Source of the DNA: Antedon mediterranea | Lineage: Eukaryota > Echinodermata > Crinoidea > Comatulida > Antedonidae | Direction of reading: 5' to 3' | DNA: 64,000 bases | Assembly (NCBI RefSeq): GCF_964355755.1 | Contig: NC_092680.1 | Span: forward strand, 12,501,001-12,565,000 | Part shown: positions 1 through 64,000 of the stretch, one piece after another | Position numbering within the stretch: the first letter of the stretch is position 1 | How the letters are laid out: each line of letters opens with the position of its first letter | Notes under the pieces: generated by a model | Databases searched by the model: none | Told to the model about the DNA's origin: nothing | What the model saw: the letters and a program-made list of their open reading frames with translations, nothing else | Position numbers and translations under genes: made by a program

Positions 1-169
1 TAATTAGCCTTTTTTTTCCACACACCATATACTCTAGTGTCTTGGTATTTATTTAATTCTACAATTAAAGGGCTACTACTGTTTTTTTAAACCTAGGTCC
101 CGACCCTAGCCTATCAAATATTTAAAATTGTTTTTATTTACATCTTTTTTTAATTTGAAAACTTTTTAG

Positions 170-2205
170 TCAAGCTGTGATAGTGGATCGAACCATGTAC
201 GTCTCCGGTCAGCTTGGTATGAATCCAGAGACTCTTAACTTAGTTCCTGGTGGAATTGGACCGGAGACAGAACAGGTAGGCCTAGTGAATGAAACAAATA
301 AACAGTCAAAAATAAAATTATCTTTTTTCAGATTCAAAGAAGTTTTGAAAAATACACTTTTAATACTACTGTACAGACGGATATCAGGAGAAGTGATCAT
401 GCCATATAGAACTAGCCCAGCTCATGATGATGTTTGCCCAATTTGTGGAAAAAGACCCCTCCCACCCCTCACCCCAAGAAAACAAATCTTGACAATAGGC
501 TTTGAGAATTGAGCATGTTTCATGATCATCAAAAAAATGTATGCGAGGAAGATAATTAATACCAGAACAGTGCCTTTGATACCAAATTTACTTCACATTT
601 TTCTTTTAGGCTTTGAAAAATATGGGGGCTGTACTTCGTGCAGGGAATATTGACTACAGCCATGGTATGTTTGGGAAAAATATCATTTACAAAACTTAAA
701 TATAGATTTCTATTTATTTTAACCCATTCTAAAACTGCCTTTATGGCAATAATATACCAAAATTAGGTTCAATTTCCAAGATCTTTTAATGACCGTTTTT
801 AGATGTTTGCCACCACGCCCCCTTTTTAATTTCGGTATGTGTTTGTATGTTTTTTACAAAACCTAACAAGCCTCTTATTTTATTGATTACAGTTATAAAA
901 TGCACAGTGATGCTAGCAGATATAAATGACTTTAATGAGATGAATACTATCTATTCTAACTGTAAGTGTTTTACTTTGGCATTATATCTAATTGTCTTCA
1001 ATGTCGATACCATCTGTATAAAATAGTTTAATGATTGCCAAGGAGCAGCTTGTTTGTTAAGCTCTGTTTACACTCCCAAACTACTTCTATTCCCACTGTT
1101 ATCATCACCATCATCTATCCATTATACATTAAATAACATGATTGTCTTAAAAATAGTCATTACTGTATTATTGTTGTTTACCTCTCATCAATGTTCATCA
1201 TCATGATTGGTGTCACCATCACCAACATGTCATAACCATCAACGTTTGATAAAAAATCAGTTCTTTTTTAATAGCTGCCTGTCTACTTTAAGAGGAGTTG
1301 ATCCGGCAAATTTTCAAGATATTATATTTATAATAATATAATGACCTTTGATATTTATAATGACATTTAATGACATTTTACAAGCATTTAACAGACATTT
1401 TTGACAATTCTATGGAATCATTTCTGCAGAAGTTCTTTGAATTGTTGTTATCCGGTTGCATTTGGTTTTTTTGAATGACTAGATTTGAAGCAGTACTTGT
1501 TTTCTTGTCAGCAACATGTTTCATACTTTAAAATGTCGTCATCAAAAACCTGGCAGATTTAATGTTGTCAATCTTAGTATATATATTTACTCCGCTTGTT
1601 TGTATTCCAAAGTAATTATATCATTTTAATATTTTAGATTTTTCTGACAATCGTCCAGCTCGTGTGGCGTTCCAAGCTGGTGCACTTCCTAAGGTTAGAC
1701 TAATCATTTTACCTAACATGACCCTACAGATTTAGTTTAACCTTCTATAGTAGAACCACCTAACACTGTAAATTTGAATTTTAAAAAAGTAGATTACTCT
1801 TAGTCATATTAGGGAGGTTTCGTCGAATATGACTGGTGATATTCATCAACACGAATACGCTTTACGAATTTGAAATGGGGATCAGGATCAGCTCAAAAAG
1901 TTCACAATGTGTGAATATCCATTTCCGTTATCGTATTCATAGCGCTGCGTAATCTCCCTAATGACATGTTTTCTTTATTTGTGAACAATCTTAAAATGTA
2001 TACTGGACCAAATCTATACACAACTTCAGTTATTATAACACATAATGCCTGACTGGTTCTATTATTAAACAATATGTAGCTGTTATGGTTGTTGTATAAT
2101 ACCTAAGTAATTTAAATAATATTAATTTCTTGTTTTTCTTTTTAGGGAGCAAGAGTGGAGATAGATGCAATAGCAATGGTTGATCAGATCAAAGAAATTA
2201 ATTGA
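170..2205 (+). CDS. RIDA: RIDA/UK114-type 2-iminobutanoate/2-iminopropanoate deaminase, 5' partial
   Basis: RidA enzymes hydrolyse reactive enamine/imine intermediates released by PLP-dependent enzymes, giving 2-oxoacids and ammonia; they act as trimers in cytosol or mitochondria. Coding exons seen: 170-275, 610-664, 893-961, 1638-1693 and 2146-2205 (TGA). All have AG/GT borders and phases that join without a break. Visible family motifs are DRTMYVSGQLGM, ALKNMGAVLRAG, KCTVMLADINDFNEMN and RPARVAFQAGALPKGARVEID; the Arg of the RPAR motif is the substrate-carboxylate-binding Arg of the family. An AATAAA signal lies at 2255-2260. The start codon and roughly the first 20 residues must be on an exon left of the window, because 170 follows a splice acceptor. 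The last intron holds a 150-bp MITE (1811-1960). No frame damage is seen. Identification is firm from the motifs. Confidence 0.93.
1811..1960. mobile_element. MITE in the last RIDA intron (AGGGAGGTTTCG family)
   Basis: A 150-bp element bounded by inverted AGGGAGGTTTCG and AATCTCCCTA ends. Subterminal stretches read as imperfect inverses (CGAATACGC, TCGTATTCATAGCG). A longer member with the same terminal and subterminal sequence lies at 19404-19903. It is non-coding. The flanks share TTA/TAA, suggesting a 2- or 3-bp target duplication. Confidence 0.6.
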
Positions 2206-2254
2206 AAGAATTACAAACAATCCTATGTTTCATTACAGTATTTAGTTACACTGA

Positions 2255-2260
2255 AATAAA
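2255..2260 (+). terminator. Poly(A) signal of RIDA
   Basis: AATAAA begins 50 bases after the RIDA stop codon, the usual position for a short 3' UTR. Confidence 0.7.
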
Positions 2261-2768
2261 AGTTTATATTTTGAACAAGATTTATTAAGTTTATGTTTTA
2301 GAGTTATATACTGAATTCAACCATCCCATTTACACACCACTCTGAAAGCAGTTTGTAAATCTGAAAGTTCGTAAATGATAAGTCAAGAAGAAAAACCTTA
2401 TTATCAATACTAAGTATCAAAATATATTTATTTTTAATCCTTCTATTTGTTTTTAACATAAAATACTTTTAAAGAAACACATTTTGGACAAAATGTAGCA
2501 ATGATTGAGGACCATTGTTAAAATAGTTTATAAATGTAGTTGACTAGGTTTTCAATATCCTAAATCTAATTATTTCATATCTATAGCATATTGTTATAAA
2601 TGAAATCAACAAATCATGTATTATTACACTAAATTATTCTGATGGATCTAATTTACTGATAAATAAAAACAATGGCTCTGCGATATCTGTAATCTTAAAA
2701 TAAAACTAACTTGTCAGACTTGAACATTCACTATTAAATCATGGATAAATGTATCGGCCGGTTCATTT

Positions 2769-2906
2769 AAGCTTGGTTCCCACTGGGACGTAAACGCAAC
2801 TTAAGCGAGTTGACCAATGACAAGTTTGAATCCATCGCTTCTGATTGGTCAACTCTCTTACGTTGAGTTACGTCCTTGTATTGCGTCTCTAGTGGGAACC
2901 AAGCTT
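2769..2906. mobile_element. MITE with AAGCTTGGTTCCCACT terminal inverted repeats
   Basis: A 138-bp hairpin-forming element with perfect 16-bp terminal inverted repeats (2769-2784 and 2891-2906), a GACGTAA subterminal motif and interior inverse stretches (GAGTTGACCAATGA, TGATTGGTCAACTC). Related copies sit near 40434-40545 and in part at 39090-39110. Non-coding. Confidence 0.7.
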
Positions 2907-3183
2907 AAAGCACAATCCAATTTTTGAACACCAGGTCGCCGCCCTCTATAGGTATAGTTGCAAATCTCGGATGTCGAAAGTAATACAAATTTCCCAAAAT
3001 AAAAATAATATTTAAATAAAAATATAAATGTTATTGTTTATTCTATTGAATTGTATGTGTAGACAAAAAAATGAATGAATAATTTGTTTTTATTGACGAA
3101 CGTATCGGAGAGTTATTCAAATACTGTATATAAATGGGTTAAAGGCAAATTAATGACAAATGGCAATGACGTGGGCATCAGAC

Positions 3184-3334
3184 GCGTTACGTCTACGTAT
3201 TGTGTTACGTCTACGCCTTGCGTTACGTCAGCGTCTTGCATTACGTGTACTATTGTGGTAAGTCTACGTCACGTCTTGCTTTATGTCAACCTCTTGCGTT
3301 ACGTCTAAGTATTGCGTTACGTCTACGCGTTGCG
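3184..3334. repeat. 18-bp minisatellite (GCGTTACGTCTACGTATT-like)
   Basis: About eight degenerate head-to-tail units of mostly 18 bp, each built round TTACGTCTACG. Open frames across it are a by-product of a period divisible by three. The flanks on both sides show no gene. Confidence 0.75.
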
Positions 3335-3768
3335 TTCAATTGGGAATCAACCTTTAAATTAAGCTACATGTGTTTCTCTAGACACCGTAACAGAATCTGG
3401 CGGGTGTACAAAGGGCCATGCATTTGCCATTGATTCCCCCTATCCTAAAAATCATAGAGGCAATCTATTTTAATTCCAGAAAAGAAAAACCTGGAATGAA
3501 TACAAAGTGTGCAGAAGCAATTAGAATATTTGCATATTGATTAGGTGTAACGTTCAGCTCGTTCTTAAGATAAACTTTAATTTGTCTCTACTATGGATCA
3601 TAGAACACAAGCAGGACGTATTGATACTGCGTTGTATTTTCACCTAACAAGAAATGTAGCGTATCCTGTACATAGAAGAAAATAATAGTGAAATACAGTA
3701 TATAGTGATACGGAGCCAACCAAGAAGAAATGGATTTGATTTGAACCAGCAAACGCGCACACGTATAT

Positions 3769-5249
3769 TAGTCAGGTTAAAAGATGTCATAAAATAGGGT
3801 CCCGTGTGCAATTTGTGGTGAAAGTTGGGAACTTGTCTAAATATCTTTAGTGGGTCAAAATAAACCAGAAAAACGTTGTTGCCCAATCTGTAACCCCGTG
3901 GGGGGTCTTTTATGGGCCTTTTCAAAATGGCGGCCAAAATATTCAAATAGCTTATATCTTTGTAATGGCTGGTGTTACAGGTTTCATTATAGTATCAAAT
4001 AATTCACAACATATATATTTATATTCACTCTAATACAACATTTTGTCAAAAAATGGCTGCAACTACCATTTCTGGCATTTTGACCTTGGACCTTGTCTTC
4101 TTATATCTCTGTAACCAATAAACTTTGAGAGAAAAAGTTTAATGCAAATTGTTCCGGACCAATATATTTATATTTGACCTAATGAACTTTTTTGTCCAAA
4201 AGTGAACAGAATTATTTTTATTGACCTTTCAGAGCATATATGTTTATATTCACTCTAATGAAACATTTTATCAATATGTGGCCAGAAATGGCTTCATTGA
4301 CCTTTGACCCTGACCTTCTTCTATCTCGATAACTACTGGTCATAGAAACATGTATTTGGTCTTAAATTGTTTAGGGCATATATGTTTATATAGACTTGCC
4401 CCAAGTCTGTATTATCTTTTTTTTTTATTTATTTGTTTTTATTTCGACCGCGATTTTTGTCTGAAATTCAAGTAGTATACGTATGAAACGCCATATGTGC
4501 CAAATTATTTATCTTTTTACTAATATTAAGACAAAACTCCGTCTGGAACCCAGACTAATGTTTATATTCACTCTAATGAAACATTTTATCAATATGTGGC
4601 CAGAAATGGCTTCATTGACCTTTGACCTCGGTTTTCTTTATCTCAATTATACTGGTCACAGAAAAATAACATTTGACTGAAAATGGTCAGAATATAAAGT
4701 GAACATTAGAGTGAATATAAACATATATGCTCTGAACAATTTAAGATCAAAAACATGTCTCTATGACCAGTAGTTATCGAGATAGAAGAAGGTGAAGGTC
4801 AAAGGTCAATAAAAATATTTCCATTCACTTTTCGACAATAAAGTTCATTAGATCAAATATAAATATAGTCGTTCTGAGCAATTTCCATTAAATTTTTCTC
4901 TCTAAGATTATTGGTTACAGAGATATAAGAAGACAAGGTCAAAGGTCAAAATGCCAGAAATGGTAGTTGCAGCCATTTTTTGACAAAATGTTGTATTAGA
5001 GTGAATATAAATATATATGTTGTGAATTATTTGATACTATAATGAAACCTGTAACACCAGCCATTACAAAGATATAAGCTATTTGAATATTTTGGCCGCC
5101 ATTTTGAAAAGGCCCATAAAAGACCCCCCACGGGGTTACAGATTGGGTAACAACGTTTTTCTGGTTTATTTTGACCCACTAAAGATATTTAGACAAGTTG
5201 CCAACTTTCACCACAAATTGTACACGGAATACCTCTTTTAACCTGACTA
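3769..5249. mobile_element. 1.48-kb foldback element with long inverted-repeat arms
   Basis: The two ends are perfect inverted copies of TAGTCAGGTTAAAAG (3769-3783 and 5235-5249). The arms stay complementary for hundreds of bases; for example GGGCCTTTTCAAAATGGCGG near 3914 is mirrored near 5095-5115. Inside are repeated segments with CATATATGTTTATATTCACT and GACCTTTGACC. A separate 167-bp element (4391-4557) has inserted near the centre. Non-coding; an open frame across the left arm is a repeat by-product. Flanking bases (TAT) give only a weak hint of a short target duplication. Confidence 0.75.
4391..4557. mobile_element. 167-bp hairpin-ended element, internal-deletion derivative, 9-bp target duplication
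   Basis: Starts TAGACTTGCCCCAAGTCT and ends GTCTGGAACCCAGACTA. Both ends are small hairpins (7-bp stem with CCC loop; 6-bp stem with AAC loop). It is flanked on both sides by ATGTTTATA (4382-4390 and 4558-4566). Its two halves match the outer parts of the 985-bp element at 52457-53441, with the join near GTCTGAAA/TTCAAGTAG, so it is a deletion derivative. Confidence 0.75.
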
Positions 5250-5334
5250 TATAGGTAAGTAACAACGCACTACAAGTGTTTGAATTATAGGCCTATAAAG
5301 TAGGCAACCGTACTTAAATAAGGCTCAATTTATC

Positions 5335-8300
5335 TTAAACGTTCAATTCCGGACAAATGTGTGAAAAGTAAATAAAAAGCTCTTGTATTGCAACTTCTAG
5401 TGGCATATGAATAGTGTTCGGTGAATTATAAGACAAGTTCATGTCCCAAATGTCTATGTAATGGATGCCCATTCCGTGGAAAGTTTCACGCATCAGACGC
5501 CGGAATTCGTACAATAATACGTCACTCGTCAGCCTAGCGATTATGAATGTTTGTAAAGATTTTGAACTGTGTCTTCTTGGGTGTGGACTCTTAATAACGA
5601 ATTGAGCTTGTGGACATTTTTTTCTGAAAGCAATGATCGCAGCTTTGATATGTTCTAAACGACTCAAGTAGGCTTCTTTTGTCCACACCTCGTAGTGTGC
5701 CCATGGACTTATCATAATTACGTATTCACAACTATCAGTTGGTAACGATTCTAAAAAGTCAACCTCAAACATGCCGTCACCGATTCGTTCCAAACCGTTT
5801 CCAAGAACATACGGATGAAATTGAAAGGTCAAATTAAGAAAATCTGTGAGGATAGTATAACGTTTCTTTGATAGATCTTCAGGTACATCGATATGCAGAT
5901 ACATCAATAACTTTTCACACCACTGTCTTGTCGTAGAGTCTCCCAGAAAGACGAGACGTTTAGTTGATGTACACTGTCCTATCATTTTTCTTGACCAACT
6001 TCGGCTCCGACAAGCAAACGAATGCCACGTATCTCTATACCAGAACCCGTCACTCAGGGGCTCAGGAGTATCTGGTGCGCACTCAGGTCGCTCTATGCTG
6101 TCCAATAACTCTCTATGGAAAGTTCTTGATGGATCTAACAAATAATAAATGTAAAATGTGTGATGGAAAGCGGCAATATATGCGATGTGTAATGTAACGG
6201 TTTGTTACTGTTAAACGTACCCCACCCATTCTATCACGCAGTACTCAAGTGTGTGTCGTGCATCACAACACTATGCTAACGGTTGAACACAGCCCCTTTG
6301 TAAATCTAGCTTTTTATTTTATTTATTTATTTTATTAATTTCGGCAAACACAGTTATACAGACATAAATACAAACAATTAGCTAGATTGCGCCAAGGAGT
6401 GGCAAAAGAGGCCAATAGCTTCTGTCGCCAATTAGGCGTGCCACTCCAACAAAAAAAACTAAAACGAACAGTAATCAATATAAATATATAATAAAATTAT
6501 ATGGTTCTACAGGTATTTTTTAAAATATCTTTAAAATGTTAAAATATCTTTATTTATTCTTTGAAGTGATTAGTGTTTAGTGCAATTGCATATGTTTTTG
6601 TCAATACGTACCTGATCTCATAATTTCAAATGTACTTGTTCCGTTTGTTAATTTACCAAAATTGATTTTCCTACAAAAATATAAGTAATGATTTAAATTG
6701 TAAAACTCCACATTGTATTCCACATGGTCTTAAGAAATAACTAAAATAGAACAGTGATCAAGTGAAGTTTGAACACATTTTTCTTAATAGATAACTTTGT
6801 CAAATCACTTTAAAAAAGAGTTAACAATAATGTTATGTTTTGATTTTTCTAACGATACCGTAGTCTTAATAACAAATCAAAATTGTTAGAAATACCTAAA
6901 TATCAGCCTCGGAAAAAATAGCACGAGCATCATAGTTATTAACTAATGAATTAGAAAGTATCAGTAACATCTGTTTAATTGCTTTGCACTATAAAACAAT
7001 CACTCACCTTTTAAATAAATCTTCATTTTTTGTTAGTAATCCCGTATAAGACTTGGATAAAATTTCGTGAACGTTTCCTTTGGAGCGTATACCGTATAAA
7101 GAGGAACAAGGTAACGTTGAGGGTGGATCACACAGCATCAACGAACCTCCCATTGCTTTAGGTTGTGGATATTCACATTTGTCTTTCCATACCCCAACGT
7201 TGTGTATCCGACACAATCCATACTCTTCTTTATTACCAACTTTGTATGTAGCGTTCCATAGTTTACGTTCCTCCATAGACCAGACGGTGTGTTTGTAAAA
7301 GCTGACAGTTTCAACAGTATGAACGAGAATAATACTCAATTGTACTTTTCCATGGCAAGGTGCAAAGAAAATCGCTTCATAAGTTCCATTTTTAAAATCT
7401 AGAATTTTAGCTGCTGTCGAACAACGAGCTGTTGAAATGGTAGCGTACCAGAAATCTCCACCCAGAACACGGTGGCGACCGAATTCGTCAAATGATTCAA
7501 TTATTATACCAAAGAAATCACCGACATGAATATCAGTGTTGTTGTCTTTGATATGAAAAGTAGTTTTGGACGCATCGGTAAAACCCATGGAGCCTGGAGT
7601 ACCTTTGCTGTTGAATACTGGCTCAGGTACCGGAATAGTACTCTTCAATGAGTTGTACGTTGGAATTTTAATCTTTTCATCTTCATAAAAATTCGAAGAG
7701 TAATTCCGATATTGCCCTTCACTGTAGTACATATTCCCAATTTTTGTTCTTTCCAATAACTGTAAAGTTGAAGTTTTTAATTTAGTTCGTTAGTTATAAT
7801 AAATCATTTTATTTTCTGTATAAGTTATCCACCATAATAAATACAAACAAGAAAAAAAGCACAATCATATCACACCCCAGTGACTGAGTTCACTTTTAAC
7901 AACCCTTAAATATCTTTGAGTAATACAATTTTTGTCAACAAAAAAATTACAACAAACTCAATACTAACCCCTTTTACACTATCACTGTAACAGCGGTGTA
8001 ACCCCGCAGTTGTTAGTACACCGGGTCGTTAAACGCCGGTGTTGTGGTTTTTATTGACTGGTGTAAATGGGAAAATCCAACCACCCCGGTGTGGTCTCCC
8101 CGGGGTGAAACGAAGCTGAATGTTTTCCGGTGTACCTTCTCCGGTGTAGTCGAATCTACACGTACCGGGGACAAGAAGTGTAAACGGTTTTTGTGGTTCA
8201 ACACCGAGCTGTTAAAGGTCATTGACGTAAAAATGTAACATTTTGTCACAGAAATACAATATATTATGCGAACAAAATAGGTTTTTTGCTTAAAATACAC

Positions 8301-11300
8301 CCTTTTTGCTTAAAATAATAATTGTACGATATATTGTGCTGTTCGTATCCGGATATTCACCCCCTGGACATTTACCCCCGGAAAATTACCCCCCGGACAA
8401 CCACCACCTGGACAACTACCCCCTTAGGACAACTACCTCTTTAGGACAACTACCCCCCGGACAAATACCCCCCGGACAAATATCCCCCGGACAACTACCC
8501 CCTTATGACAACAGCCCCCTTAGGACAACTATCCCCCGGACAATTATCCCCTAGGAACAATTACCCCCCGGACAATTACCCCCCGGGTAATTACCCTGCG
8601 GACAACTACCTCTGAGACAATACTCCCCGTAGGACTCCTGGACCTGGACAATACTCCGAGGGCAAATAATCTTTTAGGACAACTACCTCCGTAGGACAAC
8701 TACCCCCGGACAATACTCCGAGGGCAAATAATCTTTTAGGACAACTACCTCCGTAGGACAACTAACCCCTGGACAACTACCCCCGGACAATTACCCCTAG
8801 GAACAATTACCCCCCCCCCCCCCCGGGTAATTACCCCGCGGACAACTACCTCTGAAACAATACTCCCCGTAGGACTCCTGGACCTGGACAATACTCCGAG
8901 GGCAAATAATCTTTTAGGACAACTACCTCCGTAGGACAACTAACCCCTGGACAACTACCCCCGGACAATACTCCGAGGGCAAATAATCTTTTAGGACAAC
9001 TACCTCCGTAGGACAACTAACCCCTGGACAACTACCCCCGGTAATTACCCCGCGGACAACTACCTCTGACACAATACTCCCCGTAGGACAACTACCTCCT
9101 GGACCTGGACAATACTCCGAGGGCAAATAATCTTTTAGGACAACTACCTCCGTAGGACAACTAACCCCTGGGCAACTACCACCCAGACAACTATCCCTTT
9201 AGAACAACTACCCCCCGGACGGACAACTACCACCCAGACCATTCAACAACCTGACTCTGCAACAGTGTATAATAGGAATTAATAACTATATTTTAATTCG
9301 TTACTTTGACGAATTACTATTCATTATTGTAAACAAAAGTAAAAGATTGAACATAAATATAGCCTGGTGTCAGGTCTCTGGTCTCGGGTCTCTAGTTTCG
9401 AAACACCCGTTAAAAACAGATGATTTCATTTTTACAGAAACCGGTCCTATATATTTGTCTACTTTTGGATTGGGGGGGGGGGGGTAGTTGACCGGGGGTA
9501 GTTGACCGGGGGTAGTTACCCGGGGGGTAGTTATCCTAAGGGGGTACTTGTCCGGGTGGTTGTTATCCTAAGGGGGTAGTTGTCCTAAGGGGGTAGTTGT
9601 CCGGGGAGTAGTTGTCCTAAGGGGGTAGTTGTCCTAAGGGGGTAGTTGTCCTAAGGGGGTAGTTGTCCGGGTGGTAAATATCCGGGGGGTGACTGTCTAG
9701 GGGGTAGGTGTCCTAGAACCTGTGCTGTTCGTTATTTTATTATTTATTTATATTTAAAGGCAAAAACAACTTTGTGATTTTTTTTTCTGCTGAAAATATT
9801 GCAATTTTTCGTGTGCATTCTACCTTACCAGAAAGCCTAAAATAATGTAATATTGGTGTAACTCTACCCTGGCCGATTCTATATGTAGGCCTAATTATTG
9901 AAAAAGGGAAAAATATATATAATACTGACGTCTTTAGGAACTGAAAAAGTAGGCCTACCATATAATAATTTTCCTTCATTGATACATTGTTATGCTAATT
10001 AACAAATACATTTTTTATTTTAAATACTTACCATCCCTATTTTTACAGGGGTCCCAAGTCTACCGCTATTCGCGGTAGTCTACCGCTTTTAGTACCCATC
10101 TACCGCGCTACCGCTATCTCGACGTTTTCTACCGCATTTTGATTTTTTTACCGCATTTTCAAATTTCCCCATATTTTTGGCCAAATTGATTTACGGTAAT
10201 ACACCCAGCCTCAGCCCAGGTCAACAATAGTCAATAACCAGACAAAAGTGTGTTTCACGTTTCGTGAATGGTAGAATATAACAATAAAGATACGGACTAA
10301 ATAACTCGTGTTACTCGGTAGCCATATTTATTCAGGTCAAGAACATAGCGCCCTCAGTCGGGACACGATACTGTGACATCCTTCCTTTTTTATAATAAGT
10401 TACGGTGTGCGCTTTTATGAATTTTTTTTTATATACTTATTTGTCATTTAGTGTGATGAATATAATAAAATATAGTATATCAATTAGTATCAGTGTTACT
10501 GTTTAGACTTCATATCTCTTGTGAGTGAATTATTATAAATACAGTATTATCATGAGTAACTTTAACACAACTTTAACTTTAACTTCTTTAACATAACGTT
10601 TAACTTTAACTTTTTTTTTTTAACATAACGTTTACTTGCAACAATTTAAAAAATGGTTTGTAACATAGTTCCAGTCTGCTTTTATTGATTAATTAGTTAT
10701 AGCAGCTAAGATATGAATTTGTTTTTATTTATGAGTTACATAATCTTTTAGATAGATAGGTTGTTTTTTTATTCTGGTTGATCTGCGTGGTTGAGTTGGT
10801 TCCGTCATTGGTCTGTGTGATGTAGTTTGTTTGGTTGTTGGTATTGGTTGCGTTGTGACCTCCTGCTGTTCAGTTGGTATTGTTGCATTATCATCTGCTG
10901 TTGCCATTGGTGTGTAGAGTTGAGTTGTATCAGGGGGTGATTCAGGTGTTTTCCTAATATGTACTCTGTTTCTTCTATATGTACCTGTTGGTGTGTCTAT
11001 CTCATATGATCTTTCATCTAGTCTTTTTACAACTACTCCTTTTTGCCATTCTTTTTGACCTAATCGGTGTGGTTTTAGTCTTACCGTATCACCTTCAACC
11101 AGTTCTGGTAGGTCATGTGCATGTTTATTGTATTTAGATACTTGTTTCTCCTTGTTGGCTTTTATCTGTAGCTTGTCCAACTGTAGATACTCTTTTCCTC
11201 TGGGTGTTAGTAATGTGTCAGTCATTGGTAACATTGATCTTGTGCGTCTGTTGAAAAGTCTCTGTGTAGGACTAGTTCCTGTTCCTTGAGTAGGTGTGTT

Positions 11301-14300
11301 TCGAACTTCAAGTAATGCCATATATGGGTCAGTTTTGCTTTTCTTACACTTCATCAACATAGTCTTTGCTGCTTTTACAGCTGCCTCTGCTTTACCATTA
11401 GCATTAGGATGATGTGGAGATGAGGTTTGATGTTGGAAATCCCAATTTGCACTGAAGTTTCTGAACTCTTGACTTGCAAATTGGGGGCCGTTATCCGAAA
11501 TAACAATTTCAGGAATCCCGTTTCTCGCAAAGTGTTGCTTTACTTTCTTTATGACTGATTTAGTTGTTGTTTCAGTTAGTTTGTCAACTTCCCAAAATCC
11601 ACTGTAGTAGTCCACTGTGGTCATGTAATCTACCTTATCAAGTGTGAATAGGTCAATTCCAACTTTGTGGTAAGGATATTTGGCTTCAATAGGAATCATA
11701 GTTTCCTTTGTCTGTGCCTGTTGATACGTTTGACAAGCATCGCACATTTGTGTCATTTGTTTTATTTCATATGACATTCCGGGCCAAAAAATACATTCCC
11801 TTGCTCTTCTCAGCATACTATCTCCTCCAAGGTGGGAAACATGCAGACGTTCCTTTATTGATTTTCGTGATGAGATAGGTACTACTACTCGTTCACCTTT
11901 GAATACAAGTCCATCATGCACTGCCAGTTCATCTCTGAATGAATAATAAGGCATAATCTGCGTTGGTACAAACTGTTTTTCATCTGGCCATCCTTGCATA
12001 ATTATGGATTTCAGTATTTTTGTAGTTTCATCCATGTTTGTTTCTCTTTTAAGTTCATCAATTCGCTCTGGGCCAATACGAAGACCACCAACTGCATTTA
12101 CTTGATCAAATTTGTCTACCTTGTCAGTATTTGGTAGATATGCCCTAGATAAAGTGTCGGCGATATACATTTCTTTGCCTCTTGTGTATACTATCTTTGT
12201 ATCGTACTGTAACAGTCTCATCAGCATGCCTTGCAGTCGCTTTGGAGCTTTGTGTAAAGGCTTTCTCACAATCATTTCAAGAGGTTTGTGATCACTGTTG
12301 ATAATAGTCAAACGTCCAAATGTATACTGATGAAATCTCTCCATTGCAAAAACAATTGCGAGGCACTCCTTCTCTATTTGAGCATATCTTACTTCTGTAG
12401 CTGATAGAGATCTGCTAGCGTATGCAATTGGCTTTCCTTCTTGTAATAAAGCTTCTCCAAGTCCTGTGCTTGAGGCGTCACATTGTACTATTAACTCCTT
12501 CTTTGGATCATAATAGACTAGAATAGGAGCTTTAGTGATTAGTTGTTTCAAATTAAGCATTGCTTTATCTTGGTCATCTGATCAGTGCCACTGACAATCT
12601 TGATGAGTCAGTCGACGAAGTGGTTCAACAACAGTTGCTAGCTGAGGTAGGAACTTTGCTAGGTAATTTGTTAATCCTAGCATTCTACGAACACCTTCAA
12701 CATCTGTTGGATTATCCATTTTGAGGATTGCTTCTAGCTTTTTCACGTCAGGTTTTAATCCATTAGCAGTTATGGTATGTCCCATGAAATCAATTGTGTC
12801 AGTATGAAATACACTCTTCTCTTTATTTAGTTGTATTCCAGCTTTCTGACATTTTTCAAAAAGGTTTCTCAAACTTTTGTCATGTTTTTCAGTTGTATTA
12901 CCATAGACAAGTATGTCATCTGCTACGCATGCTACTCCTTCTAACCCTGTCAATGATTCATTTAACTTCCTTTGGAAAATTTCTGAGCTCACTTTCAAAC
13001 CAAAGGGTAATCTATTCCAGCGAAATCTTCCAAACGGACAGATAAACGTAGTCAGACGGCTGCTGTTTTCGTCCAATTCACAGTGCCAGTATCCATGTGA
13101 CAGATCAACCTTGCTAAATACCTTTGCATTGGCTAGTTCTGGTAGAATATCCTCCATGGTTGGTAGTGGATATCTCTCACGCTGCAGAACTTCATTCAGC
13201 GGTCTCGGATCTACGCATATTCTTAGTTTACCATTTTTTTTGGTTTGTATAGATATCTGTGAACACCAGTCTGTTGGTTCAGATACTGGCGTTATAACAC
13301 CTTCTGTTAGTAGTTTGTCTAGTTCCTCTTTTAACTTGGGCTTCACGGATATAGGTACTCTTCGAGCTGGACATTGCGTTCCTTTTGAGTGCTCGGCAAT
13401 CTTTATACAAACTTTTCCTGGTAGACGTCCCAGTTTACCATTAAAAACTGTTTTGTAGTCTTCAAGGATCTTGGATGTTGTCTGTGTGACACTATGTAAT
13501 TGCTTGAAGTTACTGTAGTTTACCGTGATCAGTTTCATTTTTTCTGCTGTCTCTCTGCTTAATAGTGGTTGTAAATCTTGTTTGACAATTTGAAAATCAA
13601 CTGTATATGACTTGTTTGTGGCGTCATTTTTAAGCGTTAGCACACATTTTCCTAATGGGATGACTTTGCTCTTGTTATACATTGTTAACTTTGTGTGTGA
13701 TTGTTCAATTTTGGTACTACCTAGTTCAACATATTTTACTGGTATCACGTTTACAGTAGCTCCGCTGTCCACTTGGAATCGTATTTTACTTCCATCATTC
13801 ATGGTCATTTCCGCATATATTGGTCCTGTTGAAACATTGTAAATTTTGTCTTCAGTTACACTCAATGTACTATCATCTGAATCTTGTGCTTCAACACCAT
13901 ATAGCTTGGGTTTCCGTTTGCATACAATAGCGAAATGGTTCATTAATTTGCATTTGTTGCACCGTTTACCCCAGGCAGGGCACATTTCTTTCTTTCTTGG
14001 GTGGCTGTTTCTACAATATTTGCATTTAGGCATGTTGCCAGACGGTGCTCTGTCACTAGTTTTATGTTTTCCTGATGACTGAGGGGTTTCATGTTTCTGC
14101 TTATGTCCACCTCTGTTCATCACTTTATGAACTTCTTCTTCCTCCAATGATTTACCAGAAATCACTTTCATTTGGTTGTATGTGTTTTCATAGCTGTGGC
14201 AGATGTCAATACATTTCTTTAAATCTATTTTTCTTTCTTGGAATAGTCGTTTTCTTACTCTTTCATCATGCACACCCAGTACTAAACGATCTCGAATTAG

Positions 14301-17300
14301 ACCATCTTTCATGCAATCACAGAAATTACAGGTTTTTCTGAGTATTTTCAAAGCATTTATATATGTGTCAATTGACTCGCCTTTTTCTTGTTTTCGGGAA
14401 TTGAATTTATATCGTTCAAAAATTTCATTGGTTTCACCAAGGATAAACGTATCCAATTTTTGTATGATTTCCTCACACGTGTCAGATTCTAGTGGGTCAC
14501 ATCCATTATATATTTGGAGTGCATCAACACCCATGGTAGAGATCAGTAATGATTTCTTAAAATGAGGTGATCGTGATGGATGATCTAGGTTGCTAGCAAT
14601 GGTATAATGTGTCCAAAGCTGCTTCCATAATTTCCAATTTTCCTGTTTACCATTTGTGTCTAGTTTTACCGGTTCTGGGGGTTTAACATTGAACATCGGG
14701 ACAGGCATTTGTATCGTCGGCAGTCCGTTGCCGTTAGCTTCATCCTGCAGGCCATGTGCGTCATTTTGCACGCCCTCCTCGCCGTCTGCCATGCTGGCTA
14801 GGCTAGTCGTATCTATCTCGTGAGATTTAACAGTAAATATCTTACTTTACTTATCTGTGTTTCAGTGTGCAATTCAGACTAATCTTTTCTTGCAATGAGC
14901 ACCGCTGCCACCATGTTTCACGTTTCGTGAATGGTAGAATATAACAATAAAGATACGGACTAAATAACTCGTGTTACTCGGTAGCCATATTTATTCAGGT
15001 CAAGAACATAGCGCCCTCAGTCGGGACACGATACTGTGACAAAGTGAGGCAGGATGTTGAAACAATGTCTATTCATGCAGTCTCCGTGGGTCTATTATTG
15101 TATTTTTATTTGTATGCACTGCCTTTGTTAAACCGTAACAATAATATAAACATGCACGCTACTACACGCAGGACGTAGAAAAAAAAGAAGCGTGCAACCA
15201 ACCGTGAATCAATCACGTGCTAACCGGAATACGCGATTATCAATTTTGGGAGGATCCAAGTTTTAACTAAATAAACGCTTTGATTACAAAGTGGTTGAGA
15301 CACGTTTTTAATAGTTATTACATTTTTAAACACCCTCATAATTAATGAACTCTACCAATGTTGATCCGCTGCAAAGAACAACAGATCGCACATCGCACGA
15401 GGTTGTTGAGGCGGTGTTTTATTTGGTTTTACTGTACGATCCGATAATACGAACATGTTAAATGATTTAAAAGGCATGGATTCGCCAAGCAAGTAGGCCT
15501 ACGTTTAATAAAAATAAAAAAAAAGATTTTCGTAAGCTCTTTTGTTCAAACTTGTTATTTATTATATAGCAATAATCCACCCGTTCCGGCATGCACGCTA
15601 GGCCTCTAGCCTAGCTAGGCCTACTCCTCGATCGATCGATGTCGCTGGTGGGGAATTTCCCAGCGATAAGAAATCGGCGAAATAGCTCATAAACGGCCTA
15701 CATTTTAATGTTATATCTTTAATGCCAGTGTAATTACGTATGGATAAAACAATATAAAACTCAATGTTTTTCATCTGAAATAATATGTTAACTCGCGTAA
15801 TGTAGCATAAGACGGATTCGGAATAGTTATTTCGATTGTTTTGGGGTTTTAAAATGGTAGCTAGCTAGGGCCTAGCTAGAAGTAGAAGCCCTAGGCTAGG
15901 CCTAGGCCTGTGCCTAAAAAAAATGAGTAAATTCTATTGGGCAATACTATCATGTGTTTATTGTACATTATGTAATTAAGTTAAATTATTTTATATACTG
16001 AATATTAGTTAAAATACAGTATATATTTTTTACATTTTTTGTACTGAGGATGTGTCCATAAAAAAAATATTAGAATGTAAAAATACTGATGTATAAACCT
16101 ATGTAAAAATTAAGCCAACTTATGTGTAAATATTGTATATACTGTATATGTAACATATTTAGTTAATTAAGAGACGTAAACGACACGCGTGTTGATTTTC
16201 GATTCCCCGCGTGTTGATTTTCGATTCCCCGCGCGTTGACTTTCGACGCCCCGATGAATTGAATGTGGTTCACGACAAAATCTCCTGCGAATAGACTTTC
16301 CCAAGTTGGGACCTCTGTTTTTACGCCAACATAACAATGTAAGGCCTATTTGTACGTACAGTCTACAAGGCGGAAATGCAGTCATTTTAAAAAGAAAAAT
16401 AATTGTTAGGCCCTAATTTTTAAAATAATAAATGATAATCTAATAATAGCCACAAAGAAAATATAACACTGGACTACATTCAAAATTAAATAAATTGTGT
16501 GTAAATTCGGATTATTATGTTTTTATATTAGATTTGTCGATATGTTCCAGTATTTTAACATTTAAACCATTAGTCAGTTAAGTTCCACGTGTGCGCTTGC
16601 AATAGTGATTTGATTGACAGCACCGGGGTGATCGATGTAGTGTAAATGGGCGCAACTCGAGTTCATCTCGCAGTTTTTTTGGCTAGTGTAAATGGAAATT
16701 GCCTCCGAGTTCAACTCGTGTTCCTCTCTCAGTCGATAGTGTAAAAAGGGTATTTACACGTGGTGTACCGCAAACTTTTTATCAACAAAAGAAATAAAAA
16801 GAATTAAAGTAACAAAATGCCAAGGACACACGCTGAACTATTGTATCATTTGAAAACAATTATATTTAGCAAGAGATTATGGATTTAAATACGCCATTTT
16901 GACAGCACTGATATGTTTTCTTTCCAACAGAAACGGGTCCACATAGAAAGAACAGATTTTAAATCCGGTTTTACAAAAACCGTTGATTCGGGTTTTAGAA
17001 CAGTTTTTCTTTTAGCAAAGGTGATCTCAAGAAAACTTGAGAAGGGCGCAGGATTGGTCGAATGGACAAGAACAGTTAAGAGCATGTCGATATAACAGCA
17101 TTAAAAATAAGCAATAGCAACGTAGGCCTCCTACAGCATAGAAGCAATGAATAAAACAGCTAGCAGTGCTAAAAAGGGGCATCATAGCTGCGTTAAAGCT
17201 TAAGCCAAACATAAGCTATGCAAAAAAGGGGAAAGATAAGAGCTCATTAGGCCTATATACTTAAATTTGCAACATTAGCTAAATATATAAATGCTATATT

Positions 17301-18299
17301 CTGCTTAGGCCTATTTATGCTTTGTTATTCTTTTTTGTGCTTAGACCAATCCTGCGCCTGAGTTGAAAACTTTTGAGATATGAGTAAAATTGTGAAATTA
17401 GGCCTACGTCACGAGTTTTCTTCTGTTCTTTAATGATTATTTTAATGTCCAATCCAATTAATTACCGAAATTCAGGGAGAGGGCCTACCTTGGATCCGCC
17501 TTGACATCTTTACCTTTACTTCAACGTGGATTAAAGTTTTGAAAATTAATTTCAGATAGTATCCACTATTAGATCAGAATGGTACATTGTACAATTTAAT
17601 TCAAATTAACTTTTTTTTTATCACTTTTGTGGCGTAAACACCATTTTTATTCACATTTATAACATCTTTTGTCATCACTATAAAATCATAATGTTTTCAT
17701 TATTATCACATTTTGGTTAATTTTATTAACTTTATCAGTAACATTTTTAAATCTAGTAAATTCACTATATATTCCATTTTACCTCCTTTATTCATTGATT
17801 ATCTTATCATTTTCTTACTGCACTTACAATAGAAGTTTAAGAAATTAAATTTGATAACTAATTCAACATTTAACTCACAAAATAAGCCTTTTACAATCTG
17901 GCTAAAGGTAGGACGGACGTAATCTATAACTGACAGTGTTGTAACCACGCAATTTCAACTTTCACAGTCTGGAGAAACTTCATGGTAGGATCGGACCATG
18001 GAGGTATAATGTAGCCTATACCAGGGAGTTGTATTTACAACCACTTGGTTATACCTCCATGTTAGGACCATGGTAAAAACAACAGGAAGTTACTTAACTA
18101 ATATTTGCAATATTCTGAAGAAAGTCAAACAATTATAATAAATACATACCGGAAAAGTGCTGTTAAAATATACCAACATTGTTAGACCAATGATCAACAC
18201 AAGCACAAATAATTTAACGTTATATTCAGTCATTTTAAAATCCGTTTGAAGACCGTTGAAGCAGGGAGTTGGTTGAAGGAACAAGTACGTGATGCTCAT
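5335..18299 (-). CDS. NXPE-family-like protein, complete, four coding exons
   Basis: Exons read on the minus strand: 18299-18150, 7759-7008, 6670-6612, 6134-5335 (TAA). Phases 0, 2 and 1 join perfectly. Exon 1 encodes a short tail and a hydrophobic anchor (KLFVLVLIIGLTMLVYF), so the product is a type II membrane or secreted protein. Exon 2 carries the Ig-like N-terminal part (VGDFFGIIIESFDEFGR, FFAPCHGKVQLSI). The 59-bp exon 3 is too small to show as an ORF. Exon 4 carries the C-terminal NXPE region with FLGDSTTRQW, a GDS motif as in PC-esterases, and a late IDIWD...HMP motif that could supply the Asp/His. Length is 564 aa from the ATG at 18233, or 586 aa from the in-frame ATG at 18299; the family is about 550 aa. 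Biological function is poorly defined; the family call is firm, orthology is not. Confidence 0.86.
6312..6470 (-). repeat. Probable non-LTR retroelement/SINE 3' tail in NXPE intron 3
   Basis: Read on the minus strand, a roughly 120-base unique part containing GGAGTGGCACGCC and GCCACTCCTTGGCGC leads into an AT-rich tail of AAAT/AATA repeats (6312-6345). This is the usual arrangement of a 5'-truncated LINE or SINE insertion. The family was not recognised. Confidence 0.4.
7968..8190. repeat. Possible MITE (CCCCTTTTACACT / GTGTAAACGG ends)
   Basis: Begins CCCCTTTTACACT and reaches AGTGTAAACGG near 8180. GC-rich palindromic pieces (CCCCGGTGTGG, CTCCCCGGGG) lie between. Similar motifs (AGTGTAAATGG, TAGTGTAAAAAGGG) occur at 16640-16752. 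Boundaries are uncertain. Confidence 0.35.
8347..9720. mobile_element. Foldback element with tandem-repeat arms, flanked by a 12-bp direct repeat
   Basis: The left arm (about 8347-9240) is a long array of variable 10-20-bp units of the type CCGGACAACTACCCCC. After a roughly 200-bp unique middle (9241-9465) the right arm (9466-9715) holds the same units in inverted orientation (GGGGGTAGTTGTCC). The element is bordered on each side by the same direct 12-mer, TGTGCTGTTCGT (8335-8346 and 9721-9732). Arms made of short tandem repeats recall Drosophila FB elements; the relation is structural, not proven. It lies in NXPE intron 1. Long open frames inside are artefacts of the array. Confidence 0.7.
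10075..10165. repeat. TACCGC-rich short repeat cluster
   Basis: The word CTACCGC or TACCGC recurs several times over about 90 bases. Its function is not recognised. The stretch 9733-10245 around it shows no gene. Confidence 0.35.
10251..10378 (-). repeat. 3' LTR of the Ty3-type element
   Basis: 128 bp, identical by eye to 14914-15041, and preceded in element orientation by a polypurine tract. Confidence 0.95.
10379..10391 (-). promoter_or_regulatory. Polypurine tract
   Basis: AAAAAAGGAAGGA immediately precedes the 3' LTR in element orientation; this is the plus-strand primer site. Confidence 0.8.
10725..12560 (-). CDS. Retrotransposon Pol, part 2: RNase H and integrase
   Basis: Continues the frame of part 1; there are seven open codons between the TGA and its first ATG. 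RNase H is seen from QCDASSTGLGEAL and SDHKPLE. The integrase has an HHCC zinc region (HLGGDSMLRRA...CDACQTY), then a DDE core with VGIDLFT, ISDNGPQF and NANGKAEAAVKAAK. The C-terminal part has HDLPELVEGDTVRLKP. On its own this frame lacks Gag and RT, so function needs readthrough of the TGA or help in trans. A basic tail ends at the TAA at 10725. Confidence 0.9.
   Translation of the reverse strand: MLNLKQLITKAPILVYYDPKKELIVQCDASSTGLGEALLQEGKPIAYASRSLSATEVRYAQIEKECLAIVFAMERFHQYTFGRLTIINSDHKPLEMIVRKPLHKAPKRLQGMLMRLLQYDTKIVYTRGKEMYIADTLSRAYLPNTDKVDKFDQVNAVGGLRIGPERIDELKRETNMDETTKILKSIIMQGWPDEKQFVPTQIMPYYSFRDELAVHDGLVFKGERVVVPISSRKSIKERLHVSHLGGDSMLRRARECIFWPGMSYEIKQMTQMCDACQTYQQAQTKETMIPIEAKYPYHKVGIDLFTLDKVDYMTTVDYYSGFWEVDKLTETTTKSVIKKVKQHFARNGIPEIVISDNGPQFASQEFRNFSANWDFQHQTSSPHHPNANGKAEAAVKAAKTMLMKCKKSKTDPYMALLEVRNTPTQGTGTSPTQRLFNRRTRSMLPMTDTLLTPRGKEYLQLDKLQIKANKEKQVSKYNKHAHDLPELVEGDTVRLKPHRLGQKEWQKGVVVKRLDERSYEIDTPTGTYRRNRVHIRKTPESPPDTTQLYTPMATADDNATIPTEQQEVTTQPIPTTKQTTSHRPMTEPTQPRRSTRIKKQPIYLKDYVTHK
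12582..14792 (-). CDS. Retrotransposon Gag-Pol, part 1: Gag, protease, reverse transcriptase
   Basis: A 736-codon frame starting at ATG 14792. It contains a Gag-like N-terminal region, a cysteine-rich knuckle region with CKYC...CNKC...H..C spacing (coded near 13913-14030), an aspartic protease site FQVDSGATVNV (near 13765), and reverse transcriptase with FSKVDLSHGYWHCEL, PFGL and the catalytic VADDILVYG (near 12910). It copies element RNA into DNA in cytoplasmic particles. The frame ends at a TGA (12582-12584) and the following codons continue in the same frame, so the stop falls between RT and RNase H. It may be a point mutation or a site of readthrough. Confidence 0.9.
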   Translation of the reverse strand: MADGEEGVQNDAHGLQDEANGNGLPTIQMPVPMFNVKPPEPVKLDTNGKQENWKLWKQLWTHYTIASNLDHPSRSPHFKKSLLISTMGVDALQIYNGCDPLESDTCEEIIQKLDTFILGETNEIFERYKFNSRKQEKGESIDTYINALKILRKTCNFCDCMKDGLIRDRLVLGVHDERVRKRLFQERKIDLKKCIDICHSYENTYNQMKVISGKSLEEEEVHKVMNRGGHKQKHETPQSSGKHKTSDRAPSGNMPKCKYCRNSHPRKKEMCPAWGKRCNKCKLMNHFAIVCKRKPKLYGVEAQDSDDSTLSVTEDKIYNVSTGPIYAEMTMNDGSKIRFQVDSGATVNVIPVKYVELGSTKIEQSHTKLTMYNKSKVIPLGKCVLTLKNDATNKSYTVDFQIVKQDLQPLLSRETAEKMKLITVNYSNFKQLHSVTQTTSKILEDYKTVFNGKLGRLPGKVCIKIAEHSKGTQCPARRVPISVKPKLKEELDKLLTEGVITPVSEPTDWCSQISIQTKKNGKLRICVDPRPLNEVLQRERYPLPTMEDILPELANAKVFSKVDLSHGYWHCELDENSSRLTTFICPFGRFRWNRLPFGLKVSSEIFQRKLNESLTGLEGVACVADDILVYGNTTEKHDKSLRNLFEKCQKAGIQLNKEKSVFHTDTIDFMGHTITANGLKPDVKKLEAILKMDNPTDVEGVRRMLGLTNYLAKFLPQLATVVEPLRRLTHQDCQWH
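14900..14913 (-). promoter_or_regulatory. Primer-binding site, tRNA-Leu type
   Basis: TGGTGGCAGCGGTG directly follows the 5' LTR. It is complementary to a tRNA 3' end reading CACCGCTGCCACCA, which matches animal tRNA-Leu(AAG/UAG) as I recall it. Confidence 0.7.
14914..15041 (-). repeat. 5' LTR of the Ty3-type element
   Basis: 128 bp, starting TGTCACAG and ending GTGAAACA in element orientation, with an AATAAA-like stretch inside. No difference seen from the 3' LTR. Confidence 0.95.
16187..16252. repeat. 22-bp minisatellite, three units
   Basis: Three head-to-tail units of GCGTGTTGATTTTCGATTCC-CC, the third diverged (GCGCGTTGACTTTCG). Confidence 0.8.
17990..18071. repeat. Small inverted repeat (ACCATGGAGGTATA) beside NXPE exon 1
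   Basis: GGACCATGGAGGTATAA at the left is mirrored by TTATACCTCCATG and GGACCATGG at the right, about 40 bases apart. It is a likely short MITE or hairpin, 80 bases from the NXPE exon 1 donor. Confidence 0.5.
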
Positions 18300-19403
18300 T
18301 GTCGACAAGCGTCAACAGATTTAAATTCAATGTAAACGCACTCGTTGTCGAGGAGGTGTTTAAAAGATCCTTCACGCCCAAAAGGTTTTGTTCTGTGTGA
18401 CGTTCGATGACATCATAGTCGTTTACTAACTAATTGTTAATCCTTAATACTACCCTAATTGACTAGATTTTTTAAATTAATTTATTTTTTATACTGGGTA
18501 TAACCTCTTCATGAAAAAAATGTTCTCCAGAGTACACAATTAACAATCACAGTAAAATTACAAAACAATTTAAAACAAACCAACGATACAAATACAAAAA
18601 ATAACAGACAGAATAAAAAACCACCCCATGTGATTGGATTGGAACACCAATGTTAATGTTATTATTAATTATTATATTGTAAAATTTATTTTATTTATGT
18701 TTCTTCATATTTGAAACATTTGTAATTAGTCTATAAATGTATATAATTGCTATTCTTTGACAACTAACGGTGACTTTTGGTTTCAAAGAATTATTATTAT
18801 AGCATTCAAATGAAAGTTTGCGGTACTCCACGTATTGTTATGAAAAGAACTATTCTGAAGTATCGCGTTATTCATAGAGCACATACCGCGTTAGCACAGA
18901 CAATGTGTAACATAACAATGGATACCGAATGCATTCTTTTACTAATTACAAAACATTACAAAAGACTTCTGTGTAGTTCATTCAGCTAGAAAGTTACCTT
19001 ATGTCTTATTAGCCAACCATTTCATCCACTGAACAAATAATGTTATGTGTTGGCTGGTGAGAAACTATTTTATGAGTTGTAACCGAACGCCGGCAAATGA
19101 TCGTTGTGACTGTAATTATAATTGTTGCCGCCGCACAAAAACCCAGTTTTAACGAAACGGGCGACACGCGAGCAACGCTCGTTAGGCCTACTGGGCGTTT
19201 TATTAATTTTGTAATATCACGAACCGTGTGTAAAAACAATCAATATTGATTGAACGAGTTGAGTCTCGTGAATAAATAAAGTTTATTATCGCGATCATTC
19301 CATAGCGATATTTTGATCATTCACATGCCCCCCCCCCCCCCCCCATACCACAAACAATTCACATATATCATTCTAAAGTCGTGGCCTCCTATGATATAGG
19401 GCC

Positions 19404-19903
19404 GGGAGGTTTTGCAACCTTACGAATACGATAACGAAAACGGATACGTTACACATTTGTGAAACTTTTGAGCTGATCCCCATTTCATATTCGTAAAGCG
19501 TATTCGTGTTGACGAATATCACCAGTCATATTCGTAACTACAAAACGAGTATAGTTTTTGATCTATTATTTGCACATTTTGCAATTGAATCAGGAATGAT
19601 TCATGATTATAATATAATTATACTTTTATTTAAAGTAATTTACTAAAGTAATTTACTAAAATGCCATGTCAATTTTGATAAATAGCAGTTTTAGTCCTCA
19701 CTCCCTTTGATGTTACGCTAGGAGGCCTAGGCAGCCACCAAGCAACACCTGCGCTTCGCTCAAATTTACCGCAGTCATATTTTGGACGGCGCCCTCAATA
19801 TTTCGTTGCCATGCGAAACAGATTTTTACTGGCTTACGAAAAACGAATACGTGTGTGTGATCCGTTTTCGTTATCGTATTCGTAAGATTGCGAAACCTCC
19901 CTA
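19404..19903. mobile_element. Longer member of the AGGGAGG MITE family
   Basis: About 500 bp with terminal inverted repeats of roughly 45 bp. The left arm starts GGGAGGTTTTGCAACC and continues with ACGAATACGATAACG; the right arm contains CGTTATCGTATTCGT and ends GCGAAACCTCCCTAA. The first part of the interior matches 1811-1960. No coding capacity is seen. It lies upstream of the NXPE-like gene. Confidence 0.6.
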
Positions 19904-19977
19904 ATGCAGAATGTTCTTGCTACCAACGACTATCGTGTCAATGTTTAAATATTGGATTTTTACGTGCAAATCGGAGC

Positions 19978-20430
19978 GTAAAAAACCCTCTTTGCCTGTT
20001 TTCCTGTCGACGTTGAAATACGTTGAGTTGCGTTGAGTTTAAAATCGTTAAAGTTGAAAATAAAATAGCGATGACGATGGACCGCTAATATTTACACATT
20101 TTTACGCGATCGTTCATAGTTTCTTGGTTCTCTCGAGCGTTGCTGGGACACGCGGACGTGAAGTGTTGCAAAACTAAAGGCCGGTGCACACCAAACGCGA
20201 AGCCGCGAATTTCGCGTTAAAAAGTGACGCACGCGGCAGGCGACGGACGCTTCCAGTATGAACATAAAAGCGAACAGTGTACGATAGCAAAGAATATATA
20301 TAACAAGAATGAGTAATCCGCGATTTTCCCTGTAACAGTAATATTGTCCATGTGGTAGGGCGCCGCCATAAGTGAGGATGTATCTGGGATGTATACAACT
20401 GTTTGTGACGGTTTCACTAATCAAAAGCTG
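19978..20430. repeat. Interspersed repeat cluster (AAGGCCGGTGCACACC family)
   Basis: Contains CCTGTTTTCCTGTCGACGTTGA (also inverted near 39635-39655) in part, AAGGCCGGTGCACACC with AACGCGAAGCCGCG (also at 39195-39225), and a block resembling 34665-34800. Short open frames here belong to the repeat. Confidence 0.5.
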
Positions 20431-20778
20431 GACCACCGGTAGTATTTTCATGATAAAAAATGTTATCAACTACATGCCAACATCATGTTAAATGCTATTT
20501 GGATATTTAATTGTTCGTTTTATGCAATTTATTTTGTAAAAACTGCCGTATAAACAGTTCGCTTTATCAACCGGGCGCTACGATAGCGTGACCGGGCGTG
20601 TTGGTGTTTACGCGTTTTCACGAAGGATAGTTTAATAATATTCCTATATTTAACTTGTTTCTGGTAAAACAAATAAATGTTAATGACATTTAACATTTTA
20701 TCCTATAAATAACATGTACTTTATACTAATTTATATCATAAAAACAATACTTAATTTACCGGGCGTAGAGTAGTACGC

Positions 20779-20784
20779 GGCAAT
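20779..20784. repeat. Left 6-bp target-site duplication of the palindrome
   Basis: GGCAAT abuts the first palindromic base, and the same direct 6-mer abuts the last one at 34404-34409. Confidence 0.7.
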
Positions 20785-20803
20785 AGTAGTAATAGTGATA
20801 CTT

Positions 20804-21356
20804 CAGACCCGACCTTGGTGTATTTCCTGATTACGTAATATCCGCCAGGTGTTTCTAATGAAGGTCGTTCATTTCCTGGTACTTCAGCCCAAGGTTGGCT
20901 TTGGTGTATTTCCTGGTAGTTACGTAATAGTTATATAATTTCCGCCAGGTGTTTCTAATGAAGGTCGTTCATTTCCTGGTACTTCAGCCCAAGGTTGGCC
21001 TTGGTGTATTTCCTGGTAGTTACGTAATAGTTATATAATTTCCACCAGATGTTTCTAATGAAGGTCGTTCATTTCCTGGTACTTCAGCCCAAGGTTGGCC
21101 TTGGTGTATTTCCTGGTAGTTACGTAATAGTTATATAATTTCCGCCAGGTGTTTCTAATGAAGGTCGTTCATTTCCTGGTACTTCAGCCCAAGGTTGGCC
21201 TTGGTGTATTTCCTGGTAGTTACGTAATAGTTATATAATTTCCACCAGATGTTTCTAATGAAGGTCGTTCATTTCCTGGTACTTCAGCCCAAAGTTGGCC
21301 TTGGTGTATTTCCTGGTAGTTTCGCAATAGATATGTAATTTCCGCCAGGTGTTTCT
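20804..21356. repeat. 100-bp tandem array at the outer left arm
   Basis: ACTTCAGCCCAAGGTTGG recurs at 20881, 20981, 21081, 21181 and 21281, an exact 100-bp period, after one shorter unit at 20801-20880. Units include TTTCCTGGTAGTTACGTAAT and GAAGGTCGTTCATTTCC. It lies just inside the terminus and upstream of the first gene. Confidence 0.9.
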
Positions 21357-21376
21357 TTGTCTCTTATTTATTAATT

Positions 21377-21413
21377 TTTGGCGCGATGTTCTGGTACGTG
21401 GTGAGTGACGTCA
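21377..21413 (+). promoter_or_regulatory. Promoter region with E2F-like and CRE sites, left arm
   Basis: TTTGGCGC at 21377-21384 fits the E2F consensus and TGACGTCA at 21406-21413 is a perfect cAMP-response element. Both lie 110-150 bp upstream of the ATG at 21526. Binding is inferred from consensus only. The mirrored copy is at 33775-33811. Confidence 0.5.
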
Positions 21414-21525
21414 TTACTTTATTTACGATTTAAGACGGTGAAACAAAGTGAAGCGGCTATTGCTGTACTATTTTCCAGTTGTTTTGCCTATCTTTGCGTA
21501 GAGTATCTCTTTACAGTATTTCATT

Positions 21526-22080
21526 ATGTCTGGAAGTATATATTTTTCGCAAGGGAGTTGTGTAGATACTGTTATAATAATTAGCGATGATGAGGATACT
21601 GTTGTTGTTCCAGGCAGTGATATAGATGATCGTTACACGGCGGCCGAAGAGGTTATCCCCGCCGGTATAGATGAAGGAGTCGAGAGGAGTAACAGGCCTA
21701 CAAGTTGTATATTTACGTACGTGGACGAGGTGGAGAGAGAATTTTTGTTGAAAATGGAGCGTTTGGTTAAACAATTGTTTGCTGCTCAAGTGTTAGCCAA
21801 GTGTTGGGTTTTAAGTAAAGCGGCTTGTTATGGTTGTGAATTTGACAGGAGCAGTCAAAAAGATCATGATTTCTGTTGTATGAAGTCTCTAGAAGAACAG
21901 ATTGACTATTTTTATCGGGAGGTTCTGGATAAGAAGTATGTTTCAGTCGATACCGTTTACAACGAACTAAATATGCAAGGAGAATATTCATTGCCTCGGT
22001 ATAGACATTTCGTTTATTTTCTTGTCAATACCCTGATTAATTCAGAGGCTATTTTTAAGCTGTTGTGCGAGGATATTTAA
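21526..22080 (+). CDS. Unknown 184-aa protein with SUMO-interaction-like motif and Cys/His cluster, left arm
   Basis: A single uninterrupted frame from ATG 21526 to TAA. I do not recognise the family. Residues 16-24 (VIIISDDED), followed by TVVV, form a hydrophobic core plus acidic patch typical of SUMO-interacting motifs. Residues about 66-100 form a likely amphipathic helix. Cys101, Cys104, His114, Cys117 and Cys118 (ACYGCEFDRSSQKDHDFCC) could bind zinc. The rest is mixed helical. It lies 162 bp upstream of the PC4-ALKBH2 gene in the same direction and behind an E2F/CRE-like promoter. The second copy at 33108-33662 is identical. A nuclear regulatory role is a guess from the SIM and its neighbour. 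Confidence 0.7.
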   Translation: MSGSIYFSQGSCVDTVIIISDDEDTVVVPGSDIDDRYTAAEEVIPAGIDEGVERSNRPTSCIFTYVDEVEREFLLKMERLVKQLFAAQVLAKCWVLSKAACYGCEFDRSSQKDHDFCCMKSLEEQIDYFYREVLDKKYVSVDTVYNELNMQGEYSLPRYRHFVYFLVNTLINSEAIFKLLCEDI

Positions 22081-22242
22081 ATTGTGTTTGATCGCACGTG
22101 TCACGGAAACGATTGACCGGAAATAACAATCATTATCTTTTTAATTACTGTACTGGGCTACTTCCCTACTGAGCTGCATATACATCCTGATTCAAGCGTA
22201 ATCGTTCGTTTCACTCTCTGTAACTCTCTACAGTCTATAAAC

Positions 22243-24074
22243 ATGAGTTTCAACTGTTTACCTACTCCGAAATTGGCAATTGGTGAGAAAGCCCGTAGGA
22301 CTATGAAAAGAGTTATGGGGAGTTCTAATGGTCAAACTGACGAGTGTAGCAGTTTAAAATTACCAACGATGGCTTCTACATCAGCGAATATAATGGATTC
22401 TATAAAATCTTTTAACGGTCAAACAGATGAGTGTAAAGGTTTGAGTAAAGCCTTAGGAATGAGCGCCCGAGATTTTGCCGTAATGACCGATGGTGTACCA
22501 AAGATTTCCATAACTTCAAAGAATCGGATTTTCTTGTCTAAAAAACGCCATGTAGTGGCCCAACGATGGGGTGACGATGTTTATGTTTGTCTCAGAGAGT
22601 ATTACCAAACGGAAGAATATGGTGCCTTCAAACCTGGACCTCTAGGTATTAATTTACCCGTTCTGCTGTGGCAAAAACTTTTCAACAATATTGATTTAAT
22701 TATTCAGGCACTGGAAGACTTACAAAGAGACATTAACATGGTGGAGGCAGTAAGAATCCCACTTTCGGACATAATTCATGTGGTAGTTAGTAACTGGAAA
22801 GAAGAACAATTTGTGTGTATTCGCCGCTATTACCAGTCTGAAGAAGGAGGCAAGTTTAAACCCGGTAAAAAAGGTGTAAACCTTCCAAAGAGTCAGTGGT
22901 TCAAGATAATTGAAAAACACTGTGAAATACAAAAGATGATTGAGGAGGTTAGTAATGATAATGCGGCTACTGTTGACAAAAGCGATAATGGAGGACGTTT
23001 ATTCAATTCAGAACATCAATTGCTACCCCCTGATAAGTTATCGGTGCAAAAGATAATAGGGGAAAATTTAGACTGTGATTACCTTCAACTTCTTGATAAA
23101 GGAGCAGCCGATACATTGTTTAAAAAATGTGAGGAAGAGATTGACTATTTTACCGGTGATCTTGCAAAGGTGAAAGTGTATGGAAAGTGGTTTAATATTC
23201 CTAGAAAACAGGTTAGTTCCATTATATTTTTATCCGTGGTTTTGTATTAATGACTTGTTAATTACTTGTATATCGTTTCCTTTGTTTTTCTTTATTTACC
23301 GCTGTGTAGCTATAGGTGTAATTTACTCTTTTACTGTAAATTATTTTATTTAGGCGTGTTCATTTACATCTCGCCAAATAATAAATGACTTTCTTTGTAT
23401 GGTTTCCTCTCTGCAGGTTTCGTTTGGCGATTCGGGCTTAACTTACAAATATTCAGGCAATACAGTACCAGCTTTACCATGGCCACCATTCCTGAAAGAT
23501 CTCCGCGACCTTTTAAAATCGGTTACAGGACATTACTTCAATTTTGTTTTGGTCAACCGGTAAATATTCTTGTTTATTATTTTATTTATTTATTTATTTT
23601 TTTATTGATTAAAAGGGTCTATAGTTTACCTCTAAAACGATTGAACATTATCAGTATTCATACTGGATGATTTCTGCAATTTGTTAGATAAGATTGTTTT
23701 AATGGATAATTGGGGTTTTTTTTAGTCTCATCTTAAAATATCTTATTTTCTATTGTATTTTGTCGTTACTCTATAGATATGCTACTGGAAGTGATTACAT
23801 TGGCGAACACAAAGATGATGAGAAAGACATGGATCACTTTAGTCCAATCGCCTCTGTATCATTGGGGCAAACACGTATGTTTAGATTTCGACATGGTGAT
23901 GCGCGAGGTAAGAGTCCCAAAAGAATCATTGAGCCAGTAACTGTTGATCTTAAACACGGTACATTATTAATGATGAATTATCCCACTAATGAGTACTGGT
24001 ACCATTCACTGCCTAAAAATCAATCCATCAAGCTACCAAGAATAAATCTCACGTTTAGAGATATTAAAAGATGA
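22243..24074 (+). CDS. PC4-PC4-ALKBH2 fusion: two ssDNA-binding-like domains plus a DNA dioxygenase, left arm
   Basis: Exons 22243-23211, 23417-23559 and 23777-24074; phases 0 and 2 join cleanly to give 469 aa. The N-terminus carries a duplicated NGQTDEC motif (residues 29-35 and 58-64). Two PC4/p15-like domains follow, about 92-155 and 176-236; diagnostic are CLREYYQTEEYGAFKPG and CIRRYYQSEEGGKFKPGKKG with a later conserved Trp. From about 265 it is an ALKBH2-type Fe(II)/2-oxoglutarate dioxygenase: YFTGDLAKVKVYGKW, GDSGLTYKYSG, iron ligands His382, Asp384 and His447 (IGEHKDD, YWYHSLP), and Arg459/Arg465 (PRINLTFR) for 2-oxoglutarate. ALKBH2 enzymes remove 1-methyladenine and 3-methylcytosine from DNA. 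PC4 domains are not part of vertebrate ALKBH2 (about 260 aa). A role in repairing or protecting single-stranded or melted DNA is inferred. Confidence 0.88.
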
Positions 24075-24585
24075 GAGAAATGTTACGCAAACATTACAGT
24101 CTTTAATAGTGATTGCAGATCTCAAGAATATCAACTGTTCATGATCTGTTCTCATTTAGTATAGTAGTACCAGTTGAATTATTTTTGTGATGATATTCCT
24201 ACAAATGGTTGTATTATTGTATTGAAGTTAATTCACTTAGATCTTGGCCTAATTCCATTGATCGTTAATAATCATGTGATTGTTTGTCATTGTGTGGATA
24301 ATGATTAACTTTACGAATAATTTCTTAAAAGTAACTTGTAATGTATTTCTAATTGTTAAATACAATTTTTTATGTTTTTAATAAGTGTGTAAGTTTTTCT
24401 TTAAAGCATTTTAATCGTAATTTCAAGAGTAATATGTACTTGTAACGTTTGAAACGGACTGGTAGATTAAACAAAAAAAAACAAAAACAACAAAAACAAA
24501 ACACGTTATAATAACACTAATAATAGCACATATTTTCGTACATGTATCAATGATTTATCTACATATGTGTGATTAATATTATTAC

Positions 24586-24591
24586 AATAAA
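24586..24591 (+). terminator. Poly(A) signal candidate for the left PC4-ALKBH2 gene
   Basis: AATAAA about 510 bases after the stop codon; no closer canonical signal was seen. The mirrored copy is at 30597-30602. Confidence 0.4.
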
Positions 24592-27267
24592 GACCATGTA
24601 CATCTACGATATTTTTACTGTAAGTGGTATTGTAAATAAAAATTATGAATTCAATCGTGAGATAAGACCGATATCTGTGTATTATTTTATATTACTTTTA
24701 TCATAATTGCAACAACAAAAAAACTCAGAGAAATCATAATTATCGAATACAGAAAGACGTTTTGGTTACCAATTGTATTTCTTGACACTTAATACATTTT
24801 AACAGAAAACAAGACCTTCAACCGGAGCCAAAAATGGAAATTTGTTTACGTGCAGGTTATTGCCATTAGATATTCTTAGAACTACTTTGGTTTATAAATA
24901 TTGTCACTTTTTTTCTACACGTTTATCTACCGAGATTTTGTTTTCCTTTTTATGAATCTTCCGTTGTTCATAAGCATTATTAATTTTTACAGGCCTTGTT
25001 CTTCGCTTTGCAGGCTAAATCTTATAACGGCATAGGCCTACATTTTAACGGTTCTTTGTAAATATCCTCTTATTGATTGTTACCTTTAGTTCTCTGAATG
25101 TTTTAATTTACCGTAGATGATGAAAAAATCCCTTAATCTAGCACCATTTAAAAAAAAAAAAAAAGGTTCCGCAGTAAATGGTTTATTTTTGATGGTATTG
25201 ATGGAATCATCGAGGCACAATATTAGGCTGAAAAACATGACGTCACTATTTTAAACGGTTTATCATAACAAGAACAATTAACCAATCACAAAACTGAGCT
25301 ACTGATTTGCGTAGAAGTTTCTGGAAATGACAAATTAAGGAAACACGTACACATTAATAAATATATATTAATTTTTATATAAATAATAGACAAAACAAAA
25401 GGAAATACACCAAACAAATCATTTTTGTTATGAATTTATAATAACTTTAAATTTTGTCCATCACAGGAGACGCGTTTAGCGTTTTCCAATTGTAAAACAG
25501 TTTCGCATTGCGTCGCAACACATGCACATACTGCAAGTACCGTACCGTACTGTAACAAGTCTACTGATATGTATTTTGTTGGTCACTCATCATTTTAGCC
25601 AACACATTATTTAACTCATCAGGTGTAATATCTTTTCACAAATCCTTTATATCTTTACTTTTTCTTGACAACTCATAACAAACAAGAATAGTACTCTGAA
25701 TGAGTGTGGGAGAGGTGTGTGAGAGTCCCATTCAACTAAACCTTGCCAATTTGTACTCGACCTACGATAAAACCATTTTTTTAAAGTCAACATAGCGACG
25801 CGAGAAAAAATTGATAATAGGGATAAAAAGTTTTTCTTGCATTGTTATACAGTAATCTATGTTTTTCGGTGTTTACACCATCTCATTGTTTATAATTACG
25901 TTTGTTAATATCGATAGTGTTTCTCTAGCAGAGTTATATTACTTGTTTATACTCGTATAGTTTGAAGTCCTCCATGTTGTTCGTATATTTTGTAAAAAGT
26001 GTACTTATGATTACTTTTAAAAACCAACTCATTTTATTTGCATTTTATCTACACCTCATGGTTAAAATGTGTTGTTTTTCATAGAGTGTGATGATGCTTA
26101 AAACGTTATACTAGTATAACCACCAAAACGGTTTATTATCTGTAGGAAATCATCAATTGTAACATGCGGTAAACAATACAAATTAGTTTCACAAATTATT
26201 AAAAAATAGCACAATTGTTACAAATGAATTTAAGAAAATAAAGGTGTACAGATTTTATTTCGAAAAAGTGTAGGCCTATACCTACAAAGATAATTTTACA
26301 TAAAGTGTACAGAATAAATTAACAAAAAAAGGTCACACATACATTAAACTAATTCTTATAAAAGTGTACAGTGTACTTTGGTTATCAGGTATATCAACTT
26401 TAGTATTTTAAGTATAGGGCCTATTTGTGGCAAACACACGGTCCCTTTTAATTGTGGGTAGAGGCCTTTTGCCGTTCGTAATTCAAACTGTTCGTAAAAT
26501 TGAAGTTAATATTCTGAGATTAGGCCTATAGCCTATGATCGCAGCTTATACTAGTCAACGGTCTAAAAGAGTTGTATTGCAGGATGTGAAACATAAAAGT
26601 TCATTAATAAACAGTATATTATAACGATAAAGAAACGAATGTACGATACACCAATATAGCAATACAATAACTGATTAACTGAAAACTTGAAGTCTACTGT
26701 ATTCCTACAATCATTCAAGTAGACATTGTTTGCTGAGTGTATGGTACTTTCTCCAAAGAGAATTCGAACGATGGGCTTTCGGACGTGTTTCTACGGTTAT
26801 CAGAACGGGTCGATAATGAAAAAAAAACAAAAACAAAACAAACAAACTGCCTACTAACTCCCAAAAAAATCAATACCTATAAATAAGCTGAACCTACCCC
26901 ACTAAATAATCTCTTCCATACATCAAAATCGACCGAAAATGATCTGGACATTGAAAAATGGACACGGTCGTCTGTTCTTCTTTTCTGTTTCCACGGCTTG
27001 GGACGACATCCCTGTTAGTGATGTACGGTAGCCATGCGGTCTACACACTTATGATGACCACATCGCATAACATGTTCAGGGAACTTATTTTTCAACTCTC
27101 TGATACAATGTTTAAATACAAGTAGACTGGAAACCATTTAGGAACAGGGGTTTCTAATAATAAAAGTTGTTTAAAACTTTAGTTATTGTCAAGGGGAATT
27201 GTTCAAGACTTGGAGTAAAAATGGTCAAGACCGGAGGAAAATGGTCAAGACCGGGGAAAATGGTCAA
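24592..27267. other. Non-coding AT-rich inner part of the left arm
   Basis: No open frame of note. It contains homopolymer A runs, a GTACCGTACCGTACTGTAC cluster (25540) and, at the inner edge, 20-bp repeats of AAAATGGTCAAGACCGG (27230-27275). It is exactly mirrored by 27921-30596. Confidence 0.6.
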
Positions 27268-27275
27268 GACCGAAA
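27230..27275. repeat. 20-bp tandem repeat at the arm-spacer junction
   Basis: Three direct copies of AAAATGGTCAAGACCGG at the inner end of the left arm. Palindromy stops inside the third copy, right after GGTCAA. The right arm reads two full copies, then departs. Confidence 0.8.
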
Positions 27276-27455
27276 GAAAATTAAATTTCACCATTTTATA
27301 AGTTTATAGTCATTTATTGTGTTAAAATTCATTTATTATTAGACCTGTATACGTATTCAATAACAAAAAATAACTTTGTTACATTAATAACATATCTTTA
27401 GTGGTTAAGGTAATATATTATTTCTCTGTATACTGACGTCACAAATATAGATAAA

Positions 27456-27752
27456 GAGAGACTGTAACTAAATGTTTATTACTTATTAGGGTTACAGGGA
27501 GAGTTCCATGCAGCATTAAAAGGTCAATTAATGAGCCACCCAACTTAATTAAGTACCGGTACTTAACAAATGTGCTCAAACTCAATAAGGGTTACAAATC
27601 TACAAGAGACTGTAACTAAATGTTTATTACTTATTAGGGTTACAGGGAGAGTTCCATGCAACATTAAAAGGTCAATTAATGAGCCACCCAACTTAATTAA
27701 GTACCGGTACTTAACAAATGTGCTCAAACTCAATAAGGGTTACAAATCTACA
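27456..27752. repeat. Direct 147-bp duplication inside the palindrome spacer
   Basis: ACTGTAACTAAATGTTTATT starts at 27461 and again at 27608, and the unit repeats almost perfectly (GCAGC versus GCAAC). It includes the palindrome AAGTACCGGTACTT. It is the only large unique feature of the spacer. Confidence 0.85.
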
Positions 27753-30700
27753 AAAGAGGACATTTTATTTTTAAACCAGGGTTAAACATTAAAAGGTCAA
27801 TTACTTGAACTCTGAACATGGGAAAAATACTTGTGTCAATTGACACTTGAACTTGACATCTATACAAGGACGAATAGACTGTGACAATTAACCATGACCT
27901 CTGGTCAGCCGTTTTCACAGTTGACCATTTTCCCCGGTCTTGACCATTTTCCTCCGGTCTTGACCATTTTTACTCCAAGTCTTGAACAATTCCCCTTGAC
28001 AATAACTAAAGTTTTAAACAACTTTTATTATTAGAAACCCCTGTTCCTAAATGGTTTCCAGTCTACTTGTATTTAAACATTGTATCAGAGAGTTGAAAAA
28101 TAAGTTCCCTGAACATGTTATGCGATGTGGTCATCATAAGTGTGTAGACCGCATGGCTACCGTACATCACTAACAGGGATGTCGTCCCAAGCCGTGGAAA
28201 CAGAAAAGAAGAACAGACGACCGTGTCCATTTTTCAATGTCCAGATCATTTTCGGTCGATTTTGATGTATGGAAGAGATTATTTAGTGGGGTAGGTTCAG
28301 CTTATTTATAGGTATTGATTTTTTTGGGAGTTAGTAGGCAGTTTGTTTGTTTTGTTTTTGTTTTTTTTTCATTATCGACCCGTTCTGATAACCGTAGAAA
28401 CACGTCCGAAAGCCCATCGTTCGAATTCTCTTTGGAGAAAGTACCATACACTCAGCAAACAATGTCTACTTGAATGATTGTAGGAATACAGTAGACTTCA
28501 AGTTTTCAGTTAATCAGTTATTGTATTGCTATATTGGTGTATCGTACATTCGTTTCTTTATCGTTATAATATACTGTTTATTAATGAACTTTTATGTTTC
28601 ACATCCTGCAATACAACTCTTTTAGACCGTTGACTAGTATAAGCTGCGATCATAGGCTATAGGCCTAATCTCAGAATATTAACTTCAATTTTACGAACAG
28701 TTTGAATTACGAACGGCAAAAGGCCTCTACCCACAATTAAAAGGGACCGTGTGTTTGCCACAAATAGGCCCTATACTTAAAATACTAAAGTTGATATACC
28801 TGATAACCAAAGTACACTGTACACTTTTATAAGAATTAGTTTAATGTATGTGTGACCTTTTTTTGTTAATTTATTCTGTACACTTTATGTAAAATTATCT
28901 TTGTAGGTATAGGCCTACACTTTTTCGAAATAAAATCTGTACACCTTTATTTTCTTAAATTCATTTGTAACAATTGTGCTATTTTTTAATAATTTGTGAA
29001 ACTAATTTGTATTGTTTACCGCATGTTACAATTGATGATTTCCTACAGATAATAAACCGTTTTGGTGGTTATACTAGTATAACGTTTTAAGCATCATCAC
29101 ACTCTATGAAAAACAACACATTTTAACCATGAGGTGTAGATAAAATGCAAATAAAATGAGTTGGTTTTTAAAAGTAATCATAAGTACACTTTTTACAAAA
29201 TATACGAACAACATGGAGGACTTCAAACTATACGAGTATAAACAAGTAATATAACTCTGCTAGAGAAACACTATCGATATTAACAAACGTAATTATAAAC
29301 AATGAGATGGTGTAAACACCGAAAAACATAGATTACTGTATAACAATGCAAGAAAAACTTTTTATCCCTATTATCAATTTTTTCTCGCGTCGCTATGTTG
29401 ACTTTAAAAAAATGGTTTTATCGTAGGTCGAGTACAAATTGGCAAGGTTTAGTTGAATGGGACTCTCACACACCTCTCCCACACTCATTCAGAGTACTAT
29501 TCTTGTTTGTTATGAGTTGTCAAGAAAAAGTAAAGATATAAAGGATTTGTGAAAAGATATTACACCTGATGAGTTAAATAATGTGTTGGCTAAAATGATG
29601 AGTGACCAACAAAATACATATCAGTAGACTTGTTACAGTACGGTACGGTACTTGCAGTATGTGCATGTGTTGCGACGCAATGCGAAACTGTTTTACAATT
29701 GGAAAACGCTAAACGCGTCTCCTGTGATGGACAAAATTTAAAGTTATTATAAATTCATAACAAAAATGATTTGTTTGGTGTATTTCCTTTTGTTTTGTCT
29801 ATTATTTATATAAAAATTAATATATATTTATTAATGTGTACGTGTTTCCTTAATTTGTCATTTCCAGAAACTTCTACGCAAATCAGTAGCTCAGTTTTGT
29901 GATTGGTTAATTGTTCTTGTTATGATAAACCGTTTAAAATAGTGACGTCATGTTTTTCAGCCTAATATTGTGCCTCGATGATTCCATCAATACCATCAAA
30001 AATAAACCATTTACTGCGGAACCTTTTTTTTTTTTTTTAAATGGTGCTAGATTAAGGGATTTTTTCATCATCTACGGTAAATTAAAACATTCAGAGAACT
30101 AAAGGTAACAATCAATAAGAGGATATTTACAAAGAACCGTTAAAATGTAGGCCTATGCCGTTATAAGATTTAGCCTGCAAAGCGAAGAACAAGGCCTGTA
30201 AAAATTAATAATGCTTATGAACAACGGAAGATTCATAAAAAGGAAAACAAAATCTCGGTAGATAAACGTGTAGAAAAAAAGTGACAATATTTATAAACCA
30301 AAGTAGTTCTAAGAATATCTAATGGCAATAACCTGCACGTAAACAAATTTCCATTTTTGGCTCCGGTTGAAGGTCTTGTTTTCTGTTAAAATGTATTAAG
30401 TGTCAAGAAATACAATTGGTAACCAAAACGTCTTTCTGTATTCGATAATTATGATTTCTCTGAGTTTTTTTGTTGTTGCAATTATGATAAAAGTAATATA
30501 AAATAATACACAGATATCGGTCTTATCTCACGATTGAATTCATAATTTTTATTTACAATACCACTTACAGTAAAAATATCGTAGATGTACATGGTCTTTA
30601 TTGTAATAATATTAATCACACATATGTAGATAAATCATTGATACATGTACGAAAATATGTGCTATTATTAGTGTTATTATAACGTGTTTTGTTTTTGTTG

Positions 30701-31113
30701 TTTTTGTTTTTTTTTGTTTAATCTACCAGTCCGTTTCAAACGTTACAAGTACATATTACTCTTGAAATTACGATTAAAATGCTTTAAAGAAAAACTTACA
30801 CACTTATTAAAAACATAAAAAATTGTATTTAACAATTAGAAATACATTACAAGTTACTTTTAAGAAATTATTCGTAAAGTTAATCATTATCCACACAATG
30901 ACAAACAATCACATGATTATTAACGATCAATGGAATTAGGCCAAGATCTAAGTGAATTAACTTCAATACAATAATACAACCATTTGTAGGAATATCATCA
31001 CAAAAATAATTCAACTGGTACTACTATACTAAATGAGAACAGATCATGAACAGTTGATATTCTTGAGATCTGCAATCACTATTAAAGACTGTAATGTTTG
31101 CGTAACATTTCTC

Positions 31114-32945
31114 TCATCTTTTAATATCTCTAAACGTGAGATTTATTCTTGGTAGCTTGATGGATTGATTTTTAGGCAGTGAATGGTACCAGTACTCATT
31201 AGTGGGATAATTCATCATTAATAATGTACCGTGTTTAAGATCAACAGTTACTGGCTCAATGATTCTTTTGGGACTCTTACCTCGCGCATCACCATGTCGA
31301 AATCTAAACATACGTGTTTGCCCCAATGATACAGAGGCGATTGGACTAAAGTGATCCATGTCTTTCTCATCATCTTTGTGTTCGCCAATGTAATCACTTC
31401 CAGTAGCATATCTATAGAGTAACGACAAAATACAATAGAAAATAAGATATTTTAAGATGAGACTAAAAAAAACCCCAATTATCCATTAAAACAATCTTAT
31501 CTAACAAATTGCAGAAATCATCCAGTATGAATACTGATAATGTTCAATCGTTTTAGAGGTAAACTATAGACCCTTTTAATCAATAAAAAAATAAATAAAT
31601 AAATAAAATAATAAACAAGAATATTTACCGGTTGACCAAAACAAAATTGAAGTAATGTCCTGTAACCGATTTTAAAAGGTCGCGGAGATCTTTCAGGAAT
31701 GGTGGCCATGGTAAAGCTGGTACTGTATTGCCTGAATATTTGTAAGTTAAGCCCGAATCGCCAAACGAAACCTGCAGAGAGGAAACCATACAAAGAAAGT
31801 CATTTATTATTTGGCGAGATGTAAATGAACACGCCTAAATAAAATAATTTACAGTAAAAGAGTAAATTACACCTATAGCTACACAGCGGTAAATAAAGAA
31901 AAACAAAGGAAACGATATACAAGTAATTAACAAGTCATTAATACAAAACCACGGATAAAAATATAATGGAACTAACCTGTTTTCTAGGAATATTAAACCA
32001 CTTTCCATACACTTTCACCTTTGCAAGATCACCGGTAAAATAGTCAATCTCTTCCTCACATTTTTTAAACAATGTATCGGCTGCTCCTTTATCAAGAAGT
32101 TGAAGGTAATCACAGTCTAAATTTTCCCCTATTATCTTTTGCACCGATAACTTATCAGGGGGTAGCAATTGATGTTCTGAATTGAATAAACGTCCTCCAT
32201 TATCGCTTTTGTCAACAGTAGCCGCATTATCATTACTAACCTCCTCAATCATCTTTTGTATTTCACAGTGTTTTTCAATTATCTTGAACCACTGACTCTT
32301 TGGAAGGTTTACACCTTTTTTACCGGGTTTAAACTTGCCTCCTTCTTCAGACTGGTAATAGCGGCGAATACACACAAATTGTTCTTCTTTCCAGTTACTA
32401 ACTACCACATGAATTATGTCCGAAAGTGGGATTCTTACTGCCTCCACCATGTTAATGTCTCTTTGTAAGTCTTCCAGTGCCTGAATAATTAAATCAATAT
32501 TGTTGAAAAGTTTTTGCCACAGCAGAACGGGTAAATTAATACCTAGAGGTCCAGGTTTGAAGGCACCATATTCTTCCGTTTGGTAATACTCTCTGAGACA
32601 AACATAAACATCGTCACCCCATCGTTGGGCCACTACATGGCGTTTTTTAGACAAGAAAATCCGATTCTTTGAAGTTATGGAAATCTTTGGTACACCATCG
32701 GTCATTACGGCAAAATCTCGGGCGCTCATTCCTAAGGCTTTACTCAAACCTTTACACTCATCTGTTTGACCGTTAAAAGATTTTATAGAATCCATTATAT
32801 TCGCTGATGTAGAAGCCATCGTTGGTAATTTTAAACTGCTACACTCGTCAGTTTGACCATTAGAACTCCCCATAACTCTTTTCATAGTCCTACGGGCTTT
32901 CTCACCAATTGCCAATTTCGGAGTAGGTAAACAGTTGAAACTCAT
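31114..32945 (-). CDS. PC4-PC4-ALKBH2 fusion, right-arm copy
   Basis: Mirror copy of the left-arm gene: exons 32945-31977, 31771-31629 and 31411-31114, encoding the same 469 aa with iron ligands and both PC4-like domains intact. No substitution is seen in the open frames. The two copies are transcribed toward each other across the palindrome centre, so long transcripts from both would be complementary in their 3' parts. Confidence 0.88.
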
Positions 32946-33107
32946 GTTTATAGACTGTAGAGAGTTACAGAGAGTGAAACGAACGATTACGCTTGAATCA
33001 GGATGTATATGCAGCTCAGTAGGGAAGTAGCCCAGTACAGTAATTAAAAAGATAATGATTGTTATTTCCGGTCAATCGTTTCCGTGACACGTGCGATCAA
33101 ACACAAT

Positions 33108-33662
33108 TTAAATATCCTCGCACAACAGCTTAAAAATAGCCTCTGAATTAATCAGGGTATTGACAAGAAAATAAACGAAATGTCTATACCGAGGCAATGA
33201 ATATTCTCCTTGCATATTTAGTTCGTTGTAAACGGTATCGACTGAAACATACTTCTTATCCAGAACCTCCCGATAAAAATAGTCAATCTGTTCTTCTAGA
33301 GACTTCATACAACAGAAATCATGATCTTTTTGACTGCTCCTGTCAAATTCACAACCATAACAAGCCGCTTTACTTAAAACCCAACACTTGGCTAACACTT
33401 GAGCAGCAAACAATTGTTTAACCAAACGCTCCATTTTCAACAAAAATTCTCTCTCCACCTCGTCCACGTACGTAAATATACAACTTGTAGGCCTGTTACT
33501 CCTCTCGACTCCTTCATCTATACCGGCGGGGATAACCTCTTCGGCCGCCGTGTAACGATCATCTATATCACTGCCTGGAACAACAACAGTATCCTCATCA
33601 TCGCTAATTATTATAACAGTATCTACACAACTCCCTTGCGAAAAATATATACTTCCAGACAT
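33108..33662 (-). CDS. Unknown 184-aa protein with SUMO-interaction-like motif, right-arm copy
   Basis: Identical mirror copy of 21526-22080, with ATG at 33662 and the same SIM-like and Cys/His motifs. It lies upstream of, and in the same direction as, the right-arm PC4-ALKBH2 copy. Confidence 0.7.
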   Translation of the reverse strand: MSGSIYFSQGSCVDTVIIISDDEDTVVVPGSDIDDRYTAAEEVIPAGIDEGVERSNRPTSCIFTYVDEVEREFLLKMERLVKQLFAAQVLAKCWVLSKAACYGCEFDRSSQKDHDFCCMKSLEEQIDYFYREVLDKKYVSVDTVYNELNMQGEYSLPRYRHFVYFLVNTLINSEAIFKLLCEDI

Positions 33663-33774
33663 AATGAAATACTGTAAAGAGATACTCTACGCAAAGATAG
33701 GCAAAACAACTGGAAAATAGTACAGCAATAGCCGCTTCACTTTGTTTCACCGTCTTAAATCGTAAATAAAGTAA

Positions 33775-33811
33775 TGACGTCACTCACCACGTACCAGAAC
33801 ATCGCGCCAAA
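33775..33811 (-). promoter_or_regulatory. Promoter region with E2F-like and CRE sites, right arm
   Basis: Mirror image of 21377-21413; it drives the right-arm copy of the 184-aa gene. Confidence 0.5.
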
Positions 33812-33831
33812 AATTAATAAATAAGAGACAA

Positions 33832-34386
33832 AGAAACACCTGGCGGAAATTACATATCTATTGCGAAACTACCAGGAAATACACCAAGGCCAACTTTGGG
33901 CTGAAGTACCAGGAAATGAACGACCTTCATTAGAAACATCTGGTGGAAATTATATAACTATTACGTAACTACCAGGAAATACACCAAGGCCAACCTTGGG
34001 CTGAAGTACCAGGAAATGAACGACCTTCATTAGAAACACCTGGCGGAAATTATATAACTATTACGTAACTACCAGGAAATACACCAAGGCCAACCTTGGG
34101 CTGAAGTACCAGGAAATGAACGACCTTCATTAGAAACATCTGGTGGAAATTATATAACTATTACGTAACTACCAGGAAATACACCAAGGCCAACCTTGGG
34201 CTGAAGTACCAGGAAATGAACGACCTTCATTAGAAACACCTGGCGGAAATTATATAACTATTACGTAACTACCAGGAAATACACCAAGGCCAACCTTGGG
34301 CTGAAGTACCAGGAAATGAACGACCTTCATTAGAAACACCTGGCGGATATTACGTAATCAGGAAATACACCAAGGTCGGGTCTGAA
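33832..34386. repeat. 100-bp tandem array at the outer right arm
   Basis: Inverted copy of 20804-21356, same unit number and order. Confidence 0.9.
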
Positions 34387-34403
34387 GTATCACTATTACT
34401 ACT

Positions 34404-34409
34404 GGCAAT
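34404..34409. repeat. Right 6-bp target-site duplication of the palindrome
   Basis: GGCAAT, a direct copy of 20779-20784. Beyond it the two flanks are unrelated. Confidence 0.7.
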
Positions 34410-34565
34410 GGTAAAGAATAGGCCGTGCTGAGTAACGATTCGTTGATTTTGGTGTTGCTGTGTTAGGCCTTTTTTGTGAACTAATTTAGCCTGTTAGTAA
34501 ATAACTGTCTGTAAAAGTGAATGTACACTAGTTTGTTAATAAATATGTATTATAAAATAGTTTAC

Positions 34566-34576
<11 letters not shown>

Positions 34577-34600
<24 letters not shown>

Positions 34601-34604
34601 TATC
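34577..34604. repeat. (AT)n microsatellite
   Basis: A run of about 14 AT dinucleotides, 170 bases outside the right end of the palindrome. Confidence 0.85.
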
Positions 34605-34654
34605 ATAATTCTATTTAATGTGACATGTACAATATCTATTAAATCAAGTCTTAT

Positions 34655-34850
34655 TTAGTATGTATACATCCGCCCTTATGAGGGCGGGCATCACTCTCTG
34701 GAGCTCTCTGTTACAAATTTCTCATGCAAAAATCGCGGAATACTCATTCTTGTTATATATATTCTTTGACGATAGTCGAATTTCAACTTCAACGCGTTTA
34801 AAACGACAGCAGCGAAGGCTTCGCACGCAAATTTTCAAAAGTTGAACCGT
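34655..34850. repeat. Interspersed repeat related to 20190-20400
   Basis: Shares AATCGCGGAATACTCATTC (one base different), TTGTTATATATATTCTTTG and a CCGCCCTTATGAGG-like head with the inverted block at 20270-20390. A short frame (MYTSALMRAG...) belongs to the repeat, not to a gene. Confidence 0.55.
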
Positions 34851-34985
34851 GGTCAACTTTTTGAGGCGTCGCGAGCGCGGTTCGCGTTCGTCAACCAATC
34901 AGAACTCAGGAATATCTCTCATCGACGACACCGACGGCAAAAAAATGGTGGCTGACGAGCGAGGTCTTTATGGAAAGAGTGTTGA

Positions 34986-37018
34986 CAAAGTGCGAGGCAG
35001 CGAGGCACGCGCGGCATGCCAAATATTTGTGCGAGGCATCATTTTATCATTTCCAAAAGTGCGAGGCATGCGAGGCATATAGTTTACAATTTCAAAAAGG
35101 TGCGAGGCATATCTTAACGTGCTATTATGCTATATTATAGGCCTAATAATCAATCGATACAAGGGTATCTAAATAGATTCGTGTATACACTCATCATGTT
35201 GTTTATTTTTATGTAACGATTGTTTTTTCATTCAAGTCATATCGTGTCAAATTTTACTTTTACAAAAGTGCCCAAACTACGGTTCAAAAATCTGAACGAC
35301 AGTCTTCAACTTTCGATAAACAATAATTGTATAGCGACACACTCATCAAATGACTGCAATGTTTGTTGGCATTTCGAGCGTGTTTACTCACATGTCTCTC
35401 GAACATAGCAGAGTGAAAATAATATTTTGTCACACCCCTGCGCCTAGATCCGGTAGACCCGAGAGATGGAAAATCCCTCTTTACTATTTAGCAGGTAGCG
35501 GAATGATTCAGCCCCCCTCAGCTCAGAGGATTGTGGTGCATTCCCCTCCTATAGCACGTGGTTTCAGCAGCAACGCACAGACTTCTCTCTGAGCGGCGTG
35601 CCAAAGACATTTTTGACATTCCATTCTCTAGGAACAACACGTGTACCTCTCTCGCAAATAAGGTGAACAGCGATTGCCAGGACAAGTTCAATAACTGGCG
35701 GTGAATAAAAGGTAACTGATATGCCGATCCAATAACATGCCGCAAAGAAAAAAATTGCGACAGAATTCTGGAGCGCGTGTGAAAAAAGACTTACGTCCGA
35801 CAATTGTAATACTAGGCCTAAAATTAAACTTTAGCTAATATGCTTAGCCCTAACCTAGATAAGAGGCCTATGTAGAAAATAATTTAATCAATTTTGATAA
35901 AATAATAATTAGTGTAATATTTAATAATGATACACTATTCCTGTTTTAGTAAGCTAGGTAGGCTATATTACGAACGATTTTTATTTATTGTTGTCCATGT
36001 ACGTACTAATAAACCTGGCGCTAGTTTCCTTCGCTTGTATTTTTACTCCAAATTTGATAACTAACTTTATCGTGTGAATACCACACCTTAGAAGTATACC
36101 TCATGAGTACTTTAATGAAAGAATCACATAAAAAGTAACAAATAAATCCTTAAATTAATGATTTTACAGGCGTGTTTCTCGCACACTGTTCGCGAATTTC
36201 ACTTATTCAATGTTCAATATTTTTGTTTCTATGGAGCGCCAAAAGAGCAACGATAATAGAGGACTAAAACTCAGTGGAATGCGTCAATTTCTCATGCATT
36301 TATTGGTGAAAAACACGTTTTATTTCAATATATTTGTTAATTTGTCAATAAAAATGTTGTAATATGTTACTGCTGATACTGTTCTGTTTTCAAAGAATAA
36401 TAATCGATCCTAAATCAACATCACTACCTAGTCTAGACCTAGGACATCCTACTAAGGATATTATGATGAATTTTTCTATTTTATTCTTTAAAAGGTTAAC
36501 GAAACCGTGTACATTATCAACAGTAACATTTTTCCTTACTGACAGTGACAAAATCTATTGAAATTGTACTTGATTTTCACCAAATAATGCGTTAAATATA
36601 AATGGATTCCACAGAGTTTTTAGCCCTCTAATTAATTTTGCTCTTTTGGCGTTCCATAGAAACCAAAATATTGAACATTGAGTGTGCGAAATGCGAGAAA
36701 AACAACGTCTGTAAAATCACCAATTTAATGGATTTATTGTTACTTTTATGTGATTTTTCTTCATTAAAGTAGGCCTACTAATTCTAAGCTGTGGTATTCA
36801 GGATAAAGCCTTGGTTAAAATACAAGGCAGGTGCAAAAGGAAACTAGCCTAGCGGGCCTAGGCCTAGGCTACTTCAATTTCGGTGATTTCCTGCCTTGCA
36901 ATTTTGAGAAATGATAAAATGATGCCTCGCATTTTTTGATGATGGTAAAACGATGCCTCGCATAAATTTCTGACTTGCCTCGCATGCCTTCCCTGCCTCG
37001 CGTGCCTCGCACTTTGTT
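34986..37018. mobile_element. 2-kb foldback element with GTGCGAGGCA-repeat termini
   Basis: The left end carries AAAGTGCGAGGCA followed by several GCGAGGCA copies (34986-35110). The right end carries the inverse, TGCCTCGC copies ending TGCCTCGCACTTTG (36935-37018). A second inverted pair lies inside: 36018-36266 mirrors 36621-36855, including GGCGCTAGTTTCCT/AGGAAACTAGCC and GCCAAAAGAGCAA/TTGCTCTTTTGGC. Non-coding; no clear target duplication seen. Confidence 0.6.
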
Positions 37019-37224
37019 ACTACCCTTATGGAAATACTTTGTCATTACCCTTCTTGTCTTTACGATAAGGGAAGTAAGTCATACACAGACAGAAACATAA
37101 GGATTAATGCATGAAGACAATAATTTCAGACAAACATAACATCTGTGTAGAAGAATGCCAGAAAAACTAGGCCTAAAACGCGTCAGAGATCAATTTGTAA
37201 AGTGAGTTGGCAAGCCTTCTATTC

Positions 37225-37520
37225 TATTTCTAGCCTACCTAGGCCTAGCTTTAGGCCATACTATCGCCTAGCTAGGCCTACCTAGGCTAGGCTACATATA
37301 CCCTAGTAGGCTAGGCCATGCCAAGTAGTACTTATAGGCCTACATAATACTTACTAATCCCTACTAGTACTAGTCTACTATGTGCTAGGCCAGGCCTAGC
37401 CTAGGCCTAGGTTAAGCCTACTACTAAATATGATGAGTACAGTACTAGGCTAGGCCTAGGCTACTTATTATTATTAATTAATATTTATAGGCCTAATATT
37501 TAGTTGATTTAGTGTTGTAA
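37225..37520. repeat. Dense cluster of TAGGCCTA-type words
   Basis: Overlapping and adjacent copies of CTAGGCCTAG, TAGGCCTA and CCTAGGCTAG. A similar cluster lies at 55010-55110, and single copies are scattered through the window. No function is recognised. Confidence 0.6.
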
Positions 37521-37597
37521 GGCTAGGATAGGCCTAGTGGTAATATTAATACATAAATACTGTTGTTTTTGTTTCTTTTAGGTCAATTAGATGAACA

Positions 37598-37909
37598 TTG
37601 ATAAATGGGACCCTTCAGGCTATTACCTGCGTTACAAACTCCACCAATGACCAAGCTAGTAGTTTAAGCGGCCAGTATATTATTGCCATGGAATTAAGAG
37701 CAATTGCTCCTCAAAAACGTGGACTGGCAATTATGAGGCTGATACAGGTTTGTATAGACTTTTTTCAAATGGGTATGTCAGTTGGTGACATACATTGGCC
37801 AGAAAAAATTATTTGAGCAATATGCCTTACTATAGCAATTTTTTAATACTTATTTCATTTTTTTTTATAGAAAATGGAAGAGATTAAGGATGAGTTGGAC
37901 TGTAACTAG
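37598..37909 (+). other. Possible terminal exon pair of an unrecognised gene
   Basis: An open stretch to 37747 ends at CAG followed by GTTTGT. A second stretch, 37871-37909, follows TTTTTTTATAG and runs in phase to TAG. Together they would encode a tail with MELRAIAPQKRGLAIMRLIQ then KMEEIKDELDCN, a basic amphipathic helix loosely like the BESS-type tails of MADF proteins. The 5' limit is unclear because a TGA lies just upstream in the same frame. It could be a relic of a transposon gene. Confidence 0.25.
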
Positions 37910-38931
37910 TATTTATTAAGTGGTTATAGAAGGAAAGCTGAACTGAATGTCTTTTTTTAGCAATAGAGAACACATGGAAATATATGTATATGTTTTGTTA
38001 TACTCCAATACTAAAAAAAATAGTCAAATTGGCTGCCAGCTAATGGAATTTTGTGAAAAAAAATGTGAAAACATAAATTTTTGGAGTTTTTTTTTCTATG
38101 TAAGTGATTAACTTTGTTAAAACTACAAAATGTCCTATTCAAATTTGATTTTAATCATCTTCATTTTTCATGATTCTATGGGACAATACATCTTTAAGTT
38201 TAGTTTCATTTTTTGGACAAGATATATTGTCTTCCTGAAAATATAATTTAATTTAAAACATTTTCGTTGTGTGTAATACAGTATAACACTTTAGGTTAGT
38301 TATTCACTTTTAACAATAATAATATTTCTTCAATTTTCATTTTTTTTTGGATGATACATTTTAAATTTATTATTTTGCGAAAGTATTCAGGAGTAGTAAA
38401 AAATAAAATCTGGTTGATATTTAATGATACCTTTAAAAACAATGATTCACTATTTAAATAAGTGTATTTATTTGAAAAAAAAGTCATAAGATAATATACA
38501 GTGTAAATATGAGTTTGGGATATTTATTACATTTAATCAAATGAGAAAAAAACTGTATGTTTTGTCATGAATAATATAATATTTAATAATAATTAGAAAA
38601 TGAATGTGAAAACTTTACATTAATATATAGGCCTATAGTTTATATTTGAAAGTGACAAACCCATGAAGATTCCCAGTTCGTGTTTATATGAAATGTTTTA
38701 TATGGTTATAATAACCTCTGTTGAAAGATATTTGTAACACCACTAATAAATACAGTCAGCAGATCACATGTACGTGTAATCAACATGCAATAAATGCTTT
38801 AATTCTTGTAACTGTATTGATATTGGATACATCTTCTTCTGTCCTTGTGATATATACATACAATCATGCACATTTCAGGCTTTGGAAAAGGATAACATTT
38901 TCCCACCAAAACCAAACACTGTGATTGGTGT

Positions 38932-38978
38932 AACCAGGGAAGAGTTAAATTACATTTTAATTTAACTCTTCTCTGGTT
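38932..38978. repeat. 47-bp imperfect hairpin
   Basis: AACCAGGGAAGAGTTAAAT at the left is mirrored by ATTTAACTCTTCTCTGGTT at the right, with one mismatch and a short loop. It may be a tiny MITE. Confidence 0.6.
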
Positions 38979-39079
38979 AAACTTACATAGGAAATACTTC
39001 AGAGTCATCTTCTCTGATTATTTTAAATGTAGCATTGTATTATTGGCCAACCCACTATCTCCTAGGCCTAGCAATCGCG

Positions 39080-39665
39080 ACGAATCAGCACATCGTTTAG
39101 TGGGAACCGACAAGAAAAACTAATAGACGCATGACAATTCAACTTTCAAAGCGATCCGTCGAATGACGCGTGACGCATAACGCTTCGCGGCTTCGCGTTC
39201 GGTGTGCACCGGCCTTAAGGCCGGCCACGCGCAGCCGCGACCGCGTGAAAATTGAAAAAGTTACGGGTTTTGACGCTTAAACCCAGCCTAGGACCTACTT
39301 TCGTTGATATCTTAATCTAGGCTTACACTAAAGACAAACATTAAATTTAATTGGTTTAATATTATAATTTAATTTAACTTACACTTGTTTTTTTTTTAAA
39401 TATCAGACCTTAAAAGTGTACAAAAAAGGTGAAAAACATCGTCGCGTTGTAAACATTCAAGAATTGTCAGCGCGTACCTATTTTTTCACAAACTGCAATG
39501 ACGTAATTTGTGGACCATAATAATGATTGGTCAGTTTTAACGATCGTAATCGTTAACGATTTAAGATTTTAACGATTTTCAACGTTAATTTTTCCCCCCT
39601 CTTCCTGTTAAATCGTTGAATATGTCAACTCAACGTCGACAGGAAAACAGGCTTAAAATTTAAAA
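39080..39665. repeat. Interspersed repeats related to 19978-20430
   Basis: Holds GTGGGAACC (as in the 2769 MITE), GCTTCGCGGCTTCGCGTT and GGTGTGCACCGGCCTTAAGG (the inverse of 20175-20215), then CAACGTCGACAGGAAAACAGG near 39635. No gene. Confidence 0.5.
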
Positions 39666-40426
39666 AAAATGTCTCCTCGGATCATCTGTAGGCCTACCCT
39701 CTGTACGCATAACGCCTGGGTTTCGACCCGACACTTGACAGTCACCAACGGATTCCCGCGGATATAAAATTTACCTACGTCTAAGGCAAAGATTGAACAG
39801 TTTGTGTAATTGAACCAAAATGTCTATATAAACCCAAACAATTATGACTTAAACAACAAACTTTAACAGAATTAGAATAGTATGACGTATTTTTGTATAC
39901 TTTCTTAAAACAATATAAAGTTAGTTGCAGGGCTAAATACCGGAGCAGTTTTTTTTTATCATAGGCCTACAGAAATATCATCAGACCCCTTCGCGAAACG
40001 CATGGTTTTGTCAAATGACTACGCGGTTAGTGTCTCTTCGTGGTGTGTCGCTGCGCTGACGATAATATTTATGATCAATTTAGAACAACTCCGAAAGTGG
40101 AATACTGTAAAAATTCAAAAATATATATAGAAAATATGGTAGGCCTACTGCAGGTAAAGGAATTCACCTACAGCCTACAGCAATCGTAGTATCTACGACG
40201 TAAAAATGTTCTTGTGTACATTGCAGCAGCATTGTGATCAGTGACGCACACTTGTTGTATCTTGACGAGTTTAAGCAAACATGCACGTAAACTATCTTCA
40301 TAATAATTCAGTATACATTTCTGTTTGCTTTGCTCTTGACCCTTTCACGATCAGAGACTTGCTTTTCACTAAAAGGCCTACAATACCAATCTAACTCAGT
40401 TCTTATAGTGCTAACCAGAATTAAAA

Positions 40427-40550
40427 CTTAGTTCCCACTAGGACGTAACGCACGGATATAAACACAACGCGACAACGTTGACAAGCGACAGTTAGATTTA
40501 ATCCATCGCTTGTGATTGGTGTTGCGGCTCTAGTGGGAATCAAGCATTGA
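40427..40550. mobile_element. MITE related to 2769-2906
   Basis: Ends AGTTCCCACTAGGACGTAACGC and CTCTAGTGGGAATCAAGC form an imperfect inverted pair. The interior TTTAATCCATCGCTTGTGATTGGT matches the 2769 copy in part. Non-coding. The surrounding 37910-42219 shows no other gene. Confidence 0.6.
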
Positions 40551-42219
40551 ATACTGTAGTGTATAGATTTGTTATATGCCTGTCTACCTGCACAGGTAAA
40601 CATAACACGAAAATCAATCTGCTTAAAAAAAACCGGTAGTTTGCCCTTGAAATTAGTATGTTCCCTGTTATATATTATTATTTACGGTTTATTTATTCCG
40701 GTTCCTTTACAACTTGTAAAACTGAAGTACAGTTAAGTAATCTTAAAATAAAACCATATCATTATAACCTTTATTCCCGCCTTTATTCCACAATTAAATA
40801 TGCACTTATGTGAAAGGGCACAATTGAACCGTGAAAACCAAGTTAATCCTTATTATCCACTTTTAAAATACAATCATACACCGTGACCTTATTCCTAATG
40901 GGTGCAGTGATGTTTAGACAGTGTCAAAACAAGTTATAAGCCAAAATAAGTCTGAAATGGTGGCCATTTTGTTTTTCACATTCTAAGGGTGAAGATCTAA
41001 AAATTTAATAAAACAGCATACTTGAATTCAGCACCCCAAAATAGCCCTTTTACAGCATTTCATTTTTCTCAAATGTGGACTAGGGGCCTATTCTAGTTCA
41101 CAAAACAGAATCTTTGGTGTTTTGAATTCCCCCAAATTGTTTAAATTATAGCCTAGTTATAAGATATTATTGAATTTTTTAAAACATTTTTGAAACAAAT
41201 TTCTGTAGGCCCCAACGAGAATTAAAACCAAAAGAAGCGCATAGTTGTTTTTTGTTGTTGTTTTTGACATACGTTGATATAGTCACTGATGGCACAGAAA
41301 ATAGGAAAGATAGGGCAAAACTGAACTAAAGTATTATATAGATGACATATTGGAGAAAATCAATGTCTTTATGATTGTTTCTAGCGATAACATCACTCTG
41401 TATACGTAAAATTAGAATCTGACATTTACCTCTAAGAAGTTTTCAATGACTATTGGGACCATGGCCGCGGAAAATTTATATTGTAGTAAATATATGAAAT
41501 AATATTCCGAAATTAGTAATATTAACTTAGGTATAACTTATTGAGTCTAAACCAATTAGAAACTGAATAATTTGATATAATGTTGTTTTATTGAAGAAAA
41601 AAACCCGTTGAATGTTTCATGTTCTCTCGGTTTTTTACACCAGCCTTACAAACCCCACACCCTGCTTTTACAGTAGTAAAGTGGTTTAATAATAACCACA
41701 ACTATGTTTTGTTTTTTTTAGAAGAAAAGCAAAGCATCATCTAAACGTGTAGAAATGAGCACTGAACCATGACGATGTTGGTATGGACTGGATCCCAAAG
41801 TACATAGTAAGTACAAACTCCGTTGACTATTTACATTTTACATCAAAAAACAATTAGAGAGAGTACTAAAAATTAACCTGGAATGATTTTGAATACTATT
41901 ACATCATATGTATTACGTCACCCCATGACCCATTACATTAAATTTTTTTTTCAAACTTGCATACTATATTATGAAAAATGAATGCCATAAACCGGTTACT
42001 TTCAGTTCATCATCATTTCATCTTATCCAACTTATTATTACAGTACTATTAACTTTCACTGGCTTAAAAGAATGCTGTGGACGCCATACCTACTTCAACA
42101 ACAAACAAATATCTATCCCTCTCAGAAATGGTGTGTAAAGTCGAACTTTAATGGAGTCCGGTTTCTCTTTAAAAAACATTGTAGTACTAAGAATCCATAT
42201 TTAATAGACATGCGGATAT

Positions 42220-45200
42220 CTAACTATCAGAATCAAAATCAAAACATTTCTTGCCAGCAATAAAAGTTTGTTTAAGATTTAAACTTTCGTCCATAAGTAA
42301 TAGATCTGCCCTGTATCCAATGTCTACTTTTCCAACATTTTTTAGATGCGCAATGCTGTAAGATAAAAATTCAAAGAAATAAATCTAAAAAAAAACAATA
42401 TTAAATTTCGCAAATATTCAACAATGCAAAATAAAGTTCATTTGTAAATAGACGTGTTAGATAGATTGATTGTTAATAGGTTATACAAACAGATTGTGTA
42501 AAAAAACATATCCCACAAGTGAAAACCAATATCCGTCATCTATAACCCAGGAACAAAACAAAAGTAATGGTAATTGTGTAAACACTTTGATAACTTCTAT
42601 TTAGTGTTATAACTGGGTACAATAGGCGATGTCAGCTAGGTGAATGATGATGATGTCATCATTCTTTAGTCTGGGTATAACCACAAGGATATAAAGTATT
42701 ACTAAAACTAAGGTACATTGATAATTTTTATATATGATAATATAAAACAAACTGTGACAAGAATGAGGCTAGTCATTATGATTCAATTTTTTAAACTTTA
42801 TTTTTTATTCTTCGTTTTGGATTCCTCCCTTTTGTAAAAGATATATTGTCCAACAATTATTTATTTGTTTAAATTTGTTGTTGAATATTCAATTTTAATG
42901 TCACATAAGAGTTATTCATGACCAAAAAGTGGATCTAAAAAAAAATCCTAAAAAAAGCAAAAAATACTTAATACTTTTTGGTTTAAATTAACTGTTTCTT
43001 TTGTCTTTTTATAAGTGAAATAATTATTTAACTAGATTTAATTCGTCACTATGACGAATTATAGGTTATATGCATTGATTTAAATAAAGATAATTGATTT
43101 TTAAAAGATATTTTGATTCATTGATTTTCTCAGATTCTTTAATTATTTATAATATATGATAGGACCTTGCTAACGCGAATACAATAGCCGGTATCACAAT
43201 CCGATCAAAGATCCCTCTGCGTATAATGTCATAAACCACATTTGCTGTTACATAATAATAAAGACATAAGTTATTTTTTATCTAGATTTCATTATAAATC
43301 ATGTGTATAATATATACACTAAGAAATAAATTTGAACAAACAATACGGATAATAAAAAAAAATCTTATTTCGTTTCCCAAGGTGAGACTCGATCTCGGTA
43401 CCTTGAGTGCCATAGACACGAGCACACACCACCGAGCCATACACAACTGACTAAAAATTGTAGAAAAATTCCTCCGTGTATTTACTATGCAGTAACCACT
43501 TTGGTGCAGATAGATTATTACATACCGCAATGAATTATAATTTTTTACTATGATGACATCTCTAAAAATGTACAACAATGATGCACTGTCAAACTATATA
43601 CTTTTAACTTTAATATATGAACTTTTGAAGGAAGAAAGTTAATGTTAAGTTTGTTATTTTGGCCTAAGAAAATGTCATAATTTGTTTGATTGTCGAAATG
43701 AATTTTTTTAAATTTAATATGCAATTAATTATGGCTTAATCAACTTTTGTTCCCTTAGTTTAATAATAAATCATACATAAGATACATACACTTCAAGAAA
43801 ATGAAATAAAAAATATGTGTTCCCGAGCATTCTGACGATCTATATTAATTTTAAAATTTAGCATATTTTCACCATTTTGTTAACTTACACGTGCGTAGCC
43901 TGTCACTTTTGACGTGCTCGTATAAGGCAATTTCGCGTTGAAAAGTGAATAAAATATGATGATATTATTAAAGAAAGGTTGTACAACCGAAATCGGACAA
44001 AAAGAGTGCGCATTAACGTATAACGCGCAGTGCGCGTGCAGAAATCTGCGCACTCATGGCAATTTTTTAAACGCTTAAAATTGCCTGAAACGTACTCTAA
44101 TTTCATCGAAAATAAATTTTGACAATTTTGAACATTTTAAGCGCGCGTACGCAAGCGTTATATGCGCTACGCACGTAAGTGTATTGCCATGTGATGAAAT
44201 ATGACCTGAAATTTATGAGTACCAAATTTTGTTTAATTGTGATTCATGCTTGTGAAGATATGATTACAAACGTGATTTCGTAAAAAATTTTTGATTACGC
44301 ATCGTGAAAATATAACCACATCGATTCCTGGCCATAAGGAATACACTCTGAAAAATTGACTTAGATAGATGAAACTGATGCCAAGATAATTCACGGACAA
44401 AATAGTGCTAAGGAAAGAATAAATAAAGAAATAAATAAAGATTTTGACAGAATCAAGAGGTTATATGCATGAATGCATATAACCTAAAAATAAGCAAATG
44501 TAAATCTTTGTGTATCACTCTGAAAACAAAGCCTATTATAACCAAATATAAGTTGAATGATTAGGAATTAGATTGTGTTAATTCTCAAAGGGATTTAGGA
44601 GTTTTAATTGATAGTAAGTTAAATTTTTGTTTACATGTTAATTATGTTGTATCTAAGGCAAATAGAATGCTGGGTTTGTTATGGAGGAACTGTAGATTCA
44701 TGGGTAATGGTGGAGCATTAACATCATTGTACCGTTCAGTCGTGCGCCCCCACCTGGATGCTTTGTTTAAGTTGAATATACCAACTCGTACTCGCAGCAA
44801 GTGTTTCACGTTCCTTGTGGTTGTGTTGAATGCACAAAACGAGGTATTTTTCAGCGGTTACCTAACACATTTAATAGGTTACTTGTTACTTTATTTTATG
44901 ATAGTTTAAATGTATTTAAGGGTAAAATTGTTAAATCTCTTTAATGTTGTGATCTTTGTTTATGTTTTTGTTGTTTATTTGAATACATTTTATAGTTTAT
45001 TATGTTTAGATTCAACCTGTTAGTGGCGGTTTCATCGCTGTTGGTTGACAACTGAACAAAATAAAAAAATTAAAATAAATAAAATAAATTTTTGTTGTTT
45101 TTTTTTCTACAGAAGTGAATAATCAAATCAAAACTGCATAATGGCCTATTCAAATTCTGATTTTAGCAATCTTCATTTTTCATGTTTTTTGGGCACAATA

Positions 45201-48200
45201 CATCTTTAAATATGAATCTAAAAGTAAATAAATGTGTAGTTACTAAAGAATCTATTCAACTGCAGTTAGCACCAGTTGAGGGTTTGATAGAAACTGGCAA
45301 GTATGATAGCCAACCAATGAAACTGAATCGACAAAAGTGGTAGTGGTCTTGTTACAACTGACAAAAGTGGTCTACATACCGTGCTGGTGTCTCAGAAACC
45401 ATAGCGGATGCTTCGCCAATTGATATATGAAAGATATTAACCAATGATTTGAAAGCATCATGACTTGTACAACAACTGCCAGCTAAAGTACAAGTGCCAC
45501 TAACAAATAAACATTTGCCATCTGCTGAAACCTCCACTATAGAAATAAAAGAATCCATGTCAAAGGTCAAATACTGCAATTATTGGTTTATGATTTCTTT
45601 ATAATAAATGTTTAACCTAAAATAAAGGGTTTTTTTTATTATTAAGTTTTAAGATTATCTTTTACTTTTTGTTGTTAATTATGTATAATCCCACTCGACA
45701 GTGAATTAGTTCACTTTTGGTGTCATTGTCCTGTATTATTTCTATTATTTGATTGTCTGTATATTTTAGTTTTGTTATGTTGGAAATTTTATTATTTCTC
45801 AAGGAAATTTACCAACCGTGACATTTGGACTGTTTCCACCTAGATAATTTTCCCATAGGACATTTTTCCCCTCAGAGGAAAAAAACTAAATTATTAAAAT
45901 TACTTTTGAAGTTGAAGGTAGCCTTTCTCCATTATAGGATGTTTCTGGCTGTTTTACTTGTTTTGATTTAGCTTTTTGCTTTTTTTTGTATCTCCATTGA
46001 GATCCAGCCACGGATATCCACATTTTTTCAGTATTTTGCCTTTGGATTTATATATTATAATTTAATTATTATTAGGATTAGTGACTCAAGTCAGTGACTG
46101 AACTAAATTATGTCAAAGTAAGTCTTGATCAGGTTTAACTTTTTCATTTAGTACAAATATATTTCAGTAATAATGGTTATAAAAGTGTGTTTTTTTGTGA
46201 TTTTTATCTGTTCAAGGTTGTTTCACTGGAGTGCACCTTTATAAAAAAAATTTATTCTGACTGGAGTTGGTCATGAACAACACATTTTAAGTCTTCAAAC
46301 CAGCCTAAAGCTAGGCCCTCCACAGACTAACTTTAACACCCCACCCCAAAAGTTTGGGCAGCTGAAGCATCATTTACTTACTTGTTCTACCACTATAACT
46401 AAGTTTCTTTCCTGGGACTGACTCTGCCGTACAATCTGATATAAATGCAATTTGATTAAAGCACCTAGCTTTTAGTAATATGCCAACGGTTAATGGATGT
46501 CTGTAAAAAAAAAATAAGTTAAACTATATATTAATCTAGGAAAATTAATAAAAAAATAACAATACTGTGAGTGTCTTAGGAGCGAAAGACATTTACGATC
46601 CATTGAATCTCATAAAAAATAGATTACAAAATATAACCCATTTGTCATTAGAGCACTGAATGTTATAGAATGATTTTTGTCATGGTTTTTCACTGTTTTC
46701 TGTTTTGTATTCTCAGAGCAACACAAATTTCTATAATAAATGGAAATTATTTTAAGACCACTTTCTACCATTGCTATACCTTCAAATAATAATATTTACT
46801 TACACGTGACACATGTCACCTATGATTTCTACAGTTGGGGGCGCTAACCTCTCGTACCCTGGAATATTTGGGAAGACGTCTACTAGTCCAAAGTTGACAA
46901 GACTTGGTGTTCTAAAAAGTTATAAAAAATAATATGTTGAATATCTACAGCTCTGTCCACACTATCAAACTAGTTTGACCAAATAAAATTGATACTGTAC
47001 ATGTGCTCATGGTAGTGATATCCCCAAATATGGTAGTGATATTACATCATCATGTCCATACAGTACATGGGCACATAACATTTTTTGTCACATAAAATTT
47101 GATAGTGTAGACAAGGCTTAACATTGGGCAAGTCAGAGAAGTTTTACTTTATTGATATGGTTGCATTAAGAGCTACAATGAAAAAAAAGACCATTTATAG
47201 ATTATTGATTAATAAAGAAGTTGTGCTTTTCAATATGGTTTTTAAAAGAAGGTGGTCCATTAAGTCTAAAGTTACTACCTGTGATGGAAGTTTGTAACAT
47301 TAAACAGGTGAGTCACATGACACTGCGTAGGATGAGCAGCTTGAAGAGCTCCGAGAATTTCAGCTTCGCTCGCAACACGATCGTGACCGAGTGATGGAAC
47401 AATTCCCCTATCATAAAATAAGGTTTGAATAAGATTGAAATATAGGATTGAAATAAAGGATTGATATAAGGCTGTAATGTTTATTTAATATATATATTAA
47501 ATTTTGGATTGACCCATTATTTACCTCCGCCAAGGAGGTATATGTAATCGATCGCGTGTGTTTGTTTGTCTGTCTGTTTGTTAGCAGGATTACTCAAAAA
47601 GTAATTACAAGGTCTTTACCAAAATGAATGTACAGATAGATATGTGGTCAAGGACGATTCCATTAAATTTTGGGACCATTTCGGACCACGGTCCCAATTC
47701 TGGACCACTTTTTAGTATACTTTTCAGACCTGCTAGTGTTAAAAGATAGGACTAAATTTTTCAAAAGCCGGCGAGCAGTCTTAAAGTAACAAGTAAACTG
47801 TAATTCCATTTTCTCGAAAACTACTTGTCCAAAAAACTTCATTTTTGTACAAGAGGCAAGAGTTATAATTTCTGATTTGTAATTTTAAAACATAATTTTA
47901 TTTAATGTGCACGTTTTTTATGCGAGTAGTTTACAAAACCTATTTCTTTTCAAATTCACTCGTTTCATTTTCGCGTTGCTGTTCTATTGTTAGTCAACTG
48001 AAGCTATTGTTAACTTAATTGTTGAAAGGCTTGTTACATAACCATTACACCAAACTCGCATACACATGCTTGTATTTAAATTAGCCTAAATCAGAAACAG
48101 CATTAAGACACATATTTTTTTTTTTTTAACCGGAGAAATCTTATGTAGGAGAATTTACAGTAGGCGGAGGTATGCACTCTCGGAGTGGCTTTCTAGTTTG

Positions 48201-51200
48201 TTTTGTGTTAGTACTCTTGACATTTTCAATCTTTTTATTAGTAAATGTTCAAAATAAAGCATTTAAAGAAATAGAAATACATTTTCAAATGACCTTTGAA
48301 CCAATGCGTTTATCTTCTCATATCCAGACTGCACATCAATGTGTGGACTAATTGTCATCAGTTTACAGCTGGGCATGGAGTCTAGTAGTTGATTAAACTC
48401 TGTCATTGACATCTGGTTGTTACCCTTTGGAAGTCCACCTAAATCATTAACAATAGGACCCTACAAATAATTGTTAAAGTTGTAAACAAGTTTTATAAGT
48501 TGATATTATTTGTATGGCATTTGATGAAATTGGCAATTGTTGAATTGAATTTATTAGTTATCCGCTTGGTATACCAAGCGGATAACTCCTTGTTATTGTA
48601 CGAGATCAACATTTTTTTAGTTATCCGCATTCAGCGGATAACTCCTTGTAACTGTATGAAATCATCTTTTTTTTTTTCTGTATTATTCTTTCTTTCTGTC
48701 AATTTTGTGTCTCGCGTAACTCAAAAACGTGTAAACATAACATTTTATAACTTTGTCAACATGTGGGCATTCACGTGAAATAGTGCACCTCCTATTGTGA
48801 ATGACGACAGAGTTGCGCAACATGACTTACGCGCGTTTTTACGAATTTCGCGTATTTAATATAGATCGAAAACCATATAACAATTTAAATTGAAACTTAA
48901 CAAAAGTTTAATTTATATCTTGCGCTAACTGACTGTGGGAAAAAAATGGCATGTTTCACACGAAGTTACGCGCGCATGCGCGTTTAAAATTTCAAATTGA
49001 GAAAAATCAATTTCTAATCAACTTTCTACGCGTTTCATGTCATTTTGAGCATGTCAAAAATTCCCACGCGTGCGCATTTTTTTACGCGTGCGGTGCACAC
49101 GTAGCGTTGAAAACAATTTTTTTTCCGTGATTTTTGTTTTTCCACCCTTTTTTAGTAATTTTACCAATTTCTAAACATTTTCGACTTAAAATTACGTCAT
49201 ACGGGCACGTCGAATTGGATAATTTATGTGCGTTTTTTATGAAAAAGTTCAAAAATTTGTCAACATTTTTCAAAATTATACCTTTTTTTAAACAGTCGTA
49301 GTTTCTAAACCAAACGGTGAAAGTTATTTTTATTGCATATTCTGGAAGTTGATGAGTTGTAAATATCGGATCATGCATTAATATGGCTAACCGGACATTG
49401 TGACGTCACTGTATGGCCACGCGAATACAAAATTTAGGATTTTTGTATCTTTTGTCATAGCTCATCACATTTAATAGAGCGCATCTACACTTATCCGTTT
49501 TCCATTTTCACCCTGATTTTGATATTGTCTAGGTCAATCAACTGTCTTTCGCATGAGTTAAAAATATTTTAATTTTTATGACGTCATCATGCCTAAAAAT
49601 TTAAATTACATGTTGCATAAATTTCATCTTTACAGTAAATTTTAATCTGTTATAGCTCGTAAGAATGAAATGTGATAATCACGATTAAAACGTTTTCTGG
49701 AAGCTATTGAATTGTAGATACGAAATCATGTGAACATTTTGCCAATCGGATGTTGTGAAGTCATCATATGGCCAGTTAAATAAAAAAAGTCGTATTTTCA
49801 TCTTTTGCATTATAATTCATTACATTTAAAAGAGCGCGCATCAATATTTCACGTATTCAAATTTCTTCTACATGCTAATATGTTGTTGCTGAGATAATTT
49901 CCTTCCGAAATTGCTACCTTCGGGTTTCATTTTGAAACCGTCAACATGTTAAAAATTGGAATAAATAGCGGGTCCCGTAATTTCACCTATTCTACACTGT
50001 ATGTGATGTATACAGATTATACTGTGTATACTATATGACACAAAATAACAGAATTCAGCAATAATAACATAATCATATTCTTCTTCAGGTCATAATGCCA
50101 TAATCTTTTTCTGTGTGCAATATTCCAACGCATGACGTGCTCGTGGCGTTTGTCGTGCGGATAACTAACTCGTCAAAGTGACGAGTTTCATGTCTAGTTT
50201 CTGTATTATTCTCGTTTCCATCCTTCCTTTTTGTGGATCGCGTTTCTCTAAAATGTGTAAACATAACATTTCATAACTTTGACAACATATGGGCATTTAC
50301 GTGAAGTTGTGCACCTCCTATTTTTGAATGACGTCATAGTTGCGCAATGTAACTTACGCGCAATTTTATGAATTTCAATGATTGATCATAGATTAAAAAC
50401 TAAAAGTCATTTAGTATTGACACTTTGACAAAATTTAAGTCATATCAGGGGCAAACTTTCTACGGATTAAAAATGGCATGTTTCACAAGAAGTTACGCGC
50501 GCACGCGCATTTAAAATTTCAAAATGCGCAAAATTAATTTCTAATCAACTTTTTATGCGTTTCTTGTCATTTTGAGCATGTCAAAAATTCCCACGGGCGC
50601 GCAATTTTTTACGCACGCGGTGCGCACGTAGCGTTAAAAACATATTTTTTTCTCTTGAATCATATTTTTCAAGCCTTTCCTAGTAATTTTGAAAACAATT
50701 TAGACCTTTTCCAATTTAAATAACGCCATACGAACACGTTGAATTAAACATTTCATGCGCGTTTTTTATGAAAAAGCTTAAAAAATCGTCAAAATTATGT
50801 CTTTTTTTAAACAGTCATAGTTTCTAAAGTAAACCGTGAACCGTTTATTTTTATTACAAAATCTAGAAGTTGATGAGTTGTAGATATCGGATCATGCATC
50901 GATAAGGCTAAAAAAACATTGTGACGTCATCGTATGGCCACACGAATGTAAAATATAGGATTTTTGTCTCTTTCGTTATTGCTCATCACATTCAATGGAG
51001 CGCATCACGCTTATCTGTATTCCTTTTTCTCCTACATTTATATATTGTGTAGGTCAATCAACTTTCTTTAGCATGAGATAAAAATATTTTAATTTTTATG
51101 ACGTCATCATGCCTAAAAATTTTAATTACGTGGGTCATTAATTTCATCTTTACAGTAAATTTTAATCTGTAATAGCTCGTAAGAATAAAATGTGATAATC

Positions 51201-54200
51201 ACGATTAAAACGTTTTATGGAAGCTATTGGATTGTAGATACGAATTCATGTAAACATTTTGCCAATCGGATGTTGTGACGTCATCATATGGCCAGTTGAA
51301 TAAAAAAAGTCGTATTTTCATATTTTGCGTAATAGTTCATCACATTTAAAAAGGTGCGCATCAATATTTTACGTATTCAAATTTCTTCTACACGTTAATA
51401 TGTTGTTCCTGAGATAATTTCCCTCTGAAATTGCTATCTAAGTGTTTCATTTTGATACCGTCGCCATGTTAAAAATTGGAATAAATGGCGGGTCCCGTAA
51501 TTTCACCTATTCTACACTGTATGTAATATGTATACAGATTATACTGTTTGCATGTATATACTATATGACACGAAATTGACAGAATTCAGCACTAACAGCA
51601 TATCATATTCTTCAGTTCTTGTCATAATGCCATAATCTTTATCTGTGTGCAATATTCCAACGTAAGACGTGCACGTGGCGTTTGTCGTGGTGCGGATAAC
51701 TAACTCGTCAAAGTGACGAGTTTCATGTCTAGTTTAATATTAAAATTGTATTTAAAAATTTAATGACATGAATTTTTCTTTTAGTCATTCTGAAAATGAA
51801 TTAATTTGAAGCGATAAAGATGAAGAAATTTGTAAGAATGAAAAAAATGCTGCCCCAACCGAGATTCAAACTCGGAAAGTTCCGCTTGATATACAGATGA
51901 CCTAACTAGAAGACCACTATTAGGGCTTTCATGCTATTGTTTTTCATGTAATTTGTTTGAAGCAGCACTCTAGTTTTTTAGTGTACTACACACACGTAAC
52001 AAACAATCAAAGTGATACGCATTCATCTTTCAGTTTAATTCATGAACCGAGATCTCAGATTCAGAAGAGATACTTTATATATAATATTTATATAGTTCAA
52101 GAAGTTCCCACTTCTGCGTTGGCCCATTAGCTTATGGTATCCTTTTGGGCTGTTTTTTGCTGATTTTTTAATAAATAAATAAAAAAACAAGTAGAATTTG
52201 AACTCTGGCTGACCTCTGCATGAACCCCTTGACACACAGCACCCCTGCTGGAGTCACCAACAATAGATTCCACAAATTGAATGGTTTCCATTGTTCCATC
52301 AGTAAAACACGTCTCAGGAAAGACTAAAGTTGCTAAAAAGGATGTCACACCGTATTTAGGCAGTCGCTGTTGAGTATATTCTGAGGAGGAATAACAATAT
52401 CAATACCATTACCAGTTATTATTACTGGTATAAAGCTCTGTCTACACTATCAAACTTAGTCTGGGTTCCAGACGGAGTTTTGTCTTAATATTAGTAAAAA
52501 GATAAATATTTTGGCACATATGGTGTTTCATACGTATTCTACTTGATTTTGGATACTCCGTCTGGGGAAACACGCACAAGCCACGTGGTTTGACACCAAG
52601 AATTCTTGGTGGATACGATTATCCGGTTGACTAGTTTCAGCTGCATGCGATTGGCTACTCACTCGTACACTGTTTTAATATTCATATTTCAGAATTTCCA
52701 AAGACTCGATCAACAACTAAGATGATGCGCATGCGCTATGTTACGTTTAGACAATGTGAACTTCGGTACATTTATGAAAGTTTCAGAAGGCTAGAAATTA
52801 TTTTATATGCCTAGTAGTCTGGTAAACATTTGATGGGATTTTTCCCAAGAACATGAAAACTCGTCTTGATATGATAGGCTAGCTTCTCCGCAAATCAAAC
52901 ATTGAATGGGTCATTTATTACGCGGAGATAATTTTGATTTAATTCCCACCCAGACCCTGTCCTGTTCTGTGTGGTGGTGTAGCCCTGTTGTGTGCCGGAG
53001 GTGGTGGGCTACTTTATTGGCGTTTTATTTGGCAGGTCATACGTGCGAGTTGAGTGGGACCTACGAAAGAGGCCTAGGCCAAGGACTAAACAATTAATAA
53101 ACAAAACAACTTGGCATTACGATTTTATATTTCAACAGTCTCGATCGTACATTCAGCAGCACTGTACGTACGTCCAAAGAACTTATTCTTTGGTACGTCT
53201 CGATCTTTTTCATTTTGAAACAAAATGATCATTGGTTGATTCGAAATCCATATTTACATACCACTCGCCCCATATAGCCAAATACGGTATGGAAACCTAC
53301 GTCATTCTTATCGGATGTTTGCGGTCTGCAAATCGATTTCTATACGTGTTTCACAAGTCTGTATTTTCAGACAAAAATCGCGGTCGAAATAAAAAAAAAT
53401 AAATAAAAAAAAAAAGATAATACAGACTTGGGGCAAGTCTATATCAAACTTTATGTGACATAAAAATGTGATGTGCCCAAATATGGACATCAGATGATAT
53501 CACATATTTGGGCACATCACACTTTTTTTGTCAAACTAGTTTGATAGCGTAGACAGTATTGTATTTATATACCTGCATTTTGCCAAAAATTCACAAGATC
53601 TTCTGCACCACCTATTTAAAAAATAAAAACAATTTAAATTTATTTTTTAAAAGTTTATCTTTTAATACTTGAATATGTTTACATGATATGTATAAATGTA
53701 TTAGGCCTACTTACTGTTATTCTGTGATATTACGTACACTTTAAATGACTTTATATTTAAAAAAAAAGGAAAATGAATGTAATGTGTTTACAAATCATTA
53801 TCAAGTGCAATTTATGTGAGATTAATTAAACATATTGCGATTGTTAATTTTACCCATTCCATGGTTGTGTATATCTACAAAGCCAGGCAAAACTATATCA
53901 GCAGCATAATGATGTTTTGCCATTTTTACCATGTCTGTTTCTTGATTAAATAAACCTGAAAAATGAAATTAATTAATTTAATTGTCAGTAGAATAGAATT
54001 TATACAAAATGCTGTGTGTATGTGTCAAAGTTAATGATGAAAATAAATAAATTTAAACGAATTTAAATAAACATTTTGCAAATGTTTCAAATCTCGCCTT
54101 CTCACTGGTGGGAATGAGTTTTTAGTAGTAGGTGGTCCTCCTATTATTAATATTATAGCTACTACATGAGAGGGCTTCCTTTCTTGAATTTTATTTAGTA

Positions 54201-54458
54201 CAGTACTACTAGTCTATCAGGGCCCTAACCTACACGGGAAGCTAACAGAAACACTTCATGGCATACACAACATCAACACACAGACAGACCGTAGTAAACA
54301 CACAGCACACAGACAGAGCATTAACACACAGCCCACCAGAACACACGGGTACCTGTAATTATACCATCTTCAATAATAATATGTGTAGTTTCGTCTGATG
54401 TTACACCTCCTGGAAGTGCAACATGTTTACATGTAATACATGTTATATTTTCCTCCAT
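42220..54458 (-). CDS. NagA/AMDHD2-like amidohydrolase (N-acetylglucosamine-6-phosphate deacetylase family), complete, 10 exons
   Basis: Exons: 54458-54353, 53955-53854, 53611-53573, 52380-52214, 48460-48294, 47407-47279, 46911-46804, 46500-46382, 45536-45380, 42355-42220 (TAG). All borders are GT/AG and all phases match, giving 409 aa. The family removes the acetyl group from GlcNAc-6-phosphate in the cytosol. Seen: LPGFVDIHNHGMGG (His65/His67), TSFLATLVFP, GVHAEGP (metal ligand Glu138), GHDRVASEAE (His202), THLFN (His227), SDCTAE (catalytic Asp295), TLAGS and a VGKVDIGYRADLLLMD end. The HNHG metal motif and VEIIGDMCHVHP differ from the vertebrate AMDHD2 pattern, so it may be a divergent paralogue with another substrate. 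Most exons are under 170 bp and invisible as long ORFs. Introns are full of transposons. Confidence 0.9.
43034..44485 (-). mobile_element. Helentron-like element A in the last intron of the NagA-like gene
   Basis: Read on the minus strand it starts AGGTTATATGCATTCATG with a palindromic 5' end. Near the other end the inverse ATGCATATAACCT recurs (43067-43080), followed by the hairpin AATTCGTCATAGTGACGAATT (in part) and CTAG before T (43035). A 5' motif inverted just upstream of a 3' hairpin and CTAG is the Helentron/Helitron2 plan. Inside are GCGCGT/ACGCACG-rich stretches like element C. No Rep-helicase frame, so it is non-autonomous. Its 5' end abuts the LINE fragment. Confidence 0.6.
43376..43440 (-). 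repeat. tRNA-like (SINE head or tRNA pseudogene)
   Basis: On the minus strand TGGCTCGGTGG resembles an A box and GAGATCGAGTCTC a B box, spaced as in a tRNA. No good cloverleaf acceptor stem is visible, so a tRNA-derived SINE piece is more likely than a working tRNA. Confidence 0.4.
44486..45090 (+). pseudogene. 5'-truncated LINE: C-terminal part of a non-LTR reverse transcriptase and 3' tail
   Basis: Conceptual reading gives KCKSLCITLKTKPI, RDLGVLIDSKLNF and LTSLYRSVVRPHLD, the thumb/C-terminal region of non-LTR (Jockey/CR1-like) reverse transcriptases. There is an in-frame TAG near 44560 and further frame damage after 44760. Downstream, another frame gives RLPNTFNRLLVTLFYDSLN, a usual LINE ORF2 end, then an AT-rich tail with AAATAAA repeats to 45090. 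It lies in the last intron of the NagA-like gene on the opposite strand. Confidence 0.75.
46947..47120. mobile_element. MITE with AGCTCTGTCCACACTATCAAA ends
   Basis: A 174-bp element: AGCTCTGTCCACACTATCAAA at one end is mirrored by TTTGATAGTGTAGACAAGGCTT at the other; interior stretches include ATGGTAGTGATAT. It lies in intron 6 of the NagA-like gene. A second copy forms the frame of 52433-53559. Confidence 0.7.
47517..48198 (+). mobile_element. Helentron-like element B (ACCTCCGCCAAGGAGGT family)
   Basis: The 5' end ACCTCCGCCAAGGAGGTATA is itself palindromic. The inverse GGCGGAGGT appears near 48162-48170, followed by the hairpin GCACTCTCGGAGTGGC, TTT and CTAG before T. About 680 bp, non-coding. 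The family looks widespread in animals from memory. Intron 5 of the NagA-like gene. Confidence 0.65.
48555..51732 (+). mobile_element. Helentron-like element C: two body copies head to tail
   Basis: The 5' end AGTTATCCGCTTGGTATACC starts a 32-bp perfect palindrome (48557-48588), and a second 5' end (AGTTATCCGC-ATTCA-GCGGATAACT) follows at 48619. Two direct 1.5-kb bodies then run about 48670-50200 and 50200-51732. Each ends GCGGATAACTAACTCGTC, the hairpin AACTCGTCAAAGTGACGAG, TTTCATGT and CTAG before T. The second body starts inside the unit, without its own 5' palindrome. The copies differ at many bases, so the duplication is not very recent. No coding frame. Intron 4 of the NagA-like gene. 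Confidence 0.7.
51848..51925 (-). repeat. tRNA-like sequence (SINE head or pseudogene)
   Basis: Minus strand: TAGTGGTCTTCTAGTTAGG resembles an A-box region and GAGTTTGAATCTC a B box. The 3' part ends TTGGGGCAGCA. The cloverleaf is imperfect. Confidence 0.45.
52433..53559. mobile_element. MITE (AAGCTCTGTCTACACTATCAA) split by a 985-bp insertion
   Basis: The left piece is 52433-52456. The right piece, 53451-53559, contains AAATGTGATGTGCCCAAATA and its inverse, then TTGATAGCGTAGACAG. Removing 52457-53441 and one 9-bp repeat leaves a MITE of the 46947 family. Intron 3 of the NagA-like gene. Confidence 0.7.
52457..53441. mobile_element. 985-bp hairpin-ended element with 9-bp target duplication
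   Basis: The left end TAGTCTGGGTTCCAGAC and the right end CTTGGGGCAAGTCTA (each with an internal hairpin) are those of the 167-bp element at 4391-4557, inverted. TATCAAACT flanks both sides (52448-52456 and 53442-53450). The interior shows no credible protein, so it is non-autonomous. A 9-bp duplication fits Mutator-like or Merlin transposons. Which source enzyme moves it is unknown. Confidence 0.75.
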
Positions 54459-54920
54459 TTCATATAAAGTGATAGGCTTAAAAACACTTAAAACTCTCTC
54501 TACACTCTAACTACTCTCTAGTAGGCCCTCCTTTTGTTTATTATTTTACCTACGTACGAGGTCAATAATAGTTCTGTTTAATTTTTACATAACGAATAGT
54601 AATAGCATATTTTATGACTTTAAGCCATTTGAAACTTTTAAATACATATTATAAATTCTATATTATTACAATGTAATAACATATATAACGCTATTTTATT
54701 AGGCCTATAATTTTAAAGGTGAAATTAAATTAAATCCATAAAAGGTCACAATGACACGCTTGAGTAGATTCAGTTACACATGGTTATGAAACGACAAGCT
54801 ATAAATAAGAAATAAAAACTCCCAATTGACGTTTATGATTTCATTTAATAACTTAGATAGTACTAGATACTGTCTCTTGAAGAACTAAACTAACTTAGAG
54901 TGTTAATTGTAGTGGGCAAT
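54459..54920. promoter_or_regulatory. Divergent promoter region between the NagA-like gene and an unknown gene
   Basis: 462 bp separate the two start codons, which point away from each other. No TATA box or CpG-rich block stands out. Shared control is plausible but not shown. Confidence 0.4.
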
Positions 54921-54958
54921 ATGTCTGAAGAAGGACAATTTGACGATGTTACAGAACT
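54921..54958 (+). CDS. First coding exon of an unknown gene (5' part only)
   Basis: ATG at 54921 in the context GGGCAATATGTC opens a frame reading MSEEGQFDDVTEL, which ends at the splice donor ACT/GTAAGTAAAC (54959). An acidic start and a consensus donor just downstream of a divergent promoter make a real first exon likely. I found no continuation in the window, so the gene either has a very long first intron past 64 kb or the call is wrong. The product is not recognisable from 13 residues. Confidence 0.4.
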
Positions 54959-55191
54959 GTAAGTAAACACCGTTATCCAGCCAGCTAGCCTACTATAGTA
55001 GTACTACTAGTCTACTACTAGCTAGGCCGGTTCACCCCCCCCCCCCCCCCACCTAGAGGCCTAGGCCTAGCTATTAAAGCTAGGAGGCCTAGGCTAGCTA
55101 GGTTAGGTAGGCCTAGTTAGATCATGGAAGTAAAAGATCATATAGAGATGGATAGTAGATAGTAGTACACAAACTTGTGATAGGCCTATAT

Positions 55192-57005
55192 CGGTCACAG
55201 TGCATATCGGCCGCCAGTCATTTCGGCCGCCGGTTATGGAACGCCTAAAATCATGAAACGCCAAAAAGGACAAAATATGTATTGTTCATTTCGGCCGCCA
55301 CAATTGTCAATATTGTTAATGTATGGCACGCCTCAATTATAAAAATTGGTGTATACATGTGCCTATCGCCTGAATAATAGACGTGCGTATTCAAACAGCA
55401 AGCAGCAATCAACAAAAACGATCATACTTTTTGATTTGTATAGAGTTGCGCTATTTTACTATCATTCGCCGGCTTCTTCCTGAGCCCTACAACCCTTCAG
55501 CCCTTCAGCCCCCCCTCCCCCACCCACAACAACCACTGTGAAAATAATAAAATAAGTCGTGTAGAAATACTTTAGTTAAAACTACTAAACTAATCCCCCC
55601 ATAAGTCATAAATCGGCTGTGTGATTAAAAATAGTTGTTACTATTAGTAAAAATGATCATTATATGCGGATGGTTAAAAGGCGAGTTACTGAAATAAACC
55701 CCCGAATAAGCCATATTGGAGATGCGCCTTCTATGATCGTGCAGCTGTTTCCTCTAACAATGTGTTATTTTGCTGACGGGGTTTCCCCTTTTTAAAAAGC
55801 ACGCACTTGTTAGTGTGTCAAATCATGGACAAAACACGTATGATCGTTGTCCATGGCCAGGTAAAGATGACGTCTATTACTAATAACCATACTTTTAAAA
55901 CGTCTATAGGCCTCCTGCACGTGTTTTTGTGAAATGATGTATATAATTTACGTATACTGTACGTCAATACTATAGATTTTAATTTGAAAAATATCTTTTA
56001 TTTCTTTATTTACAATAATCATTTAATGTAAATAATTAAGTAAGTAGTCTCACATAACATCCATACGACGTTCGTAAATCTAAATGTTTAAATATCAGTA
56101 CCTCTTTGAGAATCGTGTCCACCTTTATTATCAATACATTATTCTCACATCTATCGTCATTGTACATGATAGACCTACTGTAGGGCTGGTAGATTGATTT
56201 ATAACGGAATATTATCTATATATTTTATTATTATCCAAAACCATGCTCACGTCAGAGTGGCGGATATCGAATGCAAAAATCATCATCATGCATCAAATTC
56301 CTTTATTGCATAAACCTCATTGAGCTGGTATCCACTTGCAGGTATAGAACGAGTTTCGTAATTAACTGTGATTAAAAAATACGCAATAGGCGCGTCTACT
56401 TGTTTAACTATTAAATTATTATTTATTTTCAAAACCTTAAACAACGGCATGCTAAAAGAACACATTACAATTCATTAAAACCTGTAAGATAAAATGGAAA
56501 CACAAATTATTTATAAATAATGAGATAAATATTTATATTTACTGTACTTAAAAAATAACGATCGAGGTTTAAAAAATGTCAAACAGTATTATTAGAAATT
56601 CAAATATTCAAAATTAACTAAAAACATAATGAACGTTTTCATTAAAAATGTATCTAATGCGCCATAGCGCGACCAAAATAAAACGCGACCGATATCAAAC
56701 GTAACTAATAGGATAAAAAGCGTATCTAGCGGCGCTCCATACAAAATACCGGATGTTTATTTTATCGCGACCGATTTCAAACGCGATCGATTTCAAGCGC
56801 GACCGATTTCATCTGACACCATTTACACACGTCTATTCAGGCGATAGGCACATGTATACACCTTTTTTGACAATTAAGGCGTGCCATACGTTATTAACAA
56901 TATTGACGATTTTGGCGGCTGAAATGAACAATACATATTTTGTCTTTTTTGGCGTTTCATAATTTTGGGTATTCCATAACCGGCGGCCGAAATGATCAGA
57001 CACCG
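55192..57005. mobile_element. 1.8-kb foldback element (TTTCGGCCGCCGGTTATGGA arms)
   Basis: The left arm, 55192-55380, contains TTTCGGCCGCCGGTTATGGA and CATGTGCCTATCGCCTGAAT. The right arm, 56825-57005, is its diverged inverse (ATTCAGGCGATAGGCACATG, TTCCATAACCGGCGGCCGAA). Arms are about 180 bp. The middle is non-coding and holds a short GCGACCGATTTCAA tandem array (56765-56812). Related TTTCGGCCAC words continue to 57110. Confidence 0.65.
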
Positions 57006-57239
57006 TACTATCTAGGCCTACTGTAGCTAGTACTGTACAGTAGTAAGGATTAGACTCTATTCTAGTGGCATATGACCGTTTCGGCCACAGACAGTTTCGG
57101 CCACAACCGATTTCTATGGCGCGCCAATCAGGCATTGTGTGATTGTATTGTTAACACAAACTCGGAATCGCTGTGGTTCTTTAGAAATTAGTTATGCAAA
57201 AAGTGTAAGATTGTACAGTAAGTATTAATAAAACAATAT

Positions 57240-57650
57240 TCAATTTAAACGTGTTATAAAAGTATTTTTATTTACAAATCATATATACAGTACAAGTACA
57301 TTATATAACATTATTTTATACATTATTAATTAATATACTATATTAATATTATACTTATACATTATTAATTATATACAGTATTAAAATACTAGCTTTTATT
57401 ATTATTATCGTTAATTATACATTATTAATTACGGTATACTATATTAATTATACTTATACATTATTAATTATATATTGCTTTTTTATTAATTATGTTGTAC
57501 CTCTTAATTATTATCGTTAATTATACATTATTAATTATATACTATATTAATTATACTTATACATAATATTAATTATGTATTAAAATACTAGGTTTTATTA
57601 TTGTTATCGTTAATTATAATTTCCATTTTTATTTTATTACAGTCTTATTA
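57240..57650. repeat. AT-rich tandem-like block (TACATTATTAATTA)
   Basis: The words ATACATTATTAATTA and TACTATATTAATTATAC recur about every 60-110 bases. Low complexity, non-coding, next to the 3' end of the MULE pseudogene. Confidence 0.6.
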
Positions 57651-60600
57651 TTACTCTAATTTGCATTTTAACTATATCTAATCAGTCTGCTGGCTGCAAT
57701 CATCAGGGATTGGACACCTCGCTCACCGGCTCCATACTCGTCCCACAATCGAACCAAACAAACATTGGCGGCAATGCTTCGTCGAGATGTTAAACGCTGT
57801 ACATCCTGCTGAAAAACGAATTCTGCTGTCAGTCAGCGATATTGTCACTCCCTCCTCATACAAAAACTCGCACATCAAGTAAAACTGAAGTTTGCCTGTA
57901 AAAGAAGAAGAAATTCACAGTGATAAAAAATTAAATTAAAATTTAATTAAATGTTTTTCCTTCCATTTTGTAGGTGACCTAAAAAAACATATAAAGGAAT
58001 ATCAGGAACTCGCACATCAAGTACTGTAACAAGAAACTTAAAGATGTATTGTCCCTTTGACTAATTCCAAAAAAATAAAAAATAAAAGATTTCGAAAAAA
58101 GATGGGTCATTTTGAAGTATCATAATAGTTATTAACTATCACCAAAAATTTTTAGAAAAAAAAAAAAATTTAACTGAAATACAGACGTTTTTTTGTTAAA
58201 AAAATAACTTTGACTTCCAGTCAAAGTTTTCAATCAAAACATATCCCATAATGAAACGCGCTTGTTTGGATACTCTGTATGCATAATCATAAAATTTCCT
58301 CATGATCTGTGTGAAAATACCTTCTTAACCGTGATGAGTTGTAAACAATCCTGATTTAGCATATGCATAATGCATACTCATGGTTTGAAATCTTTGTTTA
58401 CTTTCGCTCGTGACGATTTTCCAGATGAAATGTAATCAAACTAATTTACCTGTTAATTACGTAAATTTTTTATTTTTGGCTAAAATTTTCGACTTAAAGT
58501 GAATAACTTTAATATTACTTTGATATGGCCACTGTGTTTCAAGGGACAATACATCTTTAATGATAAAAAATGTAATTAAATAAAACGTTTTGTTCTTCTG
58601 TGTAGGTGAAAAAATATGTTAAATTAAGCTTCAATATTGAAGTAACACCTACCACGTTTCGCACGGTAATTAATTCGGCGATGCCACCCTTCGATGTCGT
58701 TGTTTGTACGGACAACTTGTCGATAAACGACCCAGTCACGAGGAGTAAACATGGTTCCGTAGATCCAGGTGGTTCGATTTGCATCAACTCGCGTAGTGCC
58801 GGGAACATCAACAACCACATCCTCGATGTCCATATACACTTGCTCAACACGTTCAACAGGAACAAAAGGCAGTGTCATCAGCCGGCGAACAATCATGTGG
58901 GTACCTGGATCCGTCCGATAGTCGCGTTTTAGTCCCAAATCTTGGACCTTTCGAAAAACGGCCTGCAATTATAAAAAAACAAAAAGCTGGAAAATTAGAT
59001 TTCTGTTAAAAAAATAATACAGGCAATGAAAATCCTAGACGACCCGCAATTATAAAAAAGAAAGTGTTATTTTGCTGCAAATAGGTTTCTCTGTTGAAAA
59101 AAAATGTTCGTTAGAATTTAATTTTCCTATCACTTTACTTGTGTGAAATGAAAAAGGCAACCAGTCAGGCGCACTCTTGGAAACACTGTCCTAAGAGATT
59201 GCCACAGAGATGACTCATAGTCTGCAACTATCTTCAATACGCTCACCATTGGTACCAGTTCCAATACAGATCTAAGTACTGCGTTGTAATCAACTACCCT
59301 CTTCCTTCCCAGACACAACGACGAATAGCAGGGGGACCTGTTTCTGCGCAGCCCCAGACTTTACAAACGCGTTTACCGAATAGAGTTGGTAGAACGGATC
59401 CTTCACCACCTTAAAAGTGCCATCAATGTACCTGTAATGGCACAAAAAACAACAATTTGTAAAGAACATATATTTTTCCTTACGAGATCTTCAGAGACAA
59501 GAACACCTGTAATGAAAAAAAAATGTTAGCTTAATGAAAAGATTCATTTGTCGTTACCAAACTTTCGACCTTTGCAGCAGAAACAGCATATCATCAGTTG
59601 CCAAGAGGATGTGGCGGTAACCATCGATGTGGATGTCTGAGCGCAGGAAACCAGGTGGGATGTGTTCCTCGTCCAATTCAAATGCAAGATCTGTTGGGTG
59701 GTTTGGTCGAGTATGTTTCCTCTTTAAGTTCGCCTGCCGAGCAAGGGTTTTGGTAGCGACTGATGTAGAGCGACATTTCCCACTCCTATATCCTCACGCA
59801 ATATCTGTAACGAAATTTACGTATTTAAAAAAAAAAACAATATTTGTAATACAACACAGGAGTTTAATTCAACGATTTCAGCAAGGAGCGCATAAGAAGG
59901 TATGTGATATTTGGTGAAGCAACGTAAAAAGGGAGGGAGGATGAGGATGTGTGTATATTTGTTTACGACTTGTATCTGCAGTTTAAAGTTAAGAAATTAT
60001 TATAGACAATTTAGTTAATTACCTTCTCTACCATTGCAGCTGCTGAATCAAACGGTTTATCAACTGCCTGCCTTCAGGTCCCGTCTTATCAGCGCTACCT
60101 TTTCTCGCCCTAAAAACATGAACATGATTGTTAATGCAGTGGTTCTAAGAAAATACATTGGGGTGGTTTCAATCCAAATGCATCTATATATAAATTATGG
60201 TTAATTCTGACATAGGCGAGCACAATGCAAAAACTTCGGTACAAATCTCCGCCTTGGATACCTACCTTATCTATCTGAGATGTACCGCGAAACGTAGATT
60301 TGATAACATTAGTGACGGTATTGTTCCATATTTCTATCTTAGGAAGATATTATAAAGAGTTTTTTAACACAATTTATGATTTCAACATTAGATTTTCATC
60401 TCAATTTCAATTCTTCCAGGTCAAAGTAATTTCCAGGTTTAAGATAAGTTCACCTTGCAACAACCTGTTTTCAAATATTTTCTCTCTTTTATACACAAGG
60501 GTGCAGTTAAAATAATAGATTTGACCCTAAAGGTGACTGGAAACAGGCACTTTCCATCAATCAATACAGTGTCCCTTTGGAAGACGAAAAAAAAAACCAG

Positions 60601-61373
60601 AATATTTGGCCATTAATCATAGCCATTTCAGTTTTTTGGAAAACGAAAAAAAAATCAGATATAGGCCATTAATCATAGCCATTTCAGTTTTTTGTTTATT
60701 TTAAAACATACCGCAGCGCGTGTGTGAAGGTACAGTAGTTAAATAATAGGAATTATACTGCAAATTAATAAAGATCAAATTAAATATACGCCATAAAGAA
60801 TCAGAATATATTGTGGGGAATAGTATTATAAAATTACATAGGGAGATTTGATGATAAGACATTTTTCGAGTGAAATCCCGATAGCTGAGTTTTATTGAGT
60901 AAGCTTGCAGGAATAACTGTAGGCTATCTTCCTGTGTCCCGTTAGGACCGAGATGTCTGCCCATGTTGCAAGCCGTACCATAATGTCTTCTTTCTTGGGC
61001 CCACTCTGTCACGGCAGTTAGTTTCAAAAGATGATTAAATTAAATAATGTATTAATAATTATTAGGATGGTATTCATTTGAATAAACGCCTCTCTAATAA
61101 AACATCACTTTGAATAATAACCCCCCCCCCCAACCCAACTATCTAATAAACGTCCATCCACATACTTATAACAACACAATTATACGGTACTATTTGTAGT
61201 AGAATTCACCGCACTGTTATCTATTTACCAAGCATTTGTTATTCTTTTAGCACTTTTCATATCTATTAGAGGTTTTCATTTGATTATAAATGTTACCATA
61301 TTATTAAAACTACAAAATTTAACATATATCCCTCGAATAAGCACCTCCCTCAAATGACTTCCGCCTCCCCAAA

Positions 61374-62028
61374 GCAGGCCCATATGCAGCATTTCTAATG
61401 GGGGGGTGCGAGCGAAGCAAGCAAAAATGGCTGGGGGCCAGGGGGCCGCCAAGGGCCCCCGGTCAGGGGCCGAAGGCCCTGGAAAAATTTGCGTTATTTG
61501 ACGTTCTAAAGACTGATTTAAGACTCTCTGTTGTGGCTTGGGCTAGTTGAACGATGGACACCAGAACTTAACGCTTTCATGATGAGGCCAACTCAGACAG
61601 CGTCGTACGACGCTGTCTGAGTTGGCCTTCTCTTGTTTAGGCGCCGTATTCGATAGTGTCTGTATTTCCAGACACGTCTTTACCGCCGGTTAAAGTTGTC
61701 TGTATTTCCAGCAAACACTTTACCGCATACCGCGTACATGAAGCGCTAAGCTATTGCTTGTCGTCACATGATCGACTGCGCATGTTTTACATCGAGTTTG
61801 TAGTCAGTTCAGATTCCGTAATTTAATTACCGGTATTTTTTCATTTTATATTAGCATATTTTTGTTTGTATACCATTGATAATGTAAATTTTGTATATAT
61901 ATAATGATATTGTCTTTAGTTAAACAAGACAAGAAAAAATACCAACCGAGGAAATAGTGGACCTTTTGGGACTTGGGGGGGGGGGGTGCGTCTGCACCCA
62001 ACGCACCCCCCCTGGATACGGGCCTGCA
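61374..62028. mobile_element. 655-bp element with GCAGGCCCATAT/GGGCCTGC ends, inside the MULE gene intron
   Basis: The left end GCAGGCCCATATGCAG with GGGGGGGTGCG is mirrored by CGCACCCCCCCTGGATACGG and GCCTGC. Inside are a 44-bp perfect palindrome (61585-61628), a repeated TGTCTGTATTTCCAG motif (61660-61720), and G-rich runs (61410-61485). Non-coding. Confidence 0.6.
61585..61628. repeat. 44-bp perfect palindrome
   Basis: AGGCCAACTCAGACAGCGTC-GT is followed at once by its exact reverse complement with no loop. Confidence 0.95.
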
Positions 62029-63357
62029 AAGGGCCCTACCAAACAATAAAAACTGTACTTTAAAATGTTATTAATCATCTAAAACACTGTGAAACAAAGT
62101 AGTTTAGTTTTACGAATGTCAAGCATTTTTAATAATGGTAACCGACAGAAAACGTATAAGGAGAACATTATCATTCCGAAAACCACGAGCTCACCCTCTA
62201 GTATTATTAATCCAGGTATTCTGTATTGAATTGGTTTTTTTTAACGGGCCTTGAGCACTCTTTGTGTGGTATAGTTACAATTATTAGTTACAATTTGCGA
62301 TAATTGATTGAAATGATGAGTCTTTGAAATTGAACATTATATAAATAAATGAACATCAGGTACATACAAATAATAATTGAGTAATGTATTTTTTGTAGAT
62401 TTGCATAACGAAAATGATTAGGATGTCAACTTTTGTTTAATCGTTACCTGGAATCATGTCGCAGACATGGTCCTGTGACCCACGAACATATCCCCCATTA
62501 CGTTCCGTTACTGTCGCTTTGCATGTCACGTTTTTATTACGCACTACACATCTCAAAGTCACTGTTGCACGGGTTCGGTCGACCTTTTTGGTGTACTGAT
62601 AACCGATGCTATCAGCCAACGTGTCCTATAAAAACAGTAATTGAGAAAATGAATTGTTAAATAACAAAACACGATAAATAAATGCACTTAACCGAATCTG
62701 TAAATATATATTAATTAAGTAATTTGTGGCGATAATGTAATTGAATTAGGTCATCTCTGTACAAATTTAACAGATCCAAAACATAAAAACAGTAATTGAG
62801 TATAATTTGTTGTTAAATAAAACACGATAAATAAATGCACTTAACCGAATCTGTAAATATATATTAATTAAGTAATTTAATAATAATGTAATTGAATTAG
62901 GTCATCTCTGTAAAAATTTAACAGATCCAAAACATAAAAACAGTAATTGAGTATAATTTGTTGTTAAATAAAACACGAAACGCAAAAAAATAATTAATTC
63001 AAATACCTTGCCCCGGTTAGAGGTTCCTGGAAGAACTCTGTAGGTCACTTCATCCTCTGGAGCTACCACAGGATTAGCAACCGGATATGGGTCTGGTAGA
63101 TCATCTTCGACAAATTCGTCGGGTTCAGCGAAATTTCCCAAATTCTCCGCAAAAACATCGTGAGCTTGTTTGTTATTGCCGGCCAACATACAATCACCAC
63201 AAGACCAATCCATGTATCCATTCTCAATACCTCGCCGGTATTCCTCCTGGGATATTCCCGTACCACACGTCCTGTGCTGCCAGCGTTCGCATTCTTCGCA
63301 AAATATTGCCTCTTGGCGTTGAATTTCAAGTTGATGACATTCTAAGCATTCGTTCAT

Positions 63358-64000
63358 GTTGTTCGGTAGATCAAAAAATTAAAAGTGGTGTTTTACTAAT
63401 ATTTTTGGTTCATTTTATAGTTGTCATCGCGGTTAAAATGTACACGCAAAGGCACGCGTACGCTACTTTCTATTAACAAGAGCTGCATTGTTTTATCTCC
63501 GAAAAGGCGTCGGTACGCATCGTCTTTGAGGAATCTGTGTATTGGTTTTTTTTAGCGTCTTGATTTGATTTGCACAATGCCCTCTTAAACAAAGACGAAA
63601 AACAAACAATTAATTTAATTTGTTTTATTAAACATTTTCGAACCACATTATTATCACTTTAATAATTCTTCGTTTCTTGGGCCTACAAATTTACATTTGA
63701 AATCCCGCACATTAAATACGTATATGCCTACATTCCCATTCGTTTCTTATATCTATCTTAAACCTTACTCTCATTGGCAATTTAATTAATTTAATTATAA
63801 CTTTAGTAATTCCTCATTTCTTTTTTGTTATACCGTAATAGTAGTAGTAAATAACGATTATTTTATTTACTATTTATATAATTAACTATTAAATTTTATT
63901 TACAATACCAATCGAATGAATCTTGTTAATAAATTATATATTATAGGCCTTATAGGTACTAATTCGTTTATAAGAAATAATAAGGGTCCAAGGACCGACC
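63358..64000. other. Non-coding right edge
   Basis: AT-rich region upstream of the MULE pseudogene, with no ORF, repeat family or RNA gene that I can support. Confidence 0.5.

What the first reader, a model, noticed from the sequence alone, without database searches (positions are those of the whole stretch)
20785..34403. A 13.6-kb near-perfect palindrome that looks like a mobile element, with 6-bp target duplication
Seen: two 6,483-bp arms with constant coordinate sum 55188, equal homopolymer lengths, identical open frames, a 653-bp spacer, and GGCAAT directly at both outer borders with unrelated flanks beyond. Known: 6-bp duplications and AG-type ends are typical of Polinton/Maverick elements, which replicate as linear DNA; adenoviruses, which share protein-primed replication, are known to yield defective genomes with large inverted end duplications. 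Inference: this is a defective or miniature derivative in which one end was copied back on itself, losing polymerase, integrase and capsid genes but keeping accessory genes twice.
Basis: partly seen in the sequence, partly recalled or inferred. Interest (0 to 1): 0.95.

Follow-up and report, generated by a model that had tools for sequence, protein, structure and literature searches.

The report
Palindromic satellite of a virus-like transposon
In a feather star genome, a 13.6-kb stretch of DNA that reads the same on both strands is a young member of a family of mirror-image mobile elements derived from virus-like Polinton transposons, and the two halves of each element seem to be kept alike as the family evolves.

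Summary
The palindrome is real: two 6,483-bp arms with one mismatch, a 653-bp spacer and GGCAAT on both sides. It is not a one-off. The terminal 600 bp has 65 matches in the host genome, many as inverted pairs (capped list). The host is Antedon mediterranea, a crinoid. Of 17 two-ended loci examined, 11 are palindromic. Three others (B, C, H) carry the full Polinton gene set behind the same left end; H's PolB is broken.

Relatives with a complete centre (G, I, K, M) share one loop of about 64 nt. The focal copy lost most of that loop and part of one inner arm. The same centre lies at or within 0.5 kb of the midpoint of four more inverted pairs. There, sampled 500-bp arm pieces differ by 0-1 bases within an element but by up to 15% between elements. 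So the palindrome is an inherited form whose arms evolve in concert.

Best explanation: a non-autonomous Polinton lineage, founded by fold-back copying, replicated as a self-complementary hairpin and inserted by a helper's integrase. Origin and replication mode are inferred. I found no report in the held library.

The parts
20779..20784 (.). Left target-site duplication GGCAAT
34404..34409 (.). Right target-site duplication GGCAAT
20785..27267 (+). Left palindrome arm (6,483 bp), starts AGTAGTAATAGTG
   Evidence: 1 mismatch to the right arm
27921..34403 (-). Right palindrome arm, reverse complement of the left arm
20836..21356 (+). Terminal 100-bp tandem repeats, 5.2 copies
33832..34352 (-). 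Terminal 100-bp tandem repeats, mirror copy
21526..22080 (+). ORF1, 184 aa, no Pfam match and no homolog found; also at the left end of B, C and H (tblastn with B's copy: C 99.5%, H 95.8%)
33108..33662 (-). ORF1, mirror copy
22243..23211 (+). PC4-ALKBH2 fusion gene, exon 1 (two PC4 domain matches plus, by recalled homology, the N-terminal part of ALKBH2), GT donor
23417..23559 (+). PC4-ALKBH2 fusion gene, exon 2, AG acceptor and GT donor (weak 2OG-Fe(II) oxygenase match, E 0.0067)
23777..24074 (+). PC4-ALKBH2 fusion gene, exon 3 (2OG-Fe(II) oxygenase core; closest solved structures are named alkB homolog 2)
31977..32945 (-). PC4-ALKBH2 exon 1, mirror copy (coordinates by symmetry, sum 55188)
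31629..31771 (-). PC4-ALKBH2 exon 2, mirror copy
31114..31411 (-). PC4-ALKBH2 exon 3, mirror copy
25462..25698 (-). Faint remnant of a Polinton Bcl-2-like gene region (68% DNA identity to the stretch of R that holds such a gene); mirror at 29490-29726
27268..27920 (.). 653-bp spacer: inner part of the left arm, then a remnant of the ancestral loop, then a deletion junction
27457..27757 (+). 148-bp tandem repeat, 2 copies, which lies in both arms of G
27907..27915 (+). Remnant (AGCCGTTTT) of the loop shared with G, I, K, M

Best explanation
The palindrome is a recent insertion of a non-autonomous, self-complementary Polinton. Shown: Polinton-type ends and a 6-bp duplication; elements with the full Polinton gene set and the same left end in the genome; many palindromic relatives; one shared centre; arms identical or nearly so within most elements but diverged between elements. 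Inferred: the founder arose when protein-primed strand-displacement copying of one Polinton end folded back on itself, leaving two equal ends around a short loop. Each displaced single strand of such an element can fold into one long hairpin. Copying or repairing that hairpin makes both arms carry the same information, so every transposition round resets them to identity. PolB and integrase come in trans from elements such as B or C. After insertion the hairpin-prone centre tends to be lost on one side, as in this copy.
For: Identical arms and TSD. AGTAG-type ends and perfect 6-bp TSDs, read by eye, in 13 of 17 two-ended loci: A, B, C, F, H, I, J, K, M, O, Q, R, T. B, C and H carry integrase, MCP, protease, ATPase and PolB. 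Arm positions 249-2214 match B at 90%, 294-2214 match C at 85% and 324-2214 match H at 85%. Arm differences within elements: A 1/6483, G 0.05%, K 0.21%, J 0.73%, I 0.94%; between elements 1.3-2.9% apart from the close pair G-I at 0.29-0.44%. Arms of A, G, J, K and M are sisters in every per-piece tree where both are present, and arms never group by loop side. Same loop in G, I, K, M. Same centre at or within 0.5 kb of the midpoint of U, V, W, X, with 0, 1, 0, 0 differences of 500 between sampled arm pieces against 13-15% between U and the other elements compared. The outer PC4 stretch of M is 93.1% identical to B in both arms, against 79-81% in the sampled arms of A, G, I, J, K. A, J and O have asymmetric centres. 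Palindromes other than E and R, which carry retrotransposons, are 11.3-14.6 kb, against 16.3-17.0 kb for B, C, H.
Against: No extrachromosomal, replicating or packaged form was seen, and no reads were examined. The two arms of I are not sisters: G nests with them in both pieces where both I arms were present; I has also lost about 4 kb of one arm and gained about 1.1 kb in the other. E has the same centre but PolB-end arms, and Q shares arm sequence with E but the centre of T, so centres and arms have been recombined, which a simple single-founder story does not predict. G sits inside a host palindrome of at least 6.4 kb per side, so its arm identity may have another cause. A fifth inverted ALKBH2 pair, at C1:31298580 and 31309518, has no hit to this centre. 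ALKBH2 and the inner arm are not in B, C or H, so the exact parent was not found.
Confidence: 0.72

Rival explanations
1. The palindromes transposed normally with two independent arms, and host gene conversion between the arms, as in sex-chromosome palindromes, keeps them alike after insertion.
For: It also predicts element-wise clustering of arms and arm identity in the sampled pieces of U, V, W, X. Long arms with a short loop are good conversion substrates (established knowledge).
Against: J and I keep 0.7-0.9% arm differences spread over several pieces, so conversion is not quickly erasing differences. Changes shared by both arms over long stretches, such as the B-like PC4 stretch of M and the PolB-end arms of E, need long conversion tracts.
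Confidence: 0.22
2. A fold-back or mis-join artefact of library preparation or assembly made mirror copies of one half.
For: G sits inside a larger host palindrome with 99.98% identity over 4.5 kb of flank, which could be a local mis-join. N also lies between inverted host flanks.
Against: An artefact would copy the flanks too. In A and nine other palindromes (E, I, J, K, M, O, Q, R, T) the flanks carry TSDs, in E with 5 of 6 bases. Arms in I, J, E, K, R and Q differ at scattered sites. The same loop recurs at unlinked places on several chromosomes.
Confidence: 0.03
3. Chromosomal TIR expansion as described for Galileo: a break in one end is repaired from the other and recruits internal sequence, extending ordinary TIRs until they meet.
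For: Proposed for Galileo, with a remark that expansion of inverted repeats was reported for Polintons (PMC3573991, passages). B has a 1.16-kb TIR reaching into ORF1, and D shows intermediate long TIRs.
Against: Arms meet at the same loop in G, I, K and M, so the expansion would have to be a single founding event followed by transposition. It does not by itself explain arm identity across about 15% divergence.
Confidence: 0.15
4. Each palindrome arose independently by snap-back of a different full-length element.
For: Several arm types exist: ORF1/PC4/ALKBH2 arms, PolB-end arms and T/O/R arms, with at least two different centres.
Against: Eleven elements share one centre, two of them (A, J) with partial centres. 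F and N, the single-copy forms, nest inside the palindromic clade in the tree of one 500-bp piece and look like deletion products.
Confidence: 0.08

Closest known systems
Polinton/Maverick (adintovirus-like) elements
   Same: AGTAGT ends, 6-bp TSD, left-end genes shared with B, C, H in the same genome. Vertebrate Mavericks have (AGT)2 ends and 6-bp TSDs (PMC8097293, passages).
   Different: No integrase, PolB or capsid gene in the focal element. Its inverted repeats are 6.5 kb, whereas intact vertebrate Mavericks have TIRs of 46-1,447 bp, mean 402 (PMC8097293, passages).
Defective or self-complementary genomes of protein-primed and hairpin viruses (adenovirus snap-back genomes, self-complementary AAV; recalled, not read)
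   Same: One end duplicated in inverted orientation around a short loop, with both replication ends kept and about unit length.
   Different: Those arise in passage or by design (recalled). Here the form is inserted in a germline, has many copies and has persisted through up to about 15% sequence divergence.
Foldback/Galileo transposons with long TIRs
   Same: Long, near-identical inverted repeats making up most of the element, internal tandem repeats, arms alike within a copy (PMC3573991, passages).
   Different: Galileo belongs to the P-element superfamily and the paper mentions 7-bp flanking sequences; here ends, TSD and genes are of Polinton type, and the arms contain a spliced protein gene.
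Virophage/transpoviron-type satellites (recalled)
   Same: Would depend on a helper's replication and packaging proteins while carrying its own genes.
   Different: No helper infection, particle or packaging shown. The helper would be a related Polinton in the same genome.

Membership tests
Polinton/Maverick | Terminal inverted repeats starting AG, here (AGT)2 | tested here: met
   AGTAGTAATAGTG at both ends; AGTAG-type ends in the relatives whose ends were resolved, except the right end of F, which starts AATAG
Polinton/Maverick | 6-bp target-site duplication | tested here: met
   GGCAAT; perfect in 13 of 17 two-ended loci, 5/6 in E, inverted flanks in G and N, D unresolved
Polinton/Maverick | Protein-primed PolB and retroviral-type integrase in the element | tested here: not met
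   Absent from the focal element, present in B, C, H. So it is filed as a non-autonomous derivative, not an autonomous Polinton
Polinton/Maverick | Capsid, C5 protease and A32-type ATPase genes | tested here: not met
   Absent from the focal element; in B the protease and ATPase match Pfam and the 441-aa ORF is homologous to proteins of which some are named capsid protein
Non-autonomous Polinton | Ends and adjacent sequence shared with an autonomous element in the same genome | tested here: met
   Arm positions 249-2214 match B at 90%; ORF1 protein 98% identical
Non-autonomous Polinton | Mobilised in trans by the autonomous element | not testable with these tools
   Inferred from shared ends only
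Foldback/Galileo-type TIR element | P-superfamily transposase relative and its type of TSD | tested here: not met
   6-bp TSD and Polinton genes in full-length relatives; no transposase match among the 6 arm ORFs given to Pfam
Host segmental palindrome | Palindrome continues into host flanks without TSD | tested here: not met
   Outward extension 0 bp and TSD present in A; G and N do lie between inverted host flanks

The most novel reading that the evidence does not exclude
A persistent satellite lineage of Polinton viruses that lives as a self-complementary, hairpin-forming genome: half its length holds all its information, arms are re-equalised at every replication, the dimer is about helper length so that it could be packaged in helper capsids, and it carries a selected PC4-ALKBH2 single-strand-DNA binding and repair protein in duplicate.
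Probability: 0.35. Interest if true: 0.92.

Novelty: new variant of a known kind. Interest (0 to 1): 0.82.

Why it matters
How Polintons replicate has been inferred mainly from gene content (recalled); viral particles of Mavericks had not been observed (PMC8097293, start of abstract). A family of palindromes with one shared loop, graded ages and concerted arms would be a physical record of fold-back replication in these elements, and it makes the replication mode testable from sequence and from extrachromosomal DNA. The arms may also act like LTRs: their divergence would date each insertion. Palindromes of about 14 kb with a loop of about 64 nt in an animal genome, with the focal, J and O copies caught after loss of part of the centre, also give material on palindrome instability in chromosomes.

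Tried and rejected
Assembly artefact was considered and rejected for A because of the TSD, the non-inverted flanks and the recurrence of the loop at unlinked places; it was not rejected for the host palindrome around G. Independent origin of every copy was rejected for centre C1. F and N were considered as single-copy ancestors and rejected because they nest inside the palindromic clade in a 500-bp tree. A homolog search for ORF1 found none, and its AlphaFold model was too poor (mean pLDDT 49.7) for a fold search. A 'partial codon' flag was checked and is the edge of the piece, except that N carries a real 9+2-base insertion. Literature searches: (listings; only part of the papers found was listed, and one search found none). 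Passages were read in PMC12368964, PMC6431247, PMC11071296, PMC5182062, PMC8097293, PMC3573991, PMC10680173 and PMC12910113. None of these passages reports palindromic Polintons; the nearest is the remark in PMC3573991 on expansion of Polinton inverted repeats, with references that include a 2007 review that I did not see. Not done because the search machine did not answer: a count of PolB loci, searches with the focal spacer, the second centre (Q/T), ORF1 and the inner arm. The host's own ALKBH2 gene was not told apart from the element copies, and no empty site was searched for.
Full report
Observation. The window holds a 13,619-bp element at 20785-34403 with two 6,483-bp arms that differ at one base, a 653-bp spacer and GGCAAT on both sides; the palindrome stops exactly at both borders. 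The longest other inverted match in the window outside the element is a 798-bp alignment at 71%, so chance is not an issue. Each arm starts with AGTAGTAATAGTG, then 5.2 copies of a 100-bp repeat.

Genes in the arms. ORF1 (184 aa) has no Pfam match and no homolog among the proteins searched. Next comes a three-exon gene that would encode a 470-aa fusion of two PC4 domains and a 2OG-Fe(II) oxygenase, with GT and AG at both introns and no stop before the end. The closest solved structures to the last exon are named alkB homolog 2 (best E 4.9e-35). In the rest of the arm I recognised only a faint Bcl-2-like remnant. Integrase, PolB and capsid are absent.

Host. The 441-aa ORF of relative B is 99% identical to an Antedon mediterranea protein, and one listed Antedon contig has exactly the length of contig C4 (36,192,472 bp). 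The host is therefore this feather star.

Relatives. The terminal 600 bp gives 65 matches (40 of 50 candidates scored), many in inverted pairs. I examined 17 two-ended loci (A the focal element, B-K, M, N, O, Q, R, T) and left other hits unread, such as C1:8033337, C9:16702900, C9:13918418, C3:27280085 and C3:475517. A lone right end at C3:13889016 was partly read and shows no left end in the 2 kb fetched. B, C and H carry the full Polinton gene set: ORF1, PC4, integrase with chromodomain, MCP, C5 protease, A32-like ATPase, Bcl-2-like protein and PolB; PolB is one open frame in B and C but broken in H. D is a PolB-end element with long TIRs and a broken PolB. Eleven are palindromic: A, E, G, I, J, K, M, O, Q, R, T. 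For M, O, Q and T only the 2-kb ends and 3 kb of the centre were read. E carries a LINE-like and R an LTR-type retrotransposon. I has lost about 4 kb of one arm and gained about 1.1 kb in the other. F and N carry the arm once. Perfect 6-bp TSDs were read by eye in 13 of 17 (A, B, C, F, H, I, J, K, M, O, Q, R, T); E has 5 of 6, G and N have inverted flanks, and the ends of D were not resolved.

One centre. In G, I, K and M the arms (about 6.8-6.9 kb in G, K, M) meet at the same loop, 64 nt in G, which appears in either orientation, as expected for an element inserted either way round. A keeps one inner arm and the first 9 bases of the loop; the rest of the loop and about 0.6 kb of the other inner arm are missing, hence its 653-bp spacer. 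J and O also have asymmetric centres. A genome search with 306 bp of the centre returned 16 places, all 16 candidates scored. They are A, E, G, I, J, K, M; four more, U, V, W, X, at the midpoint (W, X) or about 0.2-0.4 kb from it (U, V) of inverted ALKBH2 pairs found; and five partial places not read. A fifth ALKBH2 pair, at C1:31298580 and 31309518, has no such centre hit. E joins this centre to PolB-end arms. Q and T share a second centre with a loop of about 38 nt, but have different arms.

Concerted arms. Over the compared pieces the arms differ within elements by 0.00% (A), 0.05% (G), 0.21% (K), 0.73% (J) and 0.94% (I); between elements by 1.3-2.9%, except G-I at 0.29-0.44%. Counts that run through the centre are higher for G and K (19 and 44 substitutions, most of them in the 1-kb bin that holds the centre). 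In six per-piece trees the arms of A, G, J, K and M are sisters wherever both are present. Those of I are not, in the two pieces where both could be used, because G nests with them. Arms never group by their side of the loop. For U, V, W and X, 500-bp pieces of both arms differ by 0, 1, 0 and 0 bases, while U differs from the others compared by 13-15% and V, W, X from A by 5.5-6.5%. The palindromic form is thus older than the divergence, while arm identity is young. Large changes also come in pairs: the outer PC4 stretch of M is 93.1% identical to B in both arms, against 79-81% in the sampled arms of A, G, I, J and K, and E has PolB-end sequence in both arms.

Selection. ORF1 is open in 10 of 10 copies that carry a given 20-base start (A, B, C, G, H, I, J twice, K, M); N, outside this set, has a broken ORF1. 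dN/dS is below 1 in 40 of 44 pairs with defined values and above 1 in 4, on very small dS. In the sampled end of PC4-ALKBH2 exon 1, dN/dS is 0.25-0.54 in 9 of 9 pairs, while intron 1 differs by 20% between A and U. The three exons read without stops in 7 of 12 copies tested (A twice, K twice, I and J once each, F); they are disrupted in G (same lesions in both arms), in one arm of J and in N, and absent from one arm of I. This is weak to moderate evidence for selection.

Mechanism. Shown: ends, TSDs, helper-like elements, shared centre, concerted arms, central deletions. Inferred: fold-back copying as the founding event; hairpin replication as the cause of arm identity; integrase and PolB in trans; a role of packaging length (palindromes other than E and R 11.3-14.6 kb against 16.3-17.0 kb for B, C, H). 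The main rival is host gene conversion between arms. The persistence of differences in I and J speaks against rapid conversion but does not exclude it. The recombination between arms and centres (E, Q, T) means that single-founder descent holds for the centre, not for every arm.

Known or new. Intact vertebrate Mavericks have TIRs of 46-1,447 bp (PMC8097293, passages). Galileo shows long TIRs, and its paper notes that inverted-repeat expansion was reported for Polintons (PMC3573991, passages). Maverick cargo genes are known from nematodes (PMC10680173, passages). Ten library searches listed no paper whose title or opening abstract lines describe palindromic Polintons; several of these lists were cut. 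The library lacks most subscription journals, and Repbase entries were not searched, so prior naming as a non-autonomous family there cannot be excluded.

Noticed in passing
G000:C3:13847615-13874400 (L017, L018, L042, L046, L047): Element G sits at the centre of a host palindrome of at least 6.4 kb per side, with 99.98% identity over 4.5 kb of it; either an inverted duplication seeded by the palindrome or a local mis-assembly.
   Followed up: partly
G000:C4:32029000-32046700 (L043, L048, L049): Single-copy element N also lies between inverted host flanks (98-99% identical), with extra sequence on one side.
   Followed up: partly
L015 7380-7800 (E) and L038/L040 centres (T, Q): Palindromes with the same centre but different arms, and the same arms but different centres: modular exchange between palindromes.
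   Followed up: partly
L027/L028 (R) and L039 (O): R is a palindrome in which ATPase fragments face the opposite way to those in T, with an LTR-type retrotransposon inserted; R, T and O share 97-99.6% segments in different orders.
   Followed up: partly
G000:C1:31298580-31309518: A fifth inverted ALKBH2 pair (about 83% to the focal gene) without a hit to the shared centre; possibly another palindrome class.
   Followed up: no
L010:1310-1858 and related: Bcl-2-like gene (weak Pfam match, E 0.0015) whose open frame slightly overlaps the ATPase open frame on the opposite strand in B and C.
   Followed up: no
window 21526-21600: ORF1 N-terminus has a VIIISDDED stretch that resembles a SUMO-interacting motif (recalled, not tested).
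   Followed up: no
window 10725-14846 (-): Retrotransposon with reverse transcriptase, RNase H and integrase domains in two adjacent open frames.
   Followed up: no
window 5335-7789 (-) and 62902-63378 (-): NXPE4-like/neurexophilin-like exons, and a PHD-finger-like open frame just below Pfam's cut-off.
   Followed up: no
window 36065-36808: Self-inverted region, 798-bp alignment at 71%.
   Followed up: no
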